A DNA stretch of 50,577 nt, taken from the IMG/VR virus record IMGVR_UViG_3300043409_000744, positions 1 through 50,577 of that record; one strand, written 5' to 3'. Of this stretch, positions 1 through 50,577 are shown piece after piece. The stretch is from a virus. The notes under the pieces were generated by a model. That model searched no databases and had not been told where the DNA came from. It worked only from the letters and a program-made list of their open reading frames with translations. The position numbers were made by a program, and so were the translations under genes. Within the stretch, counting starts at the first letter, position 1, and each line of letters begins with the position of its first letter.

Positions 1-83
1 CCACCCTGCAGGACGGGGACGAACTCGTTTCCGGTAAGTTGGCCTACAACTGTCGGAAAATCTGAGATTTTAATGTCCGACAC
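1..83 (-). CDS. Small phage protein, 5' part (runs off window edge)
   Basis: Starts at a GTG (81-83 on the minus strand) behind a good AGGAG ribosome-binding site and reads MSDIKISDFP, then VVGQLTGNEFVPVLQGG to the window edge. Short proteins opening with an ISxxP...LTGxExxPVxQ pattern are common near tail genes of podoviruses. The continuation is very probably complement(50524..50577), which carries the matching LTLAELQAG ending. Function is unknown. Seen: start, RBS and open frame to position 1. Inferred: joining across the circle; the two pieces are one base out of frame as given. Confidence 0.7.
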   Translation of the reverse strand, partial: MSDIKISDFPTVVGQLTGNEFVPVLQG

Positions 84-86
84 GGC

Positions 87-659
87 CTACTCCTGAATCA
101 TTCGACCATAAAGGTTGATCGTCCAGCTTGAATAGATTCCAGACCCTACTACGTCGGTGACTGTGACCGTCAACGCGCCAGTGGATGGAACATAATTCAC
201 CACGGTTCCGACCATATAATTGGTCGCATCATAACCGATCAGCACCGTTGAGGGAATGTTGACCGCCAGGCCAATATCGATCGTCAGATACTGGGTGCCA
301 GTCTCAATCGTGAGGGTATCAACGCTCTGAGCATTTTCCTGGGCGATGATCTGGACGTTGTCCTCATCAAGGATGTACCAAGTCGGATTGTAGTCAGGGC
401 GAGGATTGCGCAGAGGCACCGGGTCGGGGCGCAGCAGTTGCCGGCGGTAGTACGGCTGCGGGACATCGTCGCACGACGCGCAGACGTACAGTCCCAGGCC
501 CACCGGAACCGATCCGCCGCGATAATCCTTCTTTTCCCGAAGATGCTTGTGCTGCACGAGGAAACCGCATCCGTCGCAGATCGCAATGCCGAAGGGATTC
601 TTGGCATCGAACTTAGGCTGCGTTCGAAATTTGCGGCCGCGACCGAATGCGTACTGCAT
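87..659 (-). CDS. Zinc-ribbon-like phage structural protein
   Basis: 190 residues. The N-terminal third is basic and holds two Cys pairs, CDGC (about residue 28) and CASC (about residue 60), spaced like a zinc ribbon. The C-terminal half is a beta-rich, Thr/Val-rich segment. The ATG overlaps the stop of the upstream adaptor gene (ATGA), so the two are probably translationally coupled. It lies last in the capsid/neck block, which suggests a small virion or head-tail junction component. No precise family is recognised. Confidence 0.8.
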   Translation of the reverse strand: MQYAFGRGRKFRTQPKFDAKNPFGIAICDGCGFLVQHKHLREKKDYRGGSVPVGLGLYVCASCDDVPQPYYRRQLLRPDPVPLRNPRPDYNPTWYILDEDNVQIIAQENAQSVDTLTIETGTQYLTIDIGLAVNIPSTVLIGYDATNYMVGTVVNYVPSTGALTVTVTDVVGSGIYSSWTINLYGRMIQE

Positions 660-1345
660 CAGTAGCTAGCCCAGCTATCGATCGTGATCCGCAGGGGGAC
701 GCGCTCCCGATCTTCAGCGGCAGCCGTGTCGTAGGTCTTGGTGGCGTAGTTCTCGAGGACCGGCAGGCGCTCAGGGGCGAACTTCACAGCCAGCTTGGCG
801 GCGAGGCCGGCAGCAATAGCTTCCATCCAACGGTTTGGCGCATCCAGGCTATCGGTGAACGACCCGGCGTCCTGTTGGATCTTCATCCGGTAGTAGTACA
901 GCGTCACGCTATTATCCTGCGGCACAGGCCAGATGAAGAGCGACGGCGTGATCGTCCTTTGGAAATAGAACTGCGTAGGCCGGTTAGCCTCCTGGTCCTT
1001 GTTCGGGATCGCGGCGTATTCAGATCGGCTGATCGGAGAGATCACCAGGTCGGTGTTGATGCCGCCAGACGTGGTCCGCGTGTAGGACTGCAGGATGTAG
1101 ACCGTCTCAACGTCAAGGACATATGACGTTGTGCCAGCAATCAGCGGCAGCGCGACGAGGTCCACTTCCCACAGGTTCGGACCATTGTTCGACCAATCCG
1201 AGAACAGGAAGTTCAGAGAGCGGCGGGCGCTATCGATGTCGTTGGAGGATAGGGACGCAGGGTTCCGGCCGATGCGCTCAAACGCTTCGGTAATAACATC
1301 GATCTGCTGGATGTCGCCGAAGGCGTAGGTGCCGCTGGTCGTCAT
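659..1345 (-). CDS. Head-tail adaptor-like protein (first copy)
   Basis: 228 residues. The N-terminal helical part (DVITEAFERIGRNP, then DIDSARRSLNFLFSDWSN) is followed by beta strands with LFIWPVPQDN and a C-terminal helical segment rich in Ala. This pattern (helical bundle around an inserted beta domain, RxLNxLxxxW motif) is typical of the short-tailed phage adaptor proteins of the P22 gp4 / SU10 adaptor type that sit under the portal ring. A second, different adaptor-like gene lies at 46981-47634. Family assignment is by pattern and memory, not by search. Confidence 0.7.
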   Translation of the reverse strand: MTTSGTYAFGDIQQIDVITEAFERIGRNPASLSSNDIDSARRSLNFLFSDWSNNGPNLWEVDLVALPLIAGTTSYVLDVETVYILQSYTRTTSGGINTDLVISPISRSEYAAIPNKDQEANRPTQFYFQRTITPSLFIWPVPQDNSVTLYYYRMKIQQDAGSFTDSLDAPNRWMEAIAAGLAAKLAVKFAPERLPVLENYATKTYDTAAAEDRERVPLRITIDSWASY

Positions 1346-1357
1346 TTCTGAACCACA

Positions 1358-1762
1358 TTAACCGTAGGTTTTGATCATTTCTAGCGTGATCGTATAGGTA
1401 TCACCGGCCGAGGCATCAGCTGTTGAGAACTGGATAGAACCCGTGATGCCTGTCCCGGCGTTGTTCCAGAACCCACCGAACCCGGTGAGGTCCATAGAGT
1501 AGTTGGTGTTTTGCGGGACCGACGTAATGAAAACGTCGGTTGTGGCGTCCCAGTACATGAGGACTTCCATGCCGTGAGTGGAGGCATGAATCTTCGTGAT
1601 GGTCACGCGCGTGCAAGGCTTGCCAACATTGTTGGCATTCAGGGTTGAAGGATCGACCTTCGTAACTTTGGTTTCCCCGGTGCCATCGGAGATGTTCGTG
1701 AACTTCATGACGGCCTTTTGCATGCCGTCGAAAAGCGTCTGAGAGGCGACAGCATCAGCCAT
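1358..1762 (-). CDS. Conserved small virion-type protein, beta-rich
   Basis: 134 residues with alternating short beta-type segments (VTITKIHAST, MEVLMYWDAT, YTITLEMIKTYG). Such single-domain proteins sit between capsid and adaptor genes in short-tailed phages, usually annotated as hypothetical. It could decorate the head or neck. The ATG overlaps the TAA of the upstream 58-codon gene (TAATG). Confidence 0.75.
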   Translation of the reverse strand: MADAVASQTLFDGMQKAVMKFTNISDGTGETKVTKVDPSTLNANNVGKPCTRVTITKIHASTHGMEVLMYWDATTDVFITSVPQNTNYSMDLTGFGGFWNNAGTGITGSIQFSTADASAGDTYTITLEMIKTYG

Positions 1763-1938
1763 TATTTAAATCCCTTTAGGGTTTCAGCGAGGCGGGCCCG
1801 CTTGCCAATGATACCAGGCTTCTTTGCCGCAGCAGCCAGCTTCATGAAGGGGATGGGCTTGCCAGCTTTGGCGCCCAGAGCCTTGCGCAGAGAGCCTTTG
1901 GCTTCCGGCTTCATTGCGTTTTTAATCCAGTTTTTCAT
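1762..1938 (-). CDS. Tiny lysine-rich protein
   Basis: 58 residues, MKNWIKNAMKPEAKGSLRKA at the start and AETLKGFK at the end, with a net positive charge and many Lys/Ala/Gly. The start follows GGGGAAGAA and overlaps the stop of the gene before it (ATGA). It is the second of three consecutive tiny basic genes. A DNA-contacting or packaging-accessory role is possible, but nothing in the sequence proves it. Confidence 0.65.
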   Translation of the reverse strand: MKNWIKNAMKPEAKGSLRKALGAKAGKPIPFMKLAAAAKKPGIIGKRARLAETLKGFK

Positions 1939-2093
1939 TTCTTCCCCTTCTTCGAGGCCATCATATTATCGATAAGGTTCGGGTATGGACGCCCAGATTT
2001 TTTCGCGGAGGCTTTTGCCGATGCCTTCTGCGGAGCGCTCAAGGGAGTTGATTTCTTTTTCGGACCTGGCATTGCCCAGACTGGCTTTTTCAT
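1935..2093 (-). CDS. Tiny lysine/proline-rich protein
   Basis: 52 residues beginning MKKPVWAMPGPKKKSTPLSA and ending MMASKKGKK. About a quarter of the residues are Lys. It begins just after the stop of the DUF6321-like gene, and its TGA overlaps the next ATG, so it is embedded in a coupled run. Function unknown. Confidence 0.6.
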   Translation of the reverse strand: MKKPVWAMPGPKKKSTPLSAPQKASAKASAKKSGRPYPNLIDNMMASKKGKK

Positions 2094-2094
2094 C

Positions 2095-2346
2095 TCAGCA
2101 TTTCCATGCGCGAAGGGATTTATTAATCCGGCTGTCCGGGTCGTTCGCAGTTTTATCGCTGGTCAGCTTCTTCTTCATACCCGTCATCCGGGCGCAAAAG
2201 CTGTCACGGCGAGATCCACCCTCAGGCTGCGGGCGCTTTAAGTTACTGCCAGTCGCGGCGTTATAAGCATTGCGGCCCTTCTCACTCAGGCCCCCCTGCG
2301 GGTTCTTGTGCTTAGCCTTGAACTGGAAGTCCTTCTTTGCCCGCAT
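2095..2346 (-). CDS. DUF6321-like phage protein
   Basis: 83 residues. It carries the pattern NPQGGLSEKGRNAYN, then GSNLKRPQ, RRDSFCARMTGMKKK and DPDSRINKSLRAWKC, which I recognise as the conserved core of DUF6321, a small basic protein of short-tailed phages and some large phages. Function is not established. A clear AGGAGA ribosome-binding site precedes the ATG. It heads a run of three small basic genes. Confidence 0.8.
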   Translation of the reverse strand: MRAKKDFQFKAKHKNPQGGLSEKGRNAYNAATGSNLKRPQPEGGSRRDSFCARMTGMKKKLTSDKTANDPDSRINKSLRAWKC

Positions 2347-2363
2347 GATTGGTCTCCTGAAAT

Positions 2364-2385
2364 GGGACGGCTTTTACACCGCCCC
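2364..2385 (-). terminator. Terminator-like hairpin after the 224-residue structural gene
   Basis: GGGACGG (2364-2370) pairs with CCGCCCC (2379-2385) with one mismatch around an 8-nt A/T-rich loop. It lies just downstream (leftward) of the gene ending at 2391. The following tract has few T residues, so it may attenuate rather than terminate. Confidence 0.4.
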
Positions 2386-2390
2386 ACTCA

Positions 2391-3065
2391 TTAGGCTTGA
2401 GTCACGCCGTACAGGCCAGCTTTGGTGTCCGCGTTGGCCACGTAGATCCAGAGCGTCAGGATCTTGGCACCATCGGAAGCACTTGGAACCGCATAAGTCC
2501 CGCGAACGTCGCCAGTGGCGGTCGTCGCTGGGCTCGTGGTAACAGCAGCCACAAAGGTACCTGTGGTTACAAAGGCGCCATTGTAGGCGGTAAGCACGGA
2601 GTTCCGGGTCGTCGCCACATAGGGAATGCCGAAGACATCACCAGTGCCAACAGAAGCGTTGCCGACCAGAGCTGCAGAGATTGCAACCCGAGTGACGGTT
2701 TTGAACGACTTCAGGCCAGACACGGTAGCAGCGCCGCCGAACGTAATAAGTTCCGACATTGAGATACCGTAGGTGTCCGTTCCATAGACAGTCGCCGTCT
2801 CGACCGTGTCACTAGCACTGCTGCTGGTGATACGAACAATGCGGGGAACGTCCAGGGTCGCAACGCCGCCGGTCGCCAACGTGCCGGTGATGGTTAGGTT
2901 ACCCGCACCAGCAACGGCTTGAGCCGTAGAAATGTTGTTCGTGGCCATAGTGGCCGGAACGATGCTGTAGACGTAGATCGGCGAGGTCGCCGCGCCCGGA
3001 AGGGACGCCGTCCCGTTGTTGTCGAAGTTCGCACCAACCCGGACGCCGTCAGAGAAGTGAGTCAT
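2391..3065 (-). CDS. Virion structural protein downstream of capsid
   Basis: 224 residues, rich in Ala, Thr, Val and Gly, mostly beta pattern (NLTITGTLATGG, VTRVAISAALVG, ILTLWIYVANAD). It contains no catalytic motif. It follows the major capsid gene, separated by a hairpin at 3085-3106. Proteins like this in the same place are usually head or head-surface components in short-tailed phages. The exact role is inferred from position only. Confidence 0.75.
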   Translation of the reverse strand: MTHFSDGVRVGANFDNNGTASLPGAATSPIYVYSIVPATMATNNISTAQAVAGAGNLTITGTLATGGVATLDVPRIVRITSSSASDTVETATVYGTDTYGISMSELITFGGAATVSGLKSFKTVTRVAISAALVGNASVGTGDVFGIPYVATTRNSVLTAYNGAFVTTGTFVAAVTTSPATTATGDVRGTYAVPSASDGAKILTLWIYVANADTKAGLYGVTQA

Positions 3066-3084
3066 TGTTTTTCTCCACTAGCAA

Positions 3085-3106
3085 GGGGGCGACCGAAGCC
3101 GCCCCC
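3085..3106 (-). terminator. Stable UUCG-loop hairpin after the capsid gene
   Basis: On the minus strand the 7-bp stem GGGGGCG / CGCCCCC is extended by a G-T and a C-G pair and closed by a TTCG tetraloop, an exceptionally stable RNA loop type. It lies in the 47-nt gap between the major capsid gene and the next structural gene. The downstream U tract is poor, so attenuation or mRNA 3'-end protection of the capsid message is as likely as full termination. Confidence 0.55.
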
Positions 3107-3112
3107 TCCAGG

Positions 3113-4018
3113 TTAAGAAGCGCCTTGCGAACCCCACGCGGCGCGGAAGTTCGAAACACCGAAGGAGTAACGCTCAATGGCCTTGGCCTTGAGGTTGTCG
3201 GTGTCGAAATCCGTGTACACGTCGGTTTCGAGGGCTTCACGTTCGTAGTACTTCAGGCCGTTCGGCGCGTCCGACAGCAGGAACCACGAGTTCGTATCCG
3301 TGAGGAACATGTTCACGCGATAGCCCTGCGGAACCGCAGAGTTGTTGTAGATCGCGTTGATGTCATTGTTCGCCGTAGAGGTACGGAACTGAGATTCCAG
3401 CAGGCGGGTGGCCGTCCACTGCAGTTCAGCGGGAACGATCAGCTTGGTCGGCTTCGTCATGATGCGAAGGCCGGCGGCGTCACGGTAACGCTGAGTGCCA
3501 ACGATGGCGTCCTGAAGCGACGTTTCGTTAAGGTCAGCTTGCACCGTGAAGGTGTTCGCAACCGTACCGTTGTCGATCGGGTGAGCCGTCGAGAAGAACG
3601 GCTGGCCATCGCCGATGGGGAAGTTGGACGAGAAGCCATTGTTCATGACCGAAGCGCCGAGGACTTCCTTGGTCTGAGCCATCGACTGCCGCAGAGCCTT
3701 GGCCTGCAGCGGGAACGAGGACTGGTACAGGTTATCCTTGATCGCCTGACGAGTGATGATGAAGCCGATCGAGGTGTAGCGGTTCACGTAGTTCGTGACG
3801 AACCGCTGGCCCATGTCTTGGTAGGCCGTTGATGCACCTTCAGCCTTGATCTGAGCCAGACCAAGCAGCTTCACTTCCACTTCGATTTCGACCGCCTTAT
3901 CGGAGGTGTGCTTTTCGAAGATTTCCGACCATTGCCCAGGATACTGAGGATAGTCGCCGAAAACCGCAGCCAGCCCCGGACGGAGCAAGTCGCGGATAGA
4001 GGTTGTATTAATCGCCAT
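3113..4018 (-). CDS. Major capsid protein
   Basis: 301 residues, a usual size for a compact HK97-fold coat protein. It begins MAINTTSIRDLLRPGLAAVF and carries GDYPQYPGQWSEIFE, a long helical stretch (DNLYQSSFPLQAKALRQSM) and FFSTAHPIDNGTVANTF. The last phrase recalls the conserved STxHP...G....N region of Mu-like major head proteins. Expected to form the icosahedral shell. A strong AGGGAG ribosome-binding site lies upstream, and the scaffold-like gene is two genes earlier in transcription order. No separate protease is visible nearby. Confidence 0.85.
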   Translation of the reverse strand: MAINTTSIRDLLRPGLAAVFGDYPQYPGQWSEIFEKHTSDKAVEIEVEVKLLGLAQIKAEGASTAYQDMGQRFVTNYVNRYTSIGFIITRQAIKDNLYQSSFPLQAKALRQSMAQTKEVLGASVMNNGFSSNFPIGDGQPFFSTAHPIDNGTVANTFTVQADLNETSLQDAIVGTQRYRDAAGLRIMTKPTKLIVPAELQWTATRLLESQFRTSTANNDINAIYNNSAVPQGYRVNMFLTDTNSWFLLSDAPNGLKYYEREALETDVYTDFDTDNLKAKAIERYSFGVSNFRAAWGSQGAS

Positions 4019-4043
4019 TGGTTAATCTCCCTGTCCGCGATTC

Positions 4044-4640
4044 TTAGATGCCAGTAACCCCACCCTTGTAGAGGTGGTTGTTAACGGTGACGAGCCAGTT
4101 GGCAAAAGAGCCGAGAGCGTTGCCCGGAGTCGGGTCAAGATCAATGATCTTGAGGTTCAAGCTGCTGGTATCTGCTTCAGTGGCATTGTTAAGCGACACA
4201 GCAGACTGACCAGTCGCGGTATTGCCGGCGGTGTACAGGAAGTTGGCGTTCAGACCACGATCGGCCAGAGCGAGAGGGGTGCCAGCAGCGCCGGAACCAT
4301 TGGTTTCCTGAATGCTGAACACGAGGTTCGGGTCGTCAAGCACGAGGGCTTCCACGGTCGAGCCGGTCTGGACGCCGGGGTTGCCAGGCCAGTAAGGCAT
4401 GAACTTCACGGTGCCAGTCGAGTCAGTATATTTCACACCCATGAACACACCCACGATTGCCGAGCCGGCAACACCGCGAGCGAGGTAGCCATCACTGCCA
4501 ATGGTGACGGGGTCGCCAGTGAACATGGAAGACGCATAGGTCGTAACGATCTGATAGCTATTGAGAGACGAGGTCCACGCCGAGCCGTCAAGCTTACGGA
4601 CAGGCTGAAGACCCTGAGGCGCATTGGTTCCGAATGACAT
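4044..4640 (-). CDS. Capsid-associated structural protein
   Basis: 198 residues, beta-rich (SYQIVTTYASSMFTGDPVTI, IVGVFMGVKYTDSTG, LNLKIIDLDPTPGNALG). It immediately precedes the major capsid gene in transcription order and follows a 206-nt non-coding gap with repeats and a hairpin. Proteins with the YASxxFTGDxVxxxxDGYL pattern are common next to capsid genes; a decoration or stabilising role is plausible but not proven. Confidence 0.75.
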   Translation of the reverse strand: MSFGTNAPQGLQPVRKLDGSAWTSSLNSYQIVTTYASSMFTGDPVTIGSDGYLARGVAGSAIVGVFMGVKYTDSTGTVKFMPYWPGNPGVQTGSTVEALVLDDPNLVFSIQETNGSGAAGTPLALADRGLNANFLYTAGNTATGQSAVSLNNATEADTSSLNLKIIDLDPTPGNALGSFANWLVTVNNHLYKGGVTGI

Positions 4641-4678
4641 TCGAAAACTCCAAGCTGAGGGTTTGAGGGATTTGCCGG

Positions 4679-4743
4679 TACGTGACGGCGCTCGCTATCA
4701 GTGGGTACGTGACCACTATCGAAGTTTTGGCACGATACGTGAC
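4679..4743. promoter_or_regulatory. Three direct TACGTGAC repeats upstream of the capsid gene pair
   Basis: TACGTGAC occurs at 4679-4686, 4706-4713 and 4736-4743, spaced 27 and 30 nt, within a 206-nt gene-free gap (4641-4846). On the transcribed strand they read GTCACGTA and lie 39-104 nt before the start of the gene at 4640. They could be activator or phage-specific promoter sites that boost capsid expression. No sigma70-type pair is obvious. Confidence 0.4.
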
Positions 4744-4767
4744 GGCCATCGGTGATTCATAAAAGTA

Positions 4768-4807
4768 CCCCCATCGACAGGCAACGTCAATTGCTCATCG
4801 ATGGGGG
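4768..4807 (-). terminator. Long hairpin between scaffold-side and capsid-side genes
   Basis: A perfect 10-bp inverted repeat, CCCCCATCGA (4768-4777) and TCGATGGGGG (4798-4807), encloses a 20-nt loop that contains a further GCAA/TTGC pair. On the minus strand it is followed by a short T-rich stretch. It lies 39 nt past the stop of the gene ending at 4847. Probably a rho-independent terminator or processing site isolating the capsid transcripts. Confidence 0.5.
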
Positions 4808-4846
4808 CAAAGTAGCCACGAAACCTAAGCTCCGTGGACCGGAGAG

Positions 4847-5329
4847 TTAATCCTTAAACGAGGTCACCCTTTCAAAGCCAACCCCGCTGCTTTGATCCTC
4901 AAACCGTGGAAGGTTCGGGTCTGCATTTCCAGTCCACGCGACATCCTGAAGCATCTCCAGGTTCTCACGATCGCGAATCTGCCGGTCACGCGACACGTCT
5001 CGAGACAGACGCTCGCACAGCATCAGGCCGCCTCGGCGGATGACCTGGACCTCAATGCCCTCATAGCCCGGAAGCGGGGGAGGAACCATTTCGGGGTGAC
5101 GAGAGGCCGGGACGGGATGCCAACCACGAACCATGCGGTCGGTCATATTGTCCGGATCCGGCTCGTTCAGGGTGGTTTCACGAACCCACGAATAGGTCAC
5201 CCCAGATGGGATCTTATTCGGCGGGACGTACAGCTTCGACTGGTAGTGCGCAACCGGAGCTGAACGCATTTCGGTTTCACGAGTGTTGGAAGCGCGCTCT
5301 TCGGCGACTCTTGTTTTACGAGGGGGCAT
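4847..5329 (-). CDS. Conserved phage protein between scaffold and capsid genes
   Basis: 160 residues, strongly basic N-terminus (MPPRKTRVAEERASNTRETE), then a conserved-looking core with YVPPNKIPSGVTYSWVRETT and GWHPVPASRHPEM, ending in helical and charged segments. The gene starts two bases from the scaffold-like gene stop. I know of similar proteins at the same place in other short-tailed phages without an assigned function; a head-assembly role is an inference. Confidence 0.75.
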   Translation of the reverse strand: MPPRKTRVAEERASNTRETEMRSAPVAHYQSKLYVPPNKIPSGVTYSWVRETTLNEPDPDNMTDRMVRGWHPVPASRHPEMVPPPLPGYEGIEVQVIRRGGLMLCERLSRDVSRDRQIRDRENLEMLQDVAWTGNADPNLPRFEDQSSGVGFERVTSFKD

Positions 5330-5331
5330 GA

Positions 5332-6348
5332 TTAACTCCGGCTCTGTTTCATGAGGTAAACGGCATAGTATTTTTCCGCTTCCTCGTTGCTCATCCGGGC
5401 ACCGCCCGGTTTGGTGTAAGCTCCTGAAGCCGCCATGTTTTGGGCGAACTTCCGTTGCTCTGCGGAAAGGCGAATCTTGTTGGAAGATCGAGCGTTCTGG
5501 GTAGGCTGACCTCCACGAGAAACAGGAGCGACCCCCCTGTCTCGATTCATCGGTGGAGTGGTCCGCTTGGGAGCAGATCTACCTTCGAACGCATCCGGGA
5601 ACTCTTCCTGCATGTGCTTATCGATTTCCCGGAAATAAACAGATCCGCCAATCTCATCCCCACGGCCATCAGCCTTATACCGGCGTTCAATCCGGCGGGC
5701 ATATAGCGTGGCTTCCTCGTGCATCTCCGCGTCAAAGCTTGGAGACTGAGGCTGGAACCACTCGTTCGTCTGGACCCAATCAGCCGTAGCAGGCTCAAGC
5801 TGGGGCCGCTGCTCCTCTGCAGGCGCACGACGAACCTCCCTGGTCTGCTCAGGCTGCTCTGTAAGCTGCTGAGCGCGCCATGCCTTTACGCCGGCCAGAT
5901 CGGTCTGGGCTTGGAAGAACTCACCCTGAGCATCAATCTCAGCCTCGCTGTCACCAAGGCTTTTGGCCTCAAGCAGCTTACGCTTGGCATCGTGCATCTG
6001 AGCTGAGAGAGCGCTCTCGTAGTGGGTCATCATCGCAGCGTCGGATTGACGCCGCAGTTGAGCCTCACCTTCAAGCCTCAGTTCCGCGTCTTGTGCGCGC
6101 CTTTCGGCATCCTGCGCACGCCTCGCCAATTCCGAGATTCGCTTTTCGGAAGAACGCTTGCGCTTCGGACGGGCCTCCTCTTCTTCCTCGTCCTCTTCAG
6201 CTTGAGCTTCCGCACCTTCTTCGGCGTCGGGTTCAGATCTGGGAAGTTCTCCATCAGAGTCATCCGCGAGATCCTCTTCCGTGATCTCAATCTCAACGTC
6301 GTCATCAGGCCCATCCTCATGAATGGGTAGGTCCATTTCTTCAGACAT
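5332..6348 (-). CDS. Scaffolding-like protein
   Basis: 338 residues. The first 65 residues are extremely acidic, with runs of Asp/Glu. A basic patch (PKRKRSSEKR) and a long charged coiled coil (ELARRAQDAERRAQDAELRL, through residue 160) follow. The C-terminal third is Gln/Pro-rich and ends in basic helices (KIRLSAEQRKFAQNMA, then SNEEAEKYYAVYLMKQSRS). Acidic-coil-basic organisation directly before the coat gene is characteristic of capsid scaffolds. I chose the ATG at 6348 rather than the in-frame TTG at 6354. Confidence 0.75.
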   Translation of the reverse strand: MSEEMDLPIHEDGPDDDVEIEITEEDLADDSDGELPRSEPDAEEGAEAQAEEDEEEEEARPKRKRSSEKRISELARRAQDAERRAQDAELRLEGEAQLRRQSDAAMMTHYESALSAQMHDAKRKLLEAKSLGDSEAEIDAQGEFFQAQTDLAGVKAWRAQQLTEQPEQTREVRRAPAEEQRPQLEPATADWVQTNEWFQPQSPSFDAEMHEEATLYARRIERRYKADGRGDEIGGSVYFREIDKHMQEEFPDAFEGRSAPKRTTPPMNRDRGVAPVSRGGQPTQNARSSNKIRLSAEQRKFAQNMAASGAYTKPGGARMSNEEAEKYYAVYLMKQSRS

Positions 6349-6350
6349 GA

Positions 6351-6890
6351 TCAATACTTATCCGCCAGGTTAGCAGCCTGAACATCGTCAGGCCCGTCAA
6401 TCACAGCCATGATCCGATCGTCGGGGAGCAGGGCCATCGCCACGCCACGATAGGAGACAGCAGTCGCCTCGTAACGCGGGATCAGAACCCAGTCGCCGAC
6501 CTTGCACCACGGGCCGCTACGCTCAAACTTCTCGCCCTGATAAGCCTCAGGACCAACCGCACAGACCAGAGCCGAGACAGACTGATACTTGTCTTCCGCA
6601 CGGACAGTGTCGGGCAGGTAGATCGACACCTCAGTGCCATCGTCCCGCGTGATCGTCTTCAGTTCCTCGGGACGAACATAGATCTTCGTCGCGATCAGAT
6701 AGCCAGCCGGTTTCATGGTGAACGGCCGGCCAGTCATCTCCACGAAGTGTTCATCAATGAGGTCTTGGGCAGCGACCTCCTCGTGAGGTTCAATGTTGCT
6801 CAGGGTCGGTGCCGATTGAGAGTTGGCCTGAATGAAGGCCAGGTCGTCCTCAAACTCTTCCCTCGAGGGTTTTCGAATTATCTCGGTCAT
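6351..6890 (-). CDS. GroES-like co-chaperonin homologue
   Basis: 179 residues. From about residue 55 it follows the GroES pattern: GYLIATKIYVRPEE, ALVCAVGPEAYQG, then VGDWVLIPRYEATAVSYRG and LLPDDRIMAVIDGP. This matches the co-chaperonin order of a glycine-bounded strand, VGD-V, and a final DI-AVI strand. A mobile-loop-sized insertion lies around residues 75-95. The N-terminal 50 residues are acidic and unlike GroES. Known phage co-chaperonins (T4 gp31 type) replace host GroES in folding the coat protein, and its place beside scaffold and capsid fits that. Assignment is by pattern. Confidence 0.62.
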   Translation of the reverse strand: MTEIIRKPSREEFEDDLAFIQANSQSAPTLSNIEPHEEVAAQDLIDEHFVEMTGRPFTMKPAGYLIATKIYVRPEELKTITRDDGTEVSIYLPDTVRAEDKYQSVSALVCAVGPEAYQGEKFERSGPWCKVGDWVLIPRYEATAVSYRGVAMALLPDDRIMAVIDGPDDVQAANLADKY

Positions 6891-7171
6891 CAGTACATTT
6901 CCTTTCTTTTTTGCTCCGGTATTTTGTCGTCGTCAGGCTGATGCATTTGCCTGTACGTTTCGTTGATGGCCTCGATCGCATTCGCATACGCGCGAGCCAA
7001 CGCATTCCCTTCGATAGCCTGAAGGGCAATTTCTTCTACAGTCGTGGCAGGGGTAAACCGATCGCCACCCGATGAGGGGCGGAACCGCACGTTAAGTGCG
7101 TACTCAACAGCGCTATCTCGCGCGCTGCCCAGCTTATCTATCGTGCGCCTTCGAAGCTCTTCCGCGCTCAT
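6890..7171 (-). CDS. Small helical phage protein
   Basis: 93 residues. It opens MSAEELRRRTIDKLGSARDS and continues with amphipathic helices (VEEIALQAIEGNALARAYAN), ending in a charged tail. A GGAGAGAGTTA ribosome-binding site supports the start although it overlaps the previous gene by 38 nt. Its last base overlaps the next gene's start. No family recognised. Confidence 0.75.
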   Translation of the reverse strand: MSAEELRRRTIDKLGSARDSAVEYALNVRFRPSSGGDRFTPATTVEEIALQAIEGNALARAYANAIEAINETYRQMHQPDDDKIPEQKRKEMY

Positions 7172-7325
7172 TAACTCTCTCCGGTATTTTTTTGTACGAT
7201 TTAGAACGATCCGCAGCGTGGAATTCTTTGGCCACTTTCAACGGAACGCCGGCCTTGGCGGCGAACTTTGGATTGTTCGCCGCCGCCGCCATTAGCCGAA
7301 ATTGAGATTTCGACCGACTCGGCAC
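7134..7325 (-). CDS. Small basic phage protein (SKxQFRLMAAAANNPKFA type)
   Basis: 63 residues, GTG start that overlaps the previous TAG (TAGTG). The N-terminal pattern SKSQFRLMAAAANNPKFAAK followed by GVPLKVAKEF and DRSKSYKKIPER is one I recognise as a recurrent small protein in structural clusters of proteobacterial short-tailed phages. Highly basic; function unknown. Confidence 0.75.
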   Translation of the reverse strand: MPSRSKSQFRLMAAAANNPKFAAKAGVPLKVAKEFHAADRSKSYKKIPERVNERGRASKAHDR

Positions 7326-8440
7326 TAGAAGGCACCGATACCCTTGTGCGGTTTGACACCAGGGGTAATCTTACCTTTGGGGGTCATCATACCCTTGCGT
7401 ACCTTAGCCGCGCCGCCCTGAGCCCGCTTGATCGGAGCCATACCCAGACGGGTCTTGCCAGCGCCACCGACAGCATACTTGCCGACAGGACCGCCTTTTT
7501 TGACCTGCATGAATTTGTTTTTGTCAGTGGTGTCGAAGGTGTCATCAACAAAGTACTTGTTGACACCCGGCTGATCTTTCACGGGAGTACCAGCGCCAGC
7601 CGCGACGCTAGAACCAACGCCAGCACCAGCAGCCGGAGGCACTATCGGCTTCTTCTTCTTGCCCATCATCAAAGCTCCGACGGCACCAAGAGCCCCGGCC
7701 TTGAGGGGGTTCTTCTTACCAAGCGCAGCGCCGATGACGCCCATAGCGGCATATGGAGCAATCTTTTTTAGAACGCCGCCGAGGCTCTTCTTCTGAACCC
7801 CACCGTGCTTCATGCCACCCATTTCAGTGGCCAGCTTGCGCGCAGTGTCAGACGAGGTCTGGACCCCGCCACCCATTGCCTTGGCAATGACGTAGTCGCC
7901 GTACTCAGCGTCACGTTTGTCTCCAGTCTTCGGAGGCATCGTGGGACGCGGGGCAGCCTTCTTCGGCGGGGGCATCTTGGGCCGGCCGGAGATTACGTAG
8001 TCGCCGTACTCGGCATCCTTCTTGCCGCCGCTCTTATTCGGGGCCGGCTTAACGGTACCGCCCTGAGCCTTCTTCATGACCTTGCCGCCATGCTTCATGA
8101 CCTTCATCGGCTGTGTGCCCATGCCAGTCATCGGCACACCTGGCTGGTCACCCATAGCGCGCTGCATAACAGCCGCCTTACGGACATCCGTCAGGCCACC
8201 GTCAGCCTTGCGCGGCAGCTTGCTGCCCATCTTGTCATACGGCATTGGCCGATTGCGGGGCATACCGCTGTCAGCTTTCTTCACCGCGCCACCGACCTTG
8301 AACGTCGGGATCGGGCGGCTGTTGGCCGTCTTCTGTTGAGCCGCAGCAAAGTTTTTCGGCGCGGGAATAGCCTTGGAGTTCTCAAAGAACGAGGAACCAA
8401 AGGTTGAGCGAGCCTTCGCCCGCTGGGAGTCATCAGCCAT
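7325..8440 (-). CDS. Lys/Gly-rich KGG-motif virion protein
   Basis: 371 residues, extremely basic, with many repeated MKHGG, KKAQGG and VKKGG patches. A direct duplication of DAEYGDYVI occurs about 40 residues apart (near residues 150 and 190), both followed by Pro/Lys-rich sequence. A central hydrophobic Ala/Gly segment (residues 230-275, MGVIGAALGKK and AGALGAVGALMMGKKKK) could contact membrane. Start chosen at the ATG at 8440 behind GGAGGC; it overlaps the portal stop by 8 nt. Such proteins sit right after the portal gene in this phage type. DNA binding or ejection is a guess. Confidence 0.7.
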   Translation of the reverse strand: MADDSQRAKARSTFGSSFFENSKAIPAPKNFAAAQQKTANSRPIPTFKVGGAVKKADSGMPRNRPMPYDKMGSKLPRKADGGLTDVRKAAVMQRAMGDQPGVPMTGMGTQPMKVMKHGGKVMKKAQGGTVKPAPNKSGGKKDAEYGDYVISGRPKMPPPKKAAPRPTMPPKTGDKRDAEYGDYVIAKAMGGGVQTSSDTARKLATEMGGMKHGGVQKKSLGGVLKKIAPYAAMGVIGAALGKKNPLKAGALGAVGALMMGKKKKPIVPPAAGAGVGSSVAAGAGTPVKDQPGVNKYFVDDTFDTTDKNKFMQVKKGGPVGKYAVGGAGKTRLGMAPIKRAQGGAAKVRKGMMTPKGKITPGVKPHKGIGAF

Positions 8441-10811
8441 TACGGCCTCCATTAAATTGCGGGGAAAGACCACGGGCCATTTCGGCCTCTATTTTCATGG
8501 CAGCTGTCCGTTCCTTACTGACACGGTCCTCTGCCTCGCTCCGGTTTTCCATAGAAGCAATCTGCAGCCTGGTGTCAGAATCACGCTGACTATCTGCATC
8601 TCGCTGCTGAATCTTCGCCATCTCGACCTGCGCGAACGGATCAGGCTGCTGATCAGGCTGCGCCTTATACTGCGGTGCCAACTGCTGCATGGCCTTGGCC
8701 ACCATGATCGCAAGCTGGTTCTCAACCTGAGGCGGTAGCGGCTGGCCCGGAGGCGGTAGCGGCTGGCCGATAAGCTGTTGCACCTGGACGCGCATCTTCA
8801 ACGCCAAATGCTCGTTGATGTGCGCCTGCATGGGCGGATTGTTCTCCGCGATCGGCGCATGTGACGCGATGTGCGCATCATGATCCTGGTATTCAGCCGC
8901 CTTGAGAGGCTTGCCGGTGATCGCGTTCTGGTTCTCCGTCAGCGGATCCAGCGGCTTCGCTTCCTGCTCCTTGTTCGGCAGGATCATCTGGATGCGCTCA
9001 GGATCCACACCCATCTCGACGTACATCTGCTGGAACGCAGCGCGCAGATCGTGCAGCTCAGGCTGCTGGGTGGCAAACCGCAGCAGAGCCTCAGCCCGCA
9101 TCATTCGCTGTGCCGACGACGAGATGTTTGGATCACTAACCGGGATCACATCAATCTCATCGCTGAAATCTTTGCGCATGATCGCCGCTTTCCCGCCCCG
9201 AACCGGGAAGGGGTACGGTACCTCAGGCAGGAATTCACCGAAGAGTTCCGCGATCATCTTCAGTTCGCGGTCCAGCGCCTTGTGAGAGCGCTTCAGAGTG
9301 GCCGACTGCACCCGAGTCGCGGCCTCCATGAGGGCCACTGTGGTCCCCACGGGTGCGTCCTGACGACCCTCGCCAACCGCGATCTCAGCGGTATTGGCCA
9401 GCCCCCTGGCTCCCTCGTAGGTTTCCCGGAGAAGCTCCAGAGAAACCGATGACGGCTCCTTGTAGGGCATCGGCATGATTGCATTCTGAATCGGCAGGCC
9501 GCCCGTGTCGATTTCACGGAACTCGGTCGGGCCAATCCCAAGGTTATTATCCTCAATACGCATCCCCTTGACCCGCAGGCCACCAGGGAAATTGTTCAAC
9601 GTTCCGGCATCGATCAGCTGGCGGCGGATGCTCGTCGCGGTCTTCGCCGAATTCCCCAGGATGTGGGCGTAACCCAGACCATAGAAGCCCAGACCGGGGA
9701 TAAACTTGTAGTGCACAAAGCGATCGCGCTTCGCGAACGCAACATCGCCTTCCTTCCAGTTCCGACGAACAGCCAGAACCTTGCGGCTGTCTTCATCAAT
9801 CGAAACGATATACGGCAGCGGGATATTGTCCGGGTTCTCAAAGCCCGCCAGATCCAGATCCGCATACACCTCATAGATACGGTACTCATCCGAGCCCTCA
9901 GCGCCCGGACTGATCCCCTGCGTGGAGTTCACAGCCGACTGAACGGGTGATCCCTGATCCAGGTTCTCCTCAGGATCCCCCAGGTCGATGTCCCGATACA
10001 TGCCGGCAAGCTGGGCCAGACGCAGCTGACGCTTCGTCATTGGCGTGATGTGCGTATACCGCTGCGACGTGGTCAGGTCGCTCGTGCCATACGAGACAAT
10101 GAAGTTCTCCGGCGTGATAAACCGCGCCACTGGGCGGCCGAGAACCGGATCCTGGTAGACCTTCTTGAACGTGCTGCCCACCAACGGCAGCCACATCAGC
10201 ATCTGGTCGAACTCTTCGTAGTACTCCGGTGCCAGCTGCGTCAGGTACAGGTTCATCCAATCCTTGACGCGGCTCGCCTGGTCCTCAACAGCCGGCGTTG
10301 AAACCCCGATCACCTGCGTGTTCACTGGACCCATAGACGGCATGAGTTCGCCGCGCGCCACAGCCTGCCAGCGGATCACCGCCTCAGACATCAGCGGGTC
10401 AAACACACCACACGCACCCTGGAACGGCGTCGTGCGATCCTCAATCTTCAGGCCCAGAAGCTCGATGCCGCGCTGCATCGTGACTTCCCACTCGCCACGG
10501 CTTTCCTTGTCGTCCTCGACGCCGCTCATCAGCTGCTCGCCAAGACCCGACAATTCCGTAGCCGACATGAACTCGGCCAGGTTCGCGCCGTGTTCTTCCG
10601 GGTCGCCAGCCTCTTCGTCTTCCGGCTCAAAATCAACGGTCACCCCACCGTCGTCGTCTTCCGTCAGCAACGCTCCATCGACCATCGAGCCTTCATCATC
10701 CGGCAGGTCGATCTCAATGTCGCCGTCAGGCATAGGAACGTCAGGACCGCCAATCCCCTCAAAGCGGGGACGTTCAACATCAGCAAGCGTCAGGAACGGT
10801 TTTCTAGCCAT
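8433..10811 (-). CDS. Portal protein
   Basis: 792 residues. An acidic N-terminal 80 residues is followed by the portal core: LMSGVEDDKESRGEWEVTMQ, GVFDPLMSEAVIRWQAVARG, WMNLYLTQLAPEYYEEFDQM, then a stem/wing region and a long Gln-rich helical C-terminus (residues 640-790). This length and order match large portals of short-tailed phages, which form the dodecameric vertex and bind TerL. It directly follows TerL. The ATG at 10811 has an AGGTAGGG ribosome-binding site; the TTG at 10826 is rejected. Confidence 0.88.
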   Translation of the reverse strand: MARKPFLTLADVERPRFEGIGGPDVPMPDGDIEIDLPDDEGSMVDGALLTEDDDGGVTVDFEPEDEEAGDPEEHGANLAEFMSATELSGLGEQLMSGVEDDKESRGEWEVTMQRGIELLGLKIEDRTTPFQGACGVFDPLMSEAVIRWQAVARGELMPSMGPVNTQVIGVSTPAVEDQASRVKDWMNLYLTQLAPEYYEEFDQMLMWLPLVGSTFKKVYQDPVLGRPVARFITPENFIVSYGTSDLTTSQRYTHITPMTKRQLRLAQLAGMYRDIDLGDPEENLDQGSPVQSAVNSTQGISPGAEGSDEYRIYEVYADLDLAGFENPDNIPLPYIVSIDEDSRKVLAVRRNWKEGDVAFAKRDRFVHYKFIPGLGFYGLGYAHILGNSAKTATSIRRQLIDAGTLNNFPGGLRVKGMRIEDNNLGIGPTEFREIDTGGLPIQNAIMPMPYKEPSSVSLELLRETYEGARGLANTAEIAVGEGRQDAPVGTTVALMEAATRVQSATLKRSHKALDRELKMIAELFGEFLPEVPYPFPVRGGKAAIMRKDFSDEIDVIPVSDPNISSSAQRMMRAEALLRFATQQPELHDLRAAFQQMYVEMGVDPERIQMILPNKEQEAKPLDPLTENQNAITGKPLKAAEYQDHDAHIASHAPIAENNPPMQAHINEHLALKMRVQVQQLIGQPLPPPGQPLPPQVENQLAIMVAKAMQQLAPQYKAQPDQQPDPFAQVEMAKIQQRDADSQRDSDTRLQIASMENRSEAEDRVSKERTAAMKIEAEMARGLSPQFNGGRNG

Positions 10812-10822
10812 GACCCTACCTA

Positions 10823-12355
10823 TCAATAAAACGCACCGCGTTCCAGAGCCGTATCATACTGCATCTCAGTAGGATCATCCGTATTCGAAACCCAACCAGA
10901 TTGTTTGATCCTCAAGAACGACATCGTCATCGTATCAACCCAGTCCCGAGAATCCGCCGAAGGAAACTGCGTGCACTGTTCCATAAACTCTTCAGCCCAA
11001 GGGCGAAGCCTCTCAAACGTCGGAGCCGCTGCTGGCAACCACACCCTGCCGTTTTCAATAAGATCAGTTACCAAACGAACTCTGGCTATCTTATCACCAA
11101 ATTTGTCAGGGTTAAACTTCGTCGCCACGATGCCAGCTCTCGCCAGATCGTGGATCAGCATCTGCCCGTTCGCCTTCGCCTCCACCAGGATCGTATCCGG
11201 CTTCCGTGACGCATTCGGCCGGATCGTTACGTCGTAGTTATCATCCCGATAATCCGTCGCCATCCGCTGCACCATACGCCGCAGCACCGGCCACTCCACC
11301 CGACCGCGCCACGTCGATAGCAGGATCAGGTTCGGGATATCGTTGTCGTCATTGAACACGCCCCAGGTCGTACTCGCACTATACGCCGACGACTTATTCG
11401 CCGTCAGCGCCGTGTCCCACGCCTGCAAAACATACTGAACATTCGGCGGCTCGCGCTGCTTCCACCACTTCCACCACGTCTGATCAATAATCCCACCAGC
11501 ATCCACCACCGGATTCTGCTGATAGAGCGACGACCATATCCGCCGAGTCGTACTCGGCTGTTTCTTTATTTTATCCAGCTCCTCTTCCGGGAACTGCTCC
11601 GGCCACAAAGCCTCCCCAGGCTTTCGCCCAAGGATATCCTTCTCAACAGCGACAGCCGGGAGAACAACCCGATTCCACTTATCGCCGTCTCCGTCACGTT
11701 CACCCTGGTCCAGACGACCCATGTGGTCGCCCAGGTGCCAGCGCGTCCCAATCAAAATGATTGGCGTGTTCTTGTTCTTCCGCCGCGTATAAAAATCCGC
11801 CCCGTACCAGGCCCAGAGCTTGTTCCGCTCACTCTCACTCTCAGCCGCCATGATGCCCGACAGCAGATCGTCCCCAATGAGGATGTCACCCCGCCGGCCA
11901 GTCACGTTCGCGCCCACAGCCGTGGCATGATAGCCACCACCCTTAAGCGTCATCCACTCGCCAGCCGCCGTCTTGTCCGTCGAGATCCCACTCTCAGGGA
12001 AAATCCGCTGATGCTCGTCCGACTTGATCGTATTGCGCACCTTCAAACCAAAACTGTCCGATAGCTCCTGCTTGTGCGTGCTGAAGATCACGTTCTGCTC
12101 AGGGTACTTCGACAACAAATACGCCGGGAAATAGTGCGAGGCCGTGAACGACTTCCCATGACCAGGCGGCATTGAAATCATCAGCCGCTTGATCTTCCCC
12201 TCAAGCACCGCGTCCAGCTTGTCACACACCAGCTTCAGGTGCGGCGGCGGCTTCAACCCACTGACGTACTCAATGTACGACGCCAGCGACTGCATCGCCT
12301 CCTCACGGGCAATCAGCTCCTGGAGCAGCTCGTCATAACTAATCTCAGCGTTCAT
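10823..12355 (-). CDS. terL: Terminase large subunit
   Basis: 510 residues. Walker A is MPPGHGKS (residues 62-69) and Walker B is DILIGDD (about 157-163), followed by the coupling region IILIGTRWH. The RNase H-like nuclease has acidic motifs in LQAWDTAL (about residue 315), ILVEAKANG (about 393) and a C-terminal RDWVDTMTMSF. It packages DNA into proheads by ATP hydrolysis and cuts the concatemer. Small terminase lies upstream and portal downstream. The short gene 12356-12553 ends just before its ATG. Confidence 0.95.
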   Translation of the reverse strand: MNAEISYDELLQELIAREEAMQSLASYIEYVSGLKPPPHLKLVCDKLDAVLEGKIKRLMISMPPGHGKSFTASHYFPAYLLSKYPEQNVIFSTHKQELSDSFGLKVRNTIKSDEHQRIFPESGISTDKTAAGEWMTLKGGGYHATAVGANVTGRRGDILIGDDLLSGIMAAESESERNKLWAWYGADFYTRRKNKNTPIILIGTRWHLGDHMGRLDQGERDGDGDKWNRVVLPAVAVEKDILGRKPGEALWPEQFPEEELDKIKKQPSTTRRIWSSLYQQNPVVDAGGIIDQTWWKWWKQREPPNVQYVLQAWDTALTANKSSAYSASTTWGVFNDDNDIPNLILLSTWRGRVEWPVLRRMVQRMATDYRDDNYDVTIRPNASRKPDTILVEAKANGQMLIHDLARAGIVATKFNPDKFGDKIARVRLVTDLIENGRVWLPAAAPTFERLRPWAEEFMEQCTQFPSADSRDWVDTMTMSFLRIKQSGWVSNTDDPTEMQYDTALERGAFY

Positions 12356-12553
12356 TCACTCAGCCAACCGCTTACCCAGATCCATCACACGGTCCACAAA
12401 GACCCAAGCCTCATCCCAACCCGCCTCCGAGATATCCACAACCACCCGCTTCGGACCCTCAGGATCCCGGTACGTCCGCAGAAACCCACGGACATCAGCC
12501 TCAGCACGAACGATCGCTTCAGTCATGACCGTCTCAGTGGCGCCCTCAAGCAT
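12356..12553 (-). CDS. Small hypothetical protein before TerL
   Basis: 65 residues, acidic N-terminal helix (TEAIVRAEADVRGFLRTYRD), then a strand PKRVVVDISE and helix DEAWVFVDRVMDLGKRLAE. The first ATG overlaps the previous gene by 8 nt; an internal ATG at 12526 is an alternative. Compact alpha/beta pattern, no recognised family. Its tight placement between the terminase genes suggests co-translation with TerL. Confidence 0.65.
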   Translation of the reverse strand: MLEGATETVMTEAIVRAEADVRGFLRTYRDPEGPKRVVVDISEAGWDEAWVFVDRVMDLGKRLAE

Positions 12554-12791
12554 TACAGACCTCCTCCGGCTGCAGCCTAGACACTACATGCTCCAGAATT
12601 AGCAGCGCCGTGGGGGAAATAATATTCGCGTACACGCCGATGTTCCGGTTCTCAGTTACGCCGATCATGATGATGTGATCAAAGTGGTGTGCCGCCCGCG
12701 CCAGCCGCAACATCTCATCCGCCCCAGTCGGCACCTCAATAATGCTCATCTTATCGGCCATCTTATTGTCCGTCTTAACAGAGTCAGTCAT
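12546..12791 (-). CDS. Small hypothetical protein in terminase cluster
   Basis: 81 residues from the ATG at 12791, which overlaps the stop of the 46-residue gene before it and has a GAGGACGG ribosome-binding site. A longer reading to 12836 would overlap that gene and is less likely. Sequence: acidic N-terminus, VPTGADEMLRLARAAHHFDH, IIMIGVTENRNIGVYANI, then a helix. Function unknown. Confidence 0.65.
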   Translation of the reverse strand: MTDSVKTDNKMADKMSIIEVPTGADEMLRLARAAHHFDHIIMIGVTENRNIGVYANIISPTALLILEHVVSRLQPEEVCNA

Positions 12792-12924
12792 TCGCCACCG
12801 TCCTCGTAAAACGACCATCTTCGTCTCTGGCGTCATTCCTCTGAGCCACCTTCAACTCAGCCTTCAACACCTCAATCTCAGCCCTTAACCGTCGAATCTC
12901 CGACCACGGCCAAATCCATCCCAT
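12784..12924 (-). CDS. Small coiled-coil protein overlapping the TerS 3' end
   Basis: 46 residues: MGWIWPWSEIRRLRAEIEVL, then KAELKVAQRNDARDEDGRF. A Trp-rich N-terminus leads into a heptad-like helix. The ATG lies inside the 3' end of the small-terminase gene in another frame and is preceded by AAAGGGAT. The stop overlaps the next ATG. Tiny single-helix proteins of this kind are common in phage packaging clusters. Confidence 0.6.
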   Translation of the reverse strand: MGWIWPWSEIRRLRAEIEVLKAELKVAQRNDARDEDGRFTRTVAND

Positions 12925-13456
12925 TTCCAATCCCTTTCACTATTGGCGTAACATCAATCACGTCCACCATCGCACCACGCTCACTCACCAACCGGCGCAA
13001 ATCCTCCAACGACATCTCCCGCACAGCCACCCGGTGATTAATATTCACCGTCTGCTCCATGAACCCCAACAACTGCGCCTGCGTCTTCACCGCCGTAATC
13101 GCACTCGCATACTGCTTATCCGCCAAAGCCTGCTCATGCGTCCGCTGCAACTCATCCAACAACATCTCCCGGCTATACATCCCCGGAATCTCACGCAAAG
13201 ACACACGCTCCCCACGCGCCTTCAACTCCCTCGTAAACCGTATAGCCGCCTGGATCTCCGGCCGCTCCAACGTCCGACGAGCCACCACCTCCATCGGATA
13301 TCGCGGATCAACCATCCCACTCTTGTTACACGCCATATAAGCGTTCCCAGAGCGAACATACTCCTCCACGAAAATCGCCTCAGGCGTCAACCGGGTATCA
13401 CCCTCAACACCAAACAACGCCTCCTCACCCAGGATACTCGTGAAATCGTCAGCCAT
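12878..13456 (-). CDS. terS: Terminase small subunit
   Basis: 192 residues. After a short acidic start it carries LTPEAIFVEEYVRSGNAYMA, then YPMEVVARRTLERPEIQAAI, a helix-turn-helix-like DNA-recognition region of the terminase_2 type. A coiled-coil oligomerisation part (SREMLLDELQRTHEQALADK, VKTQAQLLGFMEQ) and a C-terminal tail follow. Expected to recognise the packaging site and stimulate TerL. It is the first gene of the leftward operon, 26 nt downstream of a candidate promoter. Confidence 0.82.
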   Translation of the reverse strand: MADDFTSILGEEALFGVEGDTRLTPEAIFVEEYVRSGNAYMACNKSGMVDPRYPMEVVARRTLERPEIQAAIRFTRELKARGERVSLREIPGMYSREMLLDELQRTHEQALADKQYASAITAVKTQAQLLGFMEQTVNINHRVAVREMSLEDLRRLVSERGAMVDVIDVTPIVKGIGNGMDLAVVGDSTVKG

Positions 13457-13481
13457 AAAACCGATCCCTTGTTCCGTTTCA

Positions 13482-13509
13482 ATTATATAATAAATTTTTG
13501 GGGAATCAA
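13482..13509 (-). promoter_or_regulatory. Leftward sigma70-like promoter for the late operon
   Basis: On the minus strand TTGATT (13509-13504) and a perfect TATAAT (13487-13482) are separated by 16 nt of A/T-rich sequence. The -10 box lies 25 nt before the small-terminase ATG, so the leader would be short. Placement and hexamers fit a host-polymerase promoter driving the packaging and head genes. Confidence 0.65.
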
Positions 13510-13599
13510 AGGCCAGCCGGGGTAGATAATTTAACCGGTGTGGGGGTAGGTTATATGGTTGGGGAAAAGTATGGTTTTTTTATGAAATGCGGGGGAGCG

Positions 13600-13860
13600 G
13601 GGGTATATATACGTGCGCGGGCGGCGCGGGCGCGCGCGAGTGCCTGGGTGGGGGCGCCTGGTCGCGGCCGCACGCACGCCTGGCGCGCACGCACATGCCC
13701 GCGCACACGCACGCGATCGCGCGATCGCACGCACGCATGGGCGCACGCAAGCCAGATGCGAATGATTATCAAATGCAACTATGGTGAGAATGATTTTCAT
13801 TCGCAACCAGCACACGCACACGCTCGCACACACGCACACGCTCGCACACGCACGCGCAAG
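13600..13860. repeat. Alternating purine-pyrimidine low-complexity tract
   Basis: Within the 585-bp divergent control region (13457-14041) most of 13600-13740 and 13806-13860 alternates purine and pyrimidine (GCGC, CACG, ACGC units). It includes an exact tandem 18-nt repeat at 13814-13831 and 13832-13849 and CGATCGCG palindromes near 13710-13725. Such sequence readily adopts Z-form DNA or cruciforms when supercoiled. Open frames through it on both strands are composition artefacts. The remainder of the gap holds the leftward promoter, Fur-like sites and an A/T-rich run at 13900-13940. No rightward promoter could be assigned with confidence. Confidence 0.6.
13757..13805. promoter_or_regulatory. 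Pair of Fur-box-like sites inside a 9-bp inverted repeat
   Basis: The segment begins TGCGAATGA and ends TCATTCGCA (perfect 9-bp arms, 13757-13765 and 13797-13805). The right half, 13786-13804, matches the 19-bp Fur consensus at 14 of 19 positions with the core AATGAT...TCATT. The left half, 13758-13776, matches at 11. It is the only A/T-rich island inside the G/C-rich tract. Host Fur binding is inferred from consensus only; a phage repressor site is the alternative. Confidence 0.35.
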
Positions 13861-14041
13861 CCTTTCCTTGCGCAAGGGGAAGCTCGCCCATAGGTAGCAA
13901 TCTTTTTTAAAAAAAACGCATAATACAACCTTAGATTAGTATCATATGCCGGTTTTATGGTGCATCGTTTGATTGTCGCCGGGGAGAAATCCCGGAGACG
14001 TTCTAGGGCCGATTATGGCCCGCCCATTAGGGAAAAGAGCA

Positions 14042-14305
14042 ATGGCAAGCAACCGCAATAAGCGGCGGCGTGCACATGACAAGCGGACGCTTGCAAGGAC
14101 TGTTATGGTTCATGCACCCACGCTTGGATTGAGCCCGCTAAAGCTTAAGCGCGAGCCCCATGTTGACCTATCAGGTCACCTGATATCATCCGTCTATCGT
14201 GGCGGAGATATCTGGAAGCGCGCAAGAGGCGCTTATATGGGATACTCACGCTCGAACGATGAGATATTCGCCGATTGGATTGTGAAGGCGGCAGAGGGGG
14301 CTTAG
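14042..14305 (+). CDS. Small basic early protein
   Basis: 87 residues from the ATG at 14042, behind AGGGAAAAGAG; upstream in-frame starts are less well placed. N-terminus ASNRNKRRRAHDKRTLARTV is very basic. The rest includes VDLSGHLISSVYRGGDIWKR and SRSNDEIFADWIVKAAEGA. First gene of the rightward early block and ends in its own terminator hairpin, so it is probably a separately transcribed leader gene. No family recognised. Confidence 0.65.
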   Translation: MASNRNKRRRAHDKRTLARTVMVHAPTLGLSPLKLKREPHVDLSGHLISSVYRGGDIWKRARGAYMGYSRSNDEIFADWIVKAAEGA

Positions 14306-14313
14306 GCCCCCTC
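14294..14313 (+). terminator. Terminator hairpin after first early gene
   Basis: GAGGGGGC (14294-14301) pairs perfectly with GCCCCCTC (14306-14313) around a TTAG loop that contains the TAG stop codon of the gene. The following TTACTTCCCTT is moderately T-rich. Confidence 0.6.
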
Positions 14314-14395
14314 TTACTTCCCTTGCCAGCTGTTCTACCCGTCACACCTGCCGCTTGCGGCTAGGTGCGATCACCCATGTCTGAAAGGGAACAGA

Positions 14396-14512
14396 ATGAA
14401 TGAAGCTGAACGCGCGGCCGTTGCCGCGTGGCTCGCGAGCCGTGAGCCTAGCCGTTGCCCGGTACGCACTGCCACTGGTGGTGCGAGCCGCCAGCGGAGG
14501 TTCGGACTGTGA
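14396..14512 (+). CDS. Small early protein
   Basis: 38 residues: MNEAERAAVAAWLASREPSR, then CPVRTATGGASRQRRFGL. A GAAAGGGAA ribosome-binding site precedes the ATG and the stop overlaps the next GTG (GTGA). Short proteins with an AAWLASxxPxxCP pattern recur in early regions of proteobacterial phages. Function unknown. Confidence 0.6.
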   Translation: MNEAERAAVAAWLASREPSRCPVRTATGGASRQRRFGL

Positions 14513-14736
14513 GCCGCCCGCTGTACGAGATCGCGCGCGAGATCCGCAAGGACTGGTCGCCGGTTAACTACGCGGCCAAGCCTTACCTCGACGCGATGCG
14601 GGAGTTGTCATCGATTGATGACGACTACTACGCAGACAGCGGCCGATCGGTGGTCCTGTACTTCCTCTCCAATGCCGCAAGCTGGCGTGGCGAGAATGCT
14701 CGCAGGATCAAGGCCGAACTGAAGTCCTTGAAGTGA
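14509..14736 (+). CDS. Conserved small early protein
   Basis: 75 residues from a GTG start with GGAGG upstream. VNYAAKPYLDAM, SIDDDYYADSGRSVVLYFLS and NAASWRGENARRIKAELK form a compact helical domain that I recognise as a conserved early protein in many phages of proteobacteria. No function is established. GTGA coupling on both sides. Confidence 0.75.
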   Translation: MSRPLYEIAREIRKDWSPVNYAAKPYLDAMRELSSIDDDYYADSGRSVVLYFLSNAASWRGENARRIKAELKSLK

Positions 14737-14816
14737 AGGACGCTGGTACGCTTTGCGTAGCAGTTTTCCTGATGATTATTGTGATGGGCGCGCTTCTTGA
14801 GCGCGCCCTATCCTAG
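14733..14816 (+). CDS. Possible single-span membrane microprotein
   Basis: 28 residues, GTG start overlapping the previous stop. TLCVAVFLMIIVMGALL is a clear transmembrane helix. An inverted repeat, GGGCGCGC/GCGCGCCC (14786-14793, 14801-14808), lies inside its 3' part and may end the transcript. No strong ribosome-binding site, so coding is plausible but uncertain. Confidence 0.4.
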   Translation: MKDAGTLCVAVFLMIIVMGALLERALS

Positions 14817-14922
14817 GCCCAGGTTCCAGGCCGGCGAGCGCTGGTCTGGACCCCCGCTATTCCTAGGGCGGTTTTCAGGATATTGAATAGGGGCTGACAA
14901 CCTAAACTCCCCGGAGATATCA

Positions 14923-14973
14923 ATGACTTATCCATTGCCGACCGTTAACATTTTGGCGGTCTGTAACGGCTAA
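14923..14973 (+). CDS. Possible 16-residue leader peptide
   Basis: MTYPLPTVNILAVCNG with a GGAG ribosome-binding site 8 nt upstream, in the otherwise gene-free stretch 14817-15303. The sequence around its end can form alternative short stems (GACCG/CGGTC). It could be a leader peptide or chance. Confidence 0.25.
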   Translation: MTYPLPTVNILAVCNG

Positions 14974-14997
14974 GCTATTGTTTCTACTCACCATCTT

Positions 14998-15289
14998 TAT
15001 TAATAACTCTATAAAAAGAGATATATATATATAGAGGTGGTTTATAGTGAACCACTAACAGGTTTTCTATGGCTCTATCTCCTGGAAAATCTGTGACCGC
15101 TAACCCTTTGATTTCATTGAGGGTGGGGGTCCCAAAAGATGAACAAAAACGTAGCGAACCACTGTAAAATTGCAGTGACCCGCTGTAATTCCGTAGTGAC
15201 CCGCTGTATGAAGTGACCCGCTGTAATTTCAGTGGGTTGCTGTATGCAGTGACCTACTGTAATCCGGCGTTGGTTTACAGTGGGTCACT
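14998..15289. promoter_or_regulatory. AT-rich segment plus iteron/operator array (candidate replication origin)
   Basis: An A/T-only-like stretch at 14998-15035 (ATATATATA core) is followed by repeated copies of AGTGACCCGCTGTA or close variants at 15153, 15174, 15195, 15212, 15231 and 15248, and an inverted copy at 15276-15289. Spacing is 17-21 nt, about two helical turns. The consensus has partial dyad symmetry (CAGTG-ACC-CACTG). A related GTGAACCACT lies at 15047. The last copy ends 15 nt before the helix-turn-helix gene at 15304. This is either a replicator with iterons next to a DNA-unwinding element, or a multi-site operator for that gene. Confidence 0.6.
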
Positions 15290-15303
15290 ATAAAGGGGTT
15301 ACT

Positions 15304-15579
15304 ATGAAGCGGGTAAATCTGGCGTATGTCGTGCGCTGCTACGGTGGTGTCTCGGCCTTTGCGCGAGAGTGCGAGGTCACGCCTGGCGCCGTCTATGGGT
15401 GGCTCAAGGCTAACTCTCTGCCTCCCAAAAGGGCTGTTGAAATGGCAGCTGTCTATGGTGTAGGACGTGACCTGTTTTATGATCCTTGGTATGGTTCTGA
15501 GCATGGTCAGTCTGAGATCATGACGGATGCAGAGACGCAGCGGGACGTATTTGATGTCTCGAAAAACAGGAGGGTTTGA
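15304..15579 (+). CDS. Cro/YdaS-like helix-turn-helix protein
   Basis: 91 residues. The first 55 follow the YdaS/Cro pattern: YVVRCYGGVSAFARECEVTP, then GAVYGWLKANSLPPKRAVEMA, in which VSAFARECEVTPGAVYGWLK is a typical helix-turn-helix. The remainder is charged and variable. It lies directly behind the repeated AGTGACCCGCTGTA sites, so it probably binds them, repressing its own operon or acting at an origin. AAGGGG precedes the ATG at 15304. Confidence 0.75.
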   Translation: MKRVNLAYVVRCYGGVSAFARECEVTPGAVYGWLKANSLPPKRAVEMAAVYGVGRDLFYDPWYGSEHGQSEIMTDAETQRDVFDVSKNRRV

Positions 15580-15773
15580 TGTTGAATGGTAGTGAGGTGG
15601 CCCGTAGGGCTGCGGCCATTGAGGCCGCTCGTCACGAGGCGAATGATCGCTTCGTCGATGAGCTGCGGGCATTGCGTGCCCGTATTGTTGACGCCGAAGA
15701 GTTCGGCGTTGAGGCCCGCACGCTGTGCCAACAGCGCGGGCAGGACTTCTGGGTAATTCAGGAGTTCTCCTGA
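15579..15773 (+). CDS. Small helical early protein
   Basis: 64 residues, strongly helical: SEVARRAAAIEAARHEANDR and FVDELRALRARIVDAEEFG. An AGGAGGG ribosome-binding site sits just before the ATG, and stop and next start overlap (TGATG). Function unknown. Confidence 0.7.
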   Translation: MLNGSEVARRAAAIEAARHEANDRFVDELRALRARIVDAEEFGVEARTLCQQRGQDFWVIQEFS

Positions 15774-16309
15774 TGGCTTGGAAGGAAGAATTCCCTGACT
15801 TCGATGGTGGCGCTGACTGTGCGTCGCTGATCGCGGCCGGGTGGGAAGATATGAGCTGGCACAACGACACCAGCCCATCATTCGAGTGCTCAGGCGTTGT
15901 GATCTGGGTCGATTACGTCGATCCGTCACTGCGGGAATTCCCCGAGCGGACGCTGAGGTTTGCCGTGATGACGCGGCACAATGACGCGCTGATCGGGGAA
16001 TACGACACGCTGGCGGAAGCGCTGGCTATCGCGCGCCAAGGGTCGGTCGAAGTGATCGGCGAGAGGTTCGCCAATGTGTTGGCTGGCTGGCTCAAGCATT
16101 CGCAATGGGAGGAAATGCGTCGCGTCAACGTGGCAAACGTGGGCGATAGCATTTGTGCCTCGCATGACTACTGCGACGCTAACGAGGCGATGTCCGAGGC
16201 GTTCACGTCTGTTACCGGACGCGAGATCAACGGGGACAGCGAAGCCGATTGTCTCTTGTGGAATGACGCTTGGAGTTTTGCCAAGCGCACGCGCCTAACA
16301 GCCCAGTGA
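15773..16309 (+). CDS. Early hypothetical protein
   Basis: 178 residues, acidic. MAWKEEFPDFDGGADCASLI opens it; FECSGVVIWVDYVDPSLREF and TRHNDALIGEYDTLAEALAI follow, and the C-terminal half is helical. The start has AGGAG and overlaps the previous stop; an ORF extension to 15725 is rejected. No family recognised. Confidence 0.7.
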   Translation: MAWKEEFPDFDGGADCASLIAAGWEDMSWHNDTSPSFECSGVVIWVDYVDPSLREFPERTLRFAVMTRHNDALIGEYDTLAEALAIARQGSVEVIGERFANVLAGWLKHSQWEEMRRVNVANVGDSICASHDYCDANEAMSEAFTSVTGREINGDSEADCLLWNDAWSFAKRTRLTAQ

Positions 16310-16318
16310 GGTCGAGAT

Positions 16319-16513
16319 ATGACGTTTGAAACCGTGGCTAAACGCGCCGGTTATACGACGCTTGTCGTCGTGGAGCTGGGCGATCGTGACTACTACGGCT
16401 GGGTTAAACCGGCCGCTGTGACTGGCACTGTACCGTTTACATTCATTGATGATGAGACGGGGACGATCCGGAATTTTCCGGAGGCGGACGCTGTGCGTGC
16501 GCTGGATTACTAA
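16319..16513 (+). CDS. Small early hypothetical protein
   Basis: 64 residues, beta-rich: YTTLVVVELGDRDYYGWVKP and FTFIDDETGTIRNFPEADAV. GAGGTCGAG precedes the ATG. It looks like a small single-domain accessory protein; no family recognised. Confidence 0.65.
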   Translation: MTFETVAKRAGYTTLVVVELGDRDYYGWVKPAAVTGTVPFTFIDDETGTIRNFPEADAVRALDY

Positions 16514-16522
16514 GGAGGACGT

Positions 16523-16819
16523 ATGAAGACACTGGTTTATTATCAGGACCCCGGTCATGGCTGGCTGGGTGTACCGCTTCAGATGCTGGCCGAATTGGGT
16601 CAGTCGGATGCCGATTACAGCGGCTATTCCTACAGGGACAGGGACACTGTGTACCTTGAGGAGGATGCCGATATGTCGGCGTTCTTGGCCCTCTGGCGCG
16701 ATCGTCACGGGATTTTTCCTGCGATGCGGGAGAGCCATACGAACCAGCAATCTTGGATCCGGCGGCTTGACCGCTGTTCGGGTGCCCGCTGGGTCAGTCC
16801 GTTCGCGCGGGCTGGCTGA
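16523..16819 (+). CDS. Conserved small phage protein (YYQDPGHGWLGVP type)
   Basis: 98 residues. LVYYQDPGHGWLGVPLQML, YSYRDRDTVYLEEDADMSAF and the WIRRLDRC end match a small protein family found in many phages and prophages, of unknown function. AAGGAGG precedes the ATG. After it, 16820-16858 contains four GTTAG words in short repeats before the next ribosome-binding site. Confidence 0.75.
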   Translation: MKTLVYYQDPGHGWLGVPLQMLAELGQSDADYSGYSYRDRDTVYLEEDADMSAFLALWRDRHGIFPAMRESHTNQQSWIRRLDRCSGARWVSPFARAG

Positions 16820-16858
16820 TGTTAGGCGTTGTTAGCGCGTTGTTAGGAAGGAGTTAGG

Positions 16859-17575
16859 ATGATCATATGGGAAGGTCCGTCTGAGATAGACGGTGGCCCG
16901 ATCGTCGTGATCGCTGTTGGCACGGTACGCAGCAAGGCGAACACGAAAACGGGAGAGATGGTTCAGACCTATATTCTGAGGTCGGACATGGGGCCGTTCG
17001 CGGCCGTCCAGGCTGGTGCTGACCGCTCTATATGCGGGGATTGTCGGCACCGTGGTGATGGCACGGGCAAGGAGCGCAGCTGCTACGTGACGCTCATTCA
17101 TGGGCCGCGTGTCATCTATGATGCGTTCAGTCGGGGGATTTACCGGCGCGTGCCGCCTAGCGTGGCGGGCATGATGTTTACCGGGCAGATGATCAGGCTG
17201 GGGACGTATGGTGACCCTGCCGCTGTGCCTCTTGAGGTGTGGGATCGACTGACTGCGAACGCTGAGGGCTGGACCGGGTATACCCATCAGTGGCGGGCTA
17301 AGGGTTCCGCCTGGTCCCGGCTGTTGATGGCGTCTGTTGATACGCCGGAAGAGATGCTCGAGGCGCGGGCGCTGGGATGGCGCACGTTCAGGGTCGGGAC
17401 GGACCCGATCGATAAATTAGAGATGACATGCCCGGCCAGTGAAGAAGCGGGTCGCAAGGTGCAGTGCATTGACTGCAAGGCGTGCATGGGGACGGGCGGT
17501 AAGGCGCGCGTCTCAATACAGATTGCTGCGCATGGTGCGGGCAAGAAGTGGGCGAAGGAAAGGGAAGCGGCATGA
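16859..17575 (+). CDS. Cys-cluster early protein
   Basis: 238 residues. Two metal-binding-like Cys groups: CGDCRHR...SCYV (about residues 59-77) and CPASEEAGRKVQCIDCKACM (about 190-209). Between them a mixed alpha/beta region includes GYTHQWRAKGSAWSRLLMAS. The spacing is not radical-SAM (no CxxxCxxC), so a structural zinc or iron-sulfur site is more likely. I have seen this arrangement in unannotated phage early genes. Start has AAGGAG; the stop overlaps the next ATG. Confidence 0.7.
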   Translation: MIIWEGPSEIDGGPIVVIAVGTVRSKANTKTGEMVQTYILRSDMGPFAAVQAGADRSICGDCRHRGDGTGKERSCYVTLIHGPRVIYDAFSRGIYRRVPPSVAGMMFTGQMIRLGTYGDPAAVPLEVWDRLTANAEGWTGYTHQWRAKGSAWSRLLMASVDTPEEMLEARALGWRTFRVGTDPIDKLEMTCPASEEAGRKVQCIDCKACMGTGGKARVSIQIAAHGAGKKWAKEREAA

Positions 17576-17943
17576 GTGATAAGGGGACTGAGATGATGAG
17601 GGATGAGGCGTCACGCTTGATGACCCATCAGAGCTTACTGATGACCCTGATGATCGACGCGCTGATGGTCGCGGACAAGCGGCTCGACGTGCTGAATGAG
17701 AGGGTGTCGGTGATGGAGGGACTGCTTGAGACGGTCAAGGTCCTCATCCGGCCTGACCAGGATACCCCCGAAGGGTTCAGCGATCGGGTGCTTGAGGTGA
17801 TCAGCGAGCGTGCCGAGAGCGTGGCTGATAGTCTTAGTGATGCGGTCTGGGATCATGTCGAACATCGTGTCGATATGAGGATTGAAAACAGTATCCTTGA
17901 TCCTGAGGACACGGTGCGTGAGGGGCTGAAGGCGATCCTGTGA
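17572..17943 (+). CDS. Helical acidic early protein
   Basis: 123 residues, almost entirely helical with a central coiled-coil-like stretch (DKRLDVLNERVSVMEGLLET) and an acidic C-terminus. The ATG overlaps the previous stop (ATGA). No family recognised; an oligomerising accessory protein is a guess. Confidence 0.65.
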   Translation: MSDKGTEMMRDEASRLMTHQSLLMTLMIDALMVADKRLDVLNERVSVMEGLLETVKVLIRPDQDTPEGFSDRVLEVISERAESVADSLSDAVWDHVEHRVDMRIENSILDPEDTVREGLKAIL

Positions 17944-18245
17944 TGACGTTTGATGAACTGACATTCAAGCCGCACGATATGGGCGAGGGGGTATGGGCGA
18001 CAGCGTTCTTCCCCAATGGGTTCGGTGCGAGCGTGATCCGCTGCAAGATCAGCTATGGCTGGCCCCATATGTATGAGGTCGCGGTAGTCCGAGGCGCTGG
18101 CGTGGGTGACTGCAAGATCGACACCACGACACCCGTCACGGACGATGTGGTGGGATGGCTGACGCCTGAGGGTGTGACGCAGTTGCTGCAGCAGATCGAA
18201 GAGCTGCCATCATGGGAGACTTTAAGGGGTGACAATGATGATTAA
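17943..18245 (+). CDS. Small early hypothetical protein
   Basis: 100 residues. MTFDELTFKPHDMGEGVWAT, then NGFGASVIRCKISYGWPHMY and TPEGVTQLLQQIEELPSWET. Alpha/beta pattern. TGATG overlap with the previous gene; GTG at 17940 is an alternative start. Function unknown. Confidence 0.65.
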   Translation: MTFDELTFKPHDMGEGVWATAFFPNGFGASVIRCKISYGWPHMYEVAVVRGAGVGDCKIDTTTPVTDDVVGWLTPEGVTQLLQQIEELPSWETLRGDNDD

Positions 18246-18366
18246 CCCGCGTAACTACGACACAGAGTCGGATTTCTGGGGTGCCGTGACGGCGTCCGAG
18301 GATGAGCATGACGGGGAATGCCAGGCAGCTGATGATGCTTGGTCAGAAAGGGAAGACGATGATTGA
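18235..18366 (+). CDS. Small acidic protein
   Basis: 43 residues, very acidic at the C-terminus (SEDEHDGECQAADDAWSERE). It has an AAGGGG ribosome-binding site and overlaps the genes on both sides by about 8-11 nt. Acidic phage microproteins can mimic DNA, but that is only a possibility here. Confidence 0.5.
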   Translation: MMINPRNYDTESDFWGAVTASEDEHDGECQAADDAWSEREDDD

Positions 18367-18862
18367 ACTGAAGAATATCAAGCACAGTGATTTCGCGTCG
18401 CAGGAGACGCACTGCTACGAGGCGACGCTGTACGTGGACGGTGTCCGCTGGGGCGTGGTCGGCAACGATGGGCATGGCGGGCCGGATCACTTCCACGGGG
18501 TGGAGGGCCGGAACTATGGCGATCTGCCTGCGCTGGATGAGCGCATCGCTGCGGCCTACCCGCGCATCACATTCGGTGACGACGAAGAGGGCATCTCGGC
18601 CAGCCTTGAGACGGTGTGCGGGGATCTGGTGAACCAGTTCCTGCTCAACCGTGCGCTGACCCGTATGTACGGGGCGACCAAGACCAAGGTGCTGTACTTC
18701 AAGGAGCCGCCGGTCGATGGCTCGCTGCTGTACCAAGTGGCGATGAAGGGTCACACGCTCGAGGCATGGCTGAAGCACATCGCTGGCAAGTACCCTGACG
18801 CAGTGGTGATCAACACCCTGCCGAAAGAGGAGGCGATGGCTATGCTGGCGCTGGCGGCATGA
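18359..18862 (+). CDS. Early hypothetical protein (DNA-mod cluster)
   Basis: 167 residues from the ATG at 18359 (AGAAAGGGAAG upstream). EATLYVDGVRWGVVGNDGHG, then DHFHGVEGR and YQVAMKGHTLEAWLKHIAGK. Mixed alpha/beta, no catalytic motif recognised. Same type of protein is seen beside phage methyltransferases; role unknown. Confidence 0.65.
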   Translation: MIELKNIKHSDFASQETHCYEATLYVDGVRWGVVGNDGHGGPDHFHGVEGRNYGDLPALDERIAAAYPRITFGDDEEGISASLETVCGDLVNQFLLNRALTRMYGATKTKVLYFKEPPVDGSLLYQVAMKGHTLEAWLKHIAGKYPDAVVINTLPKEEAMAMLALAA

Positions 18863-18881
18863 TTGTAAGCGAGGTCAGCGG

Positions 18882-19910
18882 ATGACCGCCTATTACAACG
18901 AGATCGACCCGTATGCTGCGGCGTGGCTGCGGAACCTGATCGCTGCGGGGCGCATTGCCGCCGGCGATGTGGATGAACGATCAATCAGGGACGTGCAGCC
19001 GGATGACATCAAGACGTACACGCAGTGCCACTTCTTTGCAGGGATCGGGGTCTGGTCTGCCGCTCTTCGACTGGCTGGATGGGCGGACGACCGACCCGTC
19101 TGGACAGGCAGCTGCCCCTGCCAGCCCTTCAGTGCTGCCGGTAAGGGAGGCGGGTTCGATGACGAGCGACACCTCTGGCCCGATCTCTTCCGTCTCATTG
19201 CGGAGTGCAAACCTGGCGTTGTCTTTGGCGAACAGGTTGCGAGCAAGGACGGCCTCGCTTGGCTCGACCTTGTACAAGCTGACTTGGAAGGAGCGGACTA
19301 CGCCAGCGCAGCGGTCGATCTCTGCGCTGCGGGCGTCGGGGCGCCGCATATCCGACAGCGATTGTATTGGGTGGCCGACGCCGCACACCAGCAGCAGCAC
19401 GGGAGCCGGGACGCAGGGTCGAGCGGGCGGGATGAACATTCAGACGGCGTCGCAGCTATCGGGCTGGCCGACGCCAGTGGTGAACGACGCGACGGGCAGC
19501 AAGTATTCCTACAGTCGGGGGGACCACGACAGGCCGGTGCTGAAGCTACCAGGGACAGCCGACCTAGCAGGCTGGCCGACGCCGACGACGCGAGACTATC
19601 GGTTCGCGAATGCCCTGCCGTGGAGCGAGCGGGGTGGCGGGACGAAGGGCGAGCAGCTGAACAACCAAGCGGTGCATATGCTGGCGGCGAATCCGCAGCC
19701 CGCCCGACTAACGGCGTCTGGCGAGATGCTGACTGGATCTTCTGCAGGGATGGCAAGTGGAGGCCAGTTGAACCCGGCACATTCCCGTTGGTTGATGGGG
19801 CTGTCTCAAGGGTGGGACGACTGCGCGCCTATGGCAATGCGATTGTCCCGCAAGTTGCGGCCGAAGTGATCGCCGCATGGATGGATTTTTCATTGGAAGG
19901 GAAAGACTAA
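18882..19910 (+). CDS. dcm: C5-cytosine DNA methyltransferase
   Basis: 342 residues. Motif I CHFFAGIGVWSAAL (about residues 49-62), motif IV GSCPCQPFS (76-84) with catalytic Cys80, a motif VI variant VVFGEQV (about 113-119), motif VIII HIRQRLYWVAD, and a C-terminal motif X-like RLRAYGNAIVPQVAAEVI. The target-recognition region is compact. It methylates cytosine using S-adenosylmethionine, probably protecting phage DNA from host restriction. Unusually, residues 30-325 are overlapped by a long open +1 frame whose product also looks like a real protein. The stop overlaps the tas-like start (TAATG). Confidence 0.9.
   Translation: MTAYYNEIDPYAAAWLRNLIAAGRIAAGDVDERSIRDVQPDDIKTYTQCHFFAGIGVWSAALRLAGWADDRPVWTGSCPCQPFSAAGKGGGFDDERHLWPDLFRLIAECKPGVVFGEQVASKDGLAWLDLVQADLEGADYASAAVDLCAAGVGAPHIRQRLYWVADAAHQQQHGSRDAGSSGRDEHSDGVAAIGLADASGERRDGQQVFLQSGGPRQAGAEATRDSRPSRLADADDARLSVRECPAVERAGWRDEGRAAEQPSGAYAGGESAARPTNGVWRDADWIFCRDGKWRPVEPGTFPLVDGAVSRVGRLRAYGNAIVPQVAAEVIAAWMDFSLEGKD
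18967..19869 (+). CDS. Overlapping-frame protein inside the methyltransferase gene (WPTP-repeat type)
   Basis: 300 residues in the +1 frame of the methyltransferase gene. LANRLRARTASLGSTLYKLT, WKERTTPAQRSISALRASG, repeated GWPTP (four copies) and GGQLNPAHSRWLMGLSQGWD are patterns I remember from proteins deposited beside or as phage cytosine methyltransferases. Both frames of this DNA therefore resemble recurrent proteins. It may be translated by internal initiation or be a fixed consequence of the methyltransferase sequence. No strong ribosome-binding site is seen at 18967. Confidence 0.45.
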   Translation: MWMNDQSGTCSRMTSRRTRSATSLQGSGSGLPLFDWLDGRTTDPSGQAAAPASPSVLPVREAGSMTSDTSGPISSVSLRSANLALSLANRLRARTASLGSTLYKLTWKERTTPAQRSISALRASGRRISDSDCIGWPTPHTSSSTGAGTQGRAGGMNIQTASQLSGWPTPVVNDATGSKYSYSRGDHDRPVLKLPGTADLAGWPTPTTRDYRFANALPWSERGGGTKGEQLNNQAVHMLAANPQPARLTASGEMLTGSSAGMASGGQLNPAHSRWLMGLSQGWDDCAPMAMRLSRKLRPK

Positions 19911-20746
19911 TGACAATGATGGACGAAGACACCCCTAGCATTGGCGTAATCCAGGAGGGGATACGAAAGCTTACGAAGGACGAGAAGTTCGCCGGGATTG
20001 TACTCGGCAAGGACGAGGCCAGGTTTCTGGTCGATGCCTACTACCAGCTGCAGGACAATCGGATCCGCAACGACGGGCAGGTCCGATCGATGGCCAAGGA
20101 TGGCGAGCCTCATGCTGTTGTCCAGTGGTTGGCCGACATGAACCGGACGCTCGAGGACCAGATCAAGGCGGCGCTGGATGTCTACAGTGCCAATGATCCG
20201 GTAGGTAAGTGGCTGCGGGCACAGGTCGGTATCGGTCCTGTCATCGCGGCGGGTTTGTTGGCCCACCTCGACATCACCAAGGCCGAGACGGCGGGTGCGT
20301 TCTGGAGCTTCGCTGGACTCGAGCCTACCAAGGTCTGGAACAAGGGTGAGAAGCGGCCGTGGAATGCAGCCCTCAAGGTGCTGTGTTGGAAGGCGGGTGA
20401 ATCATTCGTCAAGGTCTCTGGCAACGAGAACGCAACCTACGGCAAGTTCTATAAGGCTCGTAAGCTGCAGGAGATCGAGAAGAACGAGCGCGGAGACTTC
20501 GCGGCGCAGGCGGCGGACATCCTGACCAAGAAGAAGATTGGCAAGGATACGGATGCCTACAAGGCATACATCCAAGGCAAGCTGCCGCCGGCCCACATCC
20601 ATGCGAGGGCGACTCGGTATGCGGCCAAGCTGCTGCTGGCCCACCTCCATGAGGTTATGTACGTCCAGCACCACGGGCGCCAGCCGCCTTTGCCTTACGC
20701 GATTGGAATCTTAGGCCACGCGCATAAGATCAGCCCGGTGGTCTGA
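19910..20746 (+). CDS. Tas-like (Nop/IS110-C-terminal-like) RNA-guide-binding protein
   Basis: 278 residues from the ATG at 19910 (GGAAGGGAAA ribosome-binding site, TAATG overlap with the methyltransferase). Residues 20-105 are helical and probably dimerising. Residues 107-121 GIGPVIAAGLLAHLD and the later SFAGLEPTK, KRPWNAALKVLCWKAGESF form the helix-hairpin-helix core shared by the C-terminal half of IS110 transposases and by Nop-domain proteins. The N-terminal DEDD RuvC-like domain of a transposase is absent, and no HNH or RuvC is fused. Its stop codon is the first three bases of the repeat array at 20744. This combination matches TIGR-associated (Tas) proteins, nuclease-less TasA type. 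Expected to bind 36-nt guides and DNA. Confidence 0.78.
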   Translation: MTMMDEDTPSIGVIQEGIRKLTKDEKFAGIVLGKDEARFLVDAYYQLQDNRIRNDGQVRSMAKDGEPHAVVQWLADMNRTLEDQIKAALDVYSANDPVGKWLRAQVGIGPVIAAGLLAHLDITKAETAGAFWSFAGLEPTKVWNKGEKRPWNAALKVLCWKAGESFVKVSGNENATYGKFYKARKLQEIEKNERGDFAAQAADILTKKKIGKDTDAYKAYIQGKLPPAHIHARATRYAAKLLLAHLHEVMYVQHHGRQPPLPYAIGILGHAHKISPVV

Positions 20747-21415
20747 CGAGCCATCTCGCCCGACAGAACCAATCGCCATGAGCGAGCCATTTCGTGAGAC
20801 AGAACCAAAACTCGAGAGCGAGCCATCAAGAGCGATAGAACCATATTGGCCGAGCGAGCCAAGGCGAATGACAGAACCAAAAGAATGGAGCGAGCCATTG
20901 ATCGCGACAGAACCATTTATGACGAGCGAGCCAACTCTTCGGACAGAACCAGAAGTGTTGAGCGAGCCACGCAGGGTAACAGAACCACCTCCCCGGAGCG
21001 AGCCATCGAGAGCGACAGAACCATGTATGCCGAGCGAGCCATCACCCGTGACAGAACCACATTCGCGGAGCGAGCCATCGTCCACGACAGAACCAAGTAC
21101 TCTGAGCGAGCCAAAGTTGTTGATAGAACCATCCCCTGAGAGCGAGCCAGGACTCACGACAGAACCATTTTCCCTGAGCGAGCCAGACAGTGCGACAGAA
21201 CCATTTTCCAAGAGCGAGCCATCACGAGCGACAGAACCATATAGAAGGAGCGAGCCAAAGATCGAGACGGAACCAGCAATCCTGAGCGAGCCATTGATGA
21301 CGACAGAACCATATGTGCCGAGCGAGCCATTCTACTCGACAGAACCAGGATGCATGAGCGAGTCAGGAATCCCGACAGAACCAACACGCGCGAGCGCGCC
21401 AACGGGGGCAGACCA
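20744..21415 (+). repeat. TIGR-type tandem interspaced guide array (37 repeats, 36 spacers)
   Basis: Two 10-nt repeats alternate: A, GAGCGAGCCA (19 copies) and B, GACAGAACCA (18 copies), sharing 7 of 10 bases. Every repeat is followed by a variable 8-nt spacer, giving an exact 18-nt half-unit and 36-nt unit from 20744 to 21401 with no indel. The first A copy (TGACGAGCCA) is degenerate and includes the tas-like stop codon. The last A copies (GAGCGAGTCA, GAGCGCGCCA) and a shortened B (21407-21415) mark a decaying end. 36-nt units with two short spacers are the published format of tigRNAs. All frames are partly open because the period is a multiple of three. It does not fit CRISPR dimensions. 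Confidence 0.85.
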
Positions 21416-21501
21416 ATGATCCCCGCCCCAAGAACAAGGAGTTGGTACGCCCGCGCCGCCCCTTGCTTCCCATTAAGCGGGCATTTCGGAGCTAGAACCC
21501 G

Positions 21502-21648
21502 ATGACTACTGAAGCCACGAAGACGCCTATTGAAATTCTGATCGACAAGGCCGCTAAGGCTGCGGACTCAGGTGACGCAATGAGGTTTGCGCAAGCGGCA
21601 TTGAACGCCGCAAATGCGTTGGCCTGCATCTCCAACACAAGAAAATAA
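21502..21648 (+). CDS. Small helical protein (DAMRFAQAALNAANA type)
   Basis: 48 residues: TPIEILIDKAAKAADSGDAM, then RFAQAALNAANALACI. I recognise the DAMRFxQAALNAANA core as a recurrent microprotein in proteobacterial phages. A GGAGC motif lies upstream. The 80 nt between the array and this gene hold no other feature. Confidence 0.7.
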   Translation: MTTEATKTPIEILIDKAAKAADSGDAMRFAQAALNAANALACISNTRK

Positions 21649-21704
21649 CCGGGCGGGCCGGGGTTCGTCTTCGGCCCATCCACCCCAAGAACAAGGAGCC
21701 GACC

Positions 21705-21890
21705 ATGACAACGGATAGCGCAACGCTAGAAGCCCCAACCCTACGAGAACAGGTGGCTCGGGTGATTGACCGGGAGGCCTTCACCGAAGGCCCTTGGATG
21801 TGGACCCTTCGGCAGGCCGATGCCCTCGCCAAAGCCGACGACATCATCGCCCTGCTCGCAGCCCGTCCAGCCGGTGAGGATAAGCCGTGA
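21705..21890 (+). CDS. Small early protein
   Basis: 61 residues: LREQVARVIDREAFTEGPWM, then LRQADALAKADDIIALLAAR. Helical; the pattern of RVIDxxAF...R..AL.KAD.IIALL resembles small proteins found in many rhizobial and sphingomonad phages and prophages. AAGGAG precedes the ATG. Confidence 0.7.
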   Translation: MTTDSATLEAPTLREQVARVIDREAFTEGPWMWTLRQADALAKADDIIALLAARPAGEDKP

Positions 21891-22018
21891 CCGTCCTCGA
21901 CCGCCTGCGCTCCGTCATGGATGAGGCGCGCTACCGGCAATATGCCCGGTCCCCGACCCGCATCCATTTCACCTACCGCGCCATGCTCGCAGCACCCCCC
22001 AAGGAGGCCAACCGATAG
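21887..22018 (+). CDS. Small basic early protein
   Basis: 43 residues, GTG start overlapping the previous TGA. VLDRLRSVMDEARYRQYARS, then FTYRAMLAAPPKEANR. Basic and helical. Function unknown. Confidence 0.55.
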   Translation: MTVLDRLRSVMDEARYRQYARSPTRIHFTYRAMLAAPPKEANR

Positions 22019-22074
22019 CAATTTGCAAAATCTGCAAAGTGCTCCCGACCAACCCACACCCAAGGAACCTGATC

Positions 22075-22263
22075 ATGCCGAGTGAACAGCCAAGGCTGCC
22101 GTTAGAAACTCACGAAAGTTTGCTTCGCCACTATCACGCACCTGGCTGCATGCTGCAGGCCGGCGAGGTCGCGATGTACCCCCGGCACCGACCAAGATTA
22201 GGGGTGCCGATCTCGGCGATCCTCATTGGGGTGGGAGTTATAATCGCGAAGGTGATGCTGTGA
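22075..22263 (+). CDS. Small membrane-anchored protein
   Basis: 62 residues from the ATG at 22075 (AAGGAAC upstream). The C-terminus ISAILIGVGVIIAKVML is a transmembrane helix, giving a tail-anchored layout. The stop overlaps the next ATG, which also encodes a membrane protein. Confidence 0.55.
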   Translation: MPSEQPRLPLETHESLLRHYHAPGCMLQAGEVAMYPRHRPRLGVPISAILIGVGVIIAKVML

Positions 22264-22358
22264 TGATTGCCTTAATCATAAAGACATTATATGAGGTGCT
22301 TATTGTGGTAGCTTTCCTGTACTGCGCAGCGGTATGGGTTGTCAGTCTACTGACGTGA
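22263..22358 (+). CDS. Single-span membrane microprotein
   Basis: 31 residues, almost wholly hydrophobic (VLIVVAFLYCAAVWVVSLLT). TGATG overlap with the preceding membrane protein. The pair may act together at the membrane early in infection, for example in exclusion; this is inference. Confidence 0.5.
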   Translation: MIALIIKTLYEVLIVVAFLYCAAVWVVSLLT

Positions 22359-22369
22359 GGGAGAGATCA

Positions 22370-22600
22370 ATGGGAGAGTTCTGGGTTTGGTACGATCAGG
22401 ATGAGATGGTCATCCGACGCTACCGGATTAAGGTGGATGCGGGATCCGAGATGGCAGCAAGGGACAAGGTAGTCTCTCACTATGTTCACGGGGATGCGTT
22501 GACTCGGGAGGAGCTCCTGAGCCGAGTGTACGAGAAGGATATCCAGACGGACGAATGCCATTTCATGGATGTGGCGAAGACGAGTTCATGGCCAAGTTAA
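22370..22600 (+). CDS. Small early hypothetical protein
   Basis: 76 residues from the ATG at 22370 (GAGGGAGAG upstream): MGEFWVWYDQDEMVIRRYRI, then KVSHYVHGDALTREELLSRV-like helix. A short beta hairpin followed by helices. Overlaps the next gene by 13 nt. No family recognised. Confidence 0.65.
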   Translation: MGEFWVWYDQDEMVIRRYRIKVDAGSEMAARDKVVSHYVHGDALTREELLSRVYEKDIQTDECHFMDVAKTSSWPS

Positions 22601-23178
22601 CCGCCACCAAAGTGGTGAAGGCTGCGGGCGGGAAGCTTGCGCTGGCTAGGCACCTTGGATCCCCGGTCAATGAGTACACGGTCAGCATCTGGGTGCGGAA
22701 CGGAACGATCCCCAGGAGATACCATTGGTCGATCGTCAACCTGATCAACTGCGAGGCTGCAGATTTGCAGTGGGATGAGGCTGACGAGAAGCGGCCGAAG
22801 TACAGGGCCATAGCCCACGCCTACTCTGGAATGTTTCACGCGGTCGGACTGCGATCACGCAAGGCAGCGAAGCTTCACCAGGTGGATGCCGAGCAGATCG
22901 AACGCTGGCTGTCGGGGCACGACGAGGTTCCGGTGCGGGCGTTCATGGATGTGTATGCCTACGCCAGCGGGCGCCTTCAACTGCAGGACAAGCTGACGGT
23001 GGAGGCAGCTGTTGAGATGACTGGCCTGAGTCAGAGGAAGATCTCTGCGCTGGTCGGAGTGAGCGCACCGATGACCACCAAGTGGAAGCAGGCGGGTAAG
23101 ATCCCCCCCGTCTATGCCAAGCGGATCATTGAATCTTTAGGGACGAGGGCACCGACTGACGATGATGCGATACGCTAA
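22588..23178 (+). CDS. Double helix-turn-helix protein
   Basis: 196 residues with two separate HTH-like regions. The N-terminal one (about residues 6-50, VVKAAGGKLALARHLGSPVN then VSIWVRNGTIPRRY) is YdaS/Cro-like. The C-terminal one (about 145-185, AVEMTGLSQRKISALVGVSA then KWKQAGKIPPVYAKRI) has the same layout. A possible third lies between them. Tandem Cro-like domains suggest a DNA-binding regulator or a replication-initiator accessory. It precedes the primase genes. Confidence 0.65.
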   Translation: MAKLTATKVVKAAGGKLALARHLGSPVNEYTVSIWVRNGTIPRRYHWSIVNLINCEAADLQWDEADEKRPKYRAIAHAYSGMFHAVGLRSRKAAKLHQVDAEQIERWLSGHDEVPVRAFMDVYAYASGRLQLQDKLTVEAAVEMTGLSQRKISALVGVSAPMTTKWKQAGKIPPVYAKRIIESLGTRAPTDDDAIR

Positions 23179-23503
23179 CAGGGTAGACCCAGGCGACACC
23201 CACCCCTGCGAGATCATCGAGCATCTGTCTGGTGACGAGCTACTGGTGCGGGACATGATCGCCGATCGTGACCCTGACTGGAAGATGGTCAAGGTCATGG
23301 ACCGATGCCTCAACAACGACGATCAGATGGTTCGCGATCCTCCAGTCTGGACGATCCTCCCTGATCTTAAAGCTGTAAAATTTACGATTCGTCTGGGCAA
23401 GGACGGAACGTGGCGGGACAAGTACGGACACCGCTACATCCTGTCGGACACCCCGGTGAAGTTCCACGATTTCAATATCAGAACTGCGGGCCTTGACGGT
23501 TAG
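23162..23503 (+). CDS. Early hypothetical protein
   Basis: 113 residues. CEIIEHLSGDELLVRDMIAD and VKFTIRLGKDGTWRDKYGHR, ending YILSDTPVKFHDFN. Beta-rich C-terminus. Overlaps the HTH gene by 17 nt. Function unknown. The 60-nt gap after it (23504-23563) holds only the next ribosome-binding site. Confidence 0.65.
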   Translation: MMRYANRVDPGDTHPCEIIEHLSGDELLVRDMIADRDPDWKMVKVMDRCLNNDDQMVRDPPVWTILPDLKAVKFTIRLGKDGTWRDKYGHRYILSDTPVKFHDFNIRTAGLDG

Positions 23504-23563
23504 CAATTAACCGAGTTGGTTGTACGGCTGCGGGTTTGACGGCTCGCATGAAAGGGAAGTAAT

Positions 23564-23962
23564 ATGAAGCAATCCGGGTGCGATGGTTCTGTCCAGGCTA
23601 CAGCTACAGCTAAAAGCCATCGAACTTCAGCTAGAGGCGGTTCCCTCCAGGCTTCGTTGAAGTCCCGTCACCGCCCGGACCCTACCCCGCAAGAGATCAA
23701 AGAGCGGCTGCAGATGTGGCAGCTTGAATCGATCTGTCGTGCATGGCTGCCCGATGGGAAGCGGCAGGGTAACTGGTGGGTGGCGCGCTGCCCTTGGCGT
23801 GATGACAGGAAGCCGTCGCTGGGTGTGTCGCTGACCACCGGCAACTGGCGTGACTTCGCTACGTCCGAGGGAGGGGATGTCATTGATCTATCGATGAGGT
23901 TGTTCGGCGACTCATTCACTAAGACGGTTCGGGAGATTGCCGAGATGTTGGGGATGCGGTGA
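23564..23962 (+). CDS. Primase-type zinc-binding (CHC2-like) domain protein
   Basis: 132 residues. After a basic, Ser/Ala-rich N-terminus, the C-terminal 80 residues follow the CHC2 primase pattern: GNWWVARCPWRDDRKPSLGV, GNWRDFATSEGGDVIDLSMR. Only one of the usual zinc ligands is obvious (Cys in RCPWRDD), so the site may be degenerate. It lies one start/stop overlap before the toprim-helicase, so the two probably form a split primase-helicase. Confidence 0.72.
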   Translation: MKQSGCDGSVQATATAKSHRTSARGGSLQASLKSRHRPDPTPQEIKERLQMWQLESICRAWLPDGKRQGNWWVARCPWRDDRKPSLGVSLTTGNWRDFATSEGGDVIDLSMRLFGDSFTKTVREIAEMLGMR

Positions 23963-26310
23963 AAAAGGTTTTTGGATTGGATGGCCCCGCCCCCAAGGGT
24001 ACGCCGGCTGCGGTCAAGGCATCCTTGGTGACGCCGATGCCCGAGCCTGTGCAGATGCCGGAGGGGCTGAAGCACTTTGGTGATCCGGATAATACATGGG
24101 TTTATCGGAAGCCTGACGGGTCGGCCTACGGTGCCGTGGTCAGGTGGAATAAACAGGACGGCAAAGAGATCCGCCCCATTGTCTGGGATGGTAGCGACTT
24201 CATCAGTGCTGGGCTGGGCGATGGTCGCCCGCTGCTGAACTCGGAGATCGCAGCCAGTCTGCCGATCGCTCCGGTGCTGATCGTCGAGGGAGAGAAGACG
24301 CTCGACGCGGCCGCGCAGTACACACCCGAGGGCTGGGTGGTGGTGACTTGGTCTGGTGGTGCTGGCGCTTGGGATAAGAGCGACTGGTCCGCACTGAAGG
24401 GCCATCCCTGCATCATCTGGCCTGACAACGATGAGCCTGGCATGAAGGCGGCGAGCGGGATCCAGCTCCACCTGTCCAAGCTTAAGCTTGCAACCGCGAT
24501 CGTGACGATGTCACCGCAGTTCCCTACAGGCTGGGACTTGGCCGACCCACTGCCGGTTGGCAACCCGAAGACCATCACTGAGATCCTCAAGCGCAAGCTC
24601 AAGGAGGCAGCAGTGCTGGAGGTTCCGCACGATATGCCGGCGGTGGTAGATGTCTCAAGCGAGTTCGAAGACAGCGACTTCCTGTACCGGGCGCTGGGCT
24701 ACGACGAGATGTACTACTACGTCATGCCATACCGGCAGCAGCAGGTTCACGCCTACCCGTTCGCCAAGCTGGTGTCCTCGCAGGGGTGCCTCGAGATCGT
24801 GACTGATCTCAGCTATTGGCAGCGCGGGTATGGCGACGAGAAGGGGCGTGTCGATTGGCAGGCGGCCGGTGTCTACATCGCCAACCAATGCACAGCCGGC
24901 CCAGTCTACGACCCGATCAACATCCGTGAGCGTGGCGTCTGGTCCGACGATGGGCGCACCGTCCTGCACACTGGGGACACGCTGATCGTGGAAGGCAACG
25001 TCATCAACCCGGCCCGGTTCAAGAGCGAGTTCATCTACCCTCGCCGCCCCCGGCTGCTTCAGGAATGGAGCGGCGTTGGCGACCCGGCGCCTGACACATA
25101 CGGTCGCCTGATCCGGGATGTCTGCAACAAGGTGAGGTGGGAGAAGCCGATCTACGGTGACCTCCTGGCCGGGTGGATCGCCACCGCTGTCGTGTGCGGG
25201 GGCCTACCTTGGCGGACGCACTGCTGGATCACAGGCAACCAAGGCTCAGGCAAGACGACGGTTGTTAACTACATCGCGGGTGCCTGCCTTGGCGGGCTGG
25301 CGATCTACCCGGTGGGCGAATCCACCGAGGCTGGTATCCGCCAGTCGGTTCGCAACGACGCCCGACCAGTGGTCTTCGATGAGAGCGAGAGCAGTAAGAA
25401 CAAGGAAGAGCGCCGGCAGGCGGTGATCCAATTGATGCGGCAGTCCTCAAGTGAGTCTCGAGGGCGCATCATGAAGGGGTCAGCCAACCACCAGGCGGTG
25501 TCGTTCACCCTACGCTCTACCTTCCTGATGTCATCAATCGGGGTTGGCTTGAAGGAAGCTGCCGACCTGACCCGCACCGCAGTGCTGACGGTTCGCCCGC
25601 AAGATGCACGGACGACAACCGAGCGGGAGCAGGCAGAGCAGAAGTGGAAGGAGTTCATGAAGGCTTGCGCTTCGGTTCCGGCTGACGCGCCGGAGCGGCT
25701 GCTCTCAAGGCAGGTGAATAACCTGGCCACGTTGAGGAAGAACATTGAGGTCTTCAAGAGGGTCATCGCCGGCAGCTTAGGAGACGGGCGACTGGGAGAT
25801 CAGTTGGGTACGCTGCTGGCTGGGTGCTACTCACTGGTGACCAGCAGTGAGGTGACGAACATCACATGCGAGCGCTACCTGGATCGATACGACTGGAACG
25901 AATTCACTTCGGTGAAGACACAGCGAGAGGATCTCGCGCTCCTCTTCCACCTCGCCGGATCAACGCTGCGGGTTGAAGGATCGGGCGGGTATCAGGAGCG
26001 ACTGGTCGGCGAGTTGATTGAGATCGCCATGCGAAATTCCCGTGATGAGCGCATAGCTGCCATGACGGCAGAGGATGTCCTCAAGCGCAACGGGATCAAA
26101 GTTGACAACGAAAAGGGTGGCGTCTGGCTTGGCATCAAGGTTCCAAACCTGAACAGGATCATGTCCACCTCGGACTACTTCGAAGGATGGCAGCGCGTCC
26201 TCGAGCGGCATCCACGAGTGGAGCGCAGCGAGAACGCAGTCAAGTTTTCTGGCGTATCAAGCCGAGCATTGTTCATTCCCAAGCAAGAATTCATGCAGAT
26301 TGAAGGGTGA
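23959..26310 (+). CDS. Toprim-helicase (primase-helicase) replication protein
   Basis: 783 residues, GTG start overlapping the zinc-domain gene. Toprim-like motif VLIVEGEKTLDAA (about residues 106-118) and IIWPDNDEPG (about 151-160). Helicase-type Walker A ITGNQGSGKTT (about 424-434) and Walker B-like PVVFDESE (about 471-478), with downstream STFLMSSIGV. The order toprim then P-loop ATPase is that of phage primase-helicases, here of the virulence-associated E/DUF927 style rather than DnaB. It would unwind DNA and prime synthesis by a host polymerase. Confidence 0.82.
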   Translation: MKKVFGLDGPAPKGTPAAVKASLVTPMPEPVQMPEGLKHFGDPDNTWVYRKPDGSAYGAVVRWNKQDGKEIRPIVWDGSDFISAGLGDGRPLLNSEIAASLPIAPVLIVEGEKTLDAAAQYTPEGWVVVTWSGGAGAWDKSDWSALKGHPCIIWPDNDEPGMKAASGIQLHLSKLKLATAIVTMSPQFPTGWDLADPLPVGNPKTITEILKRKLKEAAVLEVPHDMPAVVDVSSEFEDSDFLYRALGYDEMYYYVMPYRQQQVHAYPFAKLVSSQGCLEIVTDLSYWQRGYGDEKGRVDWQAAGVYIANQCTAGPVYDPINIRERGVWSDDGRTVLHTGDTLIVEGNVINPARFKSEFIYPRRPRLLQEWSGVGDPAPDTYGRLIRDVCNKVRWEKPIYGDLLAGWIATAVVCGGLPWRTHCWITGNQGSGKTTVVNYIAGACLGGLAIYPVGESTEAGIRQSVRNDARPVVFDESESSKNKEERRQAVIQLMRQSSSESRGRIMKGSANHQAVSFTLRSTFLMSSIGVGLKEAADLTRTAVLTVRPQDARTTTEREQAEQKWKEFMKACASVPADAPERLLSRQVNNLATLRKNIEVFKRVIAGSLGDGRLGDQLGTLLAGCYSLVTSSEVTNITCERYLDRYDWNEFTSVKTQREDLALLFHLAGSTLRVEGSGGYQERLVGELIEIAMRNSRDERIAAMTAEDVLKRNGIKVDNEKGGVWLGIKVPNLNRIMSTSDYFEGWQRVLERHPRVERSENAVKFSGVSSRALFIPKQEFMQIEG

Positions 26311-26315
26311 CTTTA

Positions 26316-26498
26316 ATGGATGTTAAGGATAAGAATGCTGGAGCAGATCTCTCTAAAGAGATGGCCTCGACATGGAGCAATGAAGTTCTCAAGGCCAAGA
26401 CGCCTGAAGATCTGAGCCGCGCCTACGGGGTGAGCGATGGCAAGGCGAAGGATGTTCTTCGCAGTGAGAAATTCCGCAGGGGAATAAACTATGAATGA
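26316..26498 (+). CDS. Small charged early protein
   Basis: 60 residues from the ATG at 26316, behind GAAGGGTG; the GTG at 26307 would add three residues. TPEDLSRAYGVSDGKAKDVL, then RSEKFRRGINYE. The short helical repeat could bind DNA, but the region is too small to classify. Confidence 0.6.
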   Translation: MDVKDKNAGADLSKEMASTWSNEVLKAKTPEDLSRAYGVSDGKAKDVLRSEKFRRGINYE

Positions 26499-26724
26499 CA
26501 TCAAGATCGACGCCGACATTCCGATTGAGGCTAGCTACAACAACGGGCGCCCTGAGAAATATCCGTGGCGCAAGATGGAAGTCGGCGACTCGTTCTTTGT
26601 TTCTTCCGAGACGATGAACCTGAAGCGCGCCTCGACCTACGCTTGGGATGCTAGCCGTAGGACTGGCCGCAAGTTTGCTTGCCGTCGCCAGGATGATGGC
26701 ATCCGCATCTGGAGGATCTCCTGA
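26491..26724 (+). CDS. Small basic protein (YPWRKMEVGDSFFV type)
   Basis: 77 residues. RPEKYPWRKMEVGDSFFVSS, then AWDASRRTGRKFACRRQDDG and RIWRI. I recognise the KYPWxxMxVGDSFFV...G.KF..R...G.RVWR pattern as a family found in many phage replication regions; function unknown. A ribosome-binding site overlaps the previous gene's end. Confidence 0.75.
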   Translation: MNDIKIDADIPIEASYNNGRPEKYPWRKMEVGDSFFVSSETMNLKRASTYAWDASRRTGRKFACRRQDDGIRIWRIS

Positions 26725-26727
26725 ATC

Positions 26728-28230
26728 ATGGAGCTTCGTGATTATCAGCAGTCATCGATTGATGGGATCAGAGATAGCTTTCGCAAGGGCAACAGGCGCG
26801 TGCTGCTGGTGCTTCCGACAGGGGGCGGGAAGACCGTATGCTTCAGCTACATCGCGGCCGGCGTAGCCAAGAACCAGAAGCGCGTCCTGATCATCGCCCA
26901 CAGGCGAGAGCTATTGAAGCAGATCAGCACTGCCTTGAAGATGGTCGGTGTCCACCATGCGGTGATGACTGGCGGGTACATAGGGATCCCGACCGCGCCC
27001 GTGGTGGTGGCCAGCGTCTTCACCCTGGCGAAAAGGGTGCATCGTTTCCCGGCCCCAGACCTGGTGATCGGAGACGAGGCTCATCACTTCACGCCAGACA
27101 GTAGCTGGGGCAAGGTCGTGCAGTCCTTCCCTAACGCCAGGGTTCTGGGGGTGACGGCCACGCCCGAGCGCTTAGATGGCAAAGGCCTTGGCCTGATGTT
27201 CGATGACATGGTTCAAGGTCCGAGCGTTGCTGAACTCACCGAGCTTGGGTTCCTGTCGCCGGTAGATGTGTACGCGCCGAGTAAGCCTGACCTCACAGCC
27301 GCGCGCACCAGGGTCGGAGACTGGGTGGTCAGAGATCTTGAGAGCGCGATGGACAAGCCGTCGATCACAGGCAACGCGGTCACCCACTATCGCAGGCTGG
27401 CAGATGGCAAGCGCGCGATCGCGTTCTGCGTCTCGGTCAAGCACGCAAAGGAAGTGGCGAGGGAGTTCAGCATGGCTGGCTACCAATCCCACCATGTGGA
27501 CGGCGGCATGAAGGAAGCTGAACGCGACAGCGTCCTCAAGAGATTCGAGTTGGGGGAGATTCAGATCCTGACCAGCTGCGACCTAGTGAGCGAGGGGTTC
27601 GATCTGCCGGCTGTCGAGGTGGCCATCATGCTGCGGCCCACGAAGTCGCTGTCCCTCTACCTGCAGCAGGCTGGCCGAGCGATTCGTATATCTCCAGGTA
27701 AGGAGAAGACGGTCATCCTCGACCACGCCGGGAACACGGCAGTGCATGGGTTCATTGATGAGCCTCGAGACTGGGCGCTATCGATCGGCAGTGCCCGAGA
27801 GAAGCAAGAGGGGCCGGCTGTACCAACAGTTCGAACCTGCCCGGAGTGCTTTGCGGTTCACCGGCCCATGATGATGTGTCCCAAGTGTGGCTACGAGTAC
27901 AAGGCGGCCGGTCGTGTGGTTCACCAGGTCAAGGGCGAACTGGTGCAGGTCAGCAAGTCTGACGAAGCCAAGGCTGCGATGTCTGAGTCGGATGTCATCC
28001 GTCGCTTCAATGTGCTGACGGCTATCGGTCGCAGTCGGAAGTACGACAAGCCACAGCAGTGGGCGTTCAATGTAATCTGCGGGCAGGAGGCAGCGCGCTT
28101 GGCTAAGCAGCGAGACGCAGTCAATCATCGTATGATCAATGGCCTTACCGCCAATGAGAGGAACGCCATATGGACGCAGACGATCGGGAAGAGTCAGAGT
28201 TCCGCAAGTTCATCATCCCGGTGGCGTTAA
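26728..28230 (+). CDS. SF2 DEAH-box helicase
   Basis: 500 residues. Walker A LPTGGGKTV (residues 29-37), DEAH box GDEAHH (about 114-119), motif III VTATPER, and C-terminal motifs including LTSCDLVSEGFDLPAVEVAI and YLQQAGRAIR (motif VI). A four-Cys zinc ribbon, CPECF and CPKCG (about 370-388), follows. This is the RecG/UvsW/RadD-like phage helicase type used in fork restart or recombination. It lies between the primase-helicase and the nuclease-recombinase genes. Confidence 0.9.
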   Translation: MELRDYQQSSIDGIRDSFRKGNRRVLLVLPTGGGKTVCFSYIAAGVAKNQKRVLIIAHRRELLKQISTALKMVGVHHAVMTGGYIGIPTAPVVVASVFTLAKRVHRFPAPDLVIGDEAHHFTPDSSWGKVVQSFPNARVLGVTATPERLDGKGLGLMFDDMVQGPSVAELTELGFLSPVDVYAPSKPDLTAARTRVGDWVVRDLESAMDKPSITGNAVTHYRRLADGKRAIAFCVSVKHAKEVAREFSMAGYQSHHVDGGMKEAERDSVLKRFELGEIQILTSCDLVSEGFDLPAVEVAIMLRPTKSLSLYLQQAGRAIRISPGKEKTVILDHAGNTAVHGFIDEPRDWALSIGSAREKQEGPAVPTVRTCPECFAVHRPMMMCPKCGYEYKAAGRVVHQVKGELVQVSKSDEAKAAMSESDVIRRFNVLTAIGRSRKYDKPQQWAFNVICGQEAARLAKQRDAVNHRMINGLTANERNAIWTQTIGKSQSSASSSSRWR

Positions 28231-28394
28231 TCAAGGCGCTCTCTGAGGTCATGCTCAGTATCATTGATGGTTGGTATGAGGAGCAGGGCGACGAAGATTT
28301 AGATATCGCCTACTGCCAGGCTGTGATGCTGGCCGCGACGGCGCAGAGCATAGAGGCCCTGACGTTTGGGGAATGCAACGGGACGCTGCAGTGA
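28170..28394 (+). CDS. Small early protein overlapping helicase end
   Basis: 74 residues. FIIPVALIKALSEVMLSIID and DEDLDIAYCQAVMLAATAQS are helical. It overlaps the helicase 3' end by 61 nt in another frame, but GAGAGGAAC upstream supports the start. Function unknown. Confidence 0.6.
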   Translation: MDADDREESEFRKFIIPVALIKALSEVMLSIIDGWYEEQGDEDLDIAYCQAVMLAATAQSIEALTFGECNGTLQ

Positions 28395-28406
28395 GGGAAC
28401 CAGTCG

Positions 28407-28745
28407 GTGGCACATGAGGAGGCAGCGCTCCAGCAGCAGATCCGCCTGGCTCTCGGGATGCGCGATGACATCATGATGTTCCGCATCAACGTCGGGAAGT
28501 TCAGGCCAATCGATGGGGCGCAGGGGCGCGTGATCCAGTCGGCACCTGAAGGTACGCCCGATCTGCTGGGTGTCATCAAGCGGGGCGAGATCGGCCAAGC
28601 CTTTGGCATCGAGGTCAAGTCCATACGGGGTAAGCAGCGTGATGCGCAGCGTGCGTTCCAGGGTGCGTGGGAAAAACGGGGCGGCATCTACATCCTCGCC
28701 CGCTCTCTCGATGATGTTTACCGGGGGCTTGACATAGCACGCTGA
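28407..28745 (+). CDS. VRR-NUC domain nuclease
   Basis: 112 residues from a GTG with GAGGGA upstream. The single domain shows EEAALQQQIRLALG, FRINVGKFR, then GTPDLLGVIK and FGIEVKSIRGKQRDAQRAF. The E...GxPD...ExK order is the PD-(D/E)xK core of VRR-NUC enzymes, which cut branched or flap DNA in phage recombination. A promoter-like TTGACA lies inside its last codons. Confidence 0.85.
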   Translation: MAHEEAALQQQIRLALGMRDDIMMFRINVGKFRPIDGAQGRVIQSAPEGTPDLLGVIKRGEIGQAFGIEVKSIRGKQRDAQRAFQGAWEKRGGIYILARSLDDVYRGLDIAR

Positions 28746-28758
28746 CTGCGTGCAACAT
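28729..28758 (+). promoter_or_regulatory. Promoter with central operator dyad before the recombination genes
   Basis: TTGACA (28729-28734) is a perfect -35 box. About 17-18 nt downstream is a weak -10 (CAACAT or AACATA). The spacer holds a dyad, GCACGC-TGACT-GCGTGC (28737-28753), in the ideal place for a repressor to block polymerase. It overlaps the end of the nuclease gene and precedes the YqaJ gene by about 45 nt. Confidence 0.5.
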
Positions 28759-28801
28759 ACATACATAAGCGCACGAGGCGCATACAAAGCCGGAGAAACA
28801 A

Positions 28802-29737
28802 ATGACTATCATCACGGTGCGCGACGAGGCGCATTGGCATACGCTACGCGCCATGCACATTGGCGGCAGCGACGTAGCTGCCCTGTTTGGACTGTCGCCC
28901 TACACGAGCAAGTGGCAGCTGTGGATGGAGAAGGCTGGCAAGCTGCCGCCCGAAGATCTCAGCGGCAACATGGCTGTTCAGGCCGGCAAGTTCCTCGAGG
29001 CTGGCATCGCCAACTGGGCGGCGTCCAAGTGGGGCATGACCATCTCCAAGGTCGAGGAGTACCACGCAGCCGGCGACGTGATCGGCATGGGTGCCACCCT
29101 AGATTACGCCGACGACAAGGGTTGGCCGGTGGAGATCAAGTGGTCCGCCAGAGGGACGGGCTGGGAGTACTCCGGCGAAGACATCACCCAAGCTCCGGAC
29201 AACTATCTGCTGCAGTGTCAGCACCAGATGGCTTGCTATGGTGGAGACGCGGCGTGGCTGATTGCCCTGATTGATAACGAACCGCGCCGCCTACTCGTCC
29301 CTCGCAGCGAGGAGATCATTGAATCCATCAAGTCCTCATGCGTGGAGTTCTGGTTCAGCATCCAAGGCGGCACGCCTCCTGATCCAGACTTCAGCATGGA
29401 CGGCAGCACGATCTCCCGGATGATCGGGCAGATACCCATCACGGATTGTGTCCTTGGCTCTGAGGATGAGGAGCTCTTTAATCGGTACATCAAGGCGGCT
29501 GAAGCTGAGAAGGCTGCACTTGCCGAGAAGGATGCCACGAAGGCAGAGCTTCTGCTCAAGGCCAGCGAGGCTATGGCTCTCCTCAACACGTCGTCCGACA
29601 AGGCCGTGGTCCGCTGCGGCGAACGCAAGATGTCGATCTCTAGGGTGGCCGACAACCCAGGCAAGGCGGTCACGCAGGACATGGTCGGCACGATGGTTGG
29701 TGCCCGCAAGGGATACCAGACGGTGAGGGTTAGTTAA
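28802..29737 (+). CDS. YqaJ-family recombinase exonuclease
   Basis: 311 residues. IGGSDVAALFGLSPYTSKWQ (about residues 20-40) is the YqaJ signature. The nuclease core includes GKFLEAGIANW, GMGATLDYADDKGWPVEIKW (the D...ExK pair about 98-117) and QCQHQMACYG. A long charged C-terminal helix follows. It would resect double-stranded DNA 5' to 3' as partner of the annealing protein RecT encoded next. ATG behind GGAGAAAC. Confidence 0.88.
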   Translation: MTIITVRDEAHWHTLRAMHIGGSDVAALFGLSPYTSKWQLWMEKAGKLPPEDLSGNMAVQAGKFLEAGIANWAASKWGMTISKVEEYHAAGDVIGMGATLDYADDKGWPVEIKWSARGTGWEYSGEDITQAPDNYLLQCQHQMACYGGDAAWLIALIDNEPRRLLVPRSEEIIESIKSSCVEFWFSIQGGTPPDPDFSMDGSTISRMIGQIPITDCVLGSEDEELFNRYIKAAEAEKAALAEKDATKAELLLKASEAMALLNTSSDKAVVRCGERKMSISRVADNPGKAVTQDMVGTMVGARKGYQTVRVS

Positions 29738-29895
29738 TGAAAGAGACTGTCAATGTTCGCTTGGGTAAGGCGCATGTGGATCGAGTCCGATCCGCCGCCG
29801 CCAAGCACACGCTCAAGCCGACGCTGCGTGCAGCGATCGAGCGCGGCACTGAATTGGTAATCAAGGAAATGGAAGAGGAGAAGCAGAATGACTAA
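29737..29895 (+). CDS. Small RHH-like protein
   Basis: 52 residues. TVNVRLGKAHVDRVRSAAAK, then TLRAAIERGTELVIKEMEEE: a strand followed by two helices, like a ribbon-helix-helix repressor. It overlaps the YqaJ stop by one base and the recT start by 8 nt. It may regulate the operator upstream of the YqaJ gene; that is inference. Confidence 0.55.
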   Translation: MKETVNVRLGKAHVDRVRSAAAKHTLKPTLRAAIERGTELVIKEMEEEKQND

Positions 29896-30940
29896 CGCCG
29901 TAGCACTGCAGCCGGCCAAGCCTATGGATCGGTTCCGTCAGGATCTGACCCTGCGCGAGGGCATGATCCGCTCGCTGCTGCCGAGCAACGTAACCTTCGA
30001 CAAGTTCATGGCTGCCGTCGTCGCCGCCGTGGGCAACAACCCGGCGCTGCTCGAGTGCGATCGCGGGTCGCTGGTCAAGGCCTGCATCCAGGCTGCCGAG
30101 CTTGGCCTGTCCCTGAACCTGACGATGGGCGAGTGCGATATCCTCAAGGTCTATGACCGGCAGAAGGGCAGCGTCGCCCAGTTCCGGCCGCGCTACATGG
30201 GCCTGATGAAGCTGGCCCGACAGTCGGGTGAGGTGCTGAAGATCGAGGCAGAGATCGTTCGTGAGAACGACGAGTTCCTGTTTCAGAAGGGCGACGAACC
30301 CAGGCTCGAGCATCGCATCAAGCTGGGTGGTCGTGGTCCTATGGTCGGTGCCTACTGCATCTGGACCCTGAAGAACGGGGAGAAGCAGTTCGAAGTTATG
30401 GATCGTGACCAGATCATTGGGATCCGCGATCGCTCTTCGGCCAAGACGAAGGAGGGCAAGATCGTTGGACCTTGGGCCACCGACGAGGAAGAGATGTGGC
30501 GCAAGACGGTGGTGCGCAGGGCGTCGAAGTACATGCCCCGGTCCCTTGAGGGTCTGGCGAATGCGGTGGCGGTAGACAACCTGCACGAGGCTGGCCGTGA
30601 TGTTGAGATCGACAACGGCCAGGTCATAGACATCACCGAGGACGGAGAGTGGTCCGAGGTGCCGGCCCCCAAGGAAGCGACCAATCAGGTCAACGACCTC
30701 GCAGCCAAGGTCAAGTCGGCTACGCAGAAGACCGCGTGGGCGCCTGAGATCCTTGAGGTTGGCATTGATGAGGACGGCCTGTCCGACTGGAAGACGTGGT
30801 GTGAAGACGCCATCGCCGTGGTCACAAAGCTAGGCCCCGAACAGAAGATGGCATGGATGAAGATGCACAGCGGCGTGCTGGGTGAGGCCGAGATGATGGC
30901 ACCCAACGACACCAGCAAACTGATGGGAGTTCTCGAATGA
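29888..30940 (+). CDS. recT: RecT-family single-strand annealing protein
   Basis: 350 residues. The RecT core is clear: ALLECDRGSLVKACIQAAEL, GLSLNLTMGECDILKVYDRQ, then FRPRYMGLMKLARQSGEVLK and WRKTVVRRASKYMPRS. The C-terminal 100 residues are variable and acidic. It anneals complementary single strands produced by the YqaJ exonuclease and takes part in phage recombination and repair. Confidence 0.93.
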   Translation: MTNAVALQPAKPMDRFRQDLTLREGMIRSLLPSNVTFDKFMAAVVAAVGNNPALLECDRGSLVKACIQAAELGLSLNLTMGECDILKVYDRQKGSVAQFRPRYMGLMKLARQSGEVLKIEAEIVRENDEFLFQKGDEPRLEHRIKLGGRGPMVGAYCIWTLKNGEKQFEVMDRDQIIGIRDRSSAKTKEGKIVGPWATDEEEMWRKTVVRRASKYMPRSLEGLANAVAVDNLHEAGRDVEIDNGQVIDITEDGEWSEVPAPKEATNQVNDLAAKVKSATQKTAWAPEILEVGIDEDGLSDWKTWCEDAIAVVTKLGPEQKMAWMKMHSGVLGEAEMMAPNDTSKLMGVLE

Positions 30941-31013
30941 CGGGGTCGAATGAAAACTGAGAAGCTGAATTAAATTTTTAAAGCCCATACCAAATAAAAA
31001 CCGGAGATAATTC

Positions 31014-31313
31014 ATGAGTAAGAAATACGATCTGTCGGTCAAGACCGGCGAGTACACCGACTCCAGCGGTGCCACCAAGGGCCGCTATCAAAACGTGGGC
31101 GTCATGATGGAGGGGCAGAACGGCCCGTACATCCTGCTGAACCGGACGTTCAATCCGGCCGGCGTACCTGGCCAAGCCGATCGCGAGAGCATCATCATCT
31201 CAATGTTCGAACCGCGCGATGACAATGCTCGCGCACCGGCACAGGCACCAGCGCCACAGCGTCAGGCTCAGAGCCAAAGCAACCTGCCGCATGACGACGG
31301 GATTCCGTTCTAG
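31014..31313 (+). CDS. SSB-like protein with acidic tip
   Basis: 99 residues. KKYDLSVKTGEYTDSSGATK, then NVGVMMEGQNGPYILLNRTF and a Pro/Gln/Ala-rich tail ending DDGIPF. The beta domain plus disordered tail and acidic DDxIPF tip is the layout of single-stranded DNA-binding proteins, whose tip recruits replication and repair partners. Shorter than bacterial SSB. Last gene of the early block; the 73 nt upstream (30941-31013) is A/T-rich and may hold its own weak promoter. Confidence 0.75.
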   Translation: MSKKYDLSVKTGEYTDSSGATKGRYQNVGVMMEGQNGPYILLNRTFNPAGVPGQADRESIIISMFEPRDDNARAPAQAPAPQRQAQSQSNLPHDDGIPF

Positions 31314-31322
31314 GCAACGGTG

Positions 31323-31343
31323 GCGGGGGCCTAGCGCCCCCGC
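31323..31343. terminator. Bidirectional terminator between convergent operons
   Basis: GCGGGGGC (31323-31330) pairs perfectly with GCCCCCGC (31336-31343) around a 5-nt loop. The rightward early operon ends just before it, and the leftward operon (stop at 31349) ends just past it. TCTTCC follows on the plus strand. This placement serves both directions. Confidence 0.75.
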
Positions 31344-31348
31344 TCTTC

Positions 31349-34300
31349 CTATTCAGGCCTAACCTCTCGGCGACTACCCACCAAGCCACGCTTCGTGTCG
31401 TAGTAGGTGCGGTTGAACTCCGAGTAGATCTCGTCCTTCTCCGGCTTCATCTCATCGAAGATACGCTTGCGTTCCCCCAGATCGGTGACCCCATAAAGCG
31501 CCTCATTCCTGTCCTTGTAGAACTGGCGTAGCGCCTTCGTCGCATCCTTGTAGGAATCGATAACAGCAGAGTCCGTTTCAACGGGGTACTTTCGCTCCTT
31601 CGCAGCCCACGCCTCTTCGGTGTCATCCTCTTCGGACTTAGCAATCTGATCCATCTTCGACGTGTTTTCGTAGAAAGAATTCTGAGCGGCATACTCACCG
31701 CCAGATCCAAGGTACGACTTGAGAATGGGTATATCGCTAAGCTTTTTTTCTTCAGTCGTGGCGAGGTTGGCTATATCCCTGAGGGTCTTGACCGGCCCAC
31801 CACCCATGCCGTTGATGAAGTACCGATAGAACTCAGGCTGAAAATTAACGTAGCCTTTCACATTCCCAGATCCGCCAGTGGCATCGTTCATCATCTGGGC
31901 AAACCACTTGTAGCCAGCCCCGGTGCTTTCACGACCCACGCTGGACTTTGCCTCCCCTTCATCGAAGGGCTCATCAAAGATACTTTTGCCCCAGTAATCC
32001 TTGTTCCTGAGCACGGAGATAGGCCACTGCAGAATGCTTGGCATGAGGGTGGCCCAGATGTCACCGGGCTCTCCAGTGGCAACCTTAACCGGCGAGTACG
32101 CCTGCATCGCTCCCTTGGCCACCTCAAATATATTGCCGATCAAAGAGGCGGCCACGCTTTCAGGCTTGCTTGATCCCATTACAAGTTCCGCAATCTTCTG
32201 TCCCGCATAGGCCGGGAAACTTACAAGAAAACCAAACGGCAGCGCGACGTAGTCGTTCGCCTTCGGACCAAAGTAGATGATCAGGTTGGCCATCTTCTTG
32301 GTGTCATCAAGGTCATCGTAATTGGTGATGCCATCGTCATCGTCATCGCCGCCGCCCATCATTTGGTTCCACAGCGAGGTCAGGGCACCAAGCATAACAA
32401 ACGACGCCAGTACGCGCCGACCGTTGCGGCTCTTCAACATCTGCGTTTGCTTGATTGTGGACTGGACCGAGGGGTTGGCAAAAAAGTATAAATCATCCAG
32501 GGTTCCAGACCACTCACCCTTACGGCTCAGGTCCACGGTGGACTGACGCGCCAGTCGAGCAGCGTCGGCCGGCGTGATGCCAGCCTCTAGTGCCGCACGA
32601 TATGTGGCAAATCGGAACACCGTGTTGGTGAAATCAAAGATCTTAGTCATGAAGTCGCCAACAGCCTGGACCCCCTCTTGAGTGCGGAGGATCGGGTTCT
32701 GCTTTCCAAGGTTCTTGAGGCGAGCGAGTTCTTTATTAATCCCCTTAACATTTTCTACAGCATCACTGATCATGGCGTTGCCATCAGTTCCGCCGTCACG
32801 GAGCATGGTTTCATACAGATCCTGCATCTGCTGCTGCTGCACGTTTGACCCAGCGCTCTTCTTATCAAGGTAACCCCACGTCGCACCCCATGTGGTCGGG
32901 GAGAAGGCGTACCTGATTGTGTTCTTGGCGATCTTCTTACCTTCGGCCGCACCCCCAGGCATCGACTCTGCCGAGTAGGCCGTGACGATTGAGTCCATGA
33001 GATCGCGGATCGGTCCGGTCCTGAGAAGGTAGTACGCATTGAAGCGCGTCATGAGGCTCTTCAAGGCTGCGGTGATAGCGCGATACCCTTTGCGGACCTC
33101 GCCGATCTCCTCAGGAGTCATGTTGGCATAGGCCCGAGCTGTCGCGCGGCCGCCATCGGTGTTTTCAAATTCAATGTAGTGAGCCACGCCATTCTTCTTC
33201 ACGACGAGAAATTGTGTGGCGTTGGATTTCATGTTCATGGAGCGCCACTTGCGCTTGCCGGTCACCTTATCGATGGCACCAGGCACACGCTTCGGGTTCT
33301 TGTCGGTATAGACCTTGGCTATATCCGACGTGCCCGCCGGATCTATTAATAGGTTGTTCAGGAGCGGCAGCGTTGCGGTGTTCTTCTCAATGCGAAGCAC
33401 CAAGTTCTGTGCGTCAACCATGAGGTTGGCAATTGGATTGAAGGGCATCGTCTTTCGACCAGAAGCTTTGCGGTACTCCCTAGGGGAGATCCCTTTCTGC
33501 TTGCGACGAAGTTCGTCAAACCCGGAGTGCGGGTTCTCTTCGTTAGGAACATTCATGTCACCGGCCAGCGCCCAACCTTTGAGGGGGGTGTAGAACGGCT
33601 GCTCCTTACGGAGGAAGACAGCCTCGGCCGCAGTCATAAGGCCATTGTCCACGCGCATCTTGATCATCTTATCGACCAAAGCGTCATGCACTTTGAAGAA
33701 CTTGTTGATGGCCAGCATTTTTCCAGACCGGAAAAGGTCATCAAGTTCGGCTCTAGCCTCAACGTCCGTCAGGCCAGACCCTGGTCCTTGGAAGTCAGGA
33801 GTATTCTTATCTACGATGCGATTGCGATCTGGAGCGCTTCTAGCCCACAGAGCCATGCCGAGGTCTTGCGGATCAGCGCCGGCTTTCGCCGCCTCAATGA
33901 TCGCCTTCCTGTACGGCTCAATCTCATTGCGATTAAACACCTGAGATGCGCCGCTTGATTTTGCGTTCAGATCCGCCAGGCCTTGGGCCACGTCAAAGCC
34001 TTCAGGCAGCCGCGCCAGTTGTTTGTCCGGTGGCAGCGACGCATTCGTAGCGTTGAGAACCTGCTGATTGAATGGATTAGCTTCGGCGTACTTGGTGCCA
34101 AACTTCTTGTTCAGAAAGTCCAGCAGGGATTTTGTTCGGACGACATTAGCCTGAACTGACGCAGCGTTCAGCATGTTGGCTGGCTGCTGGGATGGCGGCT
34201 GCTGCGGTGGCTGCTGCGGTGGCTGCTTGGGTGGCTGCTGCGGTGGCTGGCCTACATTCCCAGCTTGCGTAGCTCCGGCGCCAGAGCCTGCACCGGGACG

Positions 34301-37300
34301 CCCGCGTCCAGTAGCTCGAGTGCTTTGCGCAGACTGGCCGAGTAGTCGTTGCCCGGTTCTTCCCGTTCGGCCATTTCCATTGTCGCCCGAAGGTTCCCCC
34401 TCATTAGCTGCTTCGGATATGGACTCGTAGCTGCTCTCTGAGAAACGGTTTCCACGAGGCCTGATATTTTCATAGTCGTAAACCCTTTGGGCTTCAGCCA
34501 AAATGTCAGCAAATTCTCTTGTTTGTTCGACAACATTGCCTTCAAACCAAGAGAATGGGAAACCGCCTGCCCGATCAGCAGCCTTCAACTTATTTTGAAT
34601 CCGCTGCATCTCAGCAGGGAAGTCGGCATTATGGCTGCGAACTTGGAAGTGGGCAAGCTCATGAATCATTGTCCCGACCATGCCAAAGCCAGCAGTGATA
34701 GGGTCTTTATCCTCCGGAATCGCAGGGTTGATAAACATCCCTGGAAACGGAAGTCTAATTGAAACGCCGCGATATTCTTTATCAAAGGAAACGCCGACAG
34801 CTTCGTTCGTTAGGCCGAGATACGTTGGGTCGAGATACCCCATGAGAGATGCGACTTCGTCACGCAGCGTCTTGAATGCATCGCCCACCATGAAGGCGTA
34901 CTGATCAAATCGATCTCCAAATTTAACGCGCATGTAGTCGCTAAACGGAACATACGTTCCATCAGGCTGCTCAACTTCCACGTTGTCGTGAGCCATCACC
35001 CTGTTTGGATCGATCAGGGATGGGTCCATTTTCAATTCATCAGCCGATGGAATGCCGTTCTTCAGCTGATCAGGTGTAAGCTCTGGCAATTCCTTTCCGT
35101 TGACAATCAACCTACCGTCTTTGACCTCAACATTATCTCCAGCTTTAATCTTGGAAAAATCTGTTTCGATCACCGGAATGTTTGGCATCAGGTCAATGCC
35201 TGCCCCAAGCTCACCATTCTCATCAAAGTACTTTATCTCTCCAAAGCTTTTGGCACCCTCACTTAGACTATCAATTGCATAGATCGCGTTTATGTAATTG
35301 ATAATTTTATTGTAATCACTTTTTGCCTGCTCAGTTAGAGACTGCCTGTTGAAACTAAACGGATACCCAGGCTCTTCGGGTTTTACGGACGGGTGAATAT
35401 CTACGTAAAACGTCCTTGGGATATTATCTCCGTAACTTTCTTTTGGGTTTTTCTTTAGGGCTGAAGAAAATTGCCAAAGACCATTTGAAAGAACGTGAAT
35501 GTTTTCTCCATAGGTAGAACCATTTGGTTCCTTCTCAACATAAACGTCTGCAGTGCCCCAAGGAAATTTAACCTTTACAAATGATGTGTAATCTTTTGAG
35601 TTGAATTCAGATCCAATTCCGTAAACAGTTGAGCCATTAAAATCTACATCAATGTCCGCAAACATCGGGCTTCTGCGCAGCGCCTTTACGGAGTAAACAT
35701 TTGTAACTTCTTTAATACTCTTCTTTCCACCAGTTGTGGGGTCATCAAACTCCATAGGCGTGGTGATGGAGATGAAGGTGCCGTGACCATCCGGGAACAT
35801 AGCGCGATCAGCCTTACTGGGCTGACGCACCTCAATATCTGGGGCAGCGTTCTCGTCCTCAAGAGAGTCAAACAGTTGAGGACCAGACGTGTTTAGCTCA
35901 GAAACTTTTCCGTCTCGCATGGTGATAACACGGAGGCCGTCGTTCCCGTAAAGGAACAGCATCTTGGCGATACCAAACCCGCCAGATGCATTTTCAGATT
36001 CCTTGCCAGTACCAGCGATCTCAAGAAATTTTCCACCCAAAAGCTGAGGCGTCATGCCCGAGCCATTGTCGATCATTTCAATCGTATGCCCGTCCAACGA
36101 CGTTTTGATTGAGATGCGACCCTTCTTGATCGCGCCCTTCGCCATCGAACCCTTGATGGCATCAAAGGAGTTTTGAAGGATCTCCTTGATGGAGACAGCG
36201 CCCATGTCTGTAGGATCGCCATACAATTGAGGGCCAAGCATCTTGGCCATGCGACGGGCGTTCACACCAGGCTTGGAACGAATGGTTTCGGCCATTGGTT
36301 CTTCGCCGCCTGAGAGCTGCTGAGATTCCTCAGTTTCAGCCTGAGCGTTTTCGCCTATGATCTGAGACACGATCTGAAGAGCGTTACCCTTCTTGGACTT
36401 GATCGCGGCCGCAGCTTGAGGCGCAACCTTTGGTGTTGCCTTGATCGTCACTGTAGGCGCAGCGACATTGAACACGGCCGGGGCCTTAAGCGAAGCAGTC
36501 GGCTTAGGCGCAGCAGCTGACGCCTGCTCAAGTTCGCTCCTGACCTGAGCGCCAATGCTGGCGACTTGATCGTCAGGGATATTGTTCCGACTCAGCCAAT
36601 CCACGAAGCGGCTCTTGGCTGCTGGTGTTGTGTCAGAGGTGGCGATATAGGCGGCGCGCTCGACATCGCTGCCGGTCCAATCAACCGGGTGTCCCTTGTA
36701 CCTTGGCTTAGCCACAGCCAGGTCGGCGTCCAGCTTAGGCGCAGGGGTGGGCGTCGGCACGACAGGCGCGGCAGCTACGGGTTCAGGCTCAGGTTCAGGC
36801 TCACGAGTTGCTATGAACCTGGTCGGTGCGGCTGGCGTAGGCGTAGGCGTAGGCGTGAGCGTGGGCGTCGGGACGACAGGCGCGTCGGGCGTGGGCGTGG
36901 TCGTGGGCGCAGGATCACGAGTTGCTATGAACCTAGTCGGCGCACCAGGCGCAGGCGTGGGCGCAGGCACGGGAGCAGGAGTAATGAGCGGGGCTGCCAT
37001 ATCCGGGGCTGCCATATCCGGTGCCGGTGCAGGCGTGAGCGCAGATACCTCGGCATCAGGGATCTTGCCAACCGGAACAGACACCGGAGCAGAGTATGCC
37101 GGCAGACGCATCGGTTCAGCAGGGTTTGCACCACCGACCCGGATGTTGTTCCTGATGTCATTCCGAATCTTCAGGCCGATCGCTTCGATCTCAACAGGAT
37201 CCGAGATGCCTTTGGAGTTCAGCCACTCTAGGTATTTGGTCTTCACCTTCGCTGCTGTCTTCGATGGCGACGGTGATGTGGCGATATAGACGGCCTTATC

Positions 37301-38782
37301 CAGGTCGTTGTCGAAGGTGAGAGCAAATCTGTCTGGGCCGAATTCAAAGTCTGGCTTAGCTCGAGATAGAGCCGTAGGCAGAGCCGGGATGGCAACCGCA
37401 GGCGTAGGCTCTGCAGTGGTGATGGGCTCAATAGGCGCAGGCGTAGGCGCAGGCGTAGGGGTGGGCGTGGGCGTGGGCGTGGGCTCAATAGGAGCAACAT
37501 CGGTAACATCGATAATGCCTTGGCCAGCAGAAAACGTGGGCTCCGGTTCGACAGGCGGCGCGGCTGCAACAACAGGCGCGGCCTCAGGGATCAGCCGGCT
37601 TTCAATCTCTGAAGCCGGGACTTCGATAACCCTGCCGTCGATAACCCTGCCGTCCGGGAAGCGAACAGTTTGAAATCCACCCTCATCAGGCTCCGACAGA
37701 ATTTCGATAGACGTGGGAACCGGCGGGGGTTCAATCTCTTTCCCGTCTTTATCAACCTCCCAGGTTTCTCTGGGCGGCGTCATCCCGATCGTGACTGTAC
37801 GCAGGGGTGGCGCACCAGGAACGATGGGTGCTGCAGGAGCAGGAGCCGGAGCTGCCCCAGGTGTAGGGGGCAGCGTCTCAGGCGGACGGGATCCCGCAAG
37901 AGCAGACATGGCCTTGCCTGCGCCAGCGTACACACCAGCAGTCATGCCGGTAGCGAGCGCAGTCTCACCTAGCTGGCCGGGAAGTTCCTTAAGGTACTGG
38001 CCCCACGTCTTGTCAGGGTTAGCAATTGCGGTATCGACTGCGTTCTGCGTTATCGTGGCAACCAATTCCCCAGGAAGTTCTCTTCCCAAGAATTCTGCAA
38101 TGGTGCGCCCCACGCCAGCTACGCCAAGGTTCTTGACAACATTTATCATCGGCAGGAATTCAGTGGCGACTTCGATACCAGTCTCAAGGCCAGCACCTAG
38201 CAACGCTTCGCCACGGCTTGCTTCGCGATCAAGTCTGTATTTGGAATAGGCCTGAGGCGCGGTGATAGCGGCAATGTTAGCCATCACCGGAGCAGGGTTC
38301 CTAGTGATGACAGATGCAGTCAGGCCTGGAAGAGTTTGTATGATGGAACTCGCTGCTCCATAGGCAGCTCGAGGCACCACCCCCTTAAATTCTGGAGTTG
38401 CAAGTTCCTCGCTGAACCCAGCCCGCCTAGCCGCAACTTCATTTTGAGAGGGTAGCGTTATCTCGGGCAGACCAAGGCCCCTGCCAATCCCCTTGACTAT
38501 CGGATCCACGACTGGAGCAAGAGCATCCTCCAACGCAAATTTTGTTTTTGGAATAATGCCGCCGATCTGCGTACGAATACCCTTGATGGCATTGATGATG
38601 TTCCCTTCCGGAGCCCTAGGTGCCTGAAGGGTTTGAATCCCCATCTCGTTCAGGAAGTCACTCTTGGAACGGGCGTCGGGACCAGACGAATAAAATTTCT
38701 CATGCAGCGCGTCGAGCAACTGCATGTCTGGGACATCATTATACTGAGGGTACTTGGATCGGAATTCCGACAGAGACGGCAT
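31349..38782 (-). CDS. Giant polyvalent internal virion protein (GHKL ATPase, HELAH motif, LPD38-like)
   Basis: 2477 residues. The N-terminus FRSKYPQYNDVPDMQLLDAL is the start motif of large phage ejection-type proteins. A hydrophobic helical region (about 110-330) and Pro/Thr repeats follow. Two copies of a 45-residue module (D.ERAAYIATS...W..) occur around 490 and 700. A GHKL/Hsp90-like ATPase has EILQNSFDA (about 864), DNGSGM (902) and GGFGIAKM (933). MIHELAHFQVRSH (about 1370) looks like a zinc metalloprotease site. A QPP linker and an LPD38-like region (about 1620-2160) close it. Probably packaged and injected with DNA. ATG at 38782 preferred over TTG at 38839. Confidence 0.85.
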   Translation of the reverse strand: MPSLSEFRSKYPQYNDVPDMQLLDALHEKFYSSGPDARSKSDFLNEMGIQTLQAPRAPEGNIINAIKGIRTQIGGIIPKTKFALEDALAPVVDPIVKGIGRGLGLPEITLPSQNEVAARRAGFSEELATPEFKGVVPRAAYGAASSIIQTLPGLTASVITRNPAPVMANIAAITAPQAYSKYRLDREASRGEALLGAGLETGIEVATEFLPMINVVKNLGVAGVGRTIAEFLGRELPGELVATITQNAVDTAIANPDKTWGQYLKELPGQLGETALATGMTAGVYAGAGKAMSALAGSRPPETLPPTPGAAPAPAPAAPIVPGAPPLRTVTIGMTPPRETWEVDKDGKEIEPPPVPTSIEILSEPDEGGFQTVRFPDGRVIDGRVIEVPASEIESRLIPEAAPVVAAAPPVEPEPTFSAGQGIIDVTDVAPIEPTPTPTPTPTPAPTPAPIEPITTAEPTPAVAIPALPTALSRAKPDFEFGPDRFALTFDNDLDKAVYIATSPSPSKTAAKVKTKYLEWLNSKGISDPVEIEAIGLKIRNDIRNNIRVGGANPAEPMRLPAYSAPVSVPVGKIPDAEVSALTPAPAPDMAAPDMAAPLITPAPVPAPTPAPGAPTRFIATRDPAPTTTPTPDAPVVPTPTLTPTPTPTPAAPTRFIATREPEPEPEPVAAAPVVPTPTPAPKLDADLAVAKPRYKGHPVDWTGSDVERAAYIATSDTTPAAKSRFVDWLSRNNIPDDQVASIGAQVRSELEQASAAAPKPTASLKAPAVFNVAAPTVTIKATPKVAPQAAAAIKSKKGNALQIVSQIIGENAQAETEESQQLSGGEEPMAETIRSKPGVNARRMAKMLGPQLYGDPTDMGAVSIKEILQNSFDAIKGSMAKGAIKKGRISIKTSLDGHTIEMIDNGSGMTPQLLGGKFLEIAGTGKESENASGGFGIAKMLFLYGNDGLRVITMRDGKVSELNTSGPQLFDSLEDENAAPDIEVRQPSKADRAMFPDGHGTFISITTPMEFDDPTTGGKKSIKEVTNVYSVKALRRSPMFADIDVDFNGSTVYGIGSEFNSKDYTSFVKVKFPWGTADVYVEKEPNGSTYGENIHVLSNGLWQFSSALKKNPKESYGDNIPRTFYVDIHPSVKPEEPGYPFSFNRQSLTEQAKSDYNKIINYINAIYAIDSLSEGAKSFGEIKYFDENGELGAGIDLMPNIPVIETDFSKIKAGDNVEVKDGRLIVNGKELPELTPDQLKNGIPSADELKMDPSLIDPNRVMAHDNVEVEQPDGTYVPFSDYMRVKFGDRFDQYAFMVGDAFKTLRDEVASLMGYLDPTYLGLTNEAVGVSFDKEYRGVSIRLPFPGMFINPAIPEDKDPITAGFGMVGTMIHELAHFQVRSHNADFPAEMQRIQNKLKAADRAGGFPFSWFEGNVVEQTREFADILAEAQRVYDYENIRPRGNRFSESSYESISEAANEGEPSGDNGNGRTGRTGQRLLGQSAQSTRATGRGRPGAGSGAGATQAGNVGQPPQQPPKQPPQQPPQQPPSQQPANMLNAASVQANVVRTKSLLDFLNKKFGTKYAEANPFNQQVLNATNASLPPDKQLARLPEGFDVAQGLADLNAKSSGASQVFNRNEIEPYRKAIIEAAKAGADPQDLGMALWARSAPDRNRIVDKNTPDFQGPGSGLTDVEARAELDDLFRSGKMLAINKFFKVHDALVDKMIKMRVDNGLMTAAEAVFLRKEQPFYTPLKGWALAGDMNVPNEENPHSGFDELRRKQKGISPREYRKASGRKTMPFNPIANLMVDAQNLVLRIEKNTATLPLLNNLLIDPAGTSDIAKVYTDKNPKRVPGAIDKVTGKRKWRSMNMKSNATQFLVVKKNGVAHYIEFENTDGGRATARAYANMTPEEIGEVRKGYRAITAALKSLMTRFNAYYLLRTGPIRDLMDSIVTAYSAESMPGGAAEGKKIAKNTIRYAFSPTTWGATWGYLDKKSAGSNVQQQQMQDLYETMLRDGGTDGNAMISDAVENVKGINKELARLKNLGKQNPILRTQEGVQAVGDFMTKIFDFTNTVFRFATYRAALEAGITPADAARLARQSTVDLSRKGEWSGTLDDLYFFANPSVQSTIKQTQMLKSRNGRRVLASFVMLGALTSLWNQMMGGGDDDDDGITNYDDLDDTKKMANLIIYFGPKANDYVALPFGFLVSFPAYAGQKIAELVMGSSKPESVAASLIGNIFEVAKGAMQAYSPVKVATGEPGDIWATLMPSILQWPISVLRNKDYWGKSIFDEPFDEGEAKSSVGRESTGAGYKWFAQMMNDATGGSGNVKGYVNFQPEFYRYFINGMGGGPVKTLRDIANLATTEEKKLSDIPILKSYLGSGGEYAAQNSFYENTSKMDQIAKSEEDDTEEAWAAKERKYPVETDSAVIDSYKDATKALRQFYKDRNEALYGVTDLGERKRIFDEMKPEKDEIYSEFNRTYYDTKRGLVGSRREVRPE
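34190..34255 (-). repeat. CAG/CCG-type repeat encoding a Gln-Pro linker
   Basis: Repeated GGCTGCTGCGGTGGCTGC words encode a QPPQQPPKQPP linker of about 20 residues in the giant protein, between its metalloprotease-like and LPD38-like parts. A flexible hinge; slippage-prone DNA. Confidence 0.6.
36801..36943 (-). repeat. Direct repeats and GGCGT microsatellite in the giant gene
   Basis: TCACGAGTTGCTATGAACCT occurs identically at 36801-36820 and 36915-36934, encoding APTRFIATR twice. Between them GGCGTA/GGCGTG hexamers (36834-36875, 36888-36908) encode PTPTP linkers. Similar hexamers recur at 37437-37484. The repeats make the linker length unstable by recombination. Confidence 0.7.
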
Positions 38783-38813
38783 TTTTGAATTCCAAAAATT
38801 AACTTTTTGAATC

Positions 38814-40157
38814 TTAGTCCCCACCGTCAGCTGATTCAACTCTCGGCGGACGCTTCAAGCCCAGAGGATTTGTAGCGCTAGGAGCGACAGATGAAGCGCC
38901 AGACGAAGCGCCAGGTGTCATTTTAACCGCAAGATCAAAGTAAGCTTTTGCCTGTTTTTCAAGCGCATCTGCAACAGCAGGATTCTCCCGGTCGAACCGC
39001 CGCGCCTCCTTTGCGGAGATCATCAGACTGCGAGCTGAAGTCATGTAAGAGTCAATTACGCTTGCAGTAGAAGGGTCAAGACCGCCGGTATCTTTAGCTC
39101 GTTGAACATCGCTCCTGAGTTTTTCGATCTGAGCGCCAATCAGCTGACCCTGTTTGCCATAATAACCAGTCCTCGCGAAGATTTCTTTAATCTCAGCTTT
39201 AGACCTTTGAGGCGCGTCACGCGCCGTAACCTTAGCCGTGATTGCCTCAGCTTTAGCTTTTTCAAGTCCAACCATAATAGCCTCGAACCGAGCTGGTTCG
39301 GTAGCTGCGTCAAAGAGAGCCTTATTTTTAGCACCTATAATATTAGCTTGAGTTTCGGTGATTTCGTACCCGGCCTTCAGGTCATTCACAGCATCTGTAC
39401 GAACCTTCTGAAGCACCTCGTACCGCTTGAGGATCAGATCTTCCTGGCGGGTCTGGAGGCGAGCTTTCTTCTCGGACGCATCCGCACGAGCCTTGTTGAA
39501 GCCGGTGAGCCCGGACTCCAAGCCCTCAGCCAGAGCGCTGGCAAAGTACGGGCTCTGGCTCTGAGCCATTTTGGCGCCGGCCAGAGCGAGCGCCATCCAG
39601 TACTGCTGCTTGCGCTCCTTGCTTACATCCGCAATCTCAGCTTCGGTGCGCTGGCCGATCGTATCAAAGTATCTCTTCAAATCCTCAGGAAGTTCGGCGC
39701 CTTCCCTGGCTTTTTTAACGACATCTGGGCCGCTCTGAAGCAGTTTGGCTTCTTCTTCCGGTGTGAGCGATAGCTTCGGCGGTGCAGCGGCAGGCGGTGC
39801 AGCGGGAGCAGGGGGGACAACAACGTCTTTAGCCGCTGAACCCAGGAGAACATCCTGCCCAGAGTTACCCGAGATTAAATCCGTACCGGGAGGCCGCGTC
39901 TGGTTGGCTGCCAGGATAGCCTGGTTCCTGAAGTCGGTGGCCATCGGAGGTGCCATCGGAGGCGGCGCAACGATAGGAACGCCAGCCTGCACAGGAGCCG
40001 GATCAGCAGGAGACACTTCAACAGGCGGCGTCATCGGCGCGCTATTGGCAGCGTCGGCTGCCATCATGGCAGCAATGAACGCCTCCGGATCCTGGCCCGC
40101 AGGAACCATCTTCGGATTCATCCTGATCCGGGAGAGGGCTTCTTCACGAGTCATCAT
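38814..40157 (-). CDS. Internal virion-type helical protein
   Basis: 447 residues. The N-terminal 150 residues are Pro/Ala-rich. The remainder is long coiled coil: LAEGLESGLTGFNKARADAS, EDLILKRYEVLQKVRTDAVN, IGAQIEKLRSDVQRAKDTGG. It lies between two other internal-protein-like genes and overlaps the upstream stop. The layout resembles ejection proteins stored inside the capsid of short-tailed phages. No enzymatic motif. Confidence 0.7.
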   Translation of the reverse strand: MMTREEALSRIRMNPKMVPAGQDPEAFIAAMMAADAANSAPMTPPVEVSPADPAPVQAGVPIVAPPPMAPPMATDFRNQAILAANQTRPPGTDLISGNSGQDVLLGSAAKDVVVPPAPAAPPAAAPPKLSLTPEEEAKLLQSGPDVVKKAREGAELPEDLKRYFDTIGQRTEAEIADVSKERKQQYWMALALAGAKMAQSQSPYFASALAEGLESGLTGFNKARADASEKKARLQTRQEDLILKRYEVLQKVRTDAVNDLKAGYEITETQANIIGAKNKALFDAATEPARFEAIMVGLEKAKAEAITAKVTARDAPQRSKAEIKEIFARTGYYGKQGQLIGAQIEKLRSDVQRAKDTGGLDPSTASVIDSYMTSARSLMISAKEARRFDRENPAVADALEKQAKAYFDLAVKMTPGASSGASSVAPSATNPLGLKRPPRVESADGGD

Positions 40158-42061
40158 CGCGCCATTTCCTTCAACCAGCCGAGGCCTTTTTTCTGGGGCC
40201 GCTTGGAATGGATAGCCCCGCCCCTCTTAACTTTCGTCGTGGGCGCGACAGCCGTAGTAGCCGGCTTGGCCGCAGCGGTAGGGGTGTTAAAAGCTCCAGC
40301 GCCAATGGCGGTGCCAAGAAGGGTGGTGCCAATCCCACCTATCTGCGCAAGCGTACTAGGCTTGGGGCTCGTCGTGGTCGTAGTCGTGGACGTGGGGATA
40401 TTCAGAGATCCAATCAGGCCAGCAGCCTCTTTAACCTTATTGGCCTCGTAGTCCCGCTCTTCCTTAAAATCTGAGTAGGCGAGATCTAGGGACTTATCTT
40501 CCATTGCCCGCTTCGACCCGCCGACTTGACTCAGCGTGGAGAAATCATCAGCGGACTGCTTCCTCGCCTCAGACCCTAGAGCGCTGGTAGCAGCAGAGGC
40601 CCTCATGAGCCGATCAGCATCAGCTCCGGACAATTGGCCGCTTACCTCAGCCGCACGAAGCATTCGATCAGCGTCAGCTGCGGACAGTTGCCCACTTGCC
40701 TGAGCCGCACGAATCATTCGCTCTGAATCAGCTGTGGCCAGTTCCCCGCTTGCCTGAGAAGCGCGGAGCAGCCGGTCAGCGTCAGCTGCGCCCAGAGCCC
40801 CGGCCGATTGGCCAACATCAGCGATACGACCCAGGTCGCCAAGGGCGACTGTGCCGGCGGTCTGGCCAGCTTGCAGGTTCCTTGAAGCCACGTCGCTGTA
40901 GATGTCAGAGATACCCTTGCCGACAGCCAGTTGGTTCTGGGCATCAGCGCTGGTCAAGCTACCGGCTGTCTGGCCAGCCTGCAGCTGTCGATTTGCCAAG
41001 TCCGAAGCAATGTCCGCATAGGTCTTACCCGTGGCCAGTTGACGCTGCAGATCAGACTCAGAAAGCTGACCGGCTTGCTGGGCGGCTTGGATCTGGCGAG
41101 CAGCATCAGCACCATAGATATCTGCGGCCTGACCATAGCCAGCCTGTAGCGCCCTGCTCTGCTCAGAGAGCGCTGCCTCTTGAGCGTCACGGATAGCTCG
41201 AGCGGTGAACTCGGCGCTCCGGCTACCACCAAAGGTACCGCCCCCAATGAACGTGCGGTTGACGCCAGGAAGAATGTTCTCGCGAAGATTACGACCAGCC
41301 AGTTCCCCGATACGATTGGTGACCGCTTCATTGTACGGGTTCATGTACGCGGCAGCCTGCGACGGGAACGAACCGACGCCTGCCTGAAGGTATGGGTTGG
41401 CTGCTCCAAGTGCGCTTCCGCCAGCGGCCGATTGCAAATAGGGAGAAGCCAGCGTCATAGCTCGCTCTGATGTTCCGGCCGCCAAGTACGGATTGGCAGC
41501 ACCAATCGCACTCATCGAGCCAGCCCGTTGCATGTACGGCATAGATGCGGAGACGTTCTGATCGGAGACGCCAGCGCTCAGGTATGGGGACACCGAAGAC
41601 ATCGCCCGCTCATTTGTGGCAGTGTCAAAATACTTCTGAGCGGAAGAGAGGCCACCCATACCTGGAGCAGTTGCTTGGCTAAGATAGCCTTGCGCTTGAT
41701 CATAAACACCCGGAGCAGTTCCTTGCCTAAGATAGTCTTGCGCTTGAGCAGAAGTGCCAGGCGCGGCACCTCGGCTAAGATATCCCTGCGCCTGGGCAGA
41801 AGCTGGCTGATCGACCGCTTGGCCGATATAATCCCCAGCCTGAGATAGGTACGGTTGAAAGCCGCCGATGCCAGCCTTGGCTAGGTCGAACGCTTGAGTC
41901 TCTTCTCCAGCAAACTGCGCAATACGCGGACCCTGATAGGCTTGGTAAGGCTGCTCAAGGCCGCTCAGACCACGACCAAGGACTTTGCCGTAATATTCCT
42001 GAGCCCATGCCGGTAGCTCTGTGACAGATGTCTCTGTCGTTACCGCTTTTTTCTTAGCCAT
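40154..42061 (-). CDS. Repeat-containing internal virion-type protein
   Basis: 635 residues. Early part has PYLxAG repeats (SPYLSAGVSD, NPYLAAGTSE, SPYLQSAAGG, NPYLQAGVGS). The centre has GGGTFGGSRSAEFTARAIRD, then Gln/Ala-rich helices. Residues about 415-490 contain four 18-residue repeats (ASGQLSAADADRMLRAAE type) encoded by a 54-bp tandem repeat. The C-terminal tail is basic with Thr/Pro. Helical, Ala/Gln-rich composition fits an ejection or internal core protein. Confidence 0.72.
   Translation of the reverse strand: MAKKKAVTTETSVTELPAWAQEYYGKVLGRGLSGLEQPYQAYQGPRIAQFAGEETQAFDLAKAGIGGFQPYLSQAGDYIGQAVDQPASAQAQGYLSRGAAPGTSAQAQDYLRQGTAPGVYDQAQGYLSQATAPGMGGLSSAQKYFDTATNERAMSSVSPYLSAGVSDQNVSASMPYMQRAGSMSAIGAANPYLAAGTSERAMTLASPYLQSAAGGSALGAANPYLQAGVGSFPSQAAAYMNPYNEAVTNRIGELAGRNLRENILPGVNRTFIGGGTFGGSRSAEFTARAIRDAQEAALSEQSRALQAGYGQAADIYGADAARQIQAAQQAGQLSESDLQRQLATGKTYADIASDLANRQLQAGQTAGSLTSADAQNQLAVGKGISDIYSDVASRNLQAGQTAGTVALGDLGRIADVGQSAGALGAADADRLLRASQASGELATADSERMIRAAQASGQLSAADADRMLRAAEVSGQLSGADADRLMRASAATSALGSEARKQSADDFSTLSQVGGSKRAMEDKSLDLAYSDFKEERDYEANKVKEAAGLIGSLNIPTSTTTTTTSPKPSTLAQIGGIGTTLLGTAIGAGAFNTPTAAAKPATTAVAPTTKVKRGGAIHSKRPQKKGLGWLKEMAR
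40597..40812 (-). repeat. 54-bp tandem repeat inside the internal protein gene
   Basis: About four diverged copies, with CCGCACGAA at 40651 and again at 40705 (exactly 54 bp apart), encode the 18-residue SGxLxxADxxRMxRAA repeats. The reading frame is preserved, so the repeat is structural rather than degenerate. Confidence 0.6.
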
Positions 42062-43329
42062 CAGATCTGCCCACCCACAGCCTTAAGCATATGGTCAATC
42101 CCCTTCTGGGGCTTCGCAATGCTCTTAACATTTTTTCTGCCAGCCTGCGCGCGAACCATTTTGCGCATCTTATCCAGACGACGGACACCTTCGTTGGTGG
42201 ATCCATCGCCCAGGTCGGCAACATCCTGGGCACTCCAGACGTACTCGCCGTCAGAGAGCCAAGCAGGGATCTTGTCCTCTTGGCCGCTACCAATACCTCG
42301 AACATGGCCGGGGCCTTGATGGCCGCCGCCCTTAGCGTAGGCAACTAGGTGATCCGTCTGATCGTCCTTGTCGAAATCCTCAGCCTCGCCGCCGTCCTTG
42401 TATTCATAGGCCGGGTCGGCACCGACCGTCTTCTCGGGAGCCTTGAGCGCATAAGCCATAGGATCGTAGGGCTTGAAGAATTTGTGCTGGCCACCCTTCT
42501 GCCCGTAGGTGCGGGGGTCGAAGTCGTAGGCCGTCTGCTCACGAGGGGCACTGTTGTATTTCAGGGTATCCTTGGCCGTGAGGATGCCTGGGGTCGCGGG
42601 CGCTGCGGAACCCTGAGACGAACTACTACCTTTGGGGCCAAAGACTTTCGAAGCTAGGGCGCTAGCTCCAGCCGTTGCCGCAGCAGAACCGATCTTGGTC
42701 GCCAGCAATGCCTTGGCACCCGTTAGCAAAGCCGGGATGAACTGGAAGAAATGCTCAGGCAGACCCGTCTGCGGATTCCGCGTCTCTGGCCCGAACATAT
42801 CGCGCATAGCTTCGCGTTCGACCGGGTTGACGTGAACCAGTTCGCTGTCTCCATAGCGACCAGCATTCTGCAGCTTATGTGCCGCGTCCACCAATCCGCC
42901 CTTGGCGTAGCTTGCGCTAGGTTCTTCCGGACCCCCTGAGGTCAGGCCTGACTGGGAGACATTGGGCATCTGCGTTGGAGGCGCATTGCTGATGGCGGTG
43001 AGCGGCTGGGCCGGCGGAACACCTAGGGTGTAGGGGCTACCCTGCTGGGTTGCAGGCTGCGCGCCAATGTCAACAGGCGACGGCATTGGGCTGGGAATAA
43101 CCGAACCATTAATACCGTCAACGCCCATCGGAGTAGTCGATTGCGTGTATGGACTTTGGGCGTAAGGGTTCTGGCCCGTCGTGCTGGCATATGGATAATT
43201 GCCCAGCCCACGGTATGGGTAGTTGGGCTGACCGCTCAGGCCGAAGCTATTGTCCTGAAACTGAGGCACACGGCTCTGCATAGGCGGAAACATGTTGCCC
43301 ATCGCATAAGGGGGACGAGAGTATTCCAT
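42061..43329 (-). CDS. Virion protein with conserved LSDGEYVWSAQDVADLGDG tail
   Basis: 422 residues. N-terminal Tyr/Pro/Gln-rich repeats (NYPYRGLG, NPYAQSPYTQ), an Ala-rich membrane-like segment around 200-230, and a C-terminal domain with EDKIPAWLSDGEYVWSAQDV followed by ADLGDGSTNEGVRRLDKMRK. I recognise the SDGEYVxSAxDVaxLGdGS motif as conserved in internal proteins of podoviruses. Function unknown; probable virion component. Confidence 0.75.
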   Translation of the reverse strand: MEYSRPPYAMGNMFPPMQSRVPQFQDNSFGLSGQPNYPYRGLGNYPYASTTGQNPYAQSPYTQSTTPMGVDGINGSVIPSPMPSPVDIGAQPATQQGSPYTLGVPPAQPLTAISNAPPTQMPNVSQSGLTSGGPEEPSASYAKGGLVDAAHKLQNAGRYGDSELVHVNPVEREAMRDMFGPETRNPQTGLPEHFFQFIPALLTGAKALLATKIGSAAATAGASALASKVFGPKGSSSSQGSAAPATPGILTAKDTLKYNSAPREQTAYDFDPRTYGQKGGQHKFFKPYDPMAYALKAPEKTVGADPAYEYKDGGEAEDFDKDDQTDHLVAYAKGGGHQGPGHVRGIGSGQEDKIPAWLSDGEYVWSAQDVADLGDGSTNEGVRRLDKMRKMVRAQAGRKNVKSIAKPQKGIDHMLKAVGGQI

Positions 43330-43332
43330 TTC

Positions 43333-43575
43333 CTATGACCCCGAATTCATAGCGCCGTTAAACCGAATGGCCCAATCTTTCCAATCCTTGAACTGATAAG
43401 GATCAGGAGCCCCTGCCTGGGAGATCCCATTGAGGGAGAGTAAGCCAGCACCCCAGCTTTGCCAATCATCCTCGCTAAACGCTCGAGCGACCACGCCGAA
43501 CTCGGACAAGTCCGGGTACATGTAATCCGCCCACTCAACGAAGGTCTTAACGATTCGAGGATCAATGCCGATCAT
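43333..43575 (-). CDS. Small virion-cluster protein
   Basis: 80 residues, Trp-rich: IVKTFVEWADYMYPDLSEFG, then WQSWGAGLLSLNG and FKDWKDWAIRFNG. It starts on the last base of the nozzle-like gene. Function unknown; probably a small structural or assembly protein. Confidence 0.65.
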   Translation of the reverse strand: MIGIDPRIVKTFVEWADYMYPDLSEFGVVARAFSEDDWQSWGAGLLSLNGISQAGAPDPYQFKDWKDWAIRFNGAMNSGS

Positions 43576-45101
43576 CAGGACTGGTACCTTCCATCGCCGC
43601 GAGAGATGTGGCCCAGAACCTGACCCATCTGATAGTCGCCTCCCACGGTGTTGCTGTCGAACCGGAAGCGCATCTCGCGCCTCTGCTCCTTGAAGTACAC
43701 CACCTGTTCGTAGGACTCGTTGGCCACAGCCGGGAAGGTCTTGACGGGGCCGGCAACCTCGGGCGATCGAGCGTTGATGCGACCCGTGACTCTGACCTGC
43801 ATGTCCCCAGATTGAACGAAGTCAGGCTCAATCAGTTCAATGCGCAGCGCTGTATCGCTAGGCTGCGGAGAGAGCAGCGCCGTGATGTCACTGGTTTCAA
43901 AGTAGCTATGGACCGCGTTGAGGCTCTGGCCATCGATCTCATCGACGCCGCTCTCATGACGCCACAGTTTGTAAGCACCCCCAAACCCAGAAGGTTCCAC
44001 CCCAGTCAGGAGCGGAGAGTGGAAAACTTGGGCATAGACGCCGGCTGACCGACCACCATTCGGAAGCTCCGTGTCGTACCAGGTTTTTTCCCGCACATTG
44101 TAAATGATGGCGTGGGTGCATTCCGTGGCGTTTCCACGCGGGTAGCACCACCAGATCTCGCCGTAGCGCGGAACCTTGTAGGCAAAGATCTTGTTGGCAT
44201 ACTCGGTGTTAAGGCCATCAAAGAAATAATTGATGTTCATATTGTTATCCACTTCCTGGACAACGCCGCTGTACATCAGGAAGCGATCAATGCCGATCCA
44301 GAAGAAGATGCCGTCGTACTCGATGATGCCATTTACAGCGAGGATTGAGGACGAGGCCGTGATGGTGTCGAAGGAAAACACATCGGCGGCGCCTGTGTAG
44401 GTCGCACGGATCAGACGATCTAGCGTCCAGATCAAACCCGCCGGAGACTGACCACCACCTCGCAGCGGCAGTATCTTCACCACCTTGGACGAATCGATAA
44501 ACGCATTACCCGCATCTCCGGTGGAGAAGTTGGTAGGGTCGTTTGCGTCAGACCACTGCACATAGCCGTTCGTGCCGTACACGAACAGGTACGGATGTAG
44601 GGCGCAGACGCCACCAGATACCAAGATTCCCGTGATGTCGGTCAGCGCCGTGGTGTCGTAGTAGTCGCCAATGTAGACCTGCTGATCGACATTGTTGGAG
44701 ATATCCATGCTGGTGTTGGTAGCCACCGCAACCAGAGAAGACGCGGCACCGGCACCGTCGTAGATAGCGTCGAACTGCCAAGTGAAATCGTCACCCCCGG
44801 TGTAGCCAACCGGCGTTCTATCAACCGGCGCGCTGGTGTTTCCCAGGGTATCAACCGTCAACTGTTCCAGCCCAGCCCCGTACCCGAGATGGGTATAGGT
44901 AAAATTGTTCTGAGCCTGCGTACTCATCTGGCGAACGATGCCGCCGACAAAATTATTGATCTGGCGATAGCCGCCGATCTTACGCGGTAATCCGCGCTGC
45001 CAGCGCACCCACTGACCATCAACATAGGCATCGCCTTCAAAGCGGGTTCCGTCCCGCTTGATGCCTGGCTGCGACCTGATCTGGATGATGTCTGTGGGCA
45101 T
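43575..45101 (-). CDS. Tail nozzle / hub-like protein
   Basis: 508 residues from the ATG at 45101 (TAATG overlap); the longer ORF is rejected. IQIRSQPGIKRDGTRFEGDA and YVDGQWVRWQRGLPRKIGGY open a beta-propeller-like body with many blade-like strands (LHPYLFVYGTNGYVQWSDAN, EIWWCYPRGNATECTHAIIY). This matches the P22 gp10-like packaged-DNA stabilising/nozzle family of short-tailed phages, which closes the tail below the adaptor ring. Assigned by pattern. Confidence 0.65.
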   Translation of the reverse strand: MPTDIIQIRSQPGIKRDGTRFEGDAYVDGQWVRWQRGLPRKIGGYRQINNFVGGIVRQMSTQAQNNFTYTHLGYGAGLEQLTVDTLGNTSAPVDRTPVGYTGGDDFTWQFDAIYDGAGAASSLVAVATNTSMDISNNVDQQVYIGDYYDTTALTDITGILVSGGVCALHPYLFVYGTNGYVQWSDANDPTNFSTGDAGNAFIDSSKVVKILPLRGGGQSPAGLIWTLDRLIRATYTGAADVFSFDTITASSSILAVNGIIEYDGIFFWIGIDRFLMYSGVVQEVDNNMNINYFFDGLNTEYANKIFAYKVPRYGEIWWCYPRGNATECTHAIIYNVREKTWYDTELPNGGRSAGVYAQVFHSPLLTGVEPSGFGGAYKLWRHESGVDEIDGQSLNAVHSYFETSDITALLSPQPSDTALRIELIEPDFVQSGDMQVRVTGRINARSPEVAGPVKTFPAVANESYEQVVYFKEQRREMRFRFDSNTVGGDYQMGQVLGHISRGDGRYQS

Positions 45102-46978
45102 TAGACGAATGGGGTGACAGAGGCGAGGACGGTAAAGGTGGCAGCTCCGGTTTTGATGACGGTGTAGGTGTAGACGTTGATGCTGGAGACGGTGCCCGAA
45201 GAAGGCACTGAACTCTGCCACTTCGTCGTGACGCCGACCGTTGTGCCGTCCACCTGCACGGCACTGTTGTAGTACGCGGTAGCCCCTTGTGTAACGAGGA
45301 AGGCCGCCGTGATACTTTCACCCGTCGCCATCGCCGTGTTGAGTGTCGTGCCCGATGAGGCGCGCAGGTTTGTCGTCCAGTTCCCAGAGGCATCGGACGT
45401 GTAGTAGAGGACGCTCTGCGTTGTGATGTCGTAATTGATGGTGCCCGTCGCAGCCGTGGCACTGATCGTGGCTGTCTCCAGGGCGTTGACGAGCTTTGCC
45501 GCCAAGACGCTGGTCGAGCCGGTGAACGTCTGCTTGCCCGTCCACGGGCTGGCTGCCGTGTAGTCAAGCGCAATCGTGCCGGTGGAGGTGATCGTACCAC
45601 CCGTCAGGCCGGTGCCCGCCGTAATGCTGGTTACGGTGCCGCCAGTGGCAGGAGCCGATGACACCCACGCGGAGCCGGTAGACGTAAGTACGTTACCGAC
45701 TGTGCCAGATGAAGTCAGGCCCGTTCCCCCTTGGGCAGCGGACAGCGGCGTCGTAAGACCACTCAAGGAAGTGATGTCGCTATTGGCACCGTCAGCGGCA
45801 CCACCAATAGCCGTTCGCGCCGCCGCCGCACTCGCCGCCGTAAAGACTGCGATGCCCACGGATGTTCCGCCCAAATTAACACGAGCACCTGATGCAGTCG
45901 TAGACCCGGTGCCCCCTTGGTTAATGGCAACCGGAATCGATATGGTGGACGTGTCGGCATCCACGACGTTCGTGCCATCGCAGAACATAATGGCGCGGGA
46001 CGCATTAGCGAGCGTGACGCCAGTCCCGGCCGCCGTCTTGATTGTGATGGTGTAGGGCGCAGAAGCTAGATCGGTATCATTTCCCACCCAGTATTGTTGG
46101 ATGGTGCCGGGGACGATGATGTCCATATCGCCAGTGATGGTGCCACCGAAACTGTACGAGATTCGGTTCAGGTTCGCCCCAGCAAGGGTGTACGGGCTTG
46201 TCTCGCTGGTCAGGTCGATTGACACATAGTCGAAGGCGAAAGCCACCGATTGACCGAAGCCAATGCTGAAGAAGTTAGTGCCGTCGCACAGGATGGTTGC
46301 GCTGTCCCCTGGGTTAAAAGACAGGGAACCACCGCCGTTGATCAGCTGTCCTCCAACCGCAGGCACAACGCTAACGGCGCCGCTGCCGCTGTTGCGGATG
46401 TTCACGAACCAATCGTTGCCCAGAGTGGACGATGAGGTCAGCGTCAACGTGCCAGCGCCGCCAGTCCAGATGATCGCCGTGGATCGATCAGGATCATTCA
46501 AGACATAGTTGCTGCTGATGGAGACGGCTTCCATCGATTGATTCAGCGTGGTGTTGATCGCCTTGATTCCGTACCCAGCAAGAGATCCAGCGGTCGCGGA
46601 CGACGTTCCAGCGCCATACTGCGTGACACGCCAAGTGCCATTAACGGTCGTGTTATCGATCAGGTAGACTTGGTACGACAAGCCCGACGCCACCGTCGTG
46701 ATGGTGTTGCCGCCGTTATCGGCGATCGTGAACGTATAAGACCCGGCGTTAAAGAAAAGCTGGGTCTGTCCAACACTGACCTGATCGGCCGGCGGCATCG
46801 TGATCGTAAGGCTGGCAGCCGAAGGCGTGACATCCATGATCTCGGCGACGACGTTGGTGTCAGTGGCTAGTTCGGTGGGCCAAGCGAACGTGACATTGGC
46901 CGTAAGTGCAACGGCTCGATAGCTAACCGAAGCCGGATAGATAACCGTGCCACCAAAGGTGTTAGTGAATGAGGGCAT
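45101..46978 (-). CDS. Tail fibre / appendage protein
   Basis: 625 residues, very rich in Gly, Thr, Ser and Ala. IPVAINQGGTGSTTASGARV, AAARTAIGGAADGAN and AAQGGTGLTSSGTVG are typical fibre-shaft repeats (GGTGxTTxxxAR). The N-terminal half has beta-rich modules and may attach to the tail. The C-terminal 120 residues would be the receptor-binding tip. No chaperone or depolymerase motif seen. Confidence 0.8.
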   Translation of the reverse strand: MPSFTNTFGGTVIYPASVSYRAVALTANVTFAWPTELATDTNVVAEIMDVTPSAASLTITMPPADQVSVGQTQLFFNAGSYTFTIADNGGNTITTVASGLSYQVYLIDNTTVNGTWRVTQYGAGTSSATAGSLAGYGIKAINTTLNQSMEAVSISSNYVLNDPDRSTAIIWTGGAGTLTLTSSSTLGNDWFVNIRNSGSGAVSVVPAVGGQLINGGGSLSFNPGDSATILCDGTNFFSIGFGQSVAFAFDYVSIDLTSETSPYTLAGANLNRISYSFGGTITGDMDIIVPGTIQQYWVGNDTDLASAPYTITIKTAAGTGVTLANASRAIMFCDGTNVVDADTSTISIPVAINQGGTGSTTASGARVNLGGTSVGIAVFTAASAAAARTAIGGAADGANSDITSLSGLTTPLSAAQGGTGLTSSGTVGNVLTSTGSAWVSSAPATGGTVTSITAGTGLTGGTITSTGTIALDYTAASPWTGKQTFTGSTSVLAAKLVNALETATISATAATGTINYDITTQSVLYYTSDASGNWTTNLRASSGTTLNTAMATGESITAAFLVTQGATAYYNSAVQVDGTTVGVTTKWQSSVPSSGTVSSINVYTYTVIKTGAATFTVLASVTPFV

Positions 46979-46980
46979 CG

Positions 46981-47634
46981 TTAGTCTTCTCTTCGGATGA
47001 TGGAGCGGTCAACGATCTGGCGAATATCCTCACCATTGAGTGAAGCGATTGAGCGGCCGAGGAAGCCCTCCCAGACTTTGATCTGATCGTCGTTCTTCAG
47101 GAACGGAGCGGCCTCAAGGAGGGAGGCGTAGAGCAGCGCGTCCGGGGCGTATTCGGTGAACCAATTGGTCTGCAGGGTGATGTCCAGCAGCGCCGGCAGT
47201 TCGTAGTAGATCACCTCGTATGGGTAATTATCGTCGGGCGTGGGCGCGATGAGCCAGTTGCTGTAGTCGTAGTCGGCGTAAAAACGTGGCTCTTCGGTTT
47301 CCGTCTGATTCGGCCAATAGAGTCGCAGATACTCATAGGCTCGAGGGTATATTTCCTTGAGCGTGTTGTACCCGGCTCCGGTTCCGATCCGCATACTCAC
47401 CGTCTCACGCCAACGGTTCGGCTTGGCGTAGGCCACAACCGCTGTGGTCATAGTTCCAGATACGACCGTGACGGTCCCTTGGATCTTGAGTTCGCGGGCG
47501 AGCCTGCGCTCAGCCAGATTGATCAGCTGCGGAAGCTGCTCATAGACAGTGGGATCGGTAGCCAGCGTTGCGCCGCGCTCAAGGTAAGCACGCATGTCGT
47601 TCAGCAGGCTGTTGTAGGTCATTGCTGTAGGCAT
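46981..47634 (-). CDS. Adaptor protein (SU10-adaptor / gp4-like)
   Basis: 217 residues. YNSLLNDMRAYLERGATLAT, then PQLINLAERRLARELKIQGT and PNRWRETVSMRIGTG. The INLAERRxxRELxI helix followed by a beta domain and helical C-terminus is the pattern of the SU10-type adaptor ring of short-tailed phages. Second adaptor-like gene in the genome; the gene at 659-1345 is the other. GGATAGAAG precedes the ATG. Confidence 0.75.
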   Translation of the reverse strand: MPTAMTYNSLLNDMRAYLERGATLATDPTVYEQLPQLINLAERRLARELKIQGTVTVVSGTMTTAVVAYAKPNRWRETVSMRIGTGAGYNTLKEIYPRAYEYLRLYWPNQTETEEPRFYADYDYSNWLIAPTPDDNYPYEVIYYELPALLDITLQTNWFTEYAPDALLYASLLEAAPFLKNDDQIKVWEGFLGRSIASLNGEDIRQIVDRSIIRRED

Positions 47635-47646
47635 GGCTTCTATCCG

Positions 47647-48012
47647 CTACCTCAGATTACGCAGCTTGTAGATTGCCGACAGGTACACCCCACTGAGGTT
47701 GTCGATGAGATTGGCGATCGCGCGATTACCTCTGCAGATCGACTCGTGGTTCTTCTCAATCCAAACAGCGTCGGCCTCGAGCATCTTCAGGATGTCACCA
47801 GAGCCACTGGATTGTGGGGCCGGGATGCTCTTGATGAGTTCAAAAGCGCCCTGATAGGCCTCGACCACAGGATCAAGAGCGTCGATCACGTTGTCGTAGA
47901 ACCTACCAAGGGCCTTGTGCTTTGCGTAGCTGCCAGCACCAGTCGCACGCCAATGGGCGAAGTGCGCCACGTTTCGCGTAAAGAAGACACGACTGATAAG
48001 CTCTTCGATCAT
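47647..48012 (-). CDS. DUF5856-like protein
   Basis: 121 residues from the ATG at 48012. MIEELISRVFFTRNVAHFAH, then ALGRFYDNVIDALDPVVEAY and LIDNLSGVYLSAIYKLRNL. The four-helix pattern with MIEEL...RNxAHxAHW...HxALGxFYD is that of DUF5856 proteins of phages, a Dps/ferritin-like helical bundle by appearance. Function unknown. A longer start at 48051 lacks a good ribosome-binding site. Confidence 0.75.
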   Translation of the reverse strand: MIEELISRVFFTRNVAHFAHWRATGAGSYAKHKALGRFYDNVIDALDPVVEAYQGAFELIKSIPAPQSSGSGDILKMLEADAVWIEKNHESICRGNRAIANLIDNLSGVYLSAIYKLRNLR

Positions 48013-48066
48013 CGTAAAGCCCCGGCAACCACCCTTGATCCGGGGTGGCATACATAAAATACCACG

Positions 48067-49782
48067 TTAATCTACCGCCTGTCTTCCAGCTTCTTCCAGC
48101 AAGAGGAGGTTCTGGCGCATCCGGGTATCGTCGGGGTTCTTCTCAACCGCAATCTTGGCCTGCTCAAGAGCCACGCCTGACATCTTCATATTGAATGCAG
48201 CCACTGAAGCCAGGTCGTGAGGCCACGCACCCCAGACAGCCACATCGTTCGTAAACGTCGTGTCGCGTGTATCAATGCGAAGGGCCGACATGGCAGCACC
48301 GAAGCACTCCTCCCAGCGGCCATCGTTGTGGGCCTGCTGCGCCAATTCACACCAAGCCTCTCTGGTGTGCGGATCCTCAATCACAGCCTTCCTTGCCCAA
48401 GCGACAGCGTCGCTCTTCTGGCCGAGGGCCGCGCAGCATCGCGCCATAGTCCGCATGGCGTAGCAGCGCTCCTTGTTCCAGGTTGCCCCCGGAAGGCTGA
48501 GGAAACGATTGAACTCAGCTAGGGAGTGATCCCATCGCTGCGTGAAATAGAGTTCTCTGGCGTAGTAGAAGCTGTAGCGGTGGCTCTGCGGATCCTCAGC
48601 GGCCGCCGCGAACAGCATATCCAGATACTGCCCACGGCTCTTCGTAACGTCCGGAAGGTGGGTGGCTAGCACTTTGTCTGTGCCGGCGAACCGCTCTTCA
48701 ATCCGATCAGCGCAGGGGTACTCGTGGCACAGGTGTTTCCAGACGTACCCATGACGCGCGTGAATCTTTTCATGGACAATGATGTAGCCGGATCCGCAAT
48801 CGAAGCCGTACCGCAGACGGGTGATGCCGTGGGTCCAGAGGCGCTCGACCTCTTCTCGCCAACCTGGCTCAAGAATCTCGTCCATATCCAGCGACACGCA
48901 GATATCAATGTCGGCCGGAATCAGGGACAGGGCCGCATTGCGCGCCGCATCAAAGCGCCAGGGAGAGATATGGATCTGGTGAACCTGCGTTCCAAACAGC
49001 TTGCTTGCGATCTCCACCGTGCGGTCGGTGCTGCCAGTGTCGGCAATGAGAACTAGGTCCGCCTCTGACGCCGAGTTCCAGAATCTCTCGACGTGCTTCT
49101 CTTCATCCTTAGCGATGGCATAGACGCAGATCTTGGGCTTCTCGCGAACCATATGGGGTAGCCACTCCTTAACGAGTTCTGGCTTGTTTTGCTGCAGCCA
49201 GGGAAACGCATCGTTGGTAAGCGCCGTGGCATCGTGGCCGATCGTCTGAGAGCCAGCATGGTGGACGTAGGCCGGCGAGACGAAGTGCTTGAACCCAAGA
49301 GCGTTGAGCGCCTCGCAGATCACATCGTCCGAGTACCAGTTCAACGGTGGAAACCGAGCAGCCTGGAAGGCCTTCTTCGAGATCCAAGCCAGCAGCGGAG
49401 AGACGGCGCGAACCTGACGCACCTCGTTAGATTGAACGTGGGCTATGTTCTGATCAACGCGGACGTTGTCCGACATTGTGGCCACGAACCCGAGCATATC
49501 GCCGTGCTGAGTCTTCAGCGCCGCGACATCAGCCATGAGCCTGGCCATCGTATAGGGGGTTAGAACGATGTCGTCATTGGCAATCAGGATCTCATCGTGA
49601 TCCTTGAAAGCCTCGTCCATCGCATCGTTGTAGGCCTCCCCGAATGTGCGGAGAGGCCCTTCAGAAACGAGCAGCCAATGGTCAGGTGCGTGTGCCTTGA
49701 CGCTGGCAGTTAAAACGGGGACGCAGTTTCCATTGACCGTGCAGACGACGATCGGTGGTGTTAGCTGAGAATCTAGCGCCAC
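48067..49782 (-). CDS. Glycosyltransferase fused to TPR repeats
   Basis: 571 residues with two glycosyltransferase-like halves. Residues 1-210 (TPPIVVCTVNGNCVPVLTAS, EILIANDDIVLTPYTM) show a GT-A-like nucleotide-sugar motif with DD. Residues 215-330 are a GT family-2 domain: ICVYAIAKDEEKHVERFWNS, VLIADTGSTDRTVEIASKLF and CVSLDMDEILEPGWREEVER. The C-terminal 180 residues are TPR-like (SLAEFNRFLSLPGATWNKER). It could glycosylate virion proteins or host surface sugars. No signal peptide. Confidence 0.85.
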   Translation of the reverse strand: MALDSQLTPPIVVCTVNGNCVPVLTASVKAHAPDHWLLVSEGPLRTFGEAYNDAMDEAFKDHDEILIANDDIVLTPYTMARLMADVAALKTQHGDMLGFVATMSDNVRVDQNIAHVQSNEVRQVRAVSPLLAWISKKAFQAARFPPLNWYSDDVICEALNALGFKHFVSPAYVHHAGSQTIGHDATALTNDAFPWLQQNKPELVKEWLPHMVREKPKICVYAIAKDEEKHVERFWNSASEADLVLIADTGSTDRTVEIASKLFGTQVHQIHISPWRFDAARNAALSLIPADIDICVSLDMDEILEPGWREEVERLWTHGITRLRYGFDCGSGYIIVHEKIHARHGYVWKHLCHEYPCADRIEERFAGTDKVLATHLPDVTKSRGQYLDMLFAAAAEDPQSHRYSFYYARELYFTQRWDHSLAEFNRFLSLPGATWNKERCYAMRTMARCCAALGQKSDAVAWARKAVIEDPHTREAWCELAQQAHNDGRWEECFGAAMSALRIDTRDTTFTNDVAVWGAWPHDLASVAAFNMKMSGVALEQAKIAVEKNPDDTRMRQNLLLLEEAGRQAVD

Positions 49783-49785
49783 CCG

Positions 49786-49947
49786 TTACCGCATGCCGCT
49801 GCGCAGGGTCGCACCCAGAAGCGCCGTGACAGCCAGTTGCGCTGCCTGCATGGCAGTAGCGTCGCCCGTGGCATAACTTGCGCCTGCGCCGAGGACCGAC
49901 ATGGCCGCCACGACGTAGGTCTTCTTACCGCGTAGGATACCAAACAT
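49786..49947 (-). CDS. Holin-like small membrane protein
   Basis: 53 residues from the ATG at 49947 (AAGGAGAC upstream). A basic start, MFGILRGKKTYVVAAMSVLG, runs into a first transmembrane segment, and QAAQLAVTALLGATLRSGMR forms a second short hydrophobic stretch. Proteins of the MFxxLxGKKTYxVA type are frequent in phages and are sometimes proposed as holins. No endolysin gene is recognisable nearby or elsewhere. Confidence 0.6.
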   Translation of the reverse strand: MFGILRGKKTYVVAAMSVLGAGASYATGDATAMQAAQLAVTALLGATLRSGMR

Positions 49948-49957
49948 AGTCGTCTCC

Positions 49958-50527
49958 TTATTGAGGAATAGGACCACCCACCGGATAGGTTACGCCGACA
50001 GGGGCTTGGGTTACAACCTTCGTACCGGCGGGCACTGGGCCTCCGGCGACGTTCTCATGCACAGGGCCATAGCACTTGGCGAGGCGGACACCGTTTACAC
50101 GCTTCGGCTCTAGGGTGCAGGCGAAACTGAACATGTTGCTCAGGCCGTTGCCGGGGCTGGTGACAAACGTGCGGATGACGGCCTTGTCATTGCGTGACCA
50201 GTTAGGGGCCTGCGGGAATTTATCCCGGTACTGGTAGAGGCTCCAGACTTGGTTAGGGCCGGGTTGATCGCAGGAGCCCGTCATGTTGCCACCGGCCACA
50301 TCGGCAATGGCTGGGCCACGCAGGACAGGACAGACCGCAACCGCTTCAGCATACCTAGCCGTGCCGCCGCCCTCGACGTTCACGGTGATCATCTTGCCCG
50401 TCAGCGTAGCCGGTGAGGCGGCGCAGAGCGCGAAGTCCTGATGGCAGATTTGGTAGCTGCTGGCGTGGGCCGGAGCCGGGGCCGCCGCGCAGACCGCGAG
50501 AGCGGCGAGGATGGAGATACGGTTCAT
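49958..50527 (-). CDS. Secreted Cys-containing protein
   Basis: 189 residues. MNRISILAALAVCAAAPAPA ending AHA-SS is a good Sec signal peptide with cleavage near residue 22. The mature part has six Cys residues, including CHQDFALC and a C near GSCDQPGPN, and GPVHENVAGGPVPAGTK at the end. No enzyme or lysis family recognised. It could act in the periplasm or on the cell surface, for example in superinfection exclusion; this is inference. Confidence 0.65.
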   Translation of the reverse strand: MNRISILAALAVCAAAPAPAHASSYQICHQDFALCAASPATLTGKMITVNVEGGGTARYAEAVAVCPVLRGPAIADVAGGNMTGSCDQPGPNQVWSLYQYRDKFPQAPNWSRNDKAVIRTFVTSPGNGLSNMFSFACTLEPKRVNGVRLAKCYGPVHENVAGGPVPAGTKVVTQAPVGVTYPVGGPIPQ

Positions 50528-50577
50528 GCTGTTTTACCTGCCTGTAGTTCTGCCAGCGTTAGACCGTTTGTCCATTG
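50524..50577 (-). CDS. Small phage protein, 3' part (enters from window edge)
   Basis: In frame from the last base of the window: QWTNGLTLAELQAGKTA and a TGA that overlaps the ATG of the signal-peptide gene. The LTLAELQAG ending is the usual continuation of small proteins such as that at complement(1..83). Together they would give about 45 residues if one base is missing at the seam. Confidence 0.65.
   Translation of the reverse strand, partial: QWTNGLTLAELQAGKTA

What the first reader, a model, noticed from the sequence alone, without database searches (positions are those of the whole stretch)
19910..21415. TIGR-Tas type RNA-guided system carried by the phage
Seen: a 278-residue protein with an IS110-C-terminal/Nop-like HhH core, immediately followed by an array of two alternating 10-nt repeats and 8-nt spacers with an exact 36-nt full unit. 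Known: TIGR systems (described 2025) consist of a Nop-domain Tas protein plus arrays processed into 36-nt tigRNAs with two short spacers that each read one DNA strand. Inference: this is a nuclease-less, TasA-like member; it may block transcription or replication of competing elements or recruit a host factor. Its placement in the early operon beside a methyltransferase suggests inter-phage conflict or host takeover.
Basis: partly seen in the sequence, partly recalled or inferred. Interest (0 to 1): 0.97.

Follow-up and report, generated by a model that had tools for sequence, protein, structure and literature searches.

The report
Phage TIGR-TasA RNA-guided DNA binder
A phage genome carries a genuine, nuclease-less member of the recently described TIGR-Tas systems: one small RNA-binding protein plus a built-in array of 18 paired guides. 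It is probably used to grip chosen DNA sites without cutting them, and its guides turn over fast, partly by copying a unit and letting the copy drift.

Summary
A 278-residue gene (19910-20746) is followed at its stop codon by 18 perfect 36-nt units (20744-21401): repeat GAGCGAGCCA, 8-nt spacer, repeat GACAGAACCA, 8-nt spacer. Dinucleotide shuffles give none.

The interpretation as TIGR-Tas, TasA subtype, is supported. The protein profile hits TasR and TasH structures (2e-21, 7e-15), and an AlphaFold model (pLDDT 88) has only TasH and TasR as significant fold matches, then IS110 recombinases. 77 of 80 viral relatives carry a 36-nt-type array near tas. The edge repeat covaries at the two pairs expected to close the tigRNA, and is nearly identical to that of the tested Salicola phage SpTIGR array. 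There is no nuclease domain. tas is under purifying selection (dN/dS 0.06) while spacers are replaced between relatives.

Not supported: a meaningful link to the neighbouring methyltransferase, which abuts tas only here. Targets were not found; matches in self, sister phages and IMG/VR are at chance.

New beyond the 2025 paper as read: arrays hold sister units with similar guides that share rare loop variants, and related arrays differ by internal gains and losses. This implies growth by unit duplication and spacer divergence.

New member of a known kind.

The parts
19910..20746 (+). tasA: 278-aa solo Nop-domain (IS110 C-terminal-like) Tas protein; no nuclease domain
   Evidence: dN/dS 0.063 against its nearest relative
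20744..21401 (+). TIGR array: 19 edge (GAGCGAGCCA) and 18 loop (GACAGAACCA) repeats, 18 units of 36 nt, spacers 8+8 nt
   Evidence: 77 of 80 viral tas relatives also score as carrying a 34-38-nt array, 1 of 36 unrelated viral loci
20744..20753 (+). first, 5'-truncated edge repeat, overlapping the tas stop codon
   Evidence: sequence; Faure 2025 reports 5'-truncated first edges (PMC12045711)
20816..20851 (+). unit 3 (TCAAGAGC / TATTGGCC), possible sister guide of unit 8
20996..21031 (+). unit 8 (TCGAGAGC / TGTATGCC), possible sister guide of unit 3
21392..21401 (+). last, degenerate edge repeat GAGCGCGCCA
18882..19910 (+). neighbour only: C5 cytosine DNA methyltransferase, stop/start overlap with tas (TAATG); adjacency not conserved
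   Evidence: Pfam DNA_methylase 1.8e-13; adjacency test

Best explanation
This is a TIGR-TasA system of a tailed phage. Shown here: a Tas protein with the fold of TasH/TasR minus the nuclease, and an adjacent same-strand array of 18 dual guides with covarying edge repeats and fast-changing spacers. Inferred from the tested TIGR systems: the tas-array transcript is cut in the edge repeats into 36-nt tigRNAs, a TasA dimer clasps one tigRNA, and spacers A and B pair with opposite strands of a 16-bp target (A followed by the reverse complement of B), opening and sharply bending the DNA. Without a nuclease the likely effect is to block transcription or replication at sites in rival phages, plasmids or the host. 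The array family renews its repertoire by unit duplication, internal loss and spacer divergence.
For: Structural and sequence homology to TasR 9mty and TasH; array and chance test; same architecture in relatives with a negative control; edge covariation at positions 3-8 (GC, AU, UA, GU) and 4-7 (CG, UA, AU); near-identical edge repeat and the same 36-nt period in the experimentally tested Salicola phage SpTIGR locus (PMC12045711); purifying selection on tas against replaced spacers; no N-terminal nuclease; sister units: 17 near-identical pairs against 6.0 expected, 13 of 17 sharing the same loop sequence against 4.2 expected; internal turnover between related arrays.
Against: No target found: matches in itself, in sister phages and in IMG/VR are at chance level. 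No canonical terminator after the array. RNA processing, dimer formation and DNA binding were not observed. Blocking as the outcome is an analogy; TasA has no demonstrated cellular function in the literature I could read.
Confidence: 0.8

Rival explanations
1. The array is a protein-coding repeat (12-residue SEPxxxTEPxxx units) and not a guide array.
For: The window has a stop-free frame 20778-21419 (213 aa) where 5.3 stops would be expected.
Against: The nearest relatives L002 and L003 have stops in all three forward frames of their arrays, and only 8 of 52 arrays have any open forward frame. Repeats are conserved as DNA with covarying pairs, and spacers are unrelated between relatives while tas is 94% identical.
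Confidence: 0.02
2. RNA-guided DNA methylation: TasA recruits the translationally coupled C5 methyltransferase, as Nop5 recruits fibrillarin in box C/D particles.
For: Stop/start overlap of the methyltransferase and tas genes; analogy to Nop5-fibrillarin (PMC12045711).
Against: The methyltransferase abuts tas only in the window among 81 loci; the three others found lie 2-5 kb away. The nearest relative L002 has an unrelated 84-aa gene there (L047).
Confidence: 0.03
3. The guides act on the phage's own genome as gene regulators or integration aids, not on rivals.
For: Solo TasA lacks a nuclease, so self-targeting is tolerable; an integrase-aid role was proposed by Faure 2025 (PMC12045711).
Against: No self matches beyond chance at up to 2 mismatches and gap 0-2; no integrase seen near tas among the genes tested.
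Confidence: 0.08
4. A degenerate IS110-type transposase remnant with an unrelated repeat.
For: PHROG family 4285 is labelled transposase, and Pfam Transposase_20 is borderline.
Against: No DEDD domain, dN/dS 0.063, array linkage in 77 of 80 relatives, TasH/TasR ranked above IS621/ISCro4 by fold.
Confidence: 0.01

Closest known systems
TIGR-TasH of Salicola phage CGphi29 (SpTIGR; PDB 21kl, 9w04, 9vzx)
   Same: Edge repeat AAGCGAGCCA against GAGCGAGCCA, 36-nt period, 8-nt spacers (16 nt in all per PMC12045711), phage-borne, Nop-domain core
   Different: SpTasH has an N-terminal HNH nuclease, and its array ends in a clear terminator; only about 27% protein identity over the core
TIGR-TasA (FpTasA, Flavonifractor plautii locus; Faure et al. 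2025)
   Same: Solo Nop domain, dual-repeat array
   Different: FpTIGR spacers are 9 nt, here 8 nt; sequence not compared directly
TIGR-TasR (TaTasR, PDB 9mty)
   Same: Best sequence-profile hit (2.1e-21) and significant fold match
   Different: TasR carries an N-terminal RuvC nuclease and UG box D motifs; here the corresponding bases are GA
IS110/IS621 recombinases with bridge RNA
   Same: Related C-terminal RNA-binding domain (profile 5e-5; Foldseek 8.5e-3)
   Different: No DEDD domain, no bridge RNA; an array of guides instead of a single guide
Tas homologue of Microcystis phage Mvi-JY20 (PP438412, XAI95461)
   Same: Solo-size Tas homologue with a 36-nt array just downstream
   Different: 25% identity; repeats of the type ATGCGAGCC and ACGAAACCC

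Membership tests
TIGR-Tas | Tas protein with a Nop/IS110-RBD-like domain | tested here: met
   Profile hits TasR 2.1e-21, TasH 6.6e-15; Foldseek top hits TasH/TasR, probability 1.00
TIGR-Tas | Adjacent array of two alternating 8-12-nt repeats with short spacers (mostly 9 nt, up to 12; 16 nt per pair in SpTIGR) | tested here: met
   10-nt repeats, 8-nt spacers, 36-nt units, 0 expected by chance
[quoted passage not shown]
   GA...CCA in both; relatives change both together (GTG..CCA with GTG..CCA; CCG with CCG)
TIGR-Tas | Additional covarying base pair inside the edge repeat | tested here: met
   Positions 3-8 and 4-7 covary over 15 distinct edges, one exception; edge identity was chosen partly by pairing, so biased, but agrees with the window's array ends
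TIGR-Tas | Array starts with a 5'-truncated edge | tested here: met
   TGACGAGCCA at 20744
TIGR-Tas | Array ends with a truncated edge followed by a rho-independent terminator | tested here: inconclusive
   Degenerate last edge; a GC-rich hairpin without a T run; no + strand terminator found after the array
TIGR-Tas | 36-nt tigRNAs made and bound by Tas | not testable with these tools
   Needs small-RNA sequencing
TIGR-Tas | Tandem-spacer guided dsDNA binding | not testable with these tools
   Needs biochemistry; sister-guide comparison gives only weak support for A.rc(B) geometry
TasA subtype | No HNH or RuvC domain | tested here: met
   N-terminus disordered, all-helical model; only Transposase_20 in Pfam
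IS110 transposase | N-terminal DEDD catalytic domain | tested here: not met
   278 aa, aligned to recombinases only over their C-terminal part
CRISPR-Cas | Single 25-36-nt repeat with long spacers and cas genes | tested here: not met
   Two 10-nt repeats; no Cas-family match for tas or the eight early-region genes tested

The most novel reading that the evidence does not exclude
The sister guides are synonymous variants of protein-coding target sites (e.g. L002 ATACCGCTGCAAAAGG / ATTCCGCTCCAAAAAG both read IPLQK; L003 CHTGK twice; window SRAAN/SRAAY). The phage would thus carry a self-copying guide library that tracks synonymous drift in the genes of its rivals: an adaptive repertoire without any adaptation genes.
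Probability: 0.15. Interest if true: 0.88.

Novelty: new member of a known kind. Interest (0 to 1): 0.55.

Why it matters
TasA is the commonest and least understood TIGR effector, and how TIGR arrays emerge and expand was listed as an enigma by its discoverers. This locus and its relatives give a concrete answer that can be tested: arrays gain units by internal duplication (sister units share rare loop variants) and then change the spacers, with turnover inside the array and not at one end. The locus has close relatives (75-95% identical Tas) with different guides, and named phages with related loci (Salicola CGphi29, Microcystis Mvi-JY20), which makes function directly testable. It also suggests that some proteins labelled 'transposase' through PHROG 4285 are Tas proteins.

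Tried and rejected
Target search in the window, in the sister phage records and around the further tas loci: no excess over chance or over B-shuffled guides. Exact 16-mer scans of IMG/VR for two L002 sister guides and two window sister guides: 13, 7, 7 and 9 stretches, scattered over unrelated genes; one L002 hit falls in motif I of a C5 methyltransferase (L132), not reproduced by its sister guide. Synonymous-change test of sister guides: A.rc(B) with no gap ranked first or close to it among the geometries, but p is only about 0.05-0.17 depending on the set, so not claimed. My first estimate of sister-unit excess used a between-array expectation; the stricter within-array shuffle lowers it, and pairs at distance 4-5 are largely chance. 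Conserved neighbour genes: apart from tas (and reverse-strand shadow frames of tas) no gene family reaches more than 16 of 81 loci. The array RNA has no structure of its own beyond chance (z -0.24). Tas among cellular genomes: one MAG of 369 Gammaproteobacteria, itself the genome already found by the repeat pattern; none in plasmids.

Full report
What is there. The window is an IMG/VR virus record of 50,577 bases. It looks like a tailed phage: on my own reading of the ORFs (not searched against families) the reverse strand encodes structural genes, including terminase and portal. The forward strand at about 15-31 kb encodes early genes: a C5 methyltransferase, a protein with a sub-threshold Toprim match, a DEAD-type helicase, a YqaJ exonuclease and RecT. 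Within the early genes, 19910-20746 encodes 278 residues, and at its stop codon an array starts that reads [GAGCGAGCCA-8-GACAGAACCA-8] 18 times with a closing edge repeat at 21392-21401. Shuffles give no match to the edge-N8-loop pattern, the window gives 18.

What the protein is. Pfam sees only a sub-threshold IS110 C-terminal domain; PHROGs assigns family 4285 'transposase' at 1.9e-55. Single-sequence search of the PDB finds TasR 9mty (1.5e-9) and TasH (2.1e-9); the 65-sequence profile gives 2.1e-21, 6.6e-15, then IS621 5.4e-5. AlphaFold with that alignment gives mean pLDDT 88.1, an all-helical protein with a long helical hairpin (34-63/69-94), as expected of the Nop coiled coil, and a disordered N-terminus in place of a nuclease. 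All 11 Foldseek hits with E below 0.001 are TasH or TasR; the next 11 are IS621 and ISCro4. The nearest relative (L002) is 94% identical with dS 0.68 and dN 0.043, a ratio of 0.063.

What the array is. The same repeats were found by pattern in 11 viral stretches, two of them the already known L002 and L003 records, and in one MAG. A profile-based scan brought 395 viral relatives, of which 80 were fetched. A 34-38-nt periodic array scores above threshold in 77 of 80, against 1 of 36 unrelated viral loci; the known SpTIGR array is recovered as a positive control, with edge AAGCGAGCCA. Edge repeats covary as a short stem would (3-8: GC, AU, UA, GU; 4-7: CG, UA, AU), while loop positions 4-7 are mostly A-A. 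The choice of edge was partly made by pairing, which favours this result, but it agrees with the repeat that opens and closes the window's array. The 213-aa frame through the window array is not conserved as an open frame.

How the guides behave. Between the window and L002 all guide pairs differ (one spacer A, AAGATCGA, recurs), while repeats and Tas are conserved. Within 88 non-redundant arrays (914 units) there are 17 unit pairs with at most 4 differences over 16 spacer bases against 6.0 after shuffling B spacers within arrays (0 of 300 shuffles reach 17); at distance 3 or less it is 11 against about 1.8. Of the 17, 13 share the same loop sequence against 4.2 (0 of 2000 permutations), and 6 are adjacent against 2.35 expected. 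L011 shows a collinear block copy (units 7 and 9 against 13 and 14), with rare loops GAAAGAAACA and GACTGAAACA kept. Related arrays (L080/L081/L084, L108/L115, L071/L082) keep some units exactly and replace others in the interior. This is a copy-and-diverge mode of growth, unlike end-polarised CRISPR acquisition. In the window itself the only such pair is units 3 and 8, whose loops differ by one base, so the window alone is weak evidence; the case rests on the family. The 2025 paper states that expansion is unexplained (PMC12045711); I found no later paper in the held library that addresses it.

Mechanism. Shown by others (PMC12045711): TasA, TasR and TasH bind 36-nt tigRNAs cut inside edge repeats; for TasR and TasH, both spacers pair with opposite DNA strands. 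The 8-nt 3' overhang and the C-5 rule imply that one target strand reads A followed by the reverse complement of B (my deduction). For this locus these steps are inferred by homology. As no nuclease is present, the most likely outcome is occlusion of transcription or replication. Against whom is open: neither the window nor sister phages contain targets beyond chance, and database hits of four guides are scattered. The synonymous-variant idea is attractive in L002 and L003 but fails to reach significance over all arrays.

Context. The methyltransferase overlap with tas is peculiar to the window, so I do not use it as evidence of function.

Verdict. A real and typical TIGR-TasA locus of a phage: new member of a known kind, with a new, testable observation on array evolution.

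Noticed in passing
window 20778-21419 (+): Frame through the array is free of stops (213 aa, SEPxxxTEP repeats) where about 5 stops would be expected; not conserved in relatives.
   Followed up: partly
L132, hit of ATACCGCTGCAAAAGG: An L002 guide target matches exactly motif I (FCSGIG) of a C5 methyltransferase in another virus; single, unreproduced hit.
   Followed up: partly
L166 about 3660-3990 (Microcystis phage Mvi-JY20, PP438412.1): A named Microcystis phage carries a Tas homologue annotated 'hypothetical protein' with an unannotated 36-nt dual-repeat array and a terminator-like hairpin: a possible experimental model.
   Followed up: partly
L165 (Gordonia phage Morrissey, gene 42): Distant Tas homologue (22.5% identity) without an obvious dual-repeat array; stem-loop type arrays were not checked.
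   Followed up: no
phrog_4285 (match to window 19910-20746): PHROG family labelled 'transposase, integration and excision' matches this Tas protein over its length; the label may be wrong for such members.
   Followed up: no
window 49787-50577 and 44964-45657: 95% and 85% DNA identity to the L002 record (L028), so the two phages share other stretches closely while their guide arrays are unrelated.
   Followed up: no
L126, L106, L107, L101: Several separate arrays around one tas gene, some loci with more than 40 units.
   Followed up: no
all arrays, spacer position 1: First base of spacer A is T in 40% and the first base of spacer B is A or T in 66% of units; cause unknown.
   Followed up: no
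window 21400-21455: GC-rich hairpin just after the last edge repeat, without a T run.
   Followed up: no

Follow-up and report, generated by a model that had tools for sequence, protein, structure and literature searches.

An exchangeable cassette joining an Hsp90-type ATPase to a Wss1-like zincin in a giant polyvalent phage protein

Introduction

The LPD38 polyvalent proteins (Iyer et al., 2017; PMC5512222) and the DarB-like giants of Bcep22-like phages are giant late-gene products in which variable effectors, among them zincin, ART-PolyVal and ddrB-ParB domains, lie upstream of a shared C-terminal core. The zincins of polyvalent proteins have often been proposed to cut the polypeptide to which they belong (PMC5512222). 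P1 DarB is a head protein whose first 30 residues steer a reporter into the capsid (PMC9024508), and gp69 of Burkholderia phage JC1 was identified in CsCl-purified virions by mass spectrometry, with 51 unique peptides (PMC9144972). In the main text of Iyer et al. (PMC5512222), GHKL, Hsp90, gyrase, histidine-kinase and Bergerat ATPases are not mentioned as domains.

GHKL ATPases are found in phages as the rIIA proteins (T4; gp33 of the N4-like phage G7C), which have a variable C-terminus and are among the listed phage counter-defence systems (PMC7824862). In the bacterial Shedu protein VcSduA, an N-terminal GHKL ATPase is coupled to a nuclease effector and is thought to control it (PMC12137116). 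Hsp90/HtpG, MORC and Topo VI-B each combine a GHKL domain with a middle or transducer domain and have in common invariant E, N and D residues, glycine boxes and an NR loop. MORC, Topo VI-B and gyrase clamp DNA with ATPases of this kind. Wss1 and SPRTN (WLM/SprT-like), which carry the zinc motif HExxHxxxxxH, cut DNA-bound proteins.

Each ingredient, from polyvalent proteins and LPD38 to zincins and phage GHKL proteins such as rIIA, is already known; in the main texts of the open-access literature that we searched, we came across no description of a GHKL-zincin unit within injected proteins. Here we describe such a unit in a phage giant. The window analysed is a stretch of 50,577 nucleotides that makes up a complete IMG/VR record (IMGVR_UViG_3300043409_000744), with no direct terminal repeat of 10 or more bases at the record ends.

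Results

A minus-strand late gene encodes a polyvalent LPD38 protein

A sequence-only reading of the window had described a 2477-residue protein with GHKL and protease-like motifs at this locus, with the strand unstated. The protein is encoded on the minus strand (Table 1); the plus-strand reading of the same interval is full of stops, and all four motifs named earlier (EILQNSFDA, DNGSGM, GGFGIAKM and MIHELAHFQVRSH) lie in the giant's reading frame. The ATG lies approximately 30 nt past the stop of the upstream gene, and the frame remains open to a TTG 19 codons farther upstream, from which residues are numbered here. In a scan of the giant protein for membrane segments, no stretch of 19 residues proved strongly hydrophobic.

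Table 1. Features of the giant gene and its upstream neighbour. Residue numbers count from the TTG at 38839.
Feature	Position	Strand	Basis or remark
Giant polyvalent protein	31349..38782	-	2477 aa from ATG; 2496 aa from in-frame TTG at 38839 (open frame 31349-38839)
Upstream gene, 447 aa	38814..40157	-	Relatives in L002 and L123
N-terminal 37-residue motif MPSLSEFRSKYPQYNDVPDMQLLDALHEKFYSSGPDA (residues 20-56)	38672..38782	-	Common to N-termini of otherwise different giants
N-terminal scaffold (residues 70-300)	37940..38632	-	Shared with L002 (about 91-95%) and L123 (44-50%)
Exchanged cassette	34238..37004	-	No nucleotide match in sibling phage L002
Pro/Thr/Ala-rich linker (residues 620-847)	36299..36982	-	Sequence
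Hsp90-like GHKL ATPase and middle (S5/transducer) domain (residues 858-1268)	35036..36268	-	AlphaFold, VIA-align, Foldseek
N-box EILQNSFDA	36158..36184	-	E886, N890, D893 invariant 13/13
G1 box DNGSGM	36053..36070	-	D924, G926, G928 invariant
G2 box GGFGIAKM	35960..35983	-	G953, G954, G956 invariant
FNRQSL loop	35336..35353	-	N1164, R1165 invariant; motif comparison
Zincin metallopeptidase domain, Wss1/SprT-like (residues 1277-1471)	34427..35011	-	AlphaFold pLDDT 93.8
Zinc motif HELAHFQVRSH	34631..34663	-	H1393, E1394, H1397, H1403 invariant 13/13
Gln/Pro-rich linker QPPQQPPKQPP... (about residues 1525-1556)	34172..34267	-	Joins cassette to C-terminal core
C-terminal core (residues 1606-2485)	31385..34024	-	Common to phage giants including JC1 gp69 and BcepMigl DarB-like protein
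LPD38 domain, PF18857 (residues 2173-2373)	31721..32323	-	Pfam E 1.3e-18, 68.2 bits vs cut-off 27

The giant gene comes after the 447-aa gene, and portal, terminase, capsid and tail-fibre genes are carried on the same strand. The 447-aa gene occupies the same position as the gene for the JC1 virion protein gp68 (PMC9144972), a likeness of position. Elsewhere in the window, a glycosyltransferase family 2 domain with TPR repeats is encoded amid the late genes [48067-49782 (-)], and the plus strand carries a C-5 cytosine methylase (18882-19910) and a ResIII/helicase-type ATPase (26728-28230) followed by YqaJ and RecT genes (28802-30940).

The C-terminus, previously called LPD38-like, contains a genuine LPD38 domain, scoring far above the Pfam cut-off. 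The motifs do lie inside a polyvalent protein: a single polypeptide combines LPD38 with unrelated effector domains, here GHKL and zincin. The final 880 residues have matches in giants of Vibrio phages and of phage P27, in Burkholderia DarB-like proteins and in a Methanosarcina virus, as well as at 80 IMG/VR loci, and a profile of the core matches JC1 gp69 over approximately 850 residues (3654-4506; 294 bits). The C-terminal core is the only part that the giant shares with the DarB-like giants; the LPD36-MTase-SF2 methylase-helicase dyad of DarB had no Pfam match in the giant at E<=1. Regular-expression matches to DxGxG in many LPD38-core giants proved to be a conserved PDGGSGM stretch of the core (in L003, L004, L010 and others) rather than GHKL boxes, a mimicry that could mislead motif searches.

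The N-terminal 37-residue motif (YPQYNDxxDxxLxxALxxKFYS) recurs at the N-termini of L119, L120, L128 and L079 and in proteins of other phages. Because it is analogous to the 30-residue DarB signal (PMC9024508), we regard it as a candidate virion-targeting signal. A small domain occurs twice in the giant, at residues 487-599 and, inside the Pro/Thr/Ala-rich linker, at residues 707-799. In one giant that bears the module described below (L118), residues 116-434 match the N4 virion RNA polymerase PHROG (E 1e-18), a match that links DarB-like with vRNAP-like giants. Profile comparison, using small alignments, did not support kinship between the window N-terminus and this N4 vRNAP-like N-terminus.

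An Hsp90-type ATPase and a zincin form one conserved module

The GHKL boxes and the HExxH motif, treated as separate features in the sequence-only reading, belong to one conserved module of approximately 620 residues (848-1466), in which a GHKL ATPase of Hsp90 type and its accompanying middle domain are followed by a linker domain and then the zincin. The AlphaFold model of the module has a mean pLDDT of 78.9.

The structure prediction suggested earlier as a check gave an ATPase half that folds as the N-terminal and middle domains of Hsp90. With VIA-align, the model matches Hsp90B (8eob) with Z 19.7 over 296 residues at 4.0 Å (module residues 9-419), and Topo VI-B, MORC3 and GyrB with Z 16-19; Foldseek agrees on an Hsp90-like fold (best E 1.1e-10). 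By analogy, the FNRQSL loop appears to be placed like the catalytic arginine loop of the Hsp90 middle domain. Most Hsp90 alignments end at about module residue 419, and the zincin comes next. This succession sets the module apart from Hsp90/HtpG, MORC and Topo VI-B; no Hsp90 C-terminal dimerisation domain was identified in it. In the giant itself, HATPase_c_3 reaches E 3.8e-4 and 20.9 bits against a gathering score of 25, and HATPase_c is below the Pfam cut-off. HATPase_c_3 is above its gathering score in five homologues, and the NCBIfam HSP90-family model matches 13/13 members, at scores far below its cut-off. The claim of a complete GHKL signature is upheld by these five homologues and by the invariance of the boxes in all 13 aligned copies. 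Stand-alone bacterial GHKL proteins (L092-L110 and L005-L007, mostly ~530 aa) are the nearest cellular relatives found of the ATPase half; some of their genes adjoin PIN-like and DGQHR genes on plasmids.

The supposed zinc-protease helix is likewise confirmed as part of a Wss1/SprT-like zincin. In a model of the zincin alone (pLDDT 93.8), HExxH lies within a helix, and the third zinc ligand is intact. The best VIA-align matches are to Wss1, with Z 9.0 (5xbv, 110 residues, 2.6 Å) and 8.3, and SPRTN follows with Z 6.2; Foldseek gives E 0.07 against Wss1. The WLM profile (PF08325) scores 22.8 bits with the window domain against a cut-off of 26, and matches 12/12 members at E<=0.1 (best E 6.8e-6). 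Because the WLM score falls below the cut-off and the Foldseek E is 0.07, we call the domain Wss1-like and not a proven WLM member. The match to Wss1/SPRTN, although the best found, is moderate, and the module zincin differs from both in being fused to an ATPase. The motif exceeds chance expectation: shuffling produced HExxH in 0.6% of cases and HExxHxxxxxH in 0/5000, and the three-histidine spacing is rare in the HExxH motifs of LPD38-core giants that lack the module (1/53).

Besides the window, the module is present in 14 IMG/VR contigs, which include two pairs of near duplicates, as found by an alignment-based scan; the window module is 43-62% identical to these relatives. Scans with the module as a single sequence gave no matches in viral or bacterial contigs; full-length relatives surfaced only when rhizobial GHKL proteins were part of the alignment used. 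Among 13 aligned copies, 17 of the 18 positions checked are invariant, including all catalytic ones; these are the residues listed in Table 1 together with K946 and E1410, and D1406 is the variable one. Where computable, pairwise dN/dS is about 0.07-0.17 (~0.1) in each half of the module.

Most module-bearing giants end in something other than an LPD38-like C-terminus: a DarB-like PHROG is matched by several of them and phrog_9880 by one. The module occurs with LPD38 and ART-PolyVal in L115 and with ddrB-ParB in L123. In BFVD, a viral structure library, a single protein aligns along the whole module (UniProt A0A516L4L2, the best match there, E 6.4e-52). No full-length match was found in 50,697 records of cultured phages, nor in bacterial genomes (0/398 of Pseudomonadota, 0/296 of a second phylum and 0/196 of one order; 890 bacterial searches in total, from three samples that may overlap). 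Matches in a defence library were weak and confined to single members. The rIIA protein of G7C, which is encoded by a stand-alone gene and has no HExxH, is 31% identical to the module over the ATPase stretch only.

The module is a mobile cassette

Comparison with the sibling phage L002 shows that the module is a mobile cassette, which phages exchange for other effector domains. Between the two phages the cassette flanks share 87.6% and 94.3% identity, while gene positions 1836-4602 have no counterpart in L002. The GC content of the module is 47%, against 54-67% across the remaining gene. In the L002 locus (6266-12958), the corresponding slot holds a different domain set with a HEILHH zincin motif; in that of L013 (1-4419), whose core is 65% identical to that of the window, it holds HEAIH and an ART-PolyVal domain scoring above cut-off. 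A local profile detected other GHKL domains in 0/85 core-bearing ORFs, and a PF13589 search found no other GHKL domain in 50 records. L002 and L013 have in common a 159-residue domain (77% identity), and their cores are 64% identical.

Discussion

We tentatively read the giant as a virion-packaged, injected polyvalent protein of the DarB/LPD38 kind in which the Hsp90/MORC-like ATPase controls a protease acting at entry, probably against a host protein; our confidence in this reading as a whole is a little short of even. The module itself is probably a fuel-controlled protein cutter that works at the start of infection. The core shared with the virion protein JC1 gp69 indirectly supports delivery in the virion, and the giant would enter the cell together with the DNA. 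Cellular ATP would then make the GHKL part dimerise and clamp a client, and the clamp would either hand the client to the fused protease or turn the protease on. A host obstacle, for example a defence or repair protein, would thereby be removed in the first minutes of infection. VcSduA offers a partial parallel for an ATPase governing a fused effector, although it is a bacterial defence nuclease and not a phage protease.

By analogy, the client may most plausibly be a host protein met on the incoming DNA, since Wss1 and SPRTN cleave DNA-bound proteins and related ATPases clamp DNA. Since Foldseek and the WLM profile both show only a moderate likeness to Wss1, a client bound to DNA is no more than a guess, and our analysis identified no DNA-binding element. 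The specific version, a capsid-delivered, ATP-gated protease in which an Hsp90/MORC-like clamp on genome-bound host proteins feeds the Wss1-like protease and so clears restriction, repair or silencing proteins from the phage DNA in cis, is in our estimate unlikely.

Two observations favour an effector, namely that the slot can hold an ADP-ribosyltransferase instead and that L002 does without the module, but with the published view of zincins as processing enzymes (PMC5512222) self-processing stays in play. The zincin might cut the giant's own linkers and free the other domains, with the GHKL part sensing ATP so that the cut is made only after entry into the cytoplasm. Iyer et al. propose that the zincins of polyvalent proteins generally serve in processing (PMC5512222), the cassette is flanked by flexible Pro/Thr- and Gln/Pro-rich linkers, and 37 of 53 non-redundant LPD38-core giants have an HExxH upstream of the core. 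Other zincin cassettes nevertheless lack a GHKL partner, which is therefore not needed for such cutting; N4 vRNAP has a zincin yet is packaged unprocessed (PMC5512222); and the module stands alongside a second HExxH in L115, L122 and L128, which suggests a division of labour. We consider self-processing possible, if rather on the unlikely side. Processing might instead take place in the producing cell, where the cassette would act on head or internal proteins during assembly. The giant gene lies amid late structural genes and P1 DdrB is already processed when packaged (PMC5512222), a precedent for self-processing as well, but the near-identical L002 has the neighbouring genes and all other parts of the protein without the module, so assembly is apparently independent of it, and we regard a role there as highly improbable.

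The fold of the ATPase half also brings to mind a chaperone that refolds the giant or neighbouring proteins once they have passed through the tail, with the zincin clearing misfolded copies or acting as a regulator; the giant must presumably unfold to a large extent on leaving the capsid. Giants on the same scaffold that have no GHKL domain at all indicate that none is needed for refolding, and past the Hsp90-like part we identified a zincin and no C-terminal dimerisation domain of the Hsp90 kind; we regard this explanation as improbable, if marginally less so than assembly. The module provides a defined, modelled construct of 620 residues for expression and assay, and the sibling phages, which differ mainly at the cassette slot, provide a natural experiment.

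Zincins are common and mostly unexplained in injected phage proteins, and here one is joined to an Hsp90-type engine as a conserved unit. If the version with genome-bound clients is true, the ATP-gated clamp-protease would be a new counter-defence mechanism and a prokaryotic viral counterpart of the DNA-protein-crosslink proteases.
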